Positions 1 to 64,000 of a DNA stretch of 64,000 nt are shown piece after piece (the stretch's first letter is position 1; each line of letters opens with the position of its first letter). Made by a program: the position numbers and the translations under genes. The stretch comes from Phytophthora colocasiae (lineage: Eukaryota; Oomycota; Peronosporomycetes; Peronosporales; Peronosporaceae), in the NCBI GenBank assembly GCA_018806915.1, contig JAGKQI010000015.1, forward strand, positions 186,001 to 250,000, read 5' to 3'. The notes beneath the pieces are model-generated. The model was given only the letters and a program-made list of their open reading frames with translations, was not told the origin of the DNA and did not search any database.

Positions 1-1677
1 AGTTACGACTTTGCGCGTAAGCTCGGACTCAGGCTCAAGTCACACAAACAAACAAGGGTGTCTGGGATGGGAGGTGTTCCGACGTACATCGGTGCCAGTG
101 CTGAGATCAAGCTGACTCTCGGACCGAGAGTGGTTTACATTGTTGATGTCTGGGTTGCAAATATCGGCGAAGGTATAAACGTGCTATTAGGAATGGGATT
201 CATGTTCGCCGCTGGTCTGAGGATCAGCGTTCGTGAGGGACTGGTATCTATGCCAGACGAAGTCGTGGTGATGATGTGCAGCTGGGAGCCCGGTGATCAT
301 ATCGGCAGGAACAGGTCCATCAGACCAAGTGAAGCTGTACTTCTGAGACCTGGTGAAGAATTTGTTGTTCGCATTGATTATGGTCCGACGAACCCGCAAC
401 GAGAAGTCGTGTGGGCGGGACGTGGAGACCGTTGGGTGACTCAGCTGATTTATGCAGCCCGGTCATGGCCTGTGGCGGTGCGCGTGGTGAACATTCCTGA
501 CAAGAATACGTGGGTGAATGAATTTTCTGACGTTGCAAGGATTGTGGAGTATGGATTTTTCCCACGACATGGTCGCTTTGTACGGCCAGGCTCTGCAGCC
601 TATCGTGACTGGGAAGTTTTGATTCTGGAGAACACTCCGTCACCAGAAACGAAGAGACGCCTGAAGGCCGAAGCCGACTTGGAGGATCTGATACCTCAAC
701 CTCCGTGTGTGGATCACCCGGTATACCCGTGGCCAACTAAGATCTTACAGCGCCCGAGGCTGGACAATGCTCGAGTACAGTTTGTAAGGCCTACTTCGGT
801 CCCACGAGCAAAACGAGTTCGTTTCGCTTTGGATGTGGCTACGCAGACAGATGACTGGGTGGATGCCGGAGAAGAGGAGACCCGAGATACCGCTGTGGAC
901 ACCGGAGATCTGGGATTGTCATCAGAGAAATCGACTCCGAAAGACTCCGGAATCACGTTTGGAATTCCGAGTAACATGGTCGAGGATGAAGTCACCCTGA
1001 GTGTTTCTGGTGAACTGTCCATGGGAGATGAGGATCCGACAGACTGTTCATGGGACATCCCAATCCAGTGTATGCCAGGCACCCCTGTGGAAAAGCTCCG
1101 AGCCGAGTACGAGCGGTGCATGCGAGTCACGAATGAGGAATTGGATCTGGAACCCGGTGTCTACATACGGGAGGGAACGGACCTACTCTCTCAATTACGT
1201 GACCAACTGGTTATGCTGCCTGAATTGGAAGATTTGACCCCCGAATGCGACATCGATAAGGCTGACGTCGGAGTACCGGGAAAAACGACGCCGGAGATGG
1301 AGCAGAAACTCAGGGACATCCTGAAGTATCATCGGAAAATCTTTCTGGGAGACGGCAATGCCGCACCTGCCCCGGCAAGGGGCGTGGTCTGTGACTTGGA
1401 CGTGGGAGACGCTAAACCTGTTGCCCAACGTCCGAGGTCCGTTGCCCCTCACCTGATGATCAAGGTGTACGAACTTCTGAAGAAACTCCTGGAGACCGGA
1501 CTCATCGAGTACTCGACTTCGCCTTGGGCATCACCAATTGTGATTGTCCTCAAGAAGAATGGTGTGGATATACGCATGTGTATTGATTATCGAGTGGTGA
1601 ATGGTTTTATCCAGTTGTCGCGTTATCCGTTGTCCCTGATAGACGATCTGTTGATTGGCTTTGAGGCAGCACTGTGA
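1..1677 (+). pseudogene. pol: Pol A1: protease C-terminus, spacer and RT N-terminus (partial)
   Basis: The frame is open from base 1. The window opens just downstream of the retropepsin active site, since the first residues align with those that follow DSGAS in the family B protease. The flap-like VSGMGGVPTY and the LLGMGFM motif, equivalent to LLGMDFM in family B, follow. A charged spacer of about 200 residues leads into RT fingers motifs: ETGLIEYSTSPWASPIV, then the basic KKNGVDIRMCIDYR. The frame stops at 1677, just before the first RT catalytic Asp. Family B continues without a stop at this point. It is one piece of a broken polyprotein, not a separate gene. Confidence 0.88.
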
Positions 1678-2812
1678 TGCTGGGTAGAGGGGTTTAAGTC
1701 GGCGAGGATATGGCGAGTGGTTGTTGGGCTATTCGAATGACGGAGCGTGCAAGGCTGAGTTCAGCGTTCATTTGCCCATTTGGACACTTCCAGTGGGTAA
1801 GAATGCCCTTCGGTCTGAAGAACGCTTCTCTGGTGTACCAGGCTATGCTGGATAACTGTGGGGGTTCGTGCGATTGTCACCTGAAGAGGAAGCTGAGGTT
1901 GACTCCGATGTGCTGGAATTCCTAAAGTTAGAACCCCATAACTCTGATGTACATGGTCTGATGTCCGGTGAACAATTTCAGAACTCTGATGAACGCATGC
2001 CAGAGGTTCCGGTGCTCACCGACCAAATGACTGTCTTTCAGAGGAACATCCCAGTCCCGTCCTTCATGGGACCGGTACTCGGTCGAAGTTCCTACATTGA
2101 CGACATTGCTCATGGGGCGCCCACCTGGGATCAACTGTGTGAAGACCTGAACGCCTTGCTCTTCAGACTCAGATACTGGAATATTTCTGTGAGCTTGCCC
2201 AAGAGCGAGTTCGGGAAGCTGACGATTCCTTATCTGTCGCATGAGATCAGTGCTGAAGGACTGAGAGCCACGTCGAAGATCGTCAAGGGAGTGGAAGAAT
2301 TGCCGTTCCCGTCGACACTAAAGGGAGTACAGAGTTTCATGGGAAGTCTGAATTACTATAACAAGTTTATTGAAGACTTACCGGTGATCGCTGCTGTGCA
2401 CTACGAGTTGTCTGATGAACAGATTCGCGCTGGTCGAGATTTGGCTCGAGCCAAGGAAGCCTTTGAGATTCTGAAGCGCAAGATTGTCTCGACACCGCTC
2501 CTCAGACACCCAGATCGCACCAGACCTTTCGTTATTATACCTCATGCGAACCCGTGGGCTGCTTCAGCCGTCTTGGGACAGGAGTACGATGGAGTGATAC
2601 ACCCCGTACGGTTCACTGGACGTGTGTTGAATGAGGCAGAATTCCGGTATCACATCGCAGAGATAGAGGTCATCGCGATTCTCAGGGTTCTGGAGAACTT
2701 TCGGGCTCTGATAAACACGAGTCCCGTGATCACGGTGTACACCGGACATTCGGTGTTGAAATGGCTCCTGTCATCCAGCTTGGCTGATGGTCGGAACGTG
2801 AAGTGGGATTGA
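1678..2812 (+). pseudogene. pol: Pol A1: RT palm, thumb and first RNase H
   Basis: Near 1680-1703 about 33 nt replace the roughly 12 nt seen in family B, with stops, just before DMASG (first catalytic Asp region). RT then resumes with CPFGHFQW and MPFGLKNA. A frameshift near 1860 moves to a third frame that carries SYIDDI, the second catalytic site and the YxDD equivalent, followed by the thumb and connection region and the gypsy RNase H domain (TGRVLNEAEFRYHIAEIEVI). The frame ends at 2812. In life this domain copies element RNA into DNA and degrades the RNA strand. At least two breaks make it non-functional here. Confidence 0.87.
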
Positions 2813-3465
2813 AGTTGTCACATTGGAACTTGGAGATTCGCAGGATCCAGCGAGATGAAGATGGTCTCCCGGCTATTCTTGGAGCGGGCATCACACCCCG
2901 TGAACACCTCGATGAGGTCTTTGAAAACCTCATCCCCGTCAAGGGGCGAGTCAAACCTCCAGCACCCATTAGCGTGGAGATGCTAGAGGCTGATTACCGA
3001 GGTTGTGTTCTAAGTTTTGATGGTGCCGCCAAGACATCCACTCGCCTGGGAAGCTGCGGATGTGTGCTCTGGGAGCTCCCGGGGTGGAATATCCTGGAAG
3101 CCCAAGGGTTCGCTCTGAAAGATGTCACTGTGAATGACTCAGAATACTGTGGTTTGATCAATGGATTGAAGTTGGCTTTGGAACGTGGTATCCGAGACTT
3201 GGTGGTTGTCGGAGACTCTCGTATCGCTATCCAACAGGCCCAAGGTCTGATCAATTGTAATCAGCCGAACCTGCAGCGGAAATTAGCCGAGTTCGAGTCT
3301 CTGAAGATCAAGTTCCAGTCTCTGAAGCTAGTGCACGTGAAGCGTGAGTTCAATCAAGCAGCGGACTATTTGACGTCCAAGACCCTCGTTCTTGGCAGTC
3401 TGGCAGGTCCAAGACCTGACAGACTGACTCATCTGAAACTGGTGTCCAAGATCCCAGAAAGTTGA
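2803..3465 (+). pseudogene. pol: Pol A1: second RNase H (archaeal-like/RVT_3 type)
   Basis: This is a separate RNase H fold placed after the usual RT-linked RNase H. It shows a first acidic site in SFDGAAKTST, then YCGLINGLKLAL, and a second in VVVGDSRIAIQQAQG, ending with KREFNQAADYLTSK. This motif series is typical of the RNase HI and RVT_3 superfamily. Known biology: some plant Tat and some oomycete gypsy elements carry such an added archaeal-like RNase H. It is joined to the preceding domain by a frameshift at 2803-2812 and followed by a stop at 3465 with another frame change. The family B copy at 52861-53952 is the same domain. Confidence 0.85.
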
Positions 3466-3481
3466 TGAAGCCTCCCGAAGA

Positions 3482-5338
3482 GTGTCTTCTGCAGCCCCGG
3501 ATGATGTTCACCAGACCTCTGGTGAACACGATTGTACACCGGAGATGGATGACCCAGGGCCAGAGTCTGCGCCCCTGCCTCATGCTGCCAAGGTGCTTGT
3601 TGCCATCACTCGTGCACGCAATCAGGAAGAAGCAAACCTACCAGATGACGCGGGGGCTCGTGAACCCATGGGCCCATTGGAGTTTCAGGAAGAACGCTGG
3701 CGGCGGATCAAAGTTCACCAGACTCAAGATGTTCATCTGGCAGAACTCATTAAGTTCCTTAAGGGTGACGTGGGAGATCTACCACGACCCCGAATAAGGA
3801 AACTTGCCAGGATTGCCGATGACTTTATCTTGGATTCCAGAGACGTTTTGTACCGCCTCAGCCGTGCTACCAGGGAACGTCCGAGAGACATGGTTGATGA
3901 GCTCCGACTTGTGGTCCCCAGAGACTTGCATGCTGATATGTTGCATTATACTCATGGGGATTACCAGGGTGCTCACCAGGGAATCAAACGTACGTTCGAG
4001 AAGCTGAGCTCCGAGTTCTACTGGATTGGTATGTACGCTGATGTGGAAAGGTTCGTCAAGGAGTGTATGGACTGTGCTAGCGGCAAGGGGCGTCCCCCGA
4101 ATCCTGGACGGTCGCCCGGCAACATCGAGCCCAGTCGACCTTTTGAAGTGGTGTCCATGGATTTCGTGACGCACATGCCAAAGTCTGCCAGAGGCAACAC
4201 GTTCCTGTTGTTGTTCCAAGACATGTTCTCAGGCTATGTGATGTGCAAGCCTATGAGTATCACTACGGCTCAAGATGTCGCTGAGGCCTACGAGGAGCGT
4301 GTCTTCCGGAACTTCGGAGCTAGTTCCCTGATACGCCATGATCAAGATCCTCGGTTCATGAGTGAAGTGTTCAGGTGTTTCCGGTACCTCCTGGGAAGCA
4401 GACAAAGAGCGACTCTGGCGTACCGTCCCCAGGCGAACGGCCAACAAGAACGGTCTGTTCAGACGGTCGTGCGTGCCATCAAGGCCTACATCGCTGAAGC
4501 TGATCAAAGTGACTGGGATGACCACGCCGAACGTCTGATGTTCGCGTTGAACACTTCCTTTGATGCGACCCGTCTGGAAACACCTTTCTTTCTGGTGCAC
4601 GGATGGGATGCTCATGGGACTGTGTCCGCGATGCTTGGTCCAAAACCTTCTGGTGTACAAGAGCGCACTGCTTATGAGTGGCGTCGGAAGATGCAGCGAG
4701 ATTACAGCTACGCTCAAGCTTGTGCTGAAGAACTTCAGAAGAAGGCCAAGCGGGAGCGTTCTGAGGAACAGACCCGAAAGTGGAAGGAGTTGTCGGAACG
4801 TCTGAAGTCCGGATTTGCCGTCGGTGATGCCGTGTGGCTATACATCCCCAAGGTACAAACGGGGTTGACTCGGAAGCTCGCACACATGTGGCATGGTCCC
4901 TTCCGGATTGAAGAGATGTTGGATGATTTTCGTGTGAAACTGAAGGTCGAGGACACCGGGTATCGGGTGAACCCTTGGGTGCATATAAGTCGCCTGAAAC
5001 CGAGAGCCTTGTTTCCCAGAAGACCAACTGTGGAACTTGATGTCCACGAGGATGATGACTTTGATGCAGCACTGTTACCAGAAGACAGTTGGGAGCCCGA
5101 CACCGAGAATGATGAATATGAAGTGGAAAAGATACTTGACACTCGGTGGAGTAAGCGTACCAGGACCTCCAAGAGACTTCGCGAATACCTGGCCAAGTGG
5201 AAGGGGTACGACGAGACAGAGTGGCTACCCTTGTCAAAGCTGAACTGTGGCGCTTTGCTATATGAGTTCAATCAGAGTGCACGAGCGCGAGCTCGTTTCC
5301 AGGCAATGCAAGCTGGAGACGATCACCCCAGAGTTTAA
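3482..5338 (+). pseudogene. pol: Pol A1: integrase with C-terminal chromodomain
   Basis: This is the longest clean frame of copy A1. It holds an HHCC zinc finger (HYTHGDYQGAH then CMDCASGKG), then the DDE core: first Asp in VVSMDFVTH, second in IRHDQDPRF, Glu in RPQANGQQERS. A GPFRIEEM/VHISRLKPR module follows (the GPY/F-like end of the integrase). The last 70 residues are a chromodomain with YEVEKILDTRW, YLAKWKGY and EWLPLS. Such chromodomains tether integration to particular chromatin. There is no ATG at the frame entry, so it is the shifted continuation of pol. It ends at TAA 5336-5338. The linker at 3505-3528 holds a perfect short inverted repeat. Confidence 0.92.
3505..3528. repeat. Perfect 11-bp inverted repeat inside pol linker
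   Basis: TGTTCACCAGA at 3505-3515 and TCTGGTGAACA at 3518-3528 are exact reverse complements around a 2-nt centre. The same word pair recurs at 5362-5387 in the 3' non-coding part. It lies in the RNase H to integrase linker. Confidence 0.9.
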
Positions 5339-5582
5339 ACTCTAAAACCTATTCTGAAAACTCTGGTGAACAGTGATGTTCACCAGACGATGTATTTCAG
5401 AGATGAGGTGTCTGAGAGACACGTCTTTCGGAAATGTGATTTCGGGGATACGTGACTCCCAGAGATGGTGATTGTTATGTGAATTTGTATGGAGATGATT
5501 TTGTGGTTGTGTGTGTATGATGGAATTTTACGAAGTGGATTATGATGATGCTATGAGAAGAGGATTACTGAACGACATATGA
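5339..5582. other. Non-coding stretch between pol stop and aORF stump; 11-bp inverted repeat at 5362-5387
   Basis: No plausible gene is seen. It is T- and G-rich and would carry the convergent 3' ends of the sense Pol RNA and the antisense transcript. TCTGGTGAACA at 5362-5372 and its exact reverse complement at 5377-5387 could form a hairpin with a 4-nt loop. Similarity to the aORF of copy A2 starts only at 5583. Confidence 0.7.
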
Positions 5583-6071
5583 GGTAGAAAGGATGTGTGG
5601 CCCTCTGGGGAACAGGACTGCGACGCCAAAAAAGGGGCTCGCAGAAGCAGAAGCCGCAGACGTATCAGGCACGTTCACGTGATCATCGCCGTCAGCAGCA
5701 TCAACGCCCTGCTTCGGAGCGGCGGACGCGCTCGACTGTGAGGCTGGGGCGCTTGAGCTGCCACCAGGTGATGCGGGAGCACCGTCACCACCACCTCGCG
5801 ATGCTACGGATGCCGAAGCGGGCCCAGTGCCCGAGGCGTCGCCACTAGTAGGAGCCAATGGAGACCCCTTGGTTGCTGGATCTTCTTCTGACTTGTGTGT
5901 CAGAAAGGAAATCGGGATGTGGCCGTTTGTGGGATACGACAGTTGGCTATTTCTGAGTCTGATGGAATCAGACTGAGCGACAGGACACCAGAGATTCTGA
6001 AATCTCGGAAGTTTTGAGAGCGTCACAGCTACACTATGTTTACGGGACCTCTGACGTACTGTCCTGGCCAT
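5583..6071 (-). pseudogene. aORF stump of copy A1 (antisense ORF, 5' end only)
   Basis: Read on the - strand from ATG 6071, this matches the first 160 or so codons of the aORF of copy A2 at 14904-15392. Both begin MARTVRQRSRKHSV and pass through the same Ala, Ser and Pro-rich stretch. Similarity ends at 5583, where non-coding sequence takes over, so most of the gene (about 2.7 kb compared with A2) has been lost. The internal Met before GSPL in A2 is Lys here. The function of the family is unknown. The location, antisense to pol and next to the 3' LTR, is the same as in all other copies in the window. Confidence 0.8.
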
Positions 6072-6113
6072 GATGCTCAGTTTGGAGAAAGTTCCGCACT
6101 GACGAATTATGAC

Positions 6114-6126
6114 CAGGAGGGGCGGT
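6114..6126 (+). promoter_or_regulatory. Polypurine tract (PPT) of copy A1
   Basis: A purine-rich run (CAGGAGGGGCGGT) lies directly before the LTR start TGACAC. This is the expected primer site for plus-strand DNA synthesis. Family B has a parallel arrangement, ending in GGACGGT before TGTGAAG, which supports the boundary. Confidence 0.75.
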
Positions 6127-6270
6127 TGACACGTTGCTAATTACGATTTTTCGAGTGGATATGGACGTTTCGCTGTGATGTGATTGGACATATACTGGAT
6201 TGTGGGAGAAAGGGAGATGTGGGACGAGGTTATGTCCCGTGTGACAATGATGGATCTGTGGAAGAAAACT

Positions 6271-6283
6271 GCTATATATATAT
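6271..6283. promoter_or_regulatory. TATA-like site in LTR A, candidate aORF promoter
   Basis: An alternating TA run lies about 200 nt upstream of the aORF ATG (6071, - strand). The same run is kept in copy A2 at about 14690-14703 relative to ATG 14904. It could drive antisense transcription from the 3' LTR. This rests on position and composition only. Confidence 0.35.
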
Positions 6284-6651
6284 TAACCTTCACCTGTACT
6301 GCAAAGGGGCCCAAGAGATCAGAAGTGTTCCTCGGAAAAGTGCACAAACTCCGAGAGACAATAACACTCAGTCTGATCACCGGACTTTCCCCGACGATGA
6401 GTGCCTAAAGGTTGGCAGAAAGTCTCTCAGAAGAACGTATCTCTGAGAGACCTCATCCCGTTGCCGTCCTGTGTGACGATGATGGTTCAAGGAATACAGT
6501 TATACCCACAAGATACCAAGTATCGCGCACCGGACGTAGCGCACCCCGCGCATATCCCAACTGGACTTCGTGCGTTGCAGCATACGTGCTCCGCACCCTA
6601 AAACCACTCATGGATTTCTGGTATCACGCATGGAAACTCTGATATCACACC

Positions 6652-6965
6652 ATGAAGTCTGACGTACATGAGTCCGACGTACATGAAGTCCGACGTACAT
6701 GAAGTCCGACGTACATGAAGTCCGACGTACATGAGTCTGACGAACATGATTCTGGTAAACAAGTCTGATGTGTCCGGCTTATACAAGCAATATTTCAGAC
6801 ATTTACCAGTTTCCGATGAACAGACTCCGACGTACAAGACTCCGATGAACAGACCCAAGTGTCACGACTCTGGTATTTATGACTCTGATGTACATGATTC
6901 CGGAGTACATGGTTCCGATGAACATGTCTCCGACGCACATGATTCCAGACCCTGATGAACAGGAT
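6652..6965. repeat. Degenerate 15-16 bp minisatellite in LTR A
   Basis: Units of the form CGACGTACATGAAGTC follow one another at about 6660-6740 (five close units). Looser relatives with the core GA-TG-ACATG-TTC continue to 6965. The A2 LTR has the same block in inverse orientation at about 14020-14330 with fewer close units. It may be a regulatory repeat of the U3 region. Confidence 0.75.
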
Positions 6966-7948
6966 ACCAGACTCTGACACTCTGAAGTCCACCCCATACT
7001 GAAACCAAGTGTACCCAACACGACCTCACGCAATCAAGTGAAACGCAACCTGCTCATCCCTGTAATGACATCATTAAGTGTCGACTCGACAAGATCCGCT
7101 GTACCGACTACCATAGTGAGCCCAAGTGAAGATTCCTGAGTTATACTGAGACCAAGTGTATATGAGAATATGGAAGATAGAAGACAGAGAGATACGAGAT
7201 ATGTAACCAGAGTTCAATTTATCTTGTCACGAACAAGTCTATCTGCCTGCTGCTTCTTGTAAGTATTAGGCCACGACAAAGCTTTGAGTCGTGTGATCTC
7301 TCACCTATCAAGCCCCTTTAGGTGGAGATCAGCGTAACGAAGAGACCTGAGAGGACCCACCTATTCCATTTACTAGTTGGGTCGTTTGTCTTGTCTCTAG
7401 CGGTAGCCCATTTCATATTGTACGTTTGGACAGGTTTTGAGAGTTAGACAGTCGCTCTCAAGACGCTCGGTAGACTGTTATATAATGGTTTATTTTCCCT
7501 CTATATATTAGAGGGTGGTGCGCGAAAGTTACGGGAATACCAGACAGACCAGGTGTCTGGTGAACATTTCCCTAGTTGACCTGGAGAACTAGCCCACTGC
7601 TCAAGGGCCAGGAAAGAATAAGAGCAGCTACATATTTGTATATCGGAACTCTATATTGCGGTTATCTCGGAAGTCTAGTGACAGGACTTCCCACTGTATT
7701 AATTTCTCTTTCGCTTTCAAAAATCTCTGGTGTACACAAGTGTTCACCGGAAAACGTTCGACTCTCAAAGCGCTCCTGTGAGGACCAGAAGGACATCCGA
7801 CGGCCTACGCAAGGAACCCTCACTCTCATCAACACTCTCACGACCCCGGCGAGGGTCTCATTACCAAGACAACGAACCTACGAGGACAGCACAAGGTAAC
7901 ACACGCCCACCTTGCTGTGCGACTCTGGTATCACTACCGGTAGTCACA

Positions 7949-8010
7949 CTTCCAGGTTCACTGTACGCCCCTGCACCGCGGTAAAAGTTGCACCGACTTC
8001 GCGACATGAG
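7949..8010 (-). repeat. Left arm edge: helicase segment repeated in inverse at 12961-13022
   Basis: The 62 nt next to the A1 LTR encode the end of the helicase frame (motif VI-like TAVQGRT). The same 62 nt, with one mismatch (8007 against 12964), stand in inverse orientation next to the A2 LTR. The inverted similarity therefore runs past the LTR edges into Helitron DNA. Confidence 0.9.
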
Positions 8011-9095
8011 CCTATCGCACAGACGAACGGGAACTGCTGCGGCCGGACCGTGATGGAGCGTGGTTGCCCATTTGGCGCCGCTGCTAGCTTGATAGTCATC
8101 TTGGAGTAGGCTTCGGTTGTAAAGAAAACTGGAAACAACTCGGGGTCGACGCCTTGCCGGATTGCCGTCGCTTGTGGTCTTGGGACTCGAATCATCGCAT
8201 AGTCGGGTGGTCGGCTTGGTAGCTGTACGATTGTGGCAGTCGCGCTATCCCGAACAAGTTGAAACTGAGTCCCAGCGGCAAAATGAACGTATTCTAGCGT
8301 CCCAAGTGTACCGTTCGCGATTCCTTTGGCGGTGGCAACGTTCTGGGTGACTTGGATCGGCATTCCGTTTATTAGATCAAGATACGGTGCCAATCTACCG
8401 AAACGGTTGTCGGGTAGGCTGAACACGTACTGGAGGTCACTCTGACTCAAGTCATTGAGTGCGCCTTTGAAATTGGCGACTACGCGAATGGGGTATACGT
8501 TGGTTGGTAGCATTGATGCAGTCTCCGTGACAAAGGCGTTATTTATGGCCAGACGCGTTGCATTTTCAGGTGTGACGAATACTGGCGAGGCTCCAACTTC
8601 ATTTTGGAGCGACTGAGTGGCATCATGCTCGCCGGACTGGATAACACGCGCATTAATCATGTTAATGAATTCAGGAGTCCATCGGCCCAACCGAGCCTCC
8701 CGGCATCCGTCCCCCCACTCAGGGTCGTTACGAAAGCGCATGGATTCATCAAGAATCACGACTGTCGTCACTTTTCGCCACAGTTCGAATCCTTCGACGT
8801 CCACAGTGCTCGGCATTGTCTTGTTGACAGGGTCCACGTAAATGGGGTCGGACTTTACTGGTGGCATCTGAAGAAAATCACCGACTAGTACGATGTGAAT
8901 ACCGCCAAATGGAACATTCTCAACTTCAAGCTCGACGCCAGCACTGGTACAAGACGTCTGTACAACTCTTGCCCGTGGAAACCCATAGCGACATTGCCCT
9001 GGATTTGCTGCTCGGCTTGACTTAAAACAACTCCCCACATGAGACCACCAATGAAGATTCAACAGGAACACGAGTATAGATATCGCAAATGCCAT
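7949..9095 (-). pseudogene. Helitron Pif1-type helicase, C-terminal part
   Basis: The frame is open from about 9095 down to the LTR edge. It shows FGGIHIVLVGDFLQMPPV, the Pif1 Walker B and motif III region, then LDESMRF, DLINGMPIQV (the G-rich segment near the second RecA fold), and TAVQGRT as motif VI. Its first 50 or so residues (HVGSCFKS, CRYGFPRA) resemble a cysteine-containing part of Rep rather than a helicase. Walker A (GxxGxGKS/T) is not visible, so the helicase N-terminal lobe has been deleted or scrambled. The last coding residues run into the LTR, where the frame stops within 4 nt. The family unwinds DNA in rolling-circle transposition. Confidence 0.85.
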
Positions 9096-9423
9096 CGTTC
9101 GGAGTCCATCGCTCGTCTTCGACAGACGGAGGCAACGTTAATACGGCGCGAGCGACTTTGTCATTGCAAAATGCACTGTCTTGGCGCTGCTCGGATCGGT
9201 TTAGAGTATCATTTAGAGATCTCAAATGATCGCCGTAAGAATCATTGAAATCGTTCTTAGCCGACAGGAAGCAATCTCGACGAAAGACTGCATTTCTTGC
9301 TGCACCAACACTTCCACGACATTGAATTTCCATGTTTACAGCATCATCAAGTTCTTCTGATGAGTACGATCGCAATGTTGGCGGCCAGGTTGATGGTCGG
9401 TACTGCAAGAGAACACGTCGCAA
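9022..9423 (-). pseudogene. Helitron Rep-helicase linker fragment
   Basis: A 133-residue open frame, shifted relative to both neighbours. Residues such as NMEIQCRGSVGAARNAV and NRSEQRQDSAF look like conserved Helitron polyprotein sequence between Rep and helicase, but I cannot place them on a known motif with certainty. It overlaps the start of the helicase frame, which indicates frameshifts on either side. Confidence 0.6.
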
Positions 9424-9437
9424 TATGTGCTAAGAGC

Positions 9438-11736
9438 TCATCTTCGTTGCGCAATTAGAGCATTGGGCGAGCAGTGGTCGGCCGGAGCACTTTGTCTGCG
9501 TGTGTTGGGACTCTCGTGCGCCTCGACCGGTATTGGCAATTCTTGCAAATTGGCGAGCGAGTGCCCACAGAACTGACAGCTCGATGCATCAACACGAAGA
9601 GGTAGAGAAGTGTTAACAATGCTGTCGGTATACGCAGCGATATCGCGGTAATATTGATCTCCATACTTTGCCACGGCTGCTTTGAACGCGTCAGAATTGG
9701 GTGGCGCATCAGCGATCCACACGAGAAAGTGGACATGCAGTGTTCCACCGCCTTGGGTCTCAACCATACCGAAGTAAGCCTCGACGTTACCAAAGAGACC
9801 ATCAAACGGCTTACTCTTTATGTGCTTCGGAGGTACACCGAGAACATGCTCGATAAAGGCATCCACATTGTTCATGAAGAGGCGAGCCGACACCACGTCA
9901 TTTTGCAAACCTGCACTATGAAGAGTCGATTTCTGAGGAAGATCAGCCAGGTTGGCATCGAATAGTGTATCGATAGACGTGATACCCGTATAATGAGCCA
10001 TCACAAATGATTCGGCTACATTTGGTGTCAGTGTAACGAAGAGGGATGGTTGCCCGTATCGGGCTTGGTACGCAAATGCACGGCGGCGACACTTTGCTCG
10101 CTCACTATCACTGCCCCAAATCACACCACCACTCAGGTCTACCGTCTTGAGGAAGTTGTTCGCACTAGAAGAGCTGAAATGGCCCGGTGCCGTTCGACCT
10201 TGGCGATGAAAGTGATTCTGCAGGAGAGCTTCCACCAATGAGTCCTCAGTGATGCCACTGTAGGGTTCAAACAAAGGCAGGATTGCGCTTACATTTCAAC
10301 GCGACTTGTCGGTACATCGTTTGGACGGAGATGAAATCAAAGCACACGAGCATGAAAAGCTCATCCTCAGCAAATTTTCGCGTACTCAGCAAACTATAAT
10401 GCCGAATACAAGCATCCAATGACACTGGAACTTGCCTCTCTTCGCCTGGATGCCCTCGGCCATAGGGAAATAAATGCGGGAACATTCGGGCGAAGAGAAA
10501 CTTATCGTTTGGTGCGAATTGACTGGAATGGCGAACCAGGAACTGATGTTGTGTTGCGTTCTGGACTGACACTTTCGCGACATCCACGCTAGTAGATGTA
10601 GTATCGTGCGTATTGACCTCGCGATCCTCAGAAATGAAGACCACTTTACGCTCAACAACATCCGTTTCTCCATCAACACAGCCAGTTTCATCAACACCGC
10701 CAACACGTTCACTCTCCTCGTCTACATGATCAACTTCAACATGAGCGTCAGGCTCCATACAAATTAAGTGCTCGGGTATTGCTTCGGTCTCGAGCCCAGA
10801 GCAGTCAATGTTGATGCTCTCATAGACAGAATTGTGCTCGTGATAGAAGACGAGCAAATCTTCAACAACTTGACGTCGAACAAGGTGCATTTTCCGTATC
10901 CGAGCTTGCTGTTCCGTCGTGAAAGGTCCCGCTAATACAACACGATAAGACGTAATGTCACTGGACAACGTTGGTAGCAGCGTTGCCACGGGTCACTGGA
11001 GTTGAGTCAAAGACAAGGCAATGCGATCGAATGCTCCGATGCGCTCCACCACGCATGACTCTCGTAACCGCAACAATTGAACAATTGACACTATCTGCGT
11101 CATCAGACGTTCGGGTAGAGTAGCTTTGGTTAACTGTTCAGGTAGCACGCCGACGTAGAACCCATTTTTGATGGCAAATTTCGGGAGTGTTTGTTTTTCT
11201 AAGCTGTCGTTGCACTGCTCACATATTCGCACATAGCCATCTGAGTGGACACCACGCCTCGAAAGAAGAATTCCACTCAACTCTGCAAACATCTCAGAGC
11301 AGTCGTATTCAGCAAGCAGCGCTGCAGACAAATTTTCCCCATCACTTGACAGTAGAGACCGCATTCTTTGAATGACGTCCGAATCGTTTATTGTGATATT
11401 GCGAGTCGACTTGAGCGGCTTGCAACAGTCACACACAGCACATGTCATCTCGTCGAGGCTGGATGGTCCATGTGCTAGTCTGAGTTTGTGTAACACATGG
11501 TCTTTTGTATCGCTAGATACTGAGCAAAGTCTTGGGATCTCATCAAGCCAAACACGGCAAGATTCACGGTCTGGTTGTTGGTTTCCTTCGTCAGTGTTTA
11601 CAGTGGAATATACACGCCGGTGTCGCTCTCGGTTTCTCTGCAACCGTTCCAATCGTGCGCTATCTGTTTCACGAGCACGAAATCGACGAACAGCCCTTCG
11701 ATGGCGCTCACGCCGCTCATCAACACTAAGAACCAT
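9438..11736 (-). pseudogene. Helitron Rep (rolling-circle initiator), broken
   Basis: I choose ATG 11736 because the protein then opens with the Arg-rich ERRERHRRAVRRF and RLQRNRERHRR repeats usual at Helitron N-termini. Cysteine pairs (CAVCDCC, CEQCNDS) follow. The Helitron_like_N signature LFPYGRGHPGE and STRKFAEDELFML lies at about 10540-10370. The HUH nuclease motif (LHVHFLVW) is at about 9729-9740. It is interrupted by an in-frame TGA near 10990 and a frameshift at 10267-10274, and the last frame stops at 9438. The paired catalytic tyrosines are not evident. Rep would nick and join DNA during transposition. Confidence 0.88.
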
Positions 11737-12103
11737 GATCACAAATTTTGTCACTACGACCATGGTGGGGAAAGTGCTCAGCAAATCGACGCGACACCGT
11801 GCGTACCACCCGAGAGACTGCATTTCGATGCGCAAGCCGTTGAACCATGTACACTGCAATGACTTTGTTCTCTTGACTCTAGTTAACTTAAACAAAACGA
11901 CGACTTCGGCTCAAAGATCTTGATGCTAGCTTCATATAGTGGCAGAACTCGTTGTAAAGCTTCGATCATCATCAGTATAATTATCTCGTCCCCAATTGCC
12001 TCGTCCCCTAGCATTCAGTGAAACCTCATCAGCATTCTTTCCAAGTTCATTGTGCATTCTGCACTCTCTTCAACAACTCACTGAAGTCTCACACACAAGA
12101 ACA
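11737..12103. other. Helitron sequence upstream of Rep; no clear gene
   Basis: It lies between the start of Rep (- strand) and a possible + strand gene. CT-rich leader-like sequence is seen at 11990-12100 on the + strand. No coding frame is convincing. Confidence 0.5.
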
Positions 12104-12712
12104 ATGCCACCAAAGCGACGCGAGAAAGAATCAACAGTAAAACAAGCGACAGACAATGCAACTGCTACACAAATCTTGCCGACAGCAACAACAAAATCTA
12201 CGATTACAAGCCACTGTTTGAGCACGAGACTGTGTGCTGCTCAAATGCTTCAGACAAGAATCACCAACCACCAGTGACGAGCTACCAGTCGCCATTAAAG
12301 AAACTTAAGAAGAAGATGCACCAGCAAGAGCACACGGTCATTGACACAATCGACGGAGAGTAGCTTCTTCATGGACCGACCAACAATGATATTTACTAAT
12401 ATTATTCTAGTATTGAACAGGTCTGCGCGAATTCATCACACACAACGACGTTAGCAACCCAAACGTTCGTGAAACCATTCGAATCAAGGCTCGACTGCTT
12501 TGGACGTCGCAGGATACCATCTACGATCTACATTTTCTCCGACTCTACTTTGGCGAGCACCAAGCAACCGAATCGCTCCAGCAGCAACAACAGGTAAACA
12601 TAATATTGCACTTTGAAGGTATAGTATTTTACTGAAGCGGCTATAACGGGTGCATCACAGGAGTTCCAGCAAGCACAGTGAGAAAACCCCTTCGAGACCA
12701 ACCAATTCTTGA
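12104..12712 (+). pseudogene. Possible intron-bearing gene fragment inside the Helitron
   Basis: ATG 12104 opens a basic N-terminus (MPPKRREKES). One single-base slip near 12170 leads to a protein-like frame (DYKPLFEHETVCC, LKKLKKKMHQQ) ending about 12360. An intron-like segment, 12360-12410, has a TACTAAT branch site at 12394-12400. A GC3-rich open stretch at 12419-12593 (LREFITHNDV, RLYFGEHQATE) ends at a CAG/GTAAAC donor, with an acceptor at 12660. Phases do not join cleanly in one reading, so exon limits are uncertain. I do not recognise the product. It may be a host gene piece captured by the Helitron or a Helitron accessory gene. Confidence 0.35.
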
Positions 12713-12960
12713 TCACAGTGTCACTGTTAAACGTCGATCCAAACAATCCAGATCTCCCCCGTCCTGGCACCGTGGTTTTAATCGCTCCCATGAAGCTACG
12801 ACTGTATCGCAACTGCCCCCAAGTTGACGCCAAGCTTTATGGATTAACCACAGTCCAAGACGCTCCATGATATCTCGACAACATTTATTCGCACAACACA
12901 CAAGCAATTCCACACGTGCATTCATTCATTCCACAATCCCAGTCACGCACCCACGAAAGA
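12713..12960. other. Right part of the Helitron loop; nothing identified
   Basis: Short open frames exist on both strands but none is convincing. It ends where the inverted helicase segment begins. Confidence 0.5.
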
Positions 12961-13022
12961 CTCCTGTCGCGAAGTCGGTGCAACTTTTACCGCGGTGCAG
13001 GGGCGTACAGTGAACCTGGAAG
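12961..13022 (+). repeat. Right arm edge: inverse copy of helicase end
   Basis: This 62-nt segment is the reverse complement of 7949-8010 with one mismatch. It encodes the helicase end (ATFTAVQGRT) on the + strand, detached from any helicase gene on that strand. It abuts the A2 LTR at 13023. Confidence 0.9.
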
Positions 13023-14848
13023 TGTGACTACCGGTAGTGATACCAGAGTCGCACAGCAAGGTGGGCGTGTGTTACCTTGTGCTGTCCTCGTAGGTTCGTT
13101 GTCTTGGTAATGAGACCCTCGCCGGGGTCGTGAGAGTGTTGATGAGAGTGAGGGTTCCTTGCGTGACCGTCGGATGTCCTTCTGGTCCTCACAGGAGCGC
13201 TTGAGAGTCGAACGTTTTCCAGTGAACACTTGTGTACACCAGAGATTTCTGAAAGCGAAAGAGAAATTAATACAGTGGGAAGTCCTGTCACTAGACTTCC
13301 GAGATAACCGCAATATAGAGTTCCGATATACAAATATGTAGCTGCTCTTATTCTTTCCTGGCCCTTGAGCAGTGGGCTAGTTCTCCAGGTCAACTAGGAA
13401 AATGTTCACCAGACACCTGGTCTGTCTGGTATTCCCGTAACTTTCATGCACCACCCTCTAATATATAGAGGAAAATAAACCATTATATAACAGTCTACCG
13501 AGCGTCTTGAGAGCGACTGTCTAACTCTCAAAACCTGTCCAAACGTACAATATGAAATGGGCTACCGCTAGAGACAAGACAAACGACCCAACTAGTAAAT
13601 GGAATAGGTGGGTCCTCTCAGGTCTCTACGTTACGCTGATCTCCACCTAAAGGGGCTTGATAGGTGAGAGATCACACGACTCAAAGCTTTGTCGTGGCCT
13701 AGTACTTACGGGAAGCAGCAGGCAGACGACCTCGTTATAACAAAGCAAATCGAACTCGTTACAACAGGGAAAATTGAACTCTGGTTATCTATCTCGTATC
13801 TCTCTGTCTTCTGTCTTCCATATTCTCATATACACTTGGTCTCAGTATAACTCAGGGATTTTCACTCGGGCTCACTATGGTAGTCGATGCTGCAGATCTT
13901 GTCGAGTCGACACTTAATGATGTCATTACAGGGATGAGCAGGTTGCGTTTCACTTGATTGCGTGAGGTCGTGTTGGGTACACTTGGTTTCACTATGGGGT
14001 GGACTTCAGAGTGTTAGAGTCTGGTATCCTGTTCATCAGGTCTGGAATCATGTGCGTCAGGAGACATGTTCATCGGAACCATGTACTCCGGAATCATGTA
14101 CAGCAGAGTCGTAATACCAGAGTCGTGACACTTGGGTCTGATCATCGGAGTCTTGTACGTCGGAGTCTGTTCATCGGAAACTGGTAATGTCTGGAATATT
14201 GCTTATATAAGCCGGACACATCAGACTTATGTTACCAGAATCATGTTCGTCAGACTCATGTACATCAGACTTCATGTACGTCGGACTTCATGTACGTCGG
14301 ACTCATGTACGTCAGACTTCATGGTGTGATATCAGCGTTTCCATGCGTGATACCAGAAATCCATGAGTGTTTTCAGGGTGCGGAGCACGTATGCTACAAC
14401 ACACGAAGTCCGGTTGGGATATGCGCCGAGGTGCGCTACGTCCAGTGCGCGATACTTGGTATCTTGTGGGTATAACTGTATTCCTTGAACCATCATCGTC
14501 ACACAGGACGGCAACGGGATGAGGTCTCTCAGAGATACGTTCTTCTGAGAGACTTTCTGTAACAACTGAGGCACTCATCGTCGGGGAAAGTCCGGTGATC
14601 AGACTGAGTGTTATTGTCTCTCGGAGTTTGTGCACTTTTCCGAGGAACACTTCTGATCTCTTGGGCCCCTTTGCAGTACAGGTGAAGGTTAATATATATA
14701 TAGCAGTTTTCTTCCACAGATCCATCATTGTCACACGGGACATAACCTCGTCCCACATCTCCCTTTCTCCCACAATCCAGTATATGTCCAATCACATCAC
14801 AGCGAAACGTCCATATCCACTCGAAAAATCGTAATTAGCAACGTGTCA
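13023..14848 (-). repeat. LTR of copy A2 (1,826 bp)
   Basis: On the + strand it starts TGTGACTACC and ends CGTGTCA before the pyrimidine-rich PPT complement. It is the inverse counterpart of 6127-7948. The two differ by scattered substitutions, small indels and minisatellite unit number, so they are not a recent perfect palindrome. Confidence 0.85.
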
Positions 14849-14862
14849 ACCGCCCCTCCTGG
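14849..14862 (-). promoter_or_regulatory. Polypurine tract of copy A2 (complement)
   Basis: A pyrimidine run on the + strand (ACCGCCCCTCCTGG) directly follows the LTR end. It is the reverse complement of the A1 tract. Confidence 0.72.
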
Positions 14863-14903
14863 TCATAATTCGTCAGTGCGGAACTTTCTCCAAACTGAGC
14901 ATC

Positions 14904-17900
14904 ATGGCCAGGACAGTACGTCAGAGGTCCCGTAAACATAGTGTAGCTGTGACGCTCTCAAAACTTCTGAGATTTCAGAATCTCTGGTGTCCTGTCGCTC
15001 AGTCTGATTCCATCAGACTCAGAAATAGCCAACTGTCGTATCCCACAAACGGCCACATCCCGATTTCCTTTCTGACACACAAGTCAGAAGAAGATCCTGC
15101 AACCATGGGTTCTCCATTGGCTCCTACTAGTGGCAACGTCTCGGGCACTGGGCCCGCTTCGGCATCCACGGCATCGCGAGGTGATGACGGCGGCAATGCC
15201 GCGTCATCTGGAGGCAGCTCTAGCGCCCCAGCCTCACAGTCGAGCGCGTCCGCCGCTCCGAAGCAGGGTGTTGATGCTGCTAACGGCGATGATCACGTGA
15301 ACGTGCCTGATACGTCTGCGGCTTCTGCTTCTGCGAGTCTTTCTTCTGGCGTCGCAGCCCCGTTCCCCAGAGGGCCACACATCCTCTCTACCACCGAGGT
15401 GGACGATCTGTTCGGCCCTGGACAACAACCGTTGGACGAAGAGAAGTCTGACGTCCCTTCTAACTGGGTGGATCCTGAGCCACGGCCGGAGGGGCAACCA
15501 TTCTTGGTTGGCGTTCCGGCGCTCGCTGAGGATTTCCGTGTGGGTAACCACATCGCGAATATCTACGGGGGACCAGGCGTTTTGGTGGGCCTCGAGGGAT
15601 TTACGCCGGCCGACATCTCGGAACTTGAGCGTGTTATCCCTGACTTCACTGAAAGTCAGATGCTCGTTCCTCACGTGGATATCCGTGACCGCCAGACCTT
15701 GAAGCGCACATGGGGTCTGTCGATGTCCATCGGGATTTGGCTTCAATTCTTCTGCACCTCCCTCATCAGCGTCTTGCCGAGCGGGTGTACAAGACGTCTG
15801 GTTACCTGAAGCAGATGGCTGGCGCCCACCGTCGGCTTCGACTCCAAGTAGAGTCCCAGGGCAGTGCATCTCTGGTGGACACGGCCGCTATCCAGTCCGA
15901 GGATCTCAAGCGTCAGTGGGTCTTCAACTGTCAGTATTGGCGTCATGAAGTGCTGGACGCCCGGCGTACTGCCGGTGAGATCGAAGATCGTGTGAACGCG
16001 GAGTCCAAGAACCTCGCGTCGTACTATCAGGATCAGATAGAGGCCCTGGAGACCGAGAAGTCGGCCTTGGAAGAACGCCTGGAGGACTCTCAAGCGGAGG
16101 TCCGGTTGCTGAAGGCTCGCCCCACGACCACGGCCACAGACTCCTGGGGTATTCTGGAGTACCTGTTTGAACACGGGAGTTGAAGGCAGTTGGGTGCGTC
16201 TTCGGGAGCTTCTGGTGAACTTCCAGAGGGCAAGGCGCCGCCTGGAGACTGGGACACCATCATCAACGTGACTGCGATGGATCAGCGCAAGGCGGAAATC
16301 CCTGACTTCTCCAAGCGTCTGGCCAAACATCGGTCCGATCAAGCAGCAGCGGCCAAGAAATCGACCAAAGTGCTGGATCTGACGGGTGCTGGCAGTGGTG
16401 TGACGGTCTCCGGTGAGCATGCTGGCAGCTCCGAGAAGTCCGGCACTGGGTCGCCTACCAGGTCAGCCAAATCTTCCGGTTCTCCGCCACCCAAGCCTAC
16501 CAAACCTTCTGGGAAACATCGGGTTCGTGTTCCTCAGGATCGCCCCAAGAACTACACACCTGGCATCGATTCGGTGCGTCCGGCGAACGCCAAGTCTCCG
16601 GTGTCCGGGACGCCGTTCACTACGTTACCGGCTGGAGTTCGTCTGGAAAGAAGTTCGTCCAGACTTGCGCTTGGCTCTACTCGCCGGTATTTCTTACGAG
16701 ACAGCGATGAAGTGGCTGCGCACGGACAAGCCTGCCCACAGCCTGTTCACGGGGCGCCCCTTGGTACAAATGCTAGTGAGCATGATGTACTGGCGCTTGC
16801 TGAATCAGACCCCGTGGACTTCGTACGTCCCAGAGACGTATTACAAGATGGCTGAGGATGAACTGCGCCGTCTTCAGAAGAACGATGTGGAGCCACCGGT
16901 CTGGGAGACACTGGATGCTCACGTCCCGTATCCTATCAGTGAGCCTGAGTCCACAGAGGATGACCCTCAGAAGGACCCGGACTTCAAGGAGTCTGGTGAA
17001 CAAGAATCTGCGTCTAGCGACAGTGGCTCTGACGACGAAAAGTCGAGCGGCAACAGCGATGACTCTGACGACGATGAGTCTGATGATCATTCGCACGCCG
17101 GCAACAAGCGTCCACGGGATTACGAGTCCAGCGACTCGGATGACTCGGGTCCAATAATCCCCACCAAGAAGTCCAAGCGGGATAGTGTGCACGAGGCATC
17201 CCGATCCAAGTCAGGCAGTCAGAAGTCTGGTGGCACTTCCACGTCAAGTCCCAAGAGCAAGAAGTCCAGTGGTTCGCCCAAGTCAAGTTCCAAGGACAAG
17301 AAGTCTCAAGACTCCAAGTCGCCTAAGAGTTCTTCGGGCAAGCGACCTTCTGGTAAACTCCGGAAGTCAAGTCTGGTGTCCAAGTCGTACAAGTCGCTGA
17401 CACCGAAGGAGCTGCTGACAATCGAGGCCCCGGACACACATTGTTCGTCGTGGCTGTACTACGGTATCCCGGTCCAGCCGACCAGCGACACCAAGACGGT
17501 CATCGGGCAGACTCCCGAGTTCCCAGACTTCGAGCCCCACAGACACAGTCTGGCATGCCTGAAGAAACGCTGGAATTCCAAGAAATACCAAGCTCTGCTG
17601 GACGAAGTGCAAGCGCCCTGGGACGTCATGTACCAGAACCGTCGGACCGAGCTGTACTTTCACCGGCGTGAAGTCCTCTGTCCCTTGGTTCAGGCGGACA
17701 TTGAAGAACTCGCATCTCTCATGCGCAAGCACGCTCAAGCGCTGTGGGAACGTACTCACTGGGTGATCATGGATCCCGATGATGACTTGCTGTCCGGTGA
17801 ACAGCACAAGGAACGTGGGCTCCGACGTGCATCTCTATTACGCCAGTATCGAGGGACAGTATCCAAGATTCTGAAGCACAAGGATTTCCCGGAGACGCTC

Positions 17901-18161
17901 ATGTTCGAGCCTGGTATCTGGAAGATCCCAGACAAATATTGCCCATGGATCTGGCAAGACCCGCGTGCACGTGACATCGGAGGTCCCAAGTATCTGAGCT
18001 TACGCAAGCAGCTGGAAACCATCGACGCAGCGGAACCAGCGCGCACGCAGTGGGCCACAGCGTCTTCCGACAAGGACTGGATGGAATTCGTGCCATCCGA
18101 TCTCCGGAAACAAGCTCTGACGCCCGCTGAACGCGCCGAAAATCCTGTCTCTCTGAAGTAA
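14904..18161 (+). pseudogene. aORF of copy A2: unknown protein antisense to pol, about 1,085 codons
   Basis: ATG 14904 lies 55 nt from the LTR edge; family B starts 60-61 nt from its LTR, and the N-termini resemble each other (MARTVRQRSRK, MRRSVGKSSRS). A second ATG at 15105 has a good ACCATGG context. Order: Pro/Ala/Ser-rich segment; helical coiled coil (about 15975-16115); basic Ser/Lys segment (16400-16560); conserved central domain (about 16640-16870, VRPDLRLALLAG and TPWTSYVPETYYKM); acidic Asp/Ser run (16925-17100); Ser/Lys run (17160-17370); C-terminal domain (to 18161, EPARTQW). Breaks: frameshifts near 15720 and 16640 and TGA at 16181-16183. No known family is recognised. Basic and acidic runs hint at nucleic-acid or chromatin binding, but that is inference. 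Confidence 0.72.
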
Positions 18162-18290
18162 GTACGCCAGAAGCCTGGTATACTCTTCACGACATCTCCG
18201 GAGAACTGCACTTCTTCTTCCAGAACAACTTAGTCGTCTGCATATCGTAGCGTAGTAACAATTCCAAATATAGTTCCCCGACGACCTTCT
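18162..18290. other. Family A spacer after aORF, insertion point of the B array
   Basis: No gene is seen. It runs from the aORF stop to the first B LTR at 18291 (TGTGAC). There is no primer-binding-site sequence before this LTR, unlike the four other B LTRs, so this is an outer edge of the array. Confidence 0.7.
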
Positions 18291-19893
18291 TGTGACGAGG
18301 TGGGTGAACACTTTCCGGACTTTCTGAAAGAAAAACCCGGTCGCCCAGAACGTATAGCTGGTGGCCAGTCCGATTCTGGAAGGAAACTTCCAGATGACAC
18401 TTGAGAACTGGGGTCAGTCTCTACCTTCCGGGATCCAAATGGGTATCCGGAAGGCGGAGTTGGCGTGTGACCTTGTGGTTATCCTCCTTGGTGTCGTATG
18501 TCTTCGAGTATCCGAAGGGTATTACCAGGTGAGTTACTTTCAGGTGTGATCAGATCCAAAGATCCAAAGTACCAAAAGTACTTCCAAATGCAGTTAGTTT
18601 TCTGGAAGGCAAAAGACTATTAGCAGAGTCCTCTTCCAACAGTTAACCAATACAATACAGAGAGTTAATATGCAAAACACGCAGCCGCTCTTATTCTTTG
18701 TGGCCCCTCGAGCGGTGGGCACTCCCAATGCCAGTCGACGGGGTCTACTTCCGGAACACTGACTCAGTTCCGGGACCCTAACAAGCGCACCACTTCCGGA
18801 TAACCACTTGGTTTCCGGAAGACAATATCAAGATCAGGATATCCAGATGCCTGTATATCCAAATATCCAAAATCCAAATGCAATCTAGACTAGGAATCCA
18901 GATGCAAACGTCCAATCACACAGTAGTTAATTCAATACAGTTCCAAGGGGCCAACTACTAACAACCTCCCAAAACGCAGTTATGATATGAAATGTGAATC
19001 CGGAATCCGGATTCCAACTGGAATATGAAATAGGAAGATCCCTTCCGGATGCGCCGCCGGATCACTTACCCAACTTGGTCTCGAACCTTTGGTGGAGAGT
19101 CCCGCGGCGATGTACGCAGTCGACGCGGCCGTACGCTGGCTCAGCTAACTCGAAGCCCTCTGACAAGAGGCTGGTCCGCAGTGCTTTGCAGTATCTTCCA
19201 GGAAAACCTTCCAGAAGACCACTTGCGCCCTTGGTGGCAAATTGAACTCTCTGTTATTTATATACAAGTCTTCTGCTAAAGATTCTGCTAACATCTTGTT
19301 TTCACTATAGGAAGCGCACACTCATCACGAGGCGCGTGTCTCTGGCGCGGAACCCCGAAGAATTCCGGCTGGTGCCGAACACATCCTGGTCGGTCGTCTT
19401 GGTCGGTCGGTCTTGACTTGGCTTGAGTATACTCGAACCTCAATGTCCATACTGGGTACAAATCAGGCAGGGTCCGGACGCCTTTGGTCATCTGGATTCC
19501 CGATCCTTGGAATCCGGAAGTCCTCAGTTCAGCACTGGAAGCATGTATCCGGAATACACTTGGTCTGTGTATGGGCGACTGGATTCTTGAGCCCTTAGCC
19601 CTGACTGGAATGGCATCCAGATTCCCGAAATCTGGATCTGGATTCCGGAAGTACGCACCAGGAATTCACTTGGGCACCACATGGTGGACTTGATTCCTGA
19701 ATAGTGGACTCCGATCGTGGTCGGGCATCCGGATTCTGGAAGTCCGGATTCCGGAAGTCCTAAAGCAATAAGGTGAAAATGTGTTCCACAGCTCAGTCCC
19801 AGGTACTCGATGCCTCAGCCAATCACCTCTCGACATATTGGGTGGCTCTGGGAGGCGGTGTCCAGATAGAAAATTTGAATCCACAGCTTCACA
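18291..19893 (-). repeat. LTR B-1 (1,603 bp), outer LTR of the array
   Basis: On the + strand it starts TGTGACGAGG and ends CTTCACA before the PPT complement; read on the - strand it is TGTGAAG...GTCACA. Its left flank is family A sequence. It is dense in TCCGGA, TCCAGA and TCCAAA words. A + strand donor-like CAG/GTGAGT at 18529 and an acceptor-like CACTATAG at 19310 are present, as in the other intact B LTRs. Confidence 0.85.
19255..19264 (-). promoter_or_regulatory. TATA box candidate, sense promoter of LTR B-1
   Basis: TATATAAATA reads on the - strand, the sense direction of gag-pol, about 630 nt into the LTR. It is kept in the other two intact B LTRs. Transcription start would be expected about 30 nt further along the - strand. 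Confidence 0.5.
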
Positions 19894-19907
19894 ACCGTCC
19901 CTCTCGT
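19894..19907 (-). promoter_or_regulatory. Polypurine tract, unit B1 (complement)
   Basis: A pyrimidine-rich ACCGTCCCTCTCGT on the + strand directly follows the LTR end CTTCACA. It parallels the family A tract. Confidence 0.72.
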
Positions 19908-19953
19908 CAGGAGCTGTCATTGAGGAATTTACCTCCGAGCTTGACAGGTCCTT

Positions 19954-22900
19954 ATGAGACAGAAGCGTGGGCAAGTCGTCCAGATCACCGGATCACCGCA
20001 GACATCCAGATCACAATCCCGCAATTCACAACGGCACTTGTCGTCGAGTCGCGTTTCCGGATTCCATACATCCAAATGCCCATCACGCAAATGTCGAACG
20101 GTCCGGTTTCAGGCGTCCCACACTGTATCCAGGTTCTACCCACCCGGGTCTCACGTATCCGGGTTCACCCTATCCGGGTTCAGGAAGTCCAAATCACTAC
20201 ACTGGGTCACATTCCATCCATCAATTGGCTGACGTGGCTTCTCTTCTGCGTCCGGTCCCAAGCGCCCCGGTCCCAGCGCACGTCAAACGGCAAGAATCAT
20301 TCAGTCGGTCCACACACATTTCACAATTTCAATGCTCCAGATCACCCAAGCGATTCCGCACGATCACATCATGTCAGCAGACGCTCCTTCGACGTTCACG
20401 GCGCCTCCACCAGGCAAACACCTCGGTTGAGGGCGACACTGAGTGGCGCTGAGTCGCACCAGGACGACACGGCAGTGACAGGGGCCCCAGATAGCGTTGT
20501 TGATGAGGGGAGACATGGTGCCGAGGGCACGGAGGCGCCCGCCCGCAGGTGGAGGCGGAGGCGTCCCTGAGGACGATGATGAGCCACTCAATCGCGTCTA
20601 CCCGAAGTTTGTCACGCACAAGAGTGCGGGAGGAGTTCCAGGCTGTCCGAGGGCACCGCGTTCGGAAGTGAATCTTCGCGTCCCATCTACTTCAAGACTC
20701 CTCCATCCCACGAGCGCGACGACAACTTGCAAGTGGTCGGCGTTCCAGCTTCAACAGTGCATCGTGATGGCAACAGTTTTCTTCGGAACGGCTATGGCGG
20801 TTTGGAAGTCCTGATGCATTCTGAGAAGCTGTCCACCAGGGAAATGGCAGTGCTACACGACTTCTGCGCCGGTCATCTGGACCTTCGGGAATTCATCCTG
20901 ACACCTCGGCCAGCCTCGCTTCCGGATGACCAGCTTCACGCACTTCTGGATAGCGTCGCCGTCAAGAGGAGATCGCCAGCCTTGTTTCGAGTACGACCCT
21001 GAGAATCTCGCGCAGCGCGTTTTGGAACCGTCTCTGCTCTTCGGAAAGTCATCCAGAAGTGCATCCGGACGCAGTCACTGCTCGAAGATCAGGATCCGGA
21101 TCTCGTCAATGTCGGCAGGGTTCACGATGAGCTCGCCGAGCTCCGTCGGGACTATCAGTTGGTAACAAGTCATCTGGATTTTCGACACGCGGAAGCTGTT
21201 TCTGAGAAAGAAGAGGCTCTCCAGAACGCCCGTGACGACATCAAGCACCTGATGGAGGAGCATGACCGCGACAAGAGGGTCTCCGGAAGCAGGTCGAAGA
21301 TCTCACGAAGCGTTTGGATGATGTCCGGACGCAGAATCGCCTTCTGGAACACCGCATCCAGAAACTGGCCTTTAATGCTGTCGACGTCATGAACTTCCTT
21401 GGCGCCGGCGAAGGACAGTCGACTGTCACTGTGAAGTGGCAACGGCTTCTGGAACTCCTGAAGCACTTTCAGAACGGCACAACTGTTCCTTCGGAATGGC
21501 GTACAGTCATCAGTGTCATCGCCACGGATGACCCAGGACACACTTCGGCCCCTTTCGTCGAACTGCATCCTTCTCACGGAAGTGATGGCGGTGATGCCAA
21601 GGAGAGCGATTCGTCGTCGTATCTGGATCTGAGTCGTGGTTCTTCTGGCGCACCTGCATCCGGAAATCCAAGTTCCAAGTCTTCTTCCAAGCGCAAGCGT
21701 TCCAGTTCCGGATTCAAGTCTTCGAAGAAGGTCCCAAGGGCTCCCGACGTGATTCAGGCTCGTCCTTCTGAGTGGATTAAACATTCGGATGACGACTGTC
21801 ATGACAAATATCCTCTAGTCTGGACGGAGACACAAGCTCGAGAGTCCTTGACGGACTACCCGGTTGTCTGGAGTGACTTGCGTCTGGATCTTCAGAAACT
21901 CATGATGTCTGGAGTCAAGTATACCGGGGCTCTGGAATGGATTCGTGAAGACCGTGCAGTTCACGTGGCTTTCCAGTTGAAACCTCTCGTGGAGATGCTC
22001 ACTCGGATGATGTTCTGAAACAAGTTGGATGACATTCCGTGGACCAAGTACGTCCCGCGTCGGTACTTCCAGATGGCTGAAGGTGTTCTCGATGGACTTC
22101 AGGATGAAGGTATCGAGCCAGAGTACTGGGGACCTCTTGTGGATGGAAGACGACGTCGAAGATCCGGATCCGGAAGCCTTGGTTACGGAAACGGTGGATG
22201 ACAAGACAGTGGATGAAGACTTCATTCCAGATGAGACAGAGGTGGTGCATCCAGATGATGATCAGGGCCACTCAAGTTCCTCTCGCCGTGATCCTGACGT
22301 TCAGTCTCCGAAATCCAAGCGTCGTCGTTTCAACCGCTCTCCCAAGTCAGCATCCAGGGGCTATCGTGCACATGACCGGTCAACCTCCTATCTAGCTGCC
22401 AAAGACTTTGGGAACCTGACAAGACTCGACAAGCAGACCATCGAGAATCCGACCGAGGGAGTGGCATCTTGGCTCCACTACGGAGTTCGTATGAAGAAGA
22501 GATCCGACGTCCACAGCGACCACTCAGACTCTCGGGTTTCCGGATTCCGCTCCCAACAGGTTTGATTTCGACCTTCTGAAAGAGCGCTTCGTGATCCGGG
22601 CGTCCGAGCTTCCTCCGCTTCTGGATGAACGTCGCCCTTGGGAACACGCATACAGTTGTCGGCCTCGGGATCTACTCTTCCATAAGCGCAGCGATCTGGA
22701 TACGAACGCCTTGGAGGCTCTTGACACCTGGCTTTCTTTCGTGAGCGGTCATCTCCAGGCCTTCCTGGGAAGAAACTCATTGGCTCACGTTCGACACTTC
22801 CGAAGCTGTGCATCCGAAGCTCGTGCGGATCTATTCCGAGCGATCAGAAGCGCCACTCGTCCCTTAGGAAGAAGGCGATCCCGTTGCTCCAGAAGATCTC

Positions 22901-23195
22901 TTCCAAGCTTCCAAAAATCCATCTGGAATGAGACGTGCGTCTGGAAGTACCCTGCGAAACTTCTGTCACTGGATCCTGATGGATCCAGAACACTTCAAGC
23001 CTGGGACTTCGGAACCATACTCGCTCAAGGAACAGCTTGGGATTCTGGATGCCATGGAGCCTGCACGTGTTCAGTGGAGCTTCTCCACTTCGGATCAGGA
23101 TCGCATTGCTCATCTTCCACCGGAAGTCCAAAGCACCCTGATTCCTGCGGATCAGCGCATCCCGGATCGATGCCCTTTGGAACTACGGAAACTAG
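19954..23195 (+). pseudogene. aORF of unit B1, heavily frameshifted
   Basis: It has the same gene layout as unit B2. ATG 19954 lies 60 nt from the LTR edge, and an extra A just after it shifts the frame. Further slips occur near 20280, 20440, 20630, 20970, 21030, 21280, 21805, 22145, 22505, 22630 and 22770. TGA at 22016-22018 replaces a TGG kept in B2 and B3. It alone retains TGG at 22727-22731, where B2 and B3 have TGA, so the reading past that point is ancestral. Ends at TAG 23193-23195. Confidence 0.72.
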
Positions 23196-23459
23196 GAGGT
23201 GTAGTTCAGATCGAGTGAGTCTTCCAATTCTCCATGTTTTCCATACGTAATTCGTCACTAATCACTCGTAATACACCTCACTTCTCCGAAAGTCAGCTTT
23301 TGTTCATCTACTTCATATCCATCCTTCTGAAACCCAGGATTCCAAAGTTCCATCATAATCCGAAATCAGTTTCCAATCGTAATCAAATCAAAGTTCAATC
23401 GGTAGTCACAGTTCAGGAATCCCCTTCTCAAAACTTCCCGGATGATAGCATCCAGAAGT
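23196..23459. other. Spacer between convergent aORF and pol stops, unit B1
   Basis: AT-rich, no gene. It would hold the 3' ends of both the antisense and sense transcripts. The same spacer occurs at 35850-36126 and 51007-51270. Confidence 0.7.
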
Positions 23460-26400
23460 CTAGACTTGGGGATGGTCGTCCCCGGCTTGCATAGCCTGGA
23501 ACCTCGCTCGCGCCCTTGCCCCTTGATTAAATTCGTAAAGAAGGGCACCGCAGCTTAACTGTGACACTGGAAGCCATTCCAGATCCGGATAGCCTTTCCA
23601 TTTGACCAGGTATTCCCGATTCCTTTTCGACGTCCGAGTACGTTTGGACCATCGAAGATCCAAAATCTTTTCGACTTCGTACTCGTTCTCTTCGGCATCC
23701 GGATTCCAACTGTCTTCCGGAAGAAGGGCAGCGTCAAAGTCATCGTCCTCGTCCACTTGGATCTCCGTGGTAGAACGTTTCGGGAAGAGTGCTCGGGGTT
23801 TCAAGCGGCTGATATGCACCCAAGGCTTGACAAGATATCCCGTGCCCTCGACCTTGAGTTTCACCCGGAAGTCCTGATGCACTTCAGCAATCCGGAATGG
23901 TCCATGCCACATGTGGGCCAGTTTCTCATAGCCCAGTCTGGACTTTCGGAATATATAACCACACGGAATCGCCTTCCGAAAATCCGGATTTCAGCCTTTC
24001 CGAAAGCTCTTTCCACTTTTGCGTTTGGATTTCGGAACGGTGACGCTTGGCTTTCTTCTGAAGTCCTTCTGCAAAAGCCACAGCGTAGCTGTAGTCCCTC
24101 TGCATTTTTCGTCTCCATTCGTACGCTGACCTTTCAGGAATACTATGTGGCTTTGGACCCAGCATTGCTGAAATTGTACTCTGGGCGTCCCAACCATGAA
24201 TTAGATAGAAGGGGGTTTCCAGGCGCGTTGCATCGAAAGAGGTATTTAGAGCGAACATCAGCCTTTCCACATGGTCATCCCAATCACTTTGATCCGCTTC
24301 CATAATATACGCCCGGATGCTTCGAACTACCGTATGAACGGAACGTTCCTGCTGGCCATTTGCCTGCGGACGGTATCCCAATGTTGCCCTTTGGAGACTC
24401 CCAAGTAGATTCCGGAAGCACTCGAAGACGGCACTTATGAATCAGGGATCCTGATCGTGTCGGATCAGGAACTTGATCCAAACTTCTGGAATACCACTTG
24501 TTCATACACTTCTGCAACATCTTGGGCAGTCGTCGAAGACATGGGCTTACACATCACGTATCCGGAAAACATATCCTGGAAACAGGAGTAGGGAAAGTGT
24601 TTCCGCGTGCGGATTTTGGAAGGTGCGTCACGAAATCCATCGAGACAACTTCGAAAGGACATGATGGCTCGATGTTTCCAGGTGACGGACCTGGATTCGA
24701 GGCCGTCCCTTTCCGGATGCACAATCCACACACTCCTTCACATGACGTTCCACATCTGCATACATTCCAGGCCAATAGTATTCCGAAAGCAATTTCTCAT
24801 GGAGTCCTCCGGATGCCCTGGTGTCCACCTTGGAAATCTTCGAGGGCATAGTGAATCATATCAGAACGTAATGATTCCGCAACCACCAATCAAAGTTCAC
24901 CCAGAAAATCTCGAGGTAGCTTCTGGGCGACTGAGGAAATCCTGCAGAGAATGTATCTGGAATCCAAAGTGAACAAGTCAGCAACCTTGCAATCTTCCGG
25001 AGACGTTTATGCGAAAACCTCTGGAAATCCCCTTTCAGGAACGCCTTCAGCTCAGACAGGTATTCGTCGGCATCCTGATGGACCTTGATCCGTCTCCAAC
25101 GCTCGGCTTGAAGTTCCAATGGTCCCATCGGAGGGGCATCCGGATCGTTTCCTTCTGGATCCCCAGCTTCCGCAATGACAGCCATCACTCGCGCAGACTT
25201 TGGTAACGGTTCCGAATCTGGTCCGGGAAGGTCGTTGTCATCCGGGATTCCGGATTCCTGAATCTGGATATCTGAAGGATGGGCCTCCGACAGTTCTGAT
25301 TTCACCAACTTCTCTTGGATTTTAGAAACAAGTTCTAAATGCATCAGGTCACTTTCGTCGGAAACCTCCCAGGATTCTCCTTGAACCAATGTCTTGGTCG
25401 TCAGGTAGTCGGCAGTCTGATTGTACTCTCGTTTGAGATGCACAAATCTGACCTTCTGAAATCTGGATTTCAGAACTCTCCCGCTTCCGCAAGGTGTTTC
25501 TGAAGATGTGGTTGGTTACAGTTGATCAGTCCTTGTACTTGCTGAATCACAATTCTGGAATCTCCCACAACCACCAAATCCTGAATGCCTCTTCCAGGAT
25601 GCCATATTCATGCCCTTCAGAAGTCCATGGTACTCAGCTGTCATTCACGGTGACGTCATCCAGAATGAAAACCTCGGGCTTCCAGAACCTTCCATCCAGG
25701 TAGCTTCCAGAGAACACACCCGCAACTTCCTTTCCGGGTGGAAGTCTTGGCAGCACCATCGAAACTCAGGATAACACCTTCGTAGTTCGCTTCCAACATC
25801 TCGATGCTCACCACTGGCGGCTTCCGGATGCGTCCTTTCGAAGGGATCAGGATTCCGAAATCTTATCCAGATGCTCTCGTGTGGTTATCCCAGCACCCAT
25901 TATCGCAGCCAACCCGTCTTCGTCCCTTTGAACCTTCCGGATATCCAGATTCCAATGTGAAAGTGCAAGTCCCCAAGGAACACATCTACCATCAGCAGAC
26001 TTCTGAGGTGATGACCCACTTCAGGACGGAGTATCGGGTGTACACAATCAGTTCGGACTGCTCAATCAGCGTCCGGAAGACCTGAAGTACTCTCAGGATC
26101 GCAATGACTTCCTTTTCCGCAATATGATAACGGATTTCGGAATCATTCAGGACGCGGCCAGTATACCGGACAGGGTGGATCACACCGTTGTATTCCTGAC
26201 CGAGGACAGCACATGCGGCCCATGCATTGGCATGCGGAATGATCACGAATGGTCGATTTCTATCAGGATGCCGAAGCAATGGGGTCGAGACGATCTTGTG
26301 CTTCCAGGATTCCAAATGCCTCCTTCGCCTGATCCAAATTCTTCCCGCCCTGATCTGCTCATCCGAAAGTTCATAGAGAACAGCGGCAATAACCGGGAAG

Positions 26401-27905
26401 TCTTCAATGAATTTGTGATAGTAGTTCAGGCTTCCGAGGAACGACTGCACCCCTTTCAGGGTTTCCGGAAACGGAAGATCCAAAACACCTTTTGCAATCT
26501 TCGGGGTAGCTCGGATTCCTTCAGCACTGATTTCGTGGGACAGGTACGGGATGGCTAGCTTTCCAAATTCACTCTTCGGGAGGCTCACCGAGATGTTCCA
26601 ATAACGCAGTCTGAATAGTAGTGCATCCAGATCTTCACATAACTGATCCCAAGTCGGCGCGCCGTGAGCGATATCGTCGATATACGAACTGCGTCCCAGT
26701 ACCGGGTTCATCTGTGAAGGAGCTGGGATATTCCTCTGGAACACGGTCATTATATCTGAGAGAATTGGCACTTGGATTCCTGAAGGGGAACTTCCAGATT
26801 CTAAACTTCCAGAATCCAGATTTTCAGATGGAGTCAACTTCAGAAAATCCAAGACTTCCTGATCCACTTCTGCTTCCTCTTCCGGGGATAGGCGCACAAA
26901 CCCCCACAAGCAGTTATTGATTACTGCCTGATATACCAAAGGGGCGTTCTTCAAACCGAATGGCATCCGGATCCACTGAAAGTGTCCAAATGGGCACACG
27001 AAAGCGGAGATCAGCTTGGCACGTTCAGACATCCTGATAGCCCAGAATCCACTGGCCATATCCAAACTCATGAACCACATTGCGCTTTCGAAGCCAATCA
27101 GGAGATCGTCAATCAGGGGAAGCGGATAGTTGGATAACACAATAAATCCGTTTACCACGATAGTCAATACACATCCGGATGTCAACACCGTTCTTCTTCA
27201 GGACAATAACAATCGGGGATGCCCATGGAGATTCCGAGTGCTCGATCAATCCAGTTTCCAAAAGCTTCTTCAGAAGTTCGTACACTTTGACCGCTAAGTG
27301 AGGAGCGATAGAACGTGGGCGTTGCGCGACAGGTTTAGCCGTTCCAACATCCAGATCGCAAATCACACCTCTGGCGGGGCTGGGCTGCATTTCCGTCGCC
27401 CAGAAAAATACTGTGATGCCGTTTCAGGATTCCTCGAAGCTTTCAGCTCTTCTTCTGGAGTAGTTCTTTCCGGATTCTCCCACATCTGCCTTCTCGATAT
27501 CACACTTCGGACTTAGCTCGTGTACTTCCGGAAAACATGACGAGTTGATCCTTCAAGTGTGACAACATATCACTCCCTTCATGCACATACACAGCTGGTT
27601 CCAAGGCGAGCTCTTCCGCATTCAGATGCAGACACCTGACAAACTTCGTTTCCAACTTCAGGATGGCCTTCTTCACAACTTCCAGATTAAATTGTCTTCC
27701 TGATGGATCCGTTCCAGAATCCTCTTCTGCGTCTAAATTGTCTTCCTGATGGATCCGTTCCAGAATCCTCTTCTGCGTCTGGAATCTCGTCCCTTGGCAC
27801 ATTCTCATCCATGGAGATCGCATCAAACCACTCGTCACCGTCGGAATCCAGAAAACCATCGCCTTCTGGAACCTGTTGTCTTCCTGAAGTCTCATTCGAA
27901 ATTCC
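23460..27905 (-). pseudogene. pol: Pol of unit B1: RT to chromodomain, protease deleted
   Basis: From 27905 downward: the spacer with the 46-bp duplication, RT (CIDYR, then after the family-wide slip DMASGFW, MPFGLKNA and SYIDDI at about 26680), RNase H, second RNase H, integrase and chromodomain ending at TAG 23460-23462. The longest intact piece is 25992-27188. Single-base slips split the RNase H and integrase parts. The junction at 27905/27906 joins this spacer straight to mid-gag, removing 2,632 bp compared with unit B2, including protease and zinc knuckles. Confidence 0.85.
27690..27782. repeat. 46-bp tandem duplication upstream of RT, unit B1
   Basis: Two consecutive copies of a 46-nt segment encoding DAEEDSGTDPSGRQ. 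As 46 is not a multiple of three, the duplication shifts the frame between the protease spacer and RT. It is present in all three large B units. Confidence 0.88.
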
Positions 27906-30801
27906 ACGTTGAACCCCGCTTCGACGATCCAGACTCCTTGGACGAACGCTTCTTCGAGCCATCCTCACCTGAACGCTTCCGGATACCCCGGCTCTCGCTT
28001 CCAGACGCCTCTCTCCTTCTGGATGTCGATTCCTTCTTCACCACGAGCGCCTGGGGTGTCGAGGACTTGGCCACTTGAGCCCTAGGGGTCTTGGATTCAC
28101 GAGTGACCAGTTGGAGAGCTGCCTCAAGCTGTGCGGCAAAGGCTTCATCTGGATTCCCAACATCTGTTTTACGAGAACTCAGATGGGATGCACCTCGGGA
28201 TGCGTTACTGGATACTGGGTACAGAGTCGGATGATAGGACGCACCTGATTCCTGAGAATCATGATTACGCCCATCTGTCTCAGCTGCGACAGGGGTCTTG
28301 GCAGTCACCGATTTCAGGTCGCGAACTTGGGTGGCCAAAACTTCTGGACAGCCCTCGCTGCTTCTCCGTCCTTCTTCCGCGCAGACTCCGAGGCTTCGAG
28401 TTCTTGCTGAAGCTCCTTCACCTTCGCGTCCTTGGAGGAGCTCGACTTGGCGGCGGAACCTCGAACTGCTTCCGGGTGCCGCTTGTGAGATTGGTGTCCG
28501 GATGACCGAACCTCCAGATTCTTGACTGTCAAGCGTGAATCCTCGTCCGAGACCAGATCTGGGATCGCTTCCTTCTTCTGGAAGAGTCTTTGAAACTTGG
28601 AATCCAGAAGGCGTTCAAGCTTCGCATTCAGATCGCCTGACATCCTCTCCAGCGCAGACCCTTGCTGATCTTCCATCCTGGCCATGACCTTCTGGAAGTT
28701 GGAACATGGTGTTCAGGGCAACTTGCGTGGATCCAGAACTGGCGGACTTCGAAGAGCGCTCAGACCTTGCTGAAGTTTCTGGAACTTCACGATCCCAACT
28801 CCCAGACTTCTGAATGCCTCGTGATCGGGATGCGTCTACAGCCTGGGATTCCTGGAAGCATTTCTCGCCTCCTTGAAGATGACTTTGTACGCTTCTTCCT
28901 GGGCTTCTCGCGATTCAAGTCTGATCCCTGCGGGACGTCTTGATCTTCGGCTTCCGGGTTCCTGTGGGAAATCTCAAAAGCGATTCCAGAATCCATCGGC
29001 GCAGCACTTCCAGATCCCCGTGCGGTCATCGCCATCGGCCTGAAGGCGGAGAATGGCATATGCGTTCCTGCACTTCTGCTCATCCCGAATCCAGAAGAAT
29101 CCGAGGTGCTCTTCTCTGGAAGTCCGAGTTCCGGAAGTCGCACTCGCCATTGACTCACTTGATCCTCCGGAAGTCTCGAACATACTTGAGGTACGTGCCG
29201 AATTCGTCCTATCAGAAAGACTATGGTACGAAGACATGTGACTTCCGGATTCCAGATCCGCTTCCAGATTCCGGACTAGCGAAGATGGCACAGACTGCAG
29301 GGATGAGGGCGACGACGACGGGATTGACGACGGCGGTGGCCGAGGCATCACACGTTGCACTCGGCTTCGGCCGGATTTCCTGATAGGTGGGTCCGCGAGG
29401 ACTCCGAACCTTCCGGAATCCAGATGCCTTCAGTTGTCTAGTGAAGTCTCGTCCCAGCAGAGATACCTCGTAATCCGACATGAATACACCTTCACCCTGA
29501 AATTGGGCTTCCGGATGTACTTGACAAAGTCGTTCCCTTCCAGTTGCCATCAGGATTCTGGGCGTACTCCTGAGCTCGCGTCACTAGTTGTCTCCATTCG
29601 ATTATCTCCACGACCAATAGCTGCAACATTTCCCAACAACTTGCCGAACCAGATCCGGGTGCACTTTGAAAACTCGCGTCCGGAACCATCCAGGCACCAA
29701 ATTCACAAATCCAAATCCCGCTTCGAAAAGCATTGTCTGCAGGACTGCGATGCATTCACGAGGCGAAAACTCCTCCGGCGGGATCATGGCACCCTGAAGA
29801 TCTTGTGCCCTTCCAAATGACCGACGTTGAATCTGGAGTTCTGAAATCCAGGCGTCCGTCTGAGCCGGCATCAACATCCGGCGGTTCAGGTGTTCCGAAG
29901 TCATCAAGGCAGCCTGGAATGAAACCTTCAGGATTCAGGTATAGTGGCGGCCAATCATATCCGACATCAGGTGCGAAGCTCCTTTCGGAGTTGTCACGTT
30001 CCCAACGCCTCACTTGTTCAGCCACATATGCCTTCATCTGGATTCCGCTCATCTGACTTCCGGCGTCCTCGGCGGTGCTTCCGGAGATTCTTCCATTCTG
30101 GAATCCGGAAAACCAAACCTGGCAGCTTCTTGACGAGGCGCTTCTGGGGCGCCGAGAACGGCGGCTCATCAGGATACAATGTTGGCATCCGGATTTCCGG
30201 AATCACTGGCGAAGACAATGTTGGTATCCTCAAGCACAGTTTCTTCCTGAACCGGCGACAACGGGCGAGCTTCCTGCTTGACTCTGTGGCGACTCTTCCT
30301 CGAACATCAGGTTCGGCATCTGATTCTCGCACCTTCCGGAGGAGAGTCCTGAATTCTATCCTCCGTAGGGTCTTCGATCTCGACAGCATCATCTCTCGAT
30401 GCTTCTCTTCCAGAATCTTCAGCATCACTTCCGACGACCTCAGACTTCCTCACCAGCCGTGAACTCCTCCAGACCGGACTCGTTCTCGGCTTCCACATCC
30501 GGATCACCTTCCGATCCGGACTCTTCTGCATCCAGATCCGACATGGATCCAGATTCCTCCTGCTCAGGGTCGTTGTCTCCTTCCGAAATCTCTTCCGAAT
30601 CACTTCCATCCAGACTTGCGTGGTGCGCTTCCTGAACGGAGGATTCAGATTCTTCTTCCAGATGATCCGACGACTCCTTCGCCTCTTGGGCAGCCCTTCG
30701 CTTCGCAGCGTTGGCCTGACGAGCTTTCTTCATGATAGTATCCAAATCCTCATGCTCTTCAGGCTGCTGCCCCTTCAACCACGCGACGATCTGGATGCCA
30801 T
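27906..30801 (-). pseudogene. gag: Gag of unit B1, 3' truncated
   Basis: ATG 30801 opens the protein at MASRSSRRLKG. The acidic N-terminal segment, globular domain, Ser-rich part and coiled-coil segments are recognisable but split by many one-base slips. The C-terminal capsid-like domain and zinc knuckles are lost in the 2.6 kb deletion ending at 27906. It is the most decayed of the gag copies. Confidence 0.78.
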
Positions 30802-30946
30802 TCCGCTTCCAGAATCCGCGTCTCCTCCTCTGCGTGCGCTTTCACTTCCAATAATCACAACTACGATCAGAAAGTTAGTTAGCACTCAGAACCCCTGAAA
30901 CTAATCAAAAAATATATAAAAATAACTCGGTAAAACCCTTTCGGTA

Positions 30947-30968
30947 TCGAATCCAGGCACGCGCACCA
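30947..30968 (-). promoter_or_regulatory. Primer binding site (PBS), unit B1
   Basis: Two nt inside the LTR edge, the - strand reads TGGTGCGCGTGCC followed by GGATTCGA after one T. The + strand is a tRNA 3' end: T-loop TCGAATCC, acceptor strand, then terminal CCA. The 22-nt match spans the acceptor stem into the T-loop. The tRNA identity was not determined. The gag leader that follows to ATG 30801 is short. Confidence 0.8.
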
Positions 30969-30970
30969 GC

Positions 30971-32576
30971 TGTGACGAGGTGGGTGAACACTTTCCGGAC
31001 TTTCTGAAAGAAAAACCCGGTCGCCCAGAACGTATAGCTGGTGGCCAGTCCGATTCTGGAAGGAAACTTCCAGATGACACTTGAGAACTGGGGTCAGTCT
31101 CTACCTTCCGGGATCCAAATGGGTATCCGGAAGGCGGAGTTGGCGTGTGACCTTGTGGTTATCCTCCTTGGTGTCGTTTGTCTTCGAGTATCCGAAGGGT
31201 ATTACCAGGTGAGTTACTTTCAGGTGTGATCAGATCCAAAGATCCAAAGTACCAAAAGTACTTCCAAATGCAGTTGGTTTTCTGGAAGGCAAAAGACTAT
31301 TAGCAGAGTCCTCTTCCAACAGTTAACCAATACAATACAGAGAGTTAATATGCAAAACACGCAGCCGCTCTTATTCTTTGTGGCCCTCGAGCGGTGGGCA
31401 CTCCCAATGCCAGTCGACGGGGTCTACTTCCGGAACACAGACTCAGTTCCGGGACCCTAACAAGCGCACCACTTCCGGATAACCACTTGGTTTCCGGAAG
31501 ACAATATCTGAAGATCAGGGATATCCAGATGCCTGTATATCCAAATATCCAAAATCCAAATGCAATCTAGACTAGGAATCCAGATGCAAACGTCCAATCA
31601 CACAGTAGTTAATTCAATACAGTTCCAAGGGGCCAACTACTAACAACCTCCCAAAACGCAGTTATAATATGAAATGTGAATCCGGAATCCGGATTCCAAC
31701 TGGAAATATGAAATAGGAAGATCCCTTCCGGATGCGCCGCCGGATCACTTACCCAACTTGGTCTCGAACCTTTGGTGGAGAGTCCCGCGGCGCTGTACGC
31801 AGTCGACGCGGCCGTACGCTGGCTCAGCTAACTCGAAGCCCTCTGACAAGAGGCTGGTCCGCAGTGCTTTGCAGTATCTTCCAGGAAAACCTTCCAGAAG
31901 ACCACTTGCGCCCTTGGTGGCAAATTGAACTCTCTGTTATTTATATACAAGTCTTCTGCTAAAGATTCTGCTAACATCTTGTTTTCACTATAGGAAGCGC
32001 ACACTCATCAGGAGGCGCGTGTCTCTGGCGCGGAACCCTGAAGAATTCCGGCTGGTGCCGAACACATCCTGGTCGGTCGTCTTGGTCGGTCGGTCTTGAC
32101 TTGGCTTGAGTATACTCCGAACCTCAATGTCCATACTGGGTACAAATCAGGCAGGGTCCGGACGCCTTTGGTCATCTGGATTCCTGATCCTTGGAATCCG
32201 GAAGTCCTCAGTTCAGCACTGGAAGCATGTATCCGGAATACACTTGGTCTGTGTATGGGCGACTGGATTCTTGAGCCCTTAGCCCTGACTGGAATGGCAT
32301 CCAGATTCCCGAAATCTGGATCTGGATTCCGAAGTACGCACCAGGAATTCACTTGGGCACCACATGGTGGACTTGATTCCTGAATAGTGGACTCCGATCG
32401 TGGTCGGGCATCCGGATTCTGGAAGTCCGGATTCCGGAAGTCCTAAAGCAATAAGGTGAAAATGTGTTCCACAGCTCAGTCCCAGGTACTCGATGCCTCA
32501 GCCAATCACCTCTCGACATATTGGGTGGCTCTGGGAGGCGGTGTCCAGATAGAAAATTTGAATCCACAGCTTCACA
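30971..32576 (-). repeat. LTR B-2 (1,606 bp), shared by units B1 and B2
   Basis: It has the same ends as LTR B-1 and few differences from it. It serves as the upstream LTR of B1 and as the downstream LTR of B2. A TATATAAATA candidate lies at 31938-31947 (- strand). Donor-like and acceptor-like + strand sites are at 31209 and 31993. Confidence 0.88.
31938..31947 (-). promoter_or_regulatory. TATA box candidate, LTR B-2
   Basis: TATATAAATA on the - strand, at the same LTR position as in B-1 and B-3. Confidence 0.5.
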
Positions 32577-32590
32577 ACCGTCCCTCTCGT
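32577..32590 (-). promoter_or_regulatory. Polypurine tract, unit B2 (complement)
   Basis: ACCGTCCCTCTCGT follows the LTR end TTCACA, as in unit B1. Confidence 0.72.
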
Positions 32591-32636
32591 CAGGAGCTGT
32601 CATTGAGGAATTTACCTCCGAGCTTGACAGGTCCTT

Positions 32637-35600
32637 ATGAGACGAAGCGTGGGCAAGTCGTCCAGATCACCGGATCACCGCAGACATCCAGATCACAATC
32701 CCGCAATTCACAACGGCACTTGTCGTCGAGTCGCGTTTCCGGATTCCATACATCCAAATGCCCATCACGCAAATGTCGAACGGTCCGGTTTCAGGCGTCC
32801 CACACTGTATCCAGGTTCTACCCACCCGGGTCTCACGTATCCGGGTTCACCCTATCCGGGTTCAGGAAGTCCAAATCACTACACTGGGTCACATTCCATC
32901 CATCAATTGACTGACGTGGCTTCTCTTCTGCGTCCGGTCCCAGCGCACGTCCAAACGGCAAGAATCATTCAGTCGGTCCACACACATTTCGCAATTTCAA
33001 TGCTCCAGATCACCCAAGCGATTCCGCACGATCACATCATGTCAGCAGACGCTCCTTCGACGTTCACGGCGCCTCCACCAGGCAACACCTCGGTTGAGGG
33101 CGACACTGGTGGCGCTGAGTCGCACCAGGACGACACGGCAGTGACAGGGGGTCCAGATAGCGTTGTTGATGAGGGGAGACATGGTGCCGAGGGCACGGAG
33201 GCTTGCCCGCCCGCAGGTGGAGGCGGAGGCGTCCCTGAGGACGATGATGAGCCACTCAATCGCGTCTACCCGAAGTTTGTCACGCACAAGAGTGCGGAGG
33301 AGTTCGGGCTGTCCGAGGGCACCGCGTTCGGAAGTGAATCTTCGCGTCCCATCTACTTCAAGACTCCTCCATCCCACGAGCGCGACGACAACTTGCAAGT
33401 GGTCGGCGTTCCAGCTTCAACAGTGCATCGTGATGGCAACAGTTTTCTTCGGAACGGCTATGGCGGTTTGGAAGTCCTGATGCATTCTGAGAAGCTGTCC
33501 ACCAGGGAAATGGCAGTGCTACACGACTTCTGCGCCGGTCATCTGGACCTTCGGGAATTCATCCTGACACCTCTGCCAGCCTCGCTTCCGGATGACCAGC
33601 TTCACGCACTTCTGGATAGCGTCGCCGTCAAGAGGGAGATCGCCAGCCTTGTTTCGGAGTACGACCCTGAGAATCTCGCGCAGCGCGTCTTTGGGACCGT
33701 CTCTGCTCTTCGGAAAGTCATCCAGAAGTGCATCCGGACGCAGTCACTGCTCGAAGATCAGGATCCGGATCTCGTCAATGTCGGCAGGGTTCACGATGAG
33801 CTCGCCGAGCTCCGTCAGGACTATCAGTTGGTAACAAGTCATCTGGATTTTCGACACGCGGAAGCTGTTTCTGAGAAAGAAGAGGCTCTCCAGAACGCCC
33901 GTGACGACATCAAGCACCTGATGGAGGAGCATGACCGCGACAAGAGGGGTCTCCGGAAGCAGGTCGAAGATCTCACGAAGCGTTTGGATGATGTCCGGAC
34001 GCAGAATCGCCTTCTGGAACACCGCATCCAGAAACTGGCCTTTAATGCTGTCGACGTCATGAACTTCCTTGGCGCCGGCGAAGGACAGTCGACTGTCACT
34101 GTGAACTGGCAACGGCTTCTGGAACTCCTGAAGCACTTTCAGAACGGCACAACTGTTCCTTCGGAATGGCGTACAGTCATCAGTGTCATCGCCACGGATG
34201 ACCCAGGACACACTTCGGCCCCTTTCGTCGAACTGCATCCTTCTCACGGAAGTGATGACGGTGATGCCAAGGAGAGCGATTCGTCGTCGTATCTGGATCT
34301 GAGTCGTGGTTCTTCTGGCGCACCTGCATCCGGAAATCCAAGTTCCAAGTCTTCTTCCAAGCGCAAGCGTTCCAGTTCCGGATTCAAGTCTTCGAAGAAG
34401 GTCCCAAGGGCTCCCGACGTGATTCAGGCTCGTCCTTCTGAGTGGATTAAACATTCGGATGACGACTGTCGGAGTGACAAATATCCTCTAGTCTGGACGG
34501 AGACACAAGCTCGAGAGTCCTTGACGGACTACCCGGTTGTCTGGAGTGACTTGCGTCTGGATCTTCAGAAACTCATGATGTCTGGAGTCAAGTATACCGG
34601 GGCTCTGGAATGGATTCGTGAAGACCGTGCAGTTCACGTGGCTTTCCAGTTGAAACCTCTCGTGGAGATGCTCACTCGGATGATGTTCTGGAACAAGTTG
34701 GATGACATTCCGTGGACCAAGTACGTCCCGCGTCGGTACTTCCAGATGGCTGAAGGTGTTCTCGATGGACTTCAGGATGAAGGTATCGAGCCAGAGTACT
34801 GGGGACCTCTTGTGGATGGAGAAGACGACGTCGAAGATCCGGATCCGGAAGCCTTGGTTACGGAAACGGTGGATGACAAGACAGTGGATGAAGACTTCAT
34901 TCCAGATGAGACAGAGGTGGTGCATCCAGATGATGATCAGGGCCACTCAAGTTCCTCTCGCCGTGATCCTGACGTTCAGTCTCCGAAATCCAAGCGTCGT
35001 CGTTCCAACCGCTCTCCCAAGTCAGCATCCAGGGGCTATCGTGCACATGACCGGTCAACCTCCTATCTAGCTGCCAAAGACTTTGGGAACCTGACAAGAC
35101 TCGACAAACAGACCATCGAGAATCCGACCGAGGGAGTGGCATCTTGGCTCCACTACGGAGTTCGTATGAAGAAGGGAGATCCGACGTCCACAGCGACCAC
35201 TCAGACTCTCGGGTTTCCGGATTCCGCTCCCAACAGGTTTGATTTCGACCTTCTGAAAGAGCGCTTCGTGATCCGGGCGTCCGAGCTTCCTCCGCTTCTG
35301 GATGAACGTCCTTGGGAACACGCATACAGTTGTCGGCCTCGGGATCTACTCTTCCATAAGCGCAGCGATCTGGATACGAACGCCTTGGCGGCTCTTGACA
35401 CCTGACTTTCTTTCGTGAGCGGTCATCTCCAGGCCTTCTGGGAAGAAACTCATTGGCTCACGTTCGACACTTCCGAAGCTGTGCATCCGAAGCTCGTGCG
35501 GATCTACTCCGAGCGATCGAAGCGCCACTCGTCCCTTAGGAAGAAGGCGATCCCGTTGCTCCAGAAGATCTCTTCCAAGCTTCCAAAATCCATCTGGAAT

Positions 35601-35849
35601 GAGACGTGCGTCTGGAAGTACCCTGCGAAACTCTGTCACTGGATCCTGATGGATCCAGAACACTTCAAGCCTGGGACTTCGGAACCATACTCGCTCAAGG
35701 AACAGCTTGGGATTCTGGATGCCATGGAGCCTGCACGTGTTCAGTGGAGCTTCTCCACTTCGGATCAGGATCGCATTGCTCATCTTCCACCGGAAGTCCA
35801 AAGCACCCTGATTCCTGCGGATCAGCGCATCCGGATCGATGCCCTTTGA
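32637..35849 (+). pseudogene. aORF of unit B2: best-preserved antisense ORF, one internal TGA
   Basis: A single frame is open from ATG 32637 to TGA 35403-35405 (922 codons) and continues in the same frame to 35849, about 1,070 codons. Rough residues: Pro/Gly/Ser-rich 1-260 (PGSTHPGLTYPGSPYPGS); helical 290-340; coiled coil 345-465; Ser-rich basic 560-590 (SSKSSSKRKRSSSG, NLS-like); conserved central domain 615-718 (VVWSDLRLDLQKLMM, IPWTKYVPRRYFQM); acidic 726-770; basic 783-800; C-terminal domain 822-1070 (WILMDPEHF, EPARVQW). Coiled coil, central and C-terminal domains align with the family A aORF. No database family is recognised. The stop at 35403 is TGG in unit B1. Confidence 0.75.
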
Positions 35850-36126
35850 ACTACGGAAACTAGAGGTGTAGTTCAGATCGAGTGAGTCTTCCAATTCTCC
35901 ATGTTTTCCATACGTAATTCGTCACTAATCACTCGTAATACACCTCACTTCTCCGAAAGTCAGCTTTTGTTCATCTCCTTCATATCCATCCTTCTGAAAC
36001 CCAGGATTCCAAAGTTCCATCATAATCCGAAATCAGTTTCCAATCGTAATCAAATCAAAGTTCAATCGGTAGTCACAGTTCAGGAATCCCCTTCTCAAAA
36101 CTTCCCGGATGATAGCATCCAGAAGT
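35850..36126. other. Spacer between convergent aORF and pol, unit B2
   Basis: No gene. Equivalent to 23196-23459. Confidence 0.7.
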
Positions 36127-39100
36127 CTAGACTTGGGGATGGTCGTCCCCGGCTTGCATAGCCTGGAACCTCGCTCGCGCCCTTGCCCCTTGATTAAATT
36201 CGTAAAGAAGCGGCACCGCAGCTTAACTGTGACACTGGAAGCCATTCCAGATCCGGATAGCCTTTCCATTTGACCAGGTATTCCCGATTCCTTTTCGACG
36301 TCCGAGTACGTTTGGACCATCGAAGATCCAAAATCTTTTCGACTTCGTACTCGTTCTCTTCGGCATCCGGATTCCAACTGTCTTCCGGAAGAAGGGCAGC
36401 GTCAAAGTCATCGTCCTCGTCCACTTGGATCTCCGTGGTAGAACGTTTCGGGAAGAGTGCTCGGGGTTTCAAGCGGCTGATATGCACCCAAGGCTTGACA
36501 CGATATCCCGTGCCCTCGACCTTGAGTTTCACCCGGAAGTCCTGATGCACTTCAGCAATCCGGAATGGTCCATGCCACATGTGGGCCAGTTTCCTACTTA
36601 GCCCAGTCTGGACTTTCGGAATATATAACCACACGGAATCGCCTTCCGAAAATCCGGATTTCAGCCTTTCCGAAAGCTCTTTCCACTTTTGCGTTTGGAT
36701 TTCGGAACGGTGACGCTTGGCTTTCTTCTGAAGTCCTTCTGCAAAAGCCACAGCGTAGCTGTAGTCCCTCTGCATTTTTCGTCTCCATTCGTACGCTGAC
36801 CTTTCAGGAATACTATGTGGCTTTGGACCCAGCATTGCTGAAATTGTACTCTGGGCGTCGCAACCATGAATTAGATAGAAGGGTTTCCAGGCGCGTTGCA
36901 TCGAAAGAGGTATTTAGAGCGAACATCAGCCTTTCCACATGGTCATCCCAATCACTTTGATCCGCTTTTCCATAATATACGCCCGGATGCTTCGAATCAT
37001 CAGGTATGAACGGGAACGTTCCTGCTGGCCATTTGCCTGCGGACGGTATCCCAATGTTGCCCTTTGGAGACTCCCAAGTAGATTCCGGAAGCACTCGAAG
37101 ACGGCACTCATGAATCGGGGATCCTGATCGTGTCGGATCAGGGAACTTGATCCAAACTTCTGGAATACCACTTGTTCATACACTTCTGCAACATCTTGGG
37201 CAGTCGTCGAAGACATGGGCTTGCACATCACGTATCCGGAAAACATATCCTGAAACAGGAGTAGGAAAGTGTTTCCGCGTGCGGATTTTGGAAGGTGCGT
37301 CACGAAATCCATCGAGACAACTTCGAAAGGACATGATGGCTCGATGTTTCCAGGTGACGGACCTGGATTCGGAGGCCGTCCCTTTCCGGATGACACTAAT
37401 CCACACACTCCTTCACATGACGTTCCACATCTGCATACATTCCAGGCCAATAGTATTCCGAAAGCAATTTCTCATGAGTCCTCCGGATGCCCTGGTGTCC
37501 ACCTTGGAAATCTTCGTGGGCATAGTGAAGCATATCAGAACGTAAGGATTCCGGAACCACCAATCGAAGTTCTCCCAGAAAATCTCGAGGTCGCTTCTGG
37601 GTGACTGTGGACATCCTGAAGAGAATGTTTCTGGAATCCAAAGTGAACAAGTCAGCAACCTTTGCAATCTTCCGGAGACGTTTATGCGAAAACCTCTGGA
37701 AATCCTCTTCAGGAACGCCTTCAGCTCAGACAGGTATTCGTCGGCATCCTGATGGACCTTGATCCGTCTCCAACGCTCGGCTTGAAGTTCCAATGGTCCC
37801 CATCGGAGGGGCATCCGGATCGTTTCCTTCTGATCCCCAGCTTCCGCAATGACAGCCATCACTCGCGCAGACTTTGGTAACGGTTCCGAATCTGGTCCGG
37901 GAAGGTCGTTGTCATCCGGGATTCCGGATTCCTGAATCTGGATATCTGAAGGATGGGCCTCCGACAGTTCTGATTTCACCAACTTCTCTTGGATTTTAGA
38001 AACAAGTTCTAAATGCATCAGGTCACTTTCGTCGGAAACCTCCCAGGATTCTCCTTGAACCAATGTCTTGGTCGTCAGGTAGTCGGCAGTCTGATTGTAC
38101 TCTCGTTTGAGATGCACAAATCTGACCTTCTGAAATCTGGATTTCAGAACTTCCGCTTCCGCAAGGTGTTTCTGAAGATGTGGTTGGTTACAGTTGATCA
38201 GTCCTTGTACTTGCTGAATCACAATTCTGGAATCTCCCACAACCACCAAATCCTGAATGCCTCTTCCAGATGCCATATTCATGCCCTTCAGAAGTCCATG
38301 GTACTCAGCGTCATTCACGGTGACGTCATCCAGAATGAAACCTCGGGCTTCCAGAACCTTCCATCCAGGTAGCTTCCAGAGAACACACCCGCCAACCCGT
38401 CTTCGTCCCTTTGAACCTTCCGGATATCCAGATTCCAATGTGAAAGTGCAAGTCCCCAAGGAACACATCTACCATCAGCAGACTTCGAGGTGATGACCCA
38501 CTTCAGGACGGAGTATCGGGTGTACACAATCAGTTCGGACTGCTCAATCAGCGTCCGGAAGACCTGAAGTACTCTCAGGATCGCAATGACTTCCTTTTCC
38601 GCAATATGATAACGGATTTCGGAATCATTCAGGACGCGGCCAGTATACCGGACAGGGTGGATCACACCGTTGTATTCCTGACCGAGGACAGCACATGCGG
38701 CCCATGCATTGGCATGCGGAATGATCACGAATGGTCGATTTTTATCAGGATGCCGAAGCAATGGGGTCGAGACGATCTTGTGCTTCAGGATTCCAAATGC
38801 CTCCTTCGCCTGATCCAAATTCCTTCCCGCCCTGATCTGCCCATCCGAAAGTTCATAGAGAACAGCGGCAATAACCGGGAAGTCTTCAATGAATTTGTGA
38901 TAGTAGTTCAGGCTTCCGAGGAACGACTGCACCCCTTTCAGGGTTTCCGGAAACGGAAGATCCAAAACACCTTTTGCAATCTTCGGGGTAGCTCGGATTC
39001 CTTCAGCACTGATTTCGTGGGACAGGTACGGGATGGCTAGCTTTCCAAATTCACTCTTCGGGAGGCTCACCGAGATGTTCCAATAACGCAGTCTGAATAG

Positions 39101-41607
39101 TAGTGCATCCAGATCTTCACATAACTGATCCCAAGTCGGCGCGCCGTGAGCGATATCGTCGATATACGAACTGCGTCCCAGTACCGGGTTCATCTGTGAA
39201 GGAGCTGGGATATTCCTCTGGAACACGGTCATTATATCTGAGAGAATTGGCACTTGGATTCCTGAAGGGGAACTTCCAGATTCTAAACTTCCAGAATCCA
39301 GATTTTCAGATGGGAGTCAACTTCAGAAAATCCAAGACTTCCTGATCCACTTCTGCTTCCTCTTCCGGGGATAGGCGCACAAAACCCCCACAAGCAGTTA
39401 TTGATTACTGCCTGATATACCAAAGGGGCGTTCTTTCAAACCGAATGGCATCCGGATCCACTGAAAGTGTCCAAATGGGCACACGAAAGCGGAGATCAGC
39501 TTGGCACGTTCAGACATCCTGATAGCCCAGAATCCACTGGCCATATCCAAACTCATGAACCACATTGCGCTTTCGAAGCCAATCAGGAGATCGTCAATCA
39601 GGGAAGCGGATAGTTGGATAACACAATAAATCCGTTTACCACGATAGTCAATACACATCCGGATGTCAACACCGTTCTTCTTCAGGACAATAACAATCGG
39701 GGATGCCCATGGAGATTCCGAGTGCTCGATCAATCCAGTTTCCAAAAGCTTCTTCAGGAAGTTCGTACACTTTGACCGCTAAGTGAGGAGCGATAGAACG
39801 TGGGCGTTGCGCGACAGGTTTAGCCGTTCCAACATCCAGATCGCAAATCACACCTCTGGCGGGGCTGGAGCTGCATTTCCGTCGCCCAGAAAAATACTGT
39901 GATGCCGTTTCAGGATTCCTCGAAGCTTTCGCTCTTCTTCTGGAGTAGTCTTTCCGGATTCTCCCACATCTGCCTTCTCTCGATATCACACTTCGGACTT
40001 AGCTCGTATACTTCCGGAAGCATGACGAGTTGATCCTTCAAGTGTGACAACATATCACTCCCTTCATGCACATACACAGCTGGTTCCAAGGCGAGCTCTT
40101 CCGCATTCAGATGCAGACACCTGACAAACTTCGTTTCCAACTTCAGGATGGCCTTCTTCACAACTTCCAGATTAAATTGTCTTCCTGATGGATCCGTTCC
40201 AGAATCCTCTTCTGCGTCTAAATTGTCTTCCTGATGGATCCGTTCCAGAATCCTCTTCTGCGTCAGGCAAACCGTCTGGAATCTCGTCCCTTGGCACATT
40301 CTCATCCATGGAGATCGCATCAAACCACTCGTCACCGTCGGAATCCAGAAAACCATCGCCTTCTGGAACCTGTTGTCTTCCTGAAGTCTCATTCGAAATT
40401 CCCTCCCGATGTTCATTTACAGTCAATATGCTATCAGGATTCTGGAATTCCGAAACGGCGGCATCTGGAAGTGGGCTTTCACCTTTCTGGATGTCCTTCG
40501 GGGGATCTTGTAGTCGAACCATGCGGACTTCAGAACCACCCCTGGGAGGTCTCATCAAAAGTTTCTTGGGCCAGGGATATTCCGGCTTCTGGACACTTGG
40601 GGGTTGGGAAGCTTGGATCGCCTGAAGGTATCTCCGTTGACGTAATACTTCCTGATGAGAATTGGTGTTCTCGTATATCAGGACTTCCCATTCACGATAC
40701 CTCCGGAGTCCAGGTCTGACGAACCTTCCAAATGGATAACATCCGTATTCCACAATCTGGGCGACCGGGGTGTTTGTGTCGATCCAAACATCCTTATCCG
40801 AAATATTTACCACCTTCACAGCGACCGCCCAGGACTTCGCCCCATATATCAGCTGCGTCACCCAGCGATCACCTCTGCCAGCCCAGACCACTTCACGTTG
40901 CGGATTGCTCTGCCCGTAATTAATCCGGACGACAGCTTGTTCACCTGGTCCAAGTATCAGGGTTTCCGGACTCCGGACTTCCAAACGTAATCCCTTCTTC
41001 TGCTGGTCGAAAGTTCTTCCGGAAAGCATAACGTTTTCTTCATCAGGAAGTTGGACCAGTCCTTCACGAATGCACAACCGCACTCCAGCAGAATACATAA
41101 AATCCATTCCAAGCAACACGTCAACACCTTCACCAATATTCGCCACCCAAAGTTCCAGAATGTAAACCACATTCAAACCCAGGGTAAGTTTCACTTCGGT
41201 TCGGGCAGTGATGATCGTCGGGACGCCTCCCAATCCGGATACCCGAAGCTGTTTTCCAAAAATCCAGCTTGAGTTTGAGTCTACGCGCAAAAATCCAAAC
41301 TCAGCATGCTCACGGAAGCTCCGGAATCCAGAAGGATGTCTGTCCTGACATTGCTCACTGCACCATGCACCATCGCAACTCTCTTCGACGTCTCCGAACG
41401 GTGTTCTTCCCACCATCCGTAACTTTCACCAGGCTTCAATCTGGAATTCCATTGGAGTGTCATCCAGATTGTCAGGATTCCAATCATCCGTCCTTCCGAA
41501 ATCATTGTCATCCGGAAGTTTGGAATCTGGAAGGAGAAAGTCGACATCTTGAGTCACAGATATGCATTGATGGTTAACTTGTCGTTTCAACTCTGGACCA
41601 ACGTACG
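36127..41607 (-). pseudogene. pol: Protease-Pol of unit B2
   Basis: Protease DSGAS lies near 41310, with an added A splitting the frame, and LLGMDFM near 41100. The RT, RNase H, second RNase H, integrase and chromodomain follow, ending at TAG 36127-36129. RT is clean at 38315-39253 (SYIDDI). A deletion of about 187 bp at 38393 removes the start of the second RNase H, including its first catalytic Asp (SFDGAAKTS in B3). Several further one-base slips lie in integrase. It shares the 46-bp duplication (40176-40267) and the 2-nt RT loss after CIDYR with the other units. Confidence 0.86.
40176..40267. repeat. 46-bp tandem duplication upstream of RT, unit B2
   Basis: Same duplication and frame effect as in unit B1. 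B2 also has 12 nt added just beyond it. Confidence 0.88.
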
Positions 41608-44600
41608 CTAAGACACACAATTCTGGGGTTTCTTGAGCCCGGCGCGTTCTGGATCCCCATCCAGCGGGCTTCCTAGTTTAACGGTTGTTCCCTCAGAATC
41701 TGCATCTCCATCCAGAAGTTTCTTCCGGATAGCAGTCGGTATATCCAAAGCTCCTTGTTGAACGAGACTCTTGAGATCCCGAAGGGCCTTCAGCTCTTCA
41801 CAATGTCCATCGTGATACTTGTTGCAGAAATCACACTGACGCATCCGACAGAATCGCACAGGATGGCCCCTTCCGATGACAGCGTTCACACTCGATATCT
41901 GCCCAACAATCCTCCTTGACATGTCCGAAATTGGCGGCAGTTCTCACAGTATCTTGCACTGTAATTCGGATTCCGGAAACCTTGGCGTCTGGAGTCTTGA
42001 TGCTCTGAAGATTGTTGGTCACCTTGGCGTCCTGAAGGGATCGGGGCTTCCAGCCTCCTCTTGAAGAATCTTGAAGACGGTATCTGAGAGATCATCCATG
42101 GTCGGGAATCCAGAATCTGGATCGCCAGACTTCGTAGACGCAGATGCTTTCGAGGCTTCCAGAGTCATCTTGCCTTCCTCATCCTGAAAACGGACGTGTC
42201 GGTCAGGATCTTCAGAGTCAGCGTCACTCTGAGCAGTTTATGCTCTTCCGGATCCGGAACGCTTTGGGCGAAACTTCTCACGAGGTAACGTTATCCACTC
42301 CGGAAATCCCGCTTCGGGAGGTGGAGTGTCGTAGTCGTCTTCCAAATTCAGTTCTTCATGTTGCTTCAGGACGTACTCGACATCTTCCAAACTCCGAAGG
42401 CGTTGACCTTGGAGGGTAGTCCAGAGTCTGGAATCCAGAAGCTTCTTGGTGCAGGCTTTCAGATGCTGCTCACGGAGCTTGGTCGATCCGTCGATCCGGA
42501 TACCGGCTTAATCAGCCACCTTGTTCAGGCGGTAATAGAAATCCAAAGGCGTCTCATGCTTCTTCTGAACCATCGTATAGTACCTTTCCGCATCCGAAGT
42601 CCTCGCCTTACAGTAGCGCTCCTTGAAAGCCTTCAGGAATCTTTTCCAGTTGCGACGGACCTTCGGATCCAGATTCGCTCTCCAGTTCCGGACGGCCGGA
42701 GACAACTTAAGCTTCATCTCGTAGATTTTCACGTTATCGGCCCAGCCACCCTGAACGGACATACTCTGGAAGCGTTCCAGCCAGCGCATCCGAGTGGCCA
42801 GCGCCGCCTTCTCATCGAAGTCTTCCAAAGTTCTTGCATTCACGAATGGCTTGAACATGTATGTCATCGTCCCTCCGGACTTGGTCGTCGTCACCACAGG
42901 GGTCTTGTCTTCGAACGAACTGCTATCCTAACTTCCGGAATCCGAAGAACTACTCGATTCGGAACTTGGATCCGAAGAACTTGGATATCCTGAAGGGGAT
43001 TTCCTTCTGGAAGTTCCACCCTTCTCACGCTTGGACGTTGAACCCCGCTTCGACGATCCAGACTCCTTGGACGAACGCTTCTTCGAGCCATCCTCACCTG
43101 AACGCTTCCGGATACCCCGGCTCTCGCTTCCAGACGCCTCTCTCCTTCTGGATGTCGATTCCTTCTTCACCACGAGCGCCTGGGGTGTCGAGGACTTGGC
43201 CACTTGAGCCCTAGGGGTCTTGGATTCACGAGTGACCAGTTGGAGAGCTGCCTCAAGCTGTGCGGCAAAGGCTTCATCTGGATTCCCAACATCTGTTTTA
43301 CGAGAACTCAGATGGGATGCACCTCGGGATGCGTTACTGGATACTGGGTACAGAGTCGGATGATAGGACGCACCTGATTCCTGAGAATCATGATTACGCC
43401 CATCTGTCTCAGCTGCGACAGGAGTCTTGGCAGTCACCGATTTCAGGTCGCGAACTTGGGTGGCCAAAAACTTCTGGACAGCCCTCGCTGCTTCTCCTTC
43501 CTTCTTCCGCGCAGACTCCGAGGCTTCGAGTTCTTGCTGAAGCTCCTTCACCTTCGCGTCCTTGGAGGAGCTCGACTTGGCGGCGGAACCTCGAACTGCT
43601 TCCGGATGCCGCTTGTGAGATTGGTGTCCGGATGACCGAACCTCCAGATTCTTGAGTCAAGCGTGAATCCTCGTCCGAGACCAGATCTGGGATCGCTTCC
43701 TTCTTCTGGAAGAGTCTTTGAAACTTGGAATCCAGAAGGCGTTCAAGCTTCGCATCCAGATCGCCTGACATCCTCTCCAGCGCAGACCCTTGCTGATCTT
43801 CCATCCTGGCCATGACCTTCTGAAGTTGGAACATGGTGTTCAGGGCAACTTGCGTGGATCCAGAACTGGCGGACTTCGAAGAGCGCTCAGACCTTGCTGA
43901 AGTTTCTGGAACTTCACGATCCCAACTCCCAGACTTCTGAATGCCTCGTGATCGGGATGCGTCTACAGCCTGGGATTCCTGAAGCATTTCTCGCCTCCTT
44001 GAAGATGACTTTGTACGCTTCTTCCTGGGCTTCTCGCGATTCAAGTCTGATCCCTGCGGGACGTCTTGATCTTCGGCTTCCGGGTTCCTGTGGGAAATCT
44101 CAAAAGCGATTCCAGAATCCATCGGCGCAGCACTTCCAGATCCCCGTGCGGTCATCGCCATCGGCCTGAAGGCGGAGAATGGCATATGCGTTCCTGCACT
44201 TCTGCTCATCCCGAATCCAGAAGAATCCGAGGTGCTCTCTCTGGAAGTCCGAGTTCCGGAAGTCGCACTCGCCATTGACTCACTTGATCCTCCGGAAGTC
44301 TCGAACATACTTGAGGTACGTGCCGAATTCGTCCTATCAGAAAGACTATGGTACGAAGACATGTGACTTCCGGATTCCAGATCCGCTTCCAGATTCCGGA
44401 CTAGCGAAGATGGCATACAGACTGCAGGGATGAGGGCGACGACGACGGGATTGACGACGGCGGTGGCCGAGGCATCACACGTTGCACTCGCTTCGGCCGG
44501 ATTTCCTGATAGGTGGGTCCGCGAGGACTCCGAACCTTCCGGAATCCAGATGCCTTCAGTTGTCTAGTGAAGTCTCGTCCCAGCAGAGATACCTCGTAAT

Positions 44601-45926
44601 CCGACATGAATACACCTTCACCCTGAAATTGGGCTTCCGGATGTACTTCTGACAAAGTCGTTCCCTTCCAGTTGCCATCAGGATCTGGGCGTACTCCTGA
44701 GCTCGCGTCACTAGTTGTCTCCATTCGATTATCTCCACGACCAATAGCTGCAACATTTCCCCAACAACTTGCCGAACCAGATCCGGGTGCACTTTGAAAA
44801 CTCGCGTCCGGAACCATCCAGGCACCAAATTCACAAATCCAAATCCCGCTTCGAAAAGCATTGTCTGCAGGACTGCGATGCATTCACGAGGCGAAAACTC
44901 CTCCGGCGGGATCATGGCACCCTGAAGATCTTGTGCCCTTCCAAATGACCGACGTTGAATCTGGAGTTCTGAAATCCAGGCGTCCGTCTGAGCCGGCATC
45001 AACATCCGGCGGTTCAGGTGTTCCGAAGTCATCAAGGCAGCCTGAATGAAACCTTCAGGATTCAGGTATAGTGGCGGGCCAATCATATCCGACATCAGGT
45101 GCGAAGCTCCTTTCGGAGTTGTCACGTTCCCAACGCCTCACTTGTTCAGCCACATATGCCTTCATCTGGATTCCGCTCATCTGGACTTCCGGCGTCCCCG
45201 GCGGTGCTTCCGGAGATTCTTCCATTCTGGAATCCGGAAAACCAAACCTGGCAGCTTCTTGACGAGGCGCTTCTGGGGGCGCCGAGAACGGCGCCTCATC
45301 AGGATACAATGTTGGCATCCGGATTTCCGGAATCACTGGCGAAGACATGTTGGTATCCTCAAGCACAGTTTCTTCCTGAACCGGCGACAACGGGCGAGCT
45401 TCCTGCTTGACTCGTGGCGACTCTTCTCGAACATCAGGTTCGGCATCTGGATTCGCACCTTCCGGAGGAGAGTCCTGAATTCTATCCTCCGTAGGGTCTT
45501 CGATCTCGACAGCATCATCTCTCGATGCTTCTCTTCCAGAATCTTCAGCATCACTTCCGACGACCTCAGACTCCTCACCAGCCGTGAACTCCTCCAGACC
45601 GGACTCGTTCTCGGCTTCCACATCCGGATCACCTTCCGATCCGGACTCTTCTGCATCCAGATCCGACATGGATCCAGATTCCTCCTGCTCAGGATCGTTG
45701 TCTCCTTCCGAAATCTCTTCCGAATCACTTCCATCCAGACTTGCGTGGTGCGCTTCCTGAACGGAGGATTCAGATTCTTCTTCCAGATGATCCGACGACT
45801 CCTTCGCCTCTTGGGCAGCCCTTCGCTTCGCAGCGTTGGCCTGACGAGCTTTCTTCATGATAGTATCCAAATCCTCATGCTCTTCAGGCTGCTGCCCCTT
45901 CAACCGACGCGACGATCTGGATGCCA
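41608..45926 (-). pseudogene. gag: Gag of unit B2 with zinc knuckles
   Basis: ATG 45926 (MASRSSRRLKG) opens an unusually long Gag. The capsid-like domain lies at 42510-42897 (FKPFVNARTLEDFDEK, FYYRLNKVAD). An in-frame TAA at 42508-42510 follows directly and the same frame then continues. Zinc knuckles lie at about 41800-41960, with one-base slips between. The frame merges into protease without a stop in the consensus. Lesions near 42290, 42920 (TAA) and in the Ser-rich part are private to this copy. Confidence 0.82.
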
Positions 45927-46072
45927 TTCCGCTTCCAGAATCCGCGTCTCCTCCTCTGCGTGCGCTTTCACTTCCAACCATCACAACTACGATCAGAAAG
46001 TTAGTTAGCACTCAGAACCCCTGAAACTAATCAAAAAATATATAAAAATAACTCGGTAAAACCCTTTCGGTA

Positions 46073-46094
46073 TCGAATCCAGGCACGCGCACCA
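46073..46094 (-). promoter_or_regulatory. Primer binding site, unit B2
   Basis: Same 22-nt tRNA 3'-end match as in B1, 2 nt from the LTR edge at 46097. Confidence 0.8.
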
Positions 46095-46096
46095 GC

Positions 46097-47703
46097 TGTG
46101 ACGAGGTGGGTGAACACTTTCCGGACTTTCTGAAAGAAAAACCCGGTCGCCCAGAACGTATAGCTGGTGGCCAGTCCGATTCTGGAAGGAAACTTCCAGA
46201 TGACACTTGAGAACTGGGGTCAGTCTCTACCTTCCGGGATCCAAATGGGTATCCGGAAGGCGGAGTTGGCGTGTGACCTTGTGGTTATCCTCCTTGGTGT
46301 CGTTTGTCTTCGAGTATCCGAAGGGTATTACCAGGTGAGTTACTTTCAGGTGTGATCAGATCCAAAGATCCAAAGTACCAAAAGTACTTCCAAATGCAGT
46401 TGGTTTTCTGGAAGGCAAAAGACTATTAGCAGAGTCCTCTTCCAACAGTTAACCAATACAATACAGAGAGTTAATATGCAAAACACGCAGCCGCTCTTAT
46501 TCTTTGTGGCCCTCGAGCGGTGGGCACTCCCAATGCCAGTCGACGGGGTCTACTTCCGGAACACTGACTCAGTTCCGGGACCCTAACAAGCGCACCACTT
46601 CCGGATAACCACTTGGTTTCCGGAAGACAATATCCAAGATCAGGATATCCAGATGCCTGTATATCCAAATATCCAAAATCCAAATGCAATCTAGACTAGG
46701 AATCCAGATGCAAACGTCCAATCACACAGTAGTTAATTCAATACAGTTCCAAGGCCAACTACTAACAACCTCCCAAAACGCAGTTATAATATGAAATGTG
46801 AATCCGGAATCCGGATTCCAACTGGAAATATGAAATAGGAAGATCCCTTCCGGATGCGCCGCCGGATCACTTACCCAACTTGGTCTCGAACCTTTGGTGG
46901 AGAGTCCCGCGGCGCTGTACGCAGTCGACGCGGCCGTACGCTGGCTCAGCTTAACTCGAAGCCCTCTGACAAGAGGCTGGTCCGCAGTGCTTTGCAGTAT
47001 CTTCCAGGAAAACCTTCCAGAAGACCACTTGCGCCCTTGGTGGCAAATTGAACTCTCTGTTATTTATATACAAGTCTTCTGCTAAAGCATTCTGCTAACA
47101 TCTTGTTTTCACTATAGGAAGCGCACACTCATCAGGAGGCGCGTGTCTCTGGCGCGGAACCTCGAAGAATTCCCGGCTGGTGCCGAACACATCCTGGTCG
47201 GTCGTCTTGGTCGGTCGGTCTTGACTTGGCTTGAGTATACCCTGAACCTCAATGTCCATACTGGGTACAAATCAGGCAGGGTCCGGACGCCTTTGGTCAT
47301 CTGGATTCCCGATCCTTGGAATCCGGAAGTCCTCAGTTCAGCACTGGAAGCATGTATCCGGAATACACTTGGTCTGTGTATGGGCGACTGGATTCTTGAG
47401 CCCTTAGCCCCTGACTGGAATGGCATCCAGATTCCTGAAATCTGGATCTGGATTCCGGAAGTACGCACCAGGAATTCACTTGGGCACCACATGGTGGACT
47501 TGATTCCTGAATAGTGGACTCCGATCGTGGTCGGGCATCCGGATTCTGAAAGTCCGGATTCCGGAAGTCCTAAAGCAATAAGGTGAAAATGTGTTCCACA
47601 GCTCAGTCCCAGGTACTCGATGCCTCAGCCAATCACCTCTCGACATATTGGGTGGCTCTGGGAGGCGGTGTCCAGATAGAAATTTTGAATCCACAGCTTC
47701 ACA
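46097..47703 (-). repeat. LTR B-3 (1,607 bp), shared by units B2 and B3
   Basis: It starts TGTGACGAGG and ends TTCACA on the + strand. Donor-like CAG/GTGAGT at 46335 and acceptor-like CACTATAG ending 47117 enclose 783 nt on the + strand. A 123-codon + strand frame at 47143-47514 looks protein-like (WNPEVLSSALEACIRN, Trp-rich) but is broken by indels in the other LTRs. Confidence 0.88.
47061..47070 (-). promoter_or_regulatory. TATA box candidate, LTR B-3
   Basis: TATATAAATA on the - strand, conserved in position between the three intact LTRs. Confidence 0.5.
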
Positions 47704-47718
47704 AACCGTCCCTCTCGT
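47704..47718 (-). promoter_or_regulatory. Polypurine tract, unit B3 (complement)
   Basis: AACCGTCCCTCTCGT follows the LTR end; one extra A compared with B1 and B2. Confidence 0.7.
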
Positions 47719-47764
47719 CAGGAGCTGTCATTGAGGAATTTACCTCCGAGCTTGACAGGTCCTT

Positions 47765-50700
47765 ATGAGACGAAGCGTGGGCAAGTCGTCCAGATCACCC
47801 GGATCACCGCAGACATCCAGATCACAATCCCGCAATTCACAACGGCACTTGTCGTCGAGTCGCGTTTCCGGATTCCATACATCCAAATGCCCATCACGCA
47901 AATGTCGAACGGTCCGGTTTCAGGCGTCCCACACTGTATCCAGGTTCTACCCACCCGGGTCTCACGTATCCGGGTTCACCCTATCCGGGTTCAGGAAGTC
48001 CAAATCCACTACACTGGGTCACATTCCATCCATCAATTGGCTGACGTGGCTTCTCTTCTGCGTCCGGTCCCAAGCGCCCCGGTCCCAGCGCACGTCCAAA
48101 CGGCAAGAATCATTCAGTCGGTCCACACACATTTCGCAATTTCAATGCTCCAGATCACCCAAGCGATTCCGCACGATCACATCATGTCAGCAGACGCTCC
48201 TTCGACGTTCACGGCGCCTCCACCAGGCAACACCTCGGTTGAGGGCGACACTGGTGGCGCTGAGTCGCACCAGGACGACACGGCAGTGACAGGGGGTCCA
48301 GATAGCGTTGTTGATGAGGGGAGACATGGTGCCGAGGGCACGGAGGCTTGCCCGCCCGCAGGTGGAGGCGGAGGCGTCCCTGAGGACGATGATGAACCAC
48401 TCAATCGCGTCTACCCGAAGTTTGTCACGCACAAGAGTGCGGAGGAGTTCGGGCTGTCCGAGGGCACCGCGTTCGGAAGTGAATCTTCGCGTCCCATCTA
48501 CTTCAAGACTCCTCCATCCCACGAGCGCGACGACAACTTGCAAGTGGTCGGCGTTCCAGCTTCAACAGTGCATCGTGATGGCAACAGTTTTCTTCGGAAC
48601 GGCTATGGCGGTTTGGAAGTCCTGATGCATTCTGAGAAGCTGTCCACCAGGGAAATGGCAGTGCTACACGACTTCTGCGCCGGTCATCTGGACCTTCGGG
48701 AATTCATCCTGACACCTCTGCCAGCCTCGCTTCCGGATGACCAGCTTCACGCACTTCTGGATAGCGTCGCCGTCAAGAGGGAGATCGCCAGCCTTGTTTC
48801 GGAGTACGACCCTGAGAATCTCGCGCAGCGCGTTTTTGGAACCGTCTCTGCTCTTCGGAAAGTCATCCAGAAGTGCATCCGGACGCAGTCACTGCTCGAA
48901 GATCAGGATCCGGATCTCGTCAATGTCGGCAGGGTTCACGATGAGCTCGCCGAGCTCCGTCGGGACTATCAGTTGGTAACAAGTCATCTGGATTTTCGAC
49001 ACGCGGAAGCTGTTTCTGAGAAAGAAGAGGCTCTCCAGAACGCCCGTGACGACATCAAGCACCTGATGGAGGAGCATGACCGCGACAAGAGGGGTCTCCG
49101 GAAGCAGGTCGAAGATCTCACGAAGCGTTTGGATGATGTCCGGACGCAGAATCGCCTTCTGGAACACCGCATCCAGAAACTGGCCTTTAATGCTGTCGAC
49201 GTCATGAACTTCCTTGGCGCCGGCGAAGGACAGTCGACTGTCACTGTGAACTGGCAACGGCTTCTGGAACTCCTGAAGCACTTTCAGAACGGCACAACTG
49301 TTCCTTCGGAATGGCGTACAGTCATCAGTGTCATCGCCACGGATGACCCAGGACACACTTCGGCCCCTTTCGTCGAACTGCATCCTTCTCACGGAAGTGA
49401 TGACGGTGATGCCAAGGAGAGCGATTCGTCGTCGTATCTGGATCTGAGTCGTGGTTCTTCTGGCGCACCTGCATCCGGAAATCCAAGTTCCAAGTCTTCC
49501 AAGCGCAAGCGTTCCAGTTCCGGATTCAAGTCTTCGAAGAAGGTCCCAAGGGCTCCCGACGTGATTCAGGCTCGTCCTTCTGAGTGGATTAAACATTCGG
49601 ATGACGACTGTCGGAGTGACAAATATCCTCTAGTCTGGACGGAGACACAAGCTCGAGAGTCCTTGACGGACTACCCGGTTGTCTGGAGTGACTTGCGTCT
49701 GGATCTTCAGAAACTCATGATGTCTGGAGTCAAGTATACCGGGGCTCTGGAATGGATTCGTGAAGACCGTGCAGTTCACGTGGCTTTCCAGTTGAAACCT
49801 CTCGTGGAGATGCTCACTCGGATGATGTTCTGGAACAAGTTGGATGACATTCCGTGGACCAAGTACGTCCCGCGTCGGTACTTCCAGATGGCTGAAGGTG
49901 TTCTCGATGGACTTCAGGATGAAGGTATCGAGCCAGAGTACTGGGGACCTCTTGTGGATGGAGAAGACGACGTCGAAGATCCGGATCCGGAAGCCTTGGT
50001 TACGGGAAACGGTGGATGACAAGACAGTGGATGAAGACTTCATTCCAGATGAGACAGAGGTGGTGCATCCAGATGATGATCAGGGCCACTCAAGTTCCTC
50101 TCGCCGTGATCCTGACGTTCAGTCTCCGAAATCCAAGCGTCGTCGTTCCAACCGCTCTCCCAAGTCAGCATCCAGGGGCTATCGTGCACATGACCGGTCA
50201 ACCTCCTATCTAGCTGCCAAAGACTTTGGGAACCTGACAAGACTCGACAAACAGACCATCGAGATTCCGACCTTGGGAGTGTCATATTGGCTCCAATACG
50301 GAGTTCGTATTAAGAAGTGAGATCCGACGTCCACAGCGACCACTCAGACTCTCGGGTTTCCGGATTCCGCTCCCAACAGGTTTGATTTCGACCTTCTGAA
50401 AGAGCGCTTCGTGATCCGGGCGTCCGAGCTTCCTCCGCTTCTGGATGAACGTCCTTGGGAACACGCATACAGTTGTCGGCCTCGGGATCTACTCTTCCAT
50501 AAGCGCAGCGATCTGGATACGAACGCCTTGGCGGCTCTTGACACCTGACTTTCTTTCGTGAGCGGTCATCTCCAGGCCTTCTGGGAAGAAACTCATTGGC
50601 TCGTTCGACACTTCCGGAAGCTGTGCATCCGAAGCTCGTGCGGATCTACTCCGAGCGATCGAAGCGCCACTCGTCCCTTAGGAAGAAGGCGATCCCGTTG

Positions 50701-51006
50701 CTCCAGAAGATCTCTTCCAAGCTTCCAAAATCCATCTGGAATGAGACGTGCGTCTGGAAGTACCCTGCGAAACTCTGTCACTGGATCCTGATGGATCCAG
50801 AACACTTCAAGCCTGGGACTTCGGAACCATACTCGCTCAAGGAACAGCTTGGGATTCTGGATGCCATGGAGCCTGCACGTGTTCAGTGGAGCTTCTCCAC
50901 TTCGGATCAGGATCGCATTGCTCATCTTCCACCGGAAGTCCAAAGCACCCTGATTCCTGCGGATCAGCGCATCCGGATCGATGCCCTTTGGAACTACGGA
51001 AACTAG
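47765..51006 (+). pseudogene. aORF of unit B3
   Basis: Same protein as unit B2. ATG 47765 is 61 nt from the LTR edge. An added C near 47800 shifts the N-terminal frame; the main frame is then open to 50019, where an extra G near 50006 breaks it. The TGA at 50546-50548 is the same as in B2. Local changes at 50262-50323 add a second TGA. The C-terminal domain is open at 50596-51006 and ends at the original TAG (LWNYGN). The start of the downstream Met (MSADAP) is 48184. Confidence 0.74.
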
Positions 51007-51270
51007 GAGGTGTAGTTCAGATCGAGTGAGTCTTCCAATTCTCCATGTTTTCCATACGTAATTCGTCACTAATCACTCGTAATACACCTCACTTCTCCGA
51101 AAGTCAGCTTTTGTTCATCTCCTTCATATCCATCCTTCTGAAACCCAGGATTCCAAAGTTCCATCATAATCCGAAATCAGTTTCCAATCGTAATCAAATC
51201 AAAGTTCAATCGGTAGTCACAGTTCAGGAATCCCCTTCTCAAAACTTCCCGGATGATAGCATCCAGAAGT
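51007..51270. other. Spacer between convergent aORF and pol, unit B3
   Basis: No gene. Equivalent to 23196-23459. Confidence 0.7.
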
Positions 51271-52785
51271 CTAGACTTGGGGATGGTCGTCCCCGGCTTG
51301 CATAGCCTGGAACCTCGCTCGCGCCCTTGCCCCTTGATTAAATTCGTAAAGAAGGGCACCGCAGCTTAACTGTGACACTGGAAGCCATTCCAGATCCGGA
51401 TAGCCTTTCCATTTGACCAGGTATTCCCGATTCCTTTTCGACGTCCGAGTACGTTTGGACCATCGAAGATCCAAAATCTTTTCGACTTCGTACTCGTTCT
51501 CTTCGGCATCCGGATTCCAACTGTCTTCCGGAAGAAGGGCAGCGTCAAAGTCATCGTCCTCGTCCACTTGGATCTCCGTGGTAGAACGTTTCGGGAAGAG
51601 TGCTCGGGGTTTCAAGCGGCTGATATGCACCCAAGGGTTGACACGATATCCCGTGCCCTCGACCTTGAGTTTCACCCGGAAGTCCTGATGCACTTCAGCA
51701 ATCCGGAATGGTCCATGCCACATGTGGGCCAGTTTCCTACTTAGCCCAGTCTGGACTTTCGGAATATATAACCACACGGAATCGCCTTCCGAAAATCCGG
51801 ATTTCAGCCTTTCCGAAAGCTCTTTCCACTTTTGCGTTTGGATTTCGGAACGGTGACGCTTGGCTTTCTTCTGAAGTCCTTCTGCAAAAGCCACAGCGTA
51901 GCTGTAGTCCCTCTGCATTTTTCGTCTCCATTCGTACGCTGACCTTTCAGGAATACTATGTGGCTTTGGACCCAGCATTGCTGAAATTGTACTCTGGGCG
52001 TCCCAACCATGAATTAGATAGAAGGGTTTCAGGCGCGTTGCATCGAAAGAGGTATTTAGAGCGAACATCAGCCTTTCCACATGGTCATCCCAATCACTTT
52101 GATCCGCTTCCATAATATACGCTCGGATGCTTCGAACTACCGTATGAACGGAACGTTCCTGCTGGCCATTTGCCTGCGGACGGTATCCCAATGTTGCCCT
52201 TTGGAGACTCCCAAGTAGATTCCGGAAGCACTCGAAGACGGCACTCATAAATCGGGGATCCTGATCGTGTCGGATCAGGGAACTTGATCCAAACTTCTGG
52301 AATACCACTTGTTCATACACTTCTGCAACATCTTGGGCAGTCGTCGAAGACATGGGCTTGCACATCACGTATCCGGAAAACATATCCTGAAACAGGAGTA
52401 GGAAAGTGTTTCCGCGTGCGGATTTTGGAAGGTGCGTCACGAAATCCATCGAGACAACTTCGAAAGGACATGATGGCTCGATGTTTCCAGGTGACGGACC
52501 TGGATTCGGAGGCCGTCCCTTTCCGGATGCACAATCCACACACTCCTTCACATGACGTTCCACATCTGCATACATTCCAGGCCAATAGTATTCCGAAAGC
52601 AATTTCTCATGAGTCCTCCGGATGCCCTGGTGTCCACCTTGGAAATCTTCGTGGGCATAGTGAAGCATATCAGAACGTAAGGATTCCGGAACCACCAATC
52701 GAAGTTCTCCCAGAAAATCTCGAGGTCGCTTCTGGGTGACTGTGGACATCCTGAAGAGAATGTTTCTGGAATCCAAAGTGAACAA
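51271..52785 (-). CDS. pol: Pol B3: integrase with chromodomain, intact frame
   Basis: 504 codons without a break, the best-preserved enzyme segment of family B. HHCC finger: HYAHEDFQGGHQG, then CVDCASGKG. DDE core: VVSMDFVTH, IRHDQDPRF, RPQANGQQERS. GPFRIAEV and VHISRLKPR follow, then an acidic linker and the chromodomain (YEVEKILDLRW, YLVKWKGY, EWLPVS). One residue is lost where B1 reads RLETPFYL (here RLKPFYL). There is no ATG at the entry, so it is part of the polyprotein. It would insert element DNA, with the chromodomain steering target choice. Confidence 0.92.
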   Translation of the reverse strand: MFTLDSRNILFRMSTVTQKRPRDFLGELRLVVPESLRSDMLHYAHEDFQGGHQGIRRTHEKLLSEYYWPGMYADVERHVKECVDCASGKGRPPNPGPSPGNIEPSCPFEVVSMDFVTHLPKSARGNTFLLLFQDMFSGYVMCKPMSSTTAQDVAEVYEQVVFQKFGSSSLIRHDQDPRFMSAVFECFRNLLGSLQRATLGYRPQANGQQERSVHTVVRSIRAYIMEADQSDWDDHVERLMFALNTSFDATRLKPFYLIHGWDAQSTISAMLGPKPHSIPERSAYEWRRKMQRDYSYAVAFAEGLQKKAKRHRSEIQTQKWKELSERLKSGFSEGDSVWLYIPKVQTGLSRKLAHMWHGPFRIAEVHQDFRVKLKVEGTGYRVNPWVHISRLKPRALFPKRSTTEIQVDEDDDFDAALLPEDSWNPDAEENEYEVEKILDLRWSKRTRTSKRNREYLVKWKGYPDLEWLPVSQLSCGALLYEFNQGARARARFQAMQAGDDHPQV

Positions 52786-52860
52786 GTCAGCAACCTTTGC
52801 AATCTTCCGGAGACGTTTATGCGAAAACCTCTGGAAATCCCTGTCAGGAACGCCTTCAGC

Positions 52861-53952
52861 TCAGACAGGTATTCGTCGGCATCCTGATGGACCTTGATCC
52901 GTCTCCAACGCTCGGCTTGAAGTTCCAATGGTCCCATCGGAGGGGCATCCGGATCGTTTCCTTCTGGATCCCCAGCTTCCGCAATGACAGCCATCACTCG
53001 CGCAGACTCTGGTAACGGTTCCGAATCTGGTCCGGGAAGGTCGTTTGTCATCCGGGATTCCGGATTCCTGAATCTGGATATCTGAAGGATGGGCCTCCGA
53101 CAGTTCTGATTTCACCAACTTCTCTTGGATTTTAGAAACAAGTTCTAAATGCATCAGGTCACTTTCGTCGGAAACCTCCCAGGATTCTCCTTGAACCAAT
53201 GTCTTGGTCGTCAGGTAGTCGGCAGTCTGATTGTACTCTCGTTTGAGATGCACAAATCTGACCTTCTGAAATCTGGATTTCAGAACTTCCGCTTCCGCAA
53301 GGTGTTTCTGAAGATGTGGTTGGTTACAGTTGATCAGTCCTTGTACTTGCTGAATCACAATTCTGGAATCTCCCACAACCACCAAATCCTGAATGCCTCT
53401 TCCAGATGCCATATTCATGCCCTTCAGAAGTCCATGGTACTCAGCGTCATTCACGGTGACGTCATCCAGAATGAAACCTCGGGCTTCCAGAACCTTCCAT
53501 CCAGGTAGCTTCCAGAGAACACACCCGCAACTTCCTTTCCGGGTGGAAGTCTTGGCAGCACCATCGAAACTCAGGATAACACCTTCGTAGTTCGCTTCCA
53601 ACATCTCGATGCTCACCACTGGCGGCTTCCGGATGCGTCCTTTCGAAGGGATCAGGGATTCCGAAATCTTATCCAGATGCTCTCGTGTGGTTATCCCAGC
53701 ACCCATTATCGCAGCCAACCCGTCTTCGTCCCTTTGAACCTTCCGGATATCCAGATTCCAATGTGAAAGTGCAAGTCCCCAAGGAACACATCTACCATCA
53801 GCAGACTTCGAGGTGATGACCCACTTCAGGACGGAGTATCGGGTGTACACAATCAGTTCGGACTGCTCAATCAGCGTCCGGAAGACCTGAAGTACTCTCA
53901 GGATCGCAATGACTTCCTTTTCCGCAATATGATAAACGGATTTCGGAATCAT
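52861..53952 (-). pseudogene. pol: Pol B3: second RNase H and linker to integrase
   Basis: It carries both acidic motifs of the added RNase H (SFDGAAKTS and VVVGDSRIVIQ) and the KREYNQTADYL end. It is preceded by the tail of the first RNase H (YHIAEKEVIAIL). A one-base slip near 53045 separates it from the linker frame 52548-53051. The arrangement matches 2803-3465 of family A. Confidence 0.86.
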
Positions 53953-55721
53953 TCAGGACGCGGCCAGTATACCGGACAGGGTGGATCACACCGTTGTATT
54001 CCTGACCGAGGACAGCACATGCGGCCCATGCATTGGCATGCGGAATGATCACGAATGGTCGATTTCTATCAGGATGCCGAAGCAATGGGGTCGAGACGAT
54101 CTTGTGCTTCAGGATTCCAAATGCCTCCTTCGCCTGATCCAAATTCCTTCCCGCCCTGATCTGCTCATCCGAAAGTTCATAGAGAACAGCGGCAATAACC
54201 GGGAAGTCTTCAATGAATTTGTGATAGTAGTTCAGGCTTCCGAGGAACGACTGCACCCCTTTCAGGGTTTCCGGAAACGGAAGATCCAAAACACCTTTGC
54301 AATCTTCGGGGTAGCTCGGATTCCTTCAGCACTGATTTCGTGGGACAGGTACGGGATGGCTAGCTTTCCAAATTCACTCTTCGGGAGGCTCACCGAGATG
54401 TTCCAATAACGCAGTCTGAATAGTAGTGCATCCAGATCTTCACATAACTGATCCCAAGTCGGCGCGCCGTGAGCGATATCGTCGATATACGAACTGCGTC
54501 CCAGTACCGGGTTCATCTGTGAAGGAGCTGGGATATTCCTCTGGAACACGGTCATTATATCTGAGAGAATTGGCACTTGGATTCCTGAAGGGGAACTTCC
54601 AGATTCTAAACTTCAGAATCCAGATTTTCAGATGGAGTCAACTTCAGAAAATCCAAGACTTCCTGATCCACTTCTGCTTCCTCTTCCGGGATAGGCGCAC
54701 AAACCCCCACAAGCAGTTATTGATTACTGCCTGATATACCAAAGGGGCGTTCTTCAAACCGAATGGCATCCGGATCCACTGAAAGTGTCCAAATGGGCAC
54801 ACGAAAGCGGAGATCAGCTTGGCACGTTCAGACATCCTGATAGCCCAGAATCCACTGGCCATATCCAAACTCATGAACCACATTGCGCTTTCGAAGCCAA
54901 TCAGGAGATCGTCAATCAGGGGAAGCGGATAGTTGGATAACACAATAAATCCGTTTACCACGATAGTCAATACACATCCGGATGTCAACACCGTTCTTCT
55001 TCAGGACAATAACAATCGGGGATGCCCATGGAGATTCCGAGTGCTCGATCAATCCAGTTTCCAAAAGCTTCTTCAGAAGTTTGTACACTTTGACCGCTAA
55101 GTGAGGAGCGATAGAACGTGGGCGTTGCGCGACAGGTTTACCCGTTCCAACATCCAGATCGCAAATCACACCTCTGGCGGGGGCTGGAGCTGCATTTCCG
55201 TCGCCCAGAAAAATACTGTGATGCCGTTTCAGGATTCCTCGAAGCTTTCGCTCTTCTTCTGGAGTAGTCTTTCCGGATTCTCCCACATCTGCCTTCTCGA
55301 TATCACACTTCGGACTTAGCTCGTGTACTTCCGGAAGCATGACGAGTTGATCCTTCAAGTGTGACAACATATCACTCCCTTCATGCACATACACAGCTGG
55401 TTCCAAGGCGAGCTCTTCCGCATTCAGATGCAGACACCTGACAAACTTCGTTTCCAACTTCAGGATGGCCTTCTTCACAACTTCCAGATTAAATTGTCTT
55501 CCTGATGGATCCGTTCCAGAATCCTCTTCTGCGTCTAAATTGTCTTCCTGATGGATCCGTTCCAGAATCCTCTTCTGCGTCTGGAATCTCGTCCCTTGGC
55601 ACATTCTCATCCATGGAGATCGCATCAAACCACTCGTCACCGTCGGAATCCAGAAAACCATCGCCTTCTGGAACCTGTTGTCTTCCTGAAGTCTCATTCG
55701 AAATTCCCTCCCGATGTTCAT
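53867..55721 (-). pseudogene. pol: Pol B3: reverse transcriptase and first RNase H
   Basis: The frame starts in the spacer beside the 46-bp duplication. RT fingers (TGLIEHSESPWASPI, CIDYR) are followed by the family-wide 2-nt loss, after which VVNGFIVLSNYP continues in another frame (54644-54991). SYIDDI lies in 54262-54576 and the RNase H connection in 53867-54289. Extra slips lie near 54290, 54690 and 53935. Together these pieces cover all RT motifs but cannot be read through. Confidence 0.87.
55493..55584. repeat. 46-bp tandem duplication upstream of RT, unit B3
   Basis: Same duplication as at 27690 and 40176. The upstream frame ends at 55489 in the shifted reading; the RT frame runs alongside. 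Confidence 0.88.
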
Positions 55722-55834
55722 TTACAGTCAATATGCTATCAGGATTCTGGAATTCCGAAACGGCGGCATCTGGAAGTGGGCTTTCACCTTTCTGGATGTC
55801 CTTCGGGGGATCTTGTAGTCGAACCATGCGGACT

Positions 55835-57013
55835 TCAGAACCACCCCTGGGAGGTCTCATCAAAAGTTTCTTGGGCCAGGGATATTCCGGCTTCTGGACA
55901 CTTGGGGGTTGGGAAGCTTGGATCGCCTGGAAGGTATCTCCGTTGACGTAATACTTCCTGATGAGAATTGGTGTTCTCGTATATCAGGACTTCCCATTCA
56001 CGATACCTCCGGAGTCCAGGTCTGACGAACCTTCCAAATGGATAACATCCGTATTCCACAATCTGGGCGACCGGGGTGTTTGTGTCGATCCAAACATCCT
56101 TATCCGAAATATTTACCACCTTCACAGCGACCGCCCAGGACTTCGCCCCATATATCAGCTGCGTCACCCAGCGATCACCTCTGCCAGCCCAGACCACTTC
56201 ACGTTGCGGATTGCTCTGCCCGTAATTAATCCGGACGACAGCTTGTTCACCTGGTCCAAGTATCAGGGTTTCCGGACTCCGGACTTCCAAACGTAATCCC
56301 TTCTTCTGCTGGTCGAAAGTTCTTCCGGAAAGCATAACGTTTTCTTCATCAGGAAGTTGGACCAGTCCTTCACGAATGCACAACCGCACTCCAGCAGAAT
56401 ACATAAAATCCATTCCAAGCAACACGTCAACACCTTCACCAATATTCGCCACCCAAAGTTCCAGAATGTAAACCACATTCAAACCCAGGGTAAGTTTCAC
56501 TTCGGTTCGGGCAGTGATGATCGTCGGGACGCCTCCCAATCCGGATACCCGAAGCTGTTTTCCAAAATCCAGCTTGAGTTTGAGTCTACGCGCAAAATCC
56601 AAACTCAGCATGCTCACGGAAGCTCCGGAATCCAGAAGGATGTCTGTCCTGACATTGCTCACTGCACCATGCACCATCGCAACTCTCTTCGACGTCTCCG
56701 AACGGTGTTCTTCCCACCATCCGTAACTTTCACCAGGCTTCAATCTGAATTCCATTGGAGTGTCATCCAGATTGTCAGGATTCCAATCATCCGACCTTCC
56801 GAAATCATTGTCATCCGGAAGTTTGGAATCTGGAAGGAGAAAGTCGACATCTTGAGTCACAGTCATGCATTGATGGTTAACTTGTCGTTTCAACTCTGGA
56901 CCAACGTACGCTAAGACACACAATTCTGGGGTTTTCTTGAGCCCGGCGCGTTCTGGATCCCCATCCAGCGGGCTTCCTAGTTTAACGGTTGTTCCCAGAA
57001 TCTGCATCTCCAT
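55835..57013 (-). pseudogene. pro: Aspartic protease B3 (retropepsin) with flanking spacer
   Basis: 392 open codons. The active site DSGAS is at about 56600-56630, followed by the flap region GLGGVPTI and LLGMDFM. A single catalytic Asp triad is as expected for a dimeric retroviral-type protease that cuts the Gag-Pol polyprotein. It is continuous with the zinc-knuckle part of Gag in consensus. An extra G near 55929 ends the frame early; B2 reads on into the spacer. Confidence 0.87.
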
Positions 57014-60000
57014 CCAGAAGTTTCTTCCGGATAGCAGTCGGTATATCCAAAGCTCCTTGTTGAACGAGACTCTTGAGATCCCGAAGGGCCTTCAGCTCTT
57101 CACAATGTCCATCGTGATACTTGTTGCAGAAATCACACTGACGCATCCGACAGAATCGCACAGGATGGCCCTTCCGATGACAGCGTTCACACTCGATATC
57201 TGCCCAACAATCCTCCTTGACATGTCCGAAATTGCGGCAGTTCTCACAGTATCTTGCACTGTAATTCGGATTCCGGAAACCTTGGCGTCTGGAGTCTTGA
57301 TGCTCCGAAGATTGTTGGTCACCTTGGCGTCCTGAAGGGGATCGGGGCTTCCAGCCTCCCTCTTGAAGAATCTTGAAGACGGTATCTGAGAGATCATCCA
57401 TGGTCGGGAATCCAGAATCTGGATCGCCAGACTTCGTAGACGCAGATGCTTTCGAGGCTTCCAGAGTCATCTTGCCTTCCTCATCCTGAAAACGGACGTG
57501 TCGGTCAGGATCTTCAGAGTCAGCGTCACTCTGAGCAGTGTATGCTCTTCCGGATCCGGAACGCTTTGGGCGAAACTTCTCACGAGGTACGTTATCCGCC
57601 CGGAAATCCCGCTTCGGAGGTGGAGTGTCGTAGTCGTCTTCCAAATTCAGTTCTTCATGTTGCTTCAGGACGTACTCGACATCTTCCAAACTCCGAAGGC
57701 GTTGACCTTGGAGGGTAGTCCAGAGTCTGGAATCCAGAAGCTTCTTGGTGCAGGCTTTCAGATGCTGCTCACGGAGCTTGGTCGATCCGTCGATCCGGAT
57801 ACCGGCTTAATCAGCCACCTTGTTCAGGCGGTAATAGAAATCCAAAGGCGTCTCATGCTTCTTCTGAACCATCGTATAGTACCTTTCCGCATCCGAAGTC
57901 CTCGCCTTACAGTAGCGCTCGCCGAAAGCCTTCAGGAATCTTTTTCCAGTTGCGACGGACCTTTCGGATCCAGATTCGCTCTCCAGTTCCGGACGGCCGG
58001 AGACAACTTAAGCTTCATCTCGTAGATTTTCACGTTATCGGCCCAGCCACCCTGAACGGACATACTCTGGAAGCGTTCCAGCCAGCGCATCCGAGTGGCC
58101 AGCGCCGCCTTCTCATCGAAGTCTTCCAAAGTGCTTGCATTCACGAATGGCTTGAACATGTATGTCATCGTCCCTCCGGACTTGGTCGTCGTCACCACAG
58201 GGGTCTTGTCTTCGAACGAACTGCTATCCGAACTTCCGGAATCCGAAGAACTACTCGATTCGGAACTTGGATCCGAAGAACTTGGATATCCTGAAGGGGA
58301 TTTCCTTCTGGAAGTTCCACCCTTCTCACGCTTGGACGTTGAACCCCGCTTCGACGATCCAGACTCCTTGGACGAACGCTTCTTCGAGCCATCCTCACCT
58401 GAACGCTTCCGGATACCCCGGCTCTCGCTTCCAGACGCCTCTCTCCTTCTGGATGTCGATTCCTTCTTCACCACGAGCGCCTGGGGTGTCGAGGACTTGG
58501 CCACTTGAGCCCTAGGGGTCTTGGATTCACGAGTGACCAGTTGGAGAGCTGCCTCAAGCTGTGCGGCAAAGGCTTCATCTGGATTCCCAACATCTGTTTT
58601 ACGAGAACTCAGATGGGATGCACCTCGGGATGCGTTACTGGATACTGGGTACAGAGTCGGATGATAGGACGCACCTGATTCCTGAGAATCATGATTACGC
58701 CCATCTGTCTCAGCTGCGACAGGGGTCTTGGCAGTCACCGATTTCAGGTCGCGAACTTGGGTGGCCAAAAACTTCTGGACAGCCCTCGCTGCTTCTCCTT
58801 CCTTCTTCCGCGCAGACTCCGAGGCTTCGAGTTCTTGCTGAAGCTCCTTCACCTTCGCGTCCTTGGAGGAGCTCGACTTGGCGGCGGAACCTCGAACTGC
58901 TTCCGGGTGCCGCTTGTGAGATTGGTGTCCGGATGACCGAACCTCCAGATTCTTGACTCTCAAGCGTGAATCCTCGTCCGAGACCAGATCTGGGATCGCT
59001 TCCTTCTTCTGGAAGAGTCTTTGAAACTTGGAATCCAGAAGGCGTTCAAGCTTCGCATCCAGATCGCCTGACATCCTCTCCAGCGCAGACCCTTGCTGAT
59101 CTTCCATCCTGGCCATGACCTTCTGAAGTTGGAACATGGTGTTCAGGGCAACTTGCGTGGATCCAGAACTGGCGGACTTCGAAGAGCGCTCAGACCTTGC
59201 TGAAGTTTCTGGAACTTCACGATCCCAACTCCCAGACTTCTGAATGCCTCGTGATCGGGATGCGTCTACAGCCTGGGATTCCTGAAGCATTTCTCGCCTC
59301 CTTGAAGATGACTTTGTACGCTTCTTCCTGGGCTTCTCGCGATTCAAGTCTGATCCCTGCGGGACGTCTTGATCTTCGGCTTCCGGGTTCCTGTGGGAAA
59401 TCTCAACAGCGATTCCAGAATCCATCGGCGCAGCACTTCCAGATCCCCGTGCGGTCATCGCCATCGGCCTGAAGGCGGAGAATGGCATATGCGTTCCTGC
59501 ACTTCTGCTCATCCCGAATCCAGAAGAATCCGAGGTGCTCTCTCTGGAAGTCCGAGTTCCGGAAGTCGCACTCGCCATTGACTCACTTGATCCTCCGGAA
59601 GTCTCGAACATACTTGAGGTACGTGCCGAATTCGTCCTATCAGAAAGACTATGGTACGAAGACATGTGACTTCCGGATTCCAGATCCGCTTCCAGATTCC
59701 GGACTAGCGAAGATGGCACAGACTGCAGGGATGAGGGCGACGACGACGGGATTGACGACGGCGGTGGCCGAGGCATCACACGTTGCACTCGCTTCGGCCG
59801 GATTTCCTGATAGGTGGGTCCGCGAGGACTCCGAACCTTCCGGAATCCAGATGCCTTCAGTTGTCTAGTGAAGTCTCGTCCCAGCAGATACCTCGTAATC
59901 CGACATGAATACACCTTCACCCTGAAATTGGGCTTCCGGATGTACTGACAAAGTCGTTCCCTTCCAGTTGCCATCAGGATCTGGGCGTACTCCTGAGCTC

Positions 60001-61221
60001 GCGTCACTAGTTGTCTCCATTCGATTATCTCCACGACCAATAGCTGCAACATTTCCCCAACAACTTGCCGAACCAGATCCGGGTGCACTTTGAAAACTCG
60101 CGTCCGGAACCATCCAGGCACCAAATTCACAAATCCAAATCCCGCTTCGAAAAGCATTGTCTGCAGGATCGCGATGCATTCACGAGGCGAAAACTCCTCC
60201 GGCGGGATCATGGCACCCTGAAGATCTTGTGCCCTTCCAAATGACCGACGTTGAATCTGGAGTTCTGAAATCCAGGCGTCCGTCTGAGCCGGCATCAACA
60301 TCCGGCGGTTCAGGTGTTCCGAAGTCATCAAGGCAGCCTGAATGAAACCTTCAGGATTCAGGTATAGTGGCGGCCAATCATATCCGACATCAGGTGCGAA
60401 GCTCCTTTCGGAGTTGTCACGTTCCCAACGCCTCACTTGTTCAGCCACATATGCCTTTATCTGGATTCCGCTCATCTGGACTTCCGGCGTCCCCGGCGGT
60501 GCTTCCGGAGATTCTTCCATTCTGGAATCCGGAAAACCAAACCTGGCAGCTTCTTGACGAGGCGCTTCTGGGGGCGCCGAGAACGGCGCCTCATCAGGAT
60601 ACAATGTTGGCATCCGGATTTCCGGAATCACTGGCGAAGACATGTTGGTATCCTCAAGCACAGTTTCTTCCTGAACCGGCGACAACGGGCGAGCTTCCTG
60701 CTTGACTCGTGGCGACTCTTCTCGAACATCAGGTTCGGCATCTGGATTCGCACCTTCCGGAGGAAGGTCCTGAATTCTATCCTCCGTAGGGTCTTCGATC
60801 TCGACAGCATCATCTCTCGATGCTTCTCTTCCAGAATCTTCAGCATCACTTCCGACGACCTCAGACTCCTCACCAGCCGTGAACTCCTCCAGACCGGACT
60901 CGTTCTCGGCTTCCACATCCGGATCACCTTCCGATCCGGACTCTTCTGCATCCAGATCCGACATGGATCCAGATTCCTCCTGCTCAGGTCGTTGTCTCCT
61001 TCCGAAATCTCTTCCGAATCACTTCCATCCAGACTTGCGTGGTGCGCTTCCTGAACGGAGGATTCAGATTCTTCTTCCAGATGATCCGACGACTCCTTCG
61101 CCTCTTGGGCAGCCCTTCGCTTCGCAGCGTTGGCCTGACGAGCTTTCTTCATGATAGTATCCAAATCCTCATGCTCTTCAGGCTGCTGCCCCTTCAACCG
61201 ACGCGACGATCTGGATGCCAT
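56982..61221 (-). pseudogene. gag: Gag B3: long Gag with acidic head, coiled coils, capsid domain and zinc knuckles
   Basis: ATG 61221 (MASRSSRRLKG). Order: acidic Glu/Ser head to about 60650; globular helical domain (about 60470-59950, FGFVNLVPGWFRTRVF); Pro/Ser-rich segment; helical segments with LQKVMARMEDQQ and KVKELQQELEAS; Ser/Arg/Lys-rich segment to about 58230; retrotransposon Gag capsid-like domain (about 58200-57810); TAA at 57807-57809 in frame; then CENCRNFGHVKEDC and CERCHRKGHPVRFC (CX2CX4HX4C) and a third Cys/His cluster. At about 1,250-1,400 residues it is far longer than usual gypsy Gags. Slips near 60985 and 57945 break it. It packages element RNA in family members. Confidence 0.86.
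57807..57809 (-). other. In-frame TAA between Gag capsid domain and zinc knuckles
   Basis: After FYYRLNKVAD a TAA stands in frame and the same frame continues with AGIRIDGSTKL. The identical stop is at 42508-42510 in unit B2; unit B1 lacks the region. It is probably an inherited nonsense change. A programmed read-through is possible but the context is not a standard one. Confidence 0.85.
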
Positions 61222-61366
61222 TCCGCTTCCAGAATCCGCGTCTCCTCCTCTGCGTGCGCTTTCACTTCCAATAATCACAACTACGATCAGAAAGTTAGTT
61301 AGCACTCAGAACCCCTGAAACTAATCAAAAAATATATATAAATAACTCGGTAAAACCCTTTCGGTA

Positions 61367-61388
61367 TCGAATCCAGGCACGCGCACCA
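61367..61388 (-). promoter_or_regulatory. Primer binding site, unit B3
   Basis: Same 22-nt match as in B1 and B2, 2 nt from the LTR at 61391. Confidence 0.8.
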
Positions 61389-61390
61389 GC

Positions 61391-61698
61391 TGTGACGAGG
61401 TGGGTGAACACTTTCCGGACTTTCTGAAAGAAAAACCCGGTCGCCCAGAACGTATAGCTGGTGGCCAGTCCGATTCTGGAAGGAAACTTCCAGATGACAC
61501 TTGAGAACTGGGGTCAGTCTCTACCTTCCGGGATCCAAATGGGTATCCGGAAGGCGGAGTTGGCGTGTGACCTTGTGGTTATCCTCCTTGGTGTCGTTTG
61601 TCTTCGAGTATCCGAAGGGTATTACCAGGTGAGTTACTTTCAGGTGTGATCAGATCCAAAGATCCAAAGTACCAAAAGTACTTCCAAATGCAGTTGGT
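61391..61698 (-). repeat. LTR B-4, truncated to 308 bp
   Basis: It matches the first 308 nt (U5 side) of the other B LTRs, then jumps at 61698/61699 into mid-gag sequence. The rest of the LTR and a whole aORF and pol have been lost. It still serves as the upstream edge of unit B3. Confidence 0.88.
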
Positions 61699-63759
61699 CC
61701 AGAACTGGCGGACTTCGAAGAGCGCTCAGACCTTGCTGAAGTTTCTGGAACTTCACGATCCCAACTCCCAGACTTCTGAATGCCTCGTGATCGGGATGCG
61801 TCTACAGCCTGGGATTCCTGAAGCATTTCTCGCCTCCTTGAAGATGACTTTGTACGCTTCTTCCTGGGCTTCTCGCGATTCAAGTCTGATCCTGCGACGT
61901 CTTGATCTTCGGCTTCCGGGTTCCTGTGGGAAATCTCAAAAGCGATTCCAGAATCCATCGGCGCAGCACTTCCAGATCCCCGTGCGGTCATCGCCATCGG
62001 CCTGAAGGCGGAGAATGGCATATGCGTTCCTTCACTTCTGCTCATCCCGAATCCAGAAGAATCCGAGGTGCTCTCTCTGGAAGTCCGAGTTCCGGAAGTC
62101 GCACTCGCCATTGACTCACTTGATCCTCCGGAAGTCTCGAACATACTTGAGGTACGTGCCGAATTCGTCCTATCAGAAAGACTATGATACGAAGACATGT
62201 GACTTCCGGATTCAAGATCCGCTTCCAGATTCGGACTAGCGAAGATGGCACAGACTGCAGGGATGAGGGCGACGACGACGGGATTGACGACGGCGGTGGC
62301 CGAGGCATCACACGTTGCACTCGCTTCGGCCGGATTTCCTGATAGGTGGGTCCGCGAGGACTCCGAACCTTCCGGAATCCAGATGCCTTCAGTTGTCTAG
62401 TGAAGTCTCGTCCCAGCAGAGATACCTCGTAATCCGACATGAATACACCTTCACCCTGAAATTGGGCTTCCGGATGTACTTGACAAAGTCGTTCCCTTCC
62501 AGTTGCCATCAGGATCTGGGCGTACTCCTGAGCTCGCGTCACTAGTTGTCTCCATTCGATTATCTCCACGACCAATAGCTGCAACATTTCCCCAACAACT
62601 TGCCGAACCAGATCCGGGTGCACTTTGAAAACTCGCGTCCGGAACCATCCAGGCACCAAATTCACAAATCCAAATCCCGCTTCGAAAAGCATTGTCTGCA
62701 GGACTGCGATGCATTCACGAGGCGAAAACTCCTCCGGCGGGATCATGGCGGCACCCTGAAGATCTTGTGCCCTTCCAAATGACCGACGTTGAATCTGGAG
62801 TTCTGAAATCCAGGCGTCCGTCTGAGCCGGCATCAACATCCGGCGGTTCAGGTGTTCCGAAGTCATCAAGGCAGCCTGAATGAAACCTTCAGGATTCAGG
62901 TATAGTGGCGGCCAATCATATCCGACATCAGGTGCGAAGCTCCTTTCGGAGTTGTCACGTTCCCAACGCCTCACTTGTTCAGCCACATATGCCTTTATCT
63001 GGATTCCGCTCATCTGGACTTCCGGCGTCCCCGGCGGTGCTTCCGGAGATTCTTCCATTCTGGAATCCGGAAAACCAAACCTGGCAGCTTCTTGACGAGG
63101 CGCTTCTGGGGGCGCCGAGAACGGCGCCTCATCAGGATACAATGTTGGCATCCGGATTTCCGGAATCACTGGCGAAGACATGTTGGTATCCTCAAGCACA
63201 GTTTCTTCCTGAACCGGCGACAACGGGCGAGCTTCCTGCTTGACTCGTGGCGACTCTTCTCGAACATCAGGTTCGGCATCTGGATTCGCACCTTCCGGAG
63301 GAGAGTCCTGAATTCTATCCTCCGTAGGGTCTTCGATCTCGACAGCATCATCTCTCGATGCTTCTCTTCCAGAATCTTCAGCATCACTTCCGACGACCTC
63401 AGACTCCTCACCAGCCGTGAACTCCTCCAGACCGGACTCGTTCTCGGCTTCCACATCCGGATCACCTTCCGATCCGGACTCTTCTGCATCCAGATCCGAC
63501 ATGATCCAGATTCCTCCTGCTCAGGGTCGTTGTCTCCTTCCGAAATCTCTTCCGAATCACTTCCATCCAGACTTGCGTGGTGCGCTTCCTGAACGGAGGA
63601 TTCAGATTCTTCTTCCAGATGATCCGACGACTCCTTCGCCTCTTGGGCAGCTCCTTCGCTTCGCAGCGTTGGCCTGACGAGCTTTCTTCATGATAGTATC
63701 CAAATCCTCATGCTCTTCAGGCTGTTGCCCTTCAACCGACGCGACGATCTGGATGCCAT
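61699..63759 (-). pseudogene. gag: Gag of unit B4, 5' two-thirds only
   Basis: ATG 63759. It matches 59160-61221 of unit B3: acidic head, globular domain and the start of the Ser-rich segment, ending at the deletion junction 61698/61699. The main open part is 62042-63502 (486 codons). One-base slips are seen near 62230, 63505 and 63650. No pol follows. Confidence 0.85.
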
Positions 63760-63902
63760 TCCGCTTCCAGAATCCGCGTCTCCTCCTCTGCGTGCGCTTT
63801 CACTTCCAATAATCACAACCATGATCAGAAAGTTAGTTAGCACTCAGAACCCTGAAACTAATCAAAAATATATATAAATAACTCGGTAAAACCCTTTCGG
63901 TA

Positions 63903-63924
63903 TCGAATCCAGGCACGCGCACCA
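63903..63924 (-). promoter_or_regulatory. Primer binding site, unit B4
   Basis: Same tRNA 3'-end match, 2 nt from the LTR at 63927. Confidence 0.8.
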
Positions 63925-63926
63925 GC

Positions 63927-64000
63927 TGTGACGAGGTGGGTGAACACTTTCCGGACTTTCTGAAAGAAAACCCGGTCGCCCAGAACGTATAGCTGGTGGC
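63927..64000 (-). repeat. LTR B-5, first 74 bp, cut by the window end
   Basis: TGTGACGAGGTGGG and onward match the other B LTR starts, so the array goes on past the window. Confidence 0.9.

What the first reader, a model, noticed from the sequence alone, without database searches (positions are those of the whole stretch)
14904..18161. A large antisense gene (aORF) of unknown function conserved between two diverged retrotransposon families
Seen: families A and B both carry, between the pol stop and the 3' LTR and on the opposite strand, a gene of about 1,070-1,090 codons. The proteins share order (low-complexity head, coiled coil, basic Ser/Lys part, central domain, acidic run, basic run, C-terminal domain). 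They also share aligned motifs such as VRPDLRLALLAG against VVWSDLRLDLQKLMM, and EPARTQW against EPARVQW. Starts lie 55-61 nt from the LTR edge in both. Inference: conservation across diverged families implies selection on a protein, not a chance frame. I recognise no family; a nucleic-acid, chromatin or silencing-related role is only a guess.
Basis: partly seen in the sequence, partly recalled or inferred. Interest (0 to 1): 0.88.

Follow-up and report, generated by a model that had tools for sequence, protein, structure and literature searches.

The report
Backwards gene in oomycete retrotransposons
Several families of a jumping element in an oomycete-like genome carry a large extra gene that reads backwards next to the element's end; selection keeps its protein intact, it resembles in position a puzzling gene of plant elements, and it may help each family act on its own DNA.

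Summary
The finding holds. Window 14904-18161 (+) is an antisense gene between pol and the 3' LTR of a Ty3/gypsy element with two RNase H domains, integrase and chromodomain, the published Chronos layout. The window copy is a pseudogene in three frames, but intact 1095-codon copies exist (13 of 20 fetched, 15 of the 20 picked for long frames). Among those 13, pN/pS is 0.18; each other frame has 16-53 stops. Its C-terminal half is as constrained as integrase (0.075 against 0.065). Six families here share it, with relatives in Phytophthora. Two clades are homologous (E 2e-115), yet the protein diverged far more than integrase (dN 0.86 against 0.15). A core-promoter-like block precedes the ATG in five of five families tested. 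Unexpectedly, family B is saturated with TCCRGA in coding and non-coding DNA, and other families favour other words. I favour a nuclear, family-specific accessory protein acting on the element's own DNA, in the manner of VANC; that link is untested.

The parts
14904..18161 (+). antisense ORF (aORF) of a family A element, pseudogene in three frames with one in-frame stop
   Evidence: intact 1095-codon copies elsewhere in the genome
12965..14848 (-). family A 3' LTR (TG...CA) next to the aORF start
14849..14860 (-). polypurine tract, seen as pyrimidines on the + strand
   Evidence: read from sequence, function inferred
14873..14888 (+). INR+FPR-like core promoter block (10 of 13 fixed positions), 15 nt before the ATG
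   Evidence: scored on L011, same letters in the window; definition from PMC3599244 (passages)
15105..15107 (+). inner ATG, alternative translation start
   Evidence: sequence; Phytophthora annotations start near here in the alignment
5574..6071 (-). remnant of an aORF (residues 1-166) behind pol of the left family A element
3482..5338 (+). family A integrase with chromodomain, end of pol
32637..35846 (+). family B aORF (922-aa frame to 35405, homology runs on to 35846)
19954..23192 (+). family B aORF, broken copy (start placed by the LTR edge)
47765..51006 (+). family B aORF, broken copy
32577..32588 (-). family B polypurine tract next to the LTR edge, 60 nt before the aORF ATG
   Evidence: function inferred
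51271..52785 (-). family B integrase with chromodomain
18291..64000 (.). family B tandem array saturated with TCCRGA words (40-63 per 4-kb bin from 20001 on, against 1-6 in the four bins of the first 16 kb)

Best explanation
Shown: the aORF is a real protein gene of Ty3/gypsy LTR retrotransposons with the Chronos domain layout, held by purifying selection, in at least six element families of this genome and with relatives in Phytophthora. Inferred: it is transcribed against gag-pol from its own oomycete-type core promoter lying between the polypurine tract and the ATG, helped by the 3' LTR. It makes a nuclear protein: low-complexity head, conserved N domain, likely coiled coil, Ser/Lys linker, central domain, acidic run, basic NLS-like run, conserved C domain. 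It acts on chromatin or DNA of its own element family, as a transcription activator or anti-silencing factor. The protein diverges between families far more than pol, and families carry different dense short DNA words, so I propose that the protein reads that word, as VANC proteins read their motifs in VANDAL transposons. Rough odds: real selected gene 0.97; own promoter 0.7; nuclear 0.65; family-specific action on own DNA 0.4; reads the dense word 0.2.
For: Selection. Homology of clades. Antisense place: 50 of 85 scored integrase places have an aORF hit on the opposite strand within 3 kb 3' (40, 10 more); 35 undetermined; one same-strand neighbour, none. Other species: 7 of 7 and 2 of 2 hits are Phytophthora; family E here is mostly 77-88% identical to the P. 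citrophthora protein (a few matches 53-76%). Promoter-like block in five of five families tested. NLS-like words in 15 of 16. Faster divergence than integrase. Family-specific words. VANC parallel: PMC5735166, abstract and sections 9 and 11 read.
Against: Nothing shows transcription, translation or nuclear location. The promoter match is modest: 10-11 of 13, reached by 15.5% (10 or more) and 2% (11 or more) of random 75-mers; the clade II INR breaks the last two pyrimidines, and homology alone would make the blocks line up. The dense words were chosen from the same sequences; they spread over coding DNA too, whereas the VANC motifs described lie in tandem repeats of introns and upstream regions; the signal is marginal in D (14 against a shuffle maximum of 13), and in family A passes in pol but not in the aORF. 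Of 14 B-integrase sites only 7 have unchanged amino acids in A, so the gain is not purely synonymous. Only five families were compared, so protein and word may simply share one phylogeny. P0010 lacks an NLS-like word. LTRs of the A copies differ less (mean 0.059) than synonymous sites of pol (0.15), unexplained.
Confidence: 0.45

Rival explanations
1. Accessory particle or import factor: the protein works with Gag or the pre-integration complex, for example carrying cDNA into the nucleus or tethering integrase, and does not read DNA words. This is the kind of role the plant review discusses.
For: Basic NLS-like words in 15 of 16, likely coiled coil, constraint like that of integrase in the C half; the plant reviewers suggest roles like those of retroviral accessory proteins (PMC7264820, parts 1-2 of 3 read).
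Against: A separate antisense transcription unit makes co-assembly with Gag less direct (inferred). Fast divergence between families while integrase stays 82% alike fits a partner that itself changes by family; gag divergence was not measured on an intact A gag.
Confidence: 0.27
2. Antisense RNA device: the antisense transcript regulates or silences the element by dsRNA, and the open frame is secondary.
For: Convergent transcription is likely by layout; P. infestans LTR elements give sense and antisense small RNAs (PMC3522703, passages).
Against: pN/pS 0.17-0.18 and intact 1095-codon frames need selection on protein; both roles may coexist.
Confidence: 0.04
3. Captured host gene, or a host gene that resides in elements.
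For: Large size and no recognised counterpart in known elements.
Against: In the scored places it is a repeated gene, and 50 of 85 integrase places have it. Single-copy host versions were not excluded, because only the best candidates are scored.
Confidence: 0.06
4. Envelope-like gene.
For: Lies between pol and the 3' LTR, as env does; two Phytophthora proteins have a borderline hydrophobic stretch (1.61).
Against: Opposite strand; in the other 14 of 16 proteins the best 19-mer is 1.48 or lower; charged low-complexity parts.
Confidence: 0.02
5. Inverted duplicate of gag.
For: Both are Ser/Lys-rich and have no Pfam match above cut-off.
Against: hhalign against the single 1010-aa B gag-position frame gives probabilities of 1.35% and 0.40%.
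Confidence: 0.03

Closest known systems
Antisense aORF-3R of plant LTR elements (Grande gene23, RIRE2, Retand ORF with TRP28)
   Same: Antisense, between pol and 3' LTR, long protein without clear relatives, present in most copies; nuclear protein and own promoter reported for Grande (PMC7264820, parts 1-2 of 3 read); 97% of Retand clusters have TRP28 antisense ORFs (PMC11963269, abstract and part 1 of section 11 read)
   Different: No TRP28 match above cut-off in any of 16 proteins; different eukaryotic lineage; these elements carry a chromodomain
Chronos Ty3/gypsy elements of oomycetes (PMC5348765)
   Same: Dual RNase H and chromodomain after integrase (paper abstract and sections 5 and 9 read, passages searched)
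   Different: Section 5 and Fig. 1 legend speak of ORFs 1 and 2; 'antisense' and 'aORF' do not occur in its main text; supplements not seen
VANC anti-silencing proteins of Arabidopsis VANDAL transposons (PMC5735166)
   Same: Element-encoded, far more variable than the transposase, with family-specific iterated DNA words
   Different: VANDALs are not LTR elements; VANC motifs are described in introns and upstream regions; binding shown there, not here
Antisense ORF of Boty in Botrytis (as cited in PMC7264820)
   Same: Antisense ORF between pol and 3' LTR outside plants
   Different: Not compared by sequence here
HTLV antisense promoter in the 3' LTR (as cited in PMC7264820; that it drives the HBZ protein gene is recalled)
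   Same: Antisense transcription from a 3' LTR
   Different: Infectious retrovirus; no sequence comparison made

Membership tests
Chronos retrotransposons | dual RNase H (gypsy RNase H followed by archaeal-type RNase H) | tested here: met
   RT_RNaseH then RVT_3 in A pol L011 and in the B piece; that RVT_3 here is archaeal-type is taken from the layout, catalytic residues not checked
Chronos retrotransposons | chromodomain at the end of pol after integrase | tested here: met
   Chromo above cut-off in A and B
Chronos retrotransposons | RT phylogeny inside the Chronos clade | not tested
Plant aORF-3R class | antisense ORF between pol and 3' LTR | tested here: met
Plant TRP28 (PF04195) proteins | TRP28 domain | tested here: not met
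   16 proteins scanned; 33 families matched at E up to 1, 25 shown, TRP28 not among them
VANC | DUF1985 and DUF287 domains | tested here: not met
   not in the 25 of 33 families shown; domain names from PMC5735166
VANC | binding to family-specific iterated motif | not testable with these tools
   word density shown, binding not
Envelope proteins | transmembrane segment | tested here: not met
   best 19-residue hydropathy 1.61 in two of 16 proteins, 1.48 or lower in 14; a simple hydropathy scan only
Gag | sequence homology to gag | tested here: not met
   hhalign probability 1.35% and 0.40% against one B gag-position frame
Oomycete INR+FPR promoters | YCAYTYY, 2 nt, MWTTTNC near the start | tested here: inconclusive
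   10-11 of 13 positions in five of five families, at one aligned place

The most novel reading that the evidence does not exclude
LTR retrotransposons of oomycetes have evolved a VANC-like self-recognition system: an antisense gene at the 3' LTR makes a nuclear protein that binds a short word particular to its family, and the whole element, protein-coding DNA included, has been rewritten at synonymous and some amino-acid-changing sites to hold about 200 such words per 15-kb copy. With dual RNase H, this would be a further trait in which oomycete and plant LTR elements converged.
Probability: 0.18. Interest if true: 0.9.

Novelty: new variant of a known kind. Interest (0 to 1): 0.68.

Why it matters
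Antisense genes beside the 3' LTR of plant elements have long been unexplained. Finding one without detectable sequence relation in an independent lineage that also gained a second RNase H suggests a shared need. The strong within-family constraint, fast change between families and family-specific DNA words make one old question testable: whether such genes are self-recognition or anti-silencing factors.

Tried and rejected
Frame shadow, gag origin, envelope, antisense-RNA-only: see the checks and rivals. Pfam gave only matches below cut-off (best TPR_MLP1_2, YL1, Ustilago_mating). PDB sequences gave none for one protein and 18 weak matches for the profile, best E 0.023, mostly coiled coils. 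Rfam on 14000-19500 gave none at gathering threshold. An alignment search of the large protein set found nothing, perhaps because low-complexity words filled the candidate list; a search confined to the C domain then found P0009 and P0010. Literature: searches that could have shown an oomycete antisense element gene listed none by title or abstract start; most listed papers were not opened, and the library holds open-licence papers only. Swapping of aORFs between families as the cause of their divergence gets no support: integrase dS is saturated as well. A periodicity of the TCCRGA word was looked for at 3, 10, 10.5 and 11; the phase strengths were 0.06, 0.11, 0.08 and 0.03. Whether the other 35 of 85 integrase places have an aORF was not settled.

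Full report
What is there. The window is part of a 92.5-Mb assembly of 105 contigs. It holds two families of Ty3/gypsy elements. Family A pol runs on the + strand at the left end; a second A piece, inverted, ends at 18290, and a tandem array of family B elements on the minus strand follows. Pol carries RT, a gypsy RNase H, a second RNase H of the RVT_3 type, integrase and a chromodomain, the layout given for Chronos elements of oomycetes (PMC5348765, abstract and sections 5 and 9 read). RT phylogeny was not tested. The species was not identified; the nine protein relatives found are all Phytophthora (7, 2).

The antisense gene. Position 14904-18161 (+) is the aORF of the inverted A piece. It starts 55 nt inside the LTR edge; B starts 60 nt inside. 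The window copy is broken: three frames and an in-frame stop. Its first 600 residues are 83-84% and its last 507 are 96% identical to copy L011, so it may be a mosaic. Of 20 genomic copies fetched, 15 picked because one search listed a frame of at least 1070 aa, 13 have one 1095-codon frame, one has 1094 codons and one 1028; five do not. These are not frequencies.

Selection. Over 105 pairs of 15 such copies pN/pS is 0.17. Among the 13 of equal length the aORF frame has no stop and 0.18; the other five frames have 16-53 stops, and variable sites by codon position are 149, 107 and 404. In 12 copies the last 337 codons of pol give 0.065, aORF codons 601-1095 give 0.075 and codons 1-600 give 0.235. 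Choosing open copies cannot, in my judgement, lower pN/pS this far; no simulation was run. Codons 1-60 have few changes and 0.43, and the N-terminal extension of clade II is less constrained than the rest in most of the pairs compared, so the first ATG is less sure than an inner one (15105 in A). An oddity: the inner 1.1 kb of LTR differs by 0.059 on average, less than synonymous sites of pol (0.15).

Spread. The genome also holds B (L037, 1087 codons), B' (L039, 1062), C (L043, 1034), D (L041 and L045, 1018) and E, seen by its mostly 77-88% identity to the P. citrophthora protein, with a few matches at 53-76%. Of the ten loci, seven keep the frame to the family C-terminus and three do not. 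Clade I (A and seven Phytophthora proteins) and clade II (B, B', C, D, P0009, P0010) match with probability 100 and E 2e-115 over 810 columns. Of 85 scored integrase places, 50 have an aORF hit on the opposite strand within 3 kb 3' (40, 10); one E hit lies on the same strand as a neighbouring integrase. The other 35 are undetermined, since the genome search scores only its best candidates.

Rate. A against B: integrase 82% identical, dN 0.149; aORF 31%, dN 0.864; dS saturated in both. So the protein is constrained within a family and changes much more between families.

Anatomy and expression. No match above cut-off in Pfam, none or weak in PDB, none in Rfam. Acidic and basic runs are present; NLS-like words occur in 15 of 16 proteins; two of 16 reach a borderline hydropathy of 1.61 and the rest stay lower. 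The coiled coil is inferred from weak matches, not computed. It does not match the B gag-position frame. On the aORF strand the LTR edge is followed by the complement of a polypurine tract and then by a block resembling the oomycete INR+FPR promoter (definition from PMC3599244, passages): 10-11 of 13 positions in five of five families, 15-21 nt before the ATG; 2% of random window 75-mers reach 11 and 15.5% reach 10. The block is conserved at one place in all five, which shared descent could also give. Expression itself is not shown.

The dense words. Looking for VANC-like targets, I found that family B is filled with TCCRGA. For [AT]TCC[AG]GA[AT] in either orientation: LTR 22 against 0.5 in shuffles, aORF 26 against 1.1, pol 44 against 2.2, gag 31 against 1.3; controls: Helitron 1 against 1.0, left A element 3 against 2.1, A LTR 0 against 0.4, A aORF 2 against 0.7. 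TCCRGA runs at 37-63 per 4 kb from 16001 on and 1-6 before; the 16001-20000 bin holds the A/B boundary. Family A instead has GTAC[AG]TC[AG]GA, 10 against 0.1 in 1-8007 and none in the B array. With protein and codon usage kept, five of five B frames exceed all 500 shuffles for TCCRGA; B' does for TCCRGA and TCCAAR, C for TCCAAR and GTCCAA, D for TCCRGA by one, A for ACCAGA in pol but for nothing in its aORF; three of three Helitron frames show nothing. In B the two orientations are equal (58 TCCAGA, 62 TCTGGA; TCCGGA, 81, is its own complement), which points to double-stranded DNA. B and B' aORFs share 9 word positions of 39 and 28, 0.3 expected, so some are inherited and most are not. Of 14 words in B integrase, 7 lie over amino acids unchanged in A and 4 are words in A too. 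The words were picked from the same sequences, so weak cases (D, A) should be discounted; the B signal is far too large for that. A genome-wide count did not complete.

Reading. The nearest works-like is VANC: a transposon protein far more variable than the transposase, with family-specific iterated motifs (PMC5735166, abstract and sections 9 and 11 read). The nearest by place is the antisense aORF of plant LTR elements, whose function is unknown (PMC7264820, parts 1-2 of 3 read; PMC11963269, abstract and part 1 of section 11 read); that Grande, RIRE2 and Retand all belong to the Tat lineage, which also has dual RNase H, is partly recalled. Membership in TRP28 or VANC families is not met by sequence. 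I therefore call it a new variant of a known kind: an antisense accessory gene of dual-RNase-H LTR elements, in oomycetes. I saw no earlier report of it, in an open-licence library only.

Noticed in passing
18291-64000: Family B DNA is saturated with TCCRGA in LTR, gag, pol and aORF, beyond codon usage and in both orientations.
   Followed up: partly
14241-14323, in the A LTR 12965-14848: Family A LTR holds another iterated word, TCATGTACGTCAGACT, 5.3 copies.
   Followed up: partly
18291-64000: Family B forms a head-to-tail array with spacing 12.7-15.3 kb; neighbouring elements appear to share LTRs.
   Followed up: no
7944-11895: A Helitron-like stretch (Helitron_like_N, PIF1, DUF6570) lies between the two inverted A LTRs.
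   Followed up: no
5583 and 18290: Both A pieces break at the same spot between pol and aORF, 10 bp apart in intact copies such as L009 and L011.
   Followed up: no
10336-18400: The same arrangement occurs at G000:C26 (L025) at 98.5% identity, so the segment was duplicated.
   Followed up: no
57932-60964: Family B gag-position frame of 1010 aa has no Pfam match.
   Followed up: no
L009-L024, inner LTR: LTRs of 12 A copies differ less (mean 0.059) than synonymous sites of their pol (0.15).
   Followed up: no
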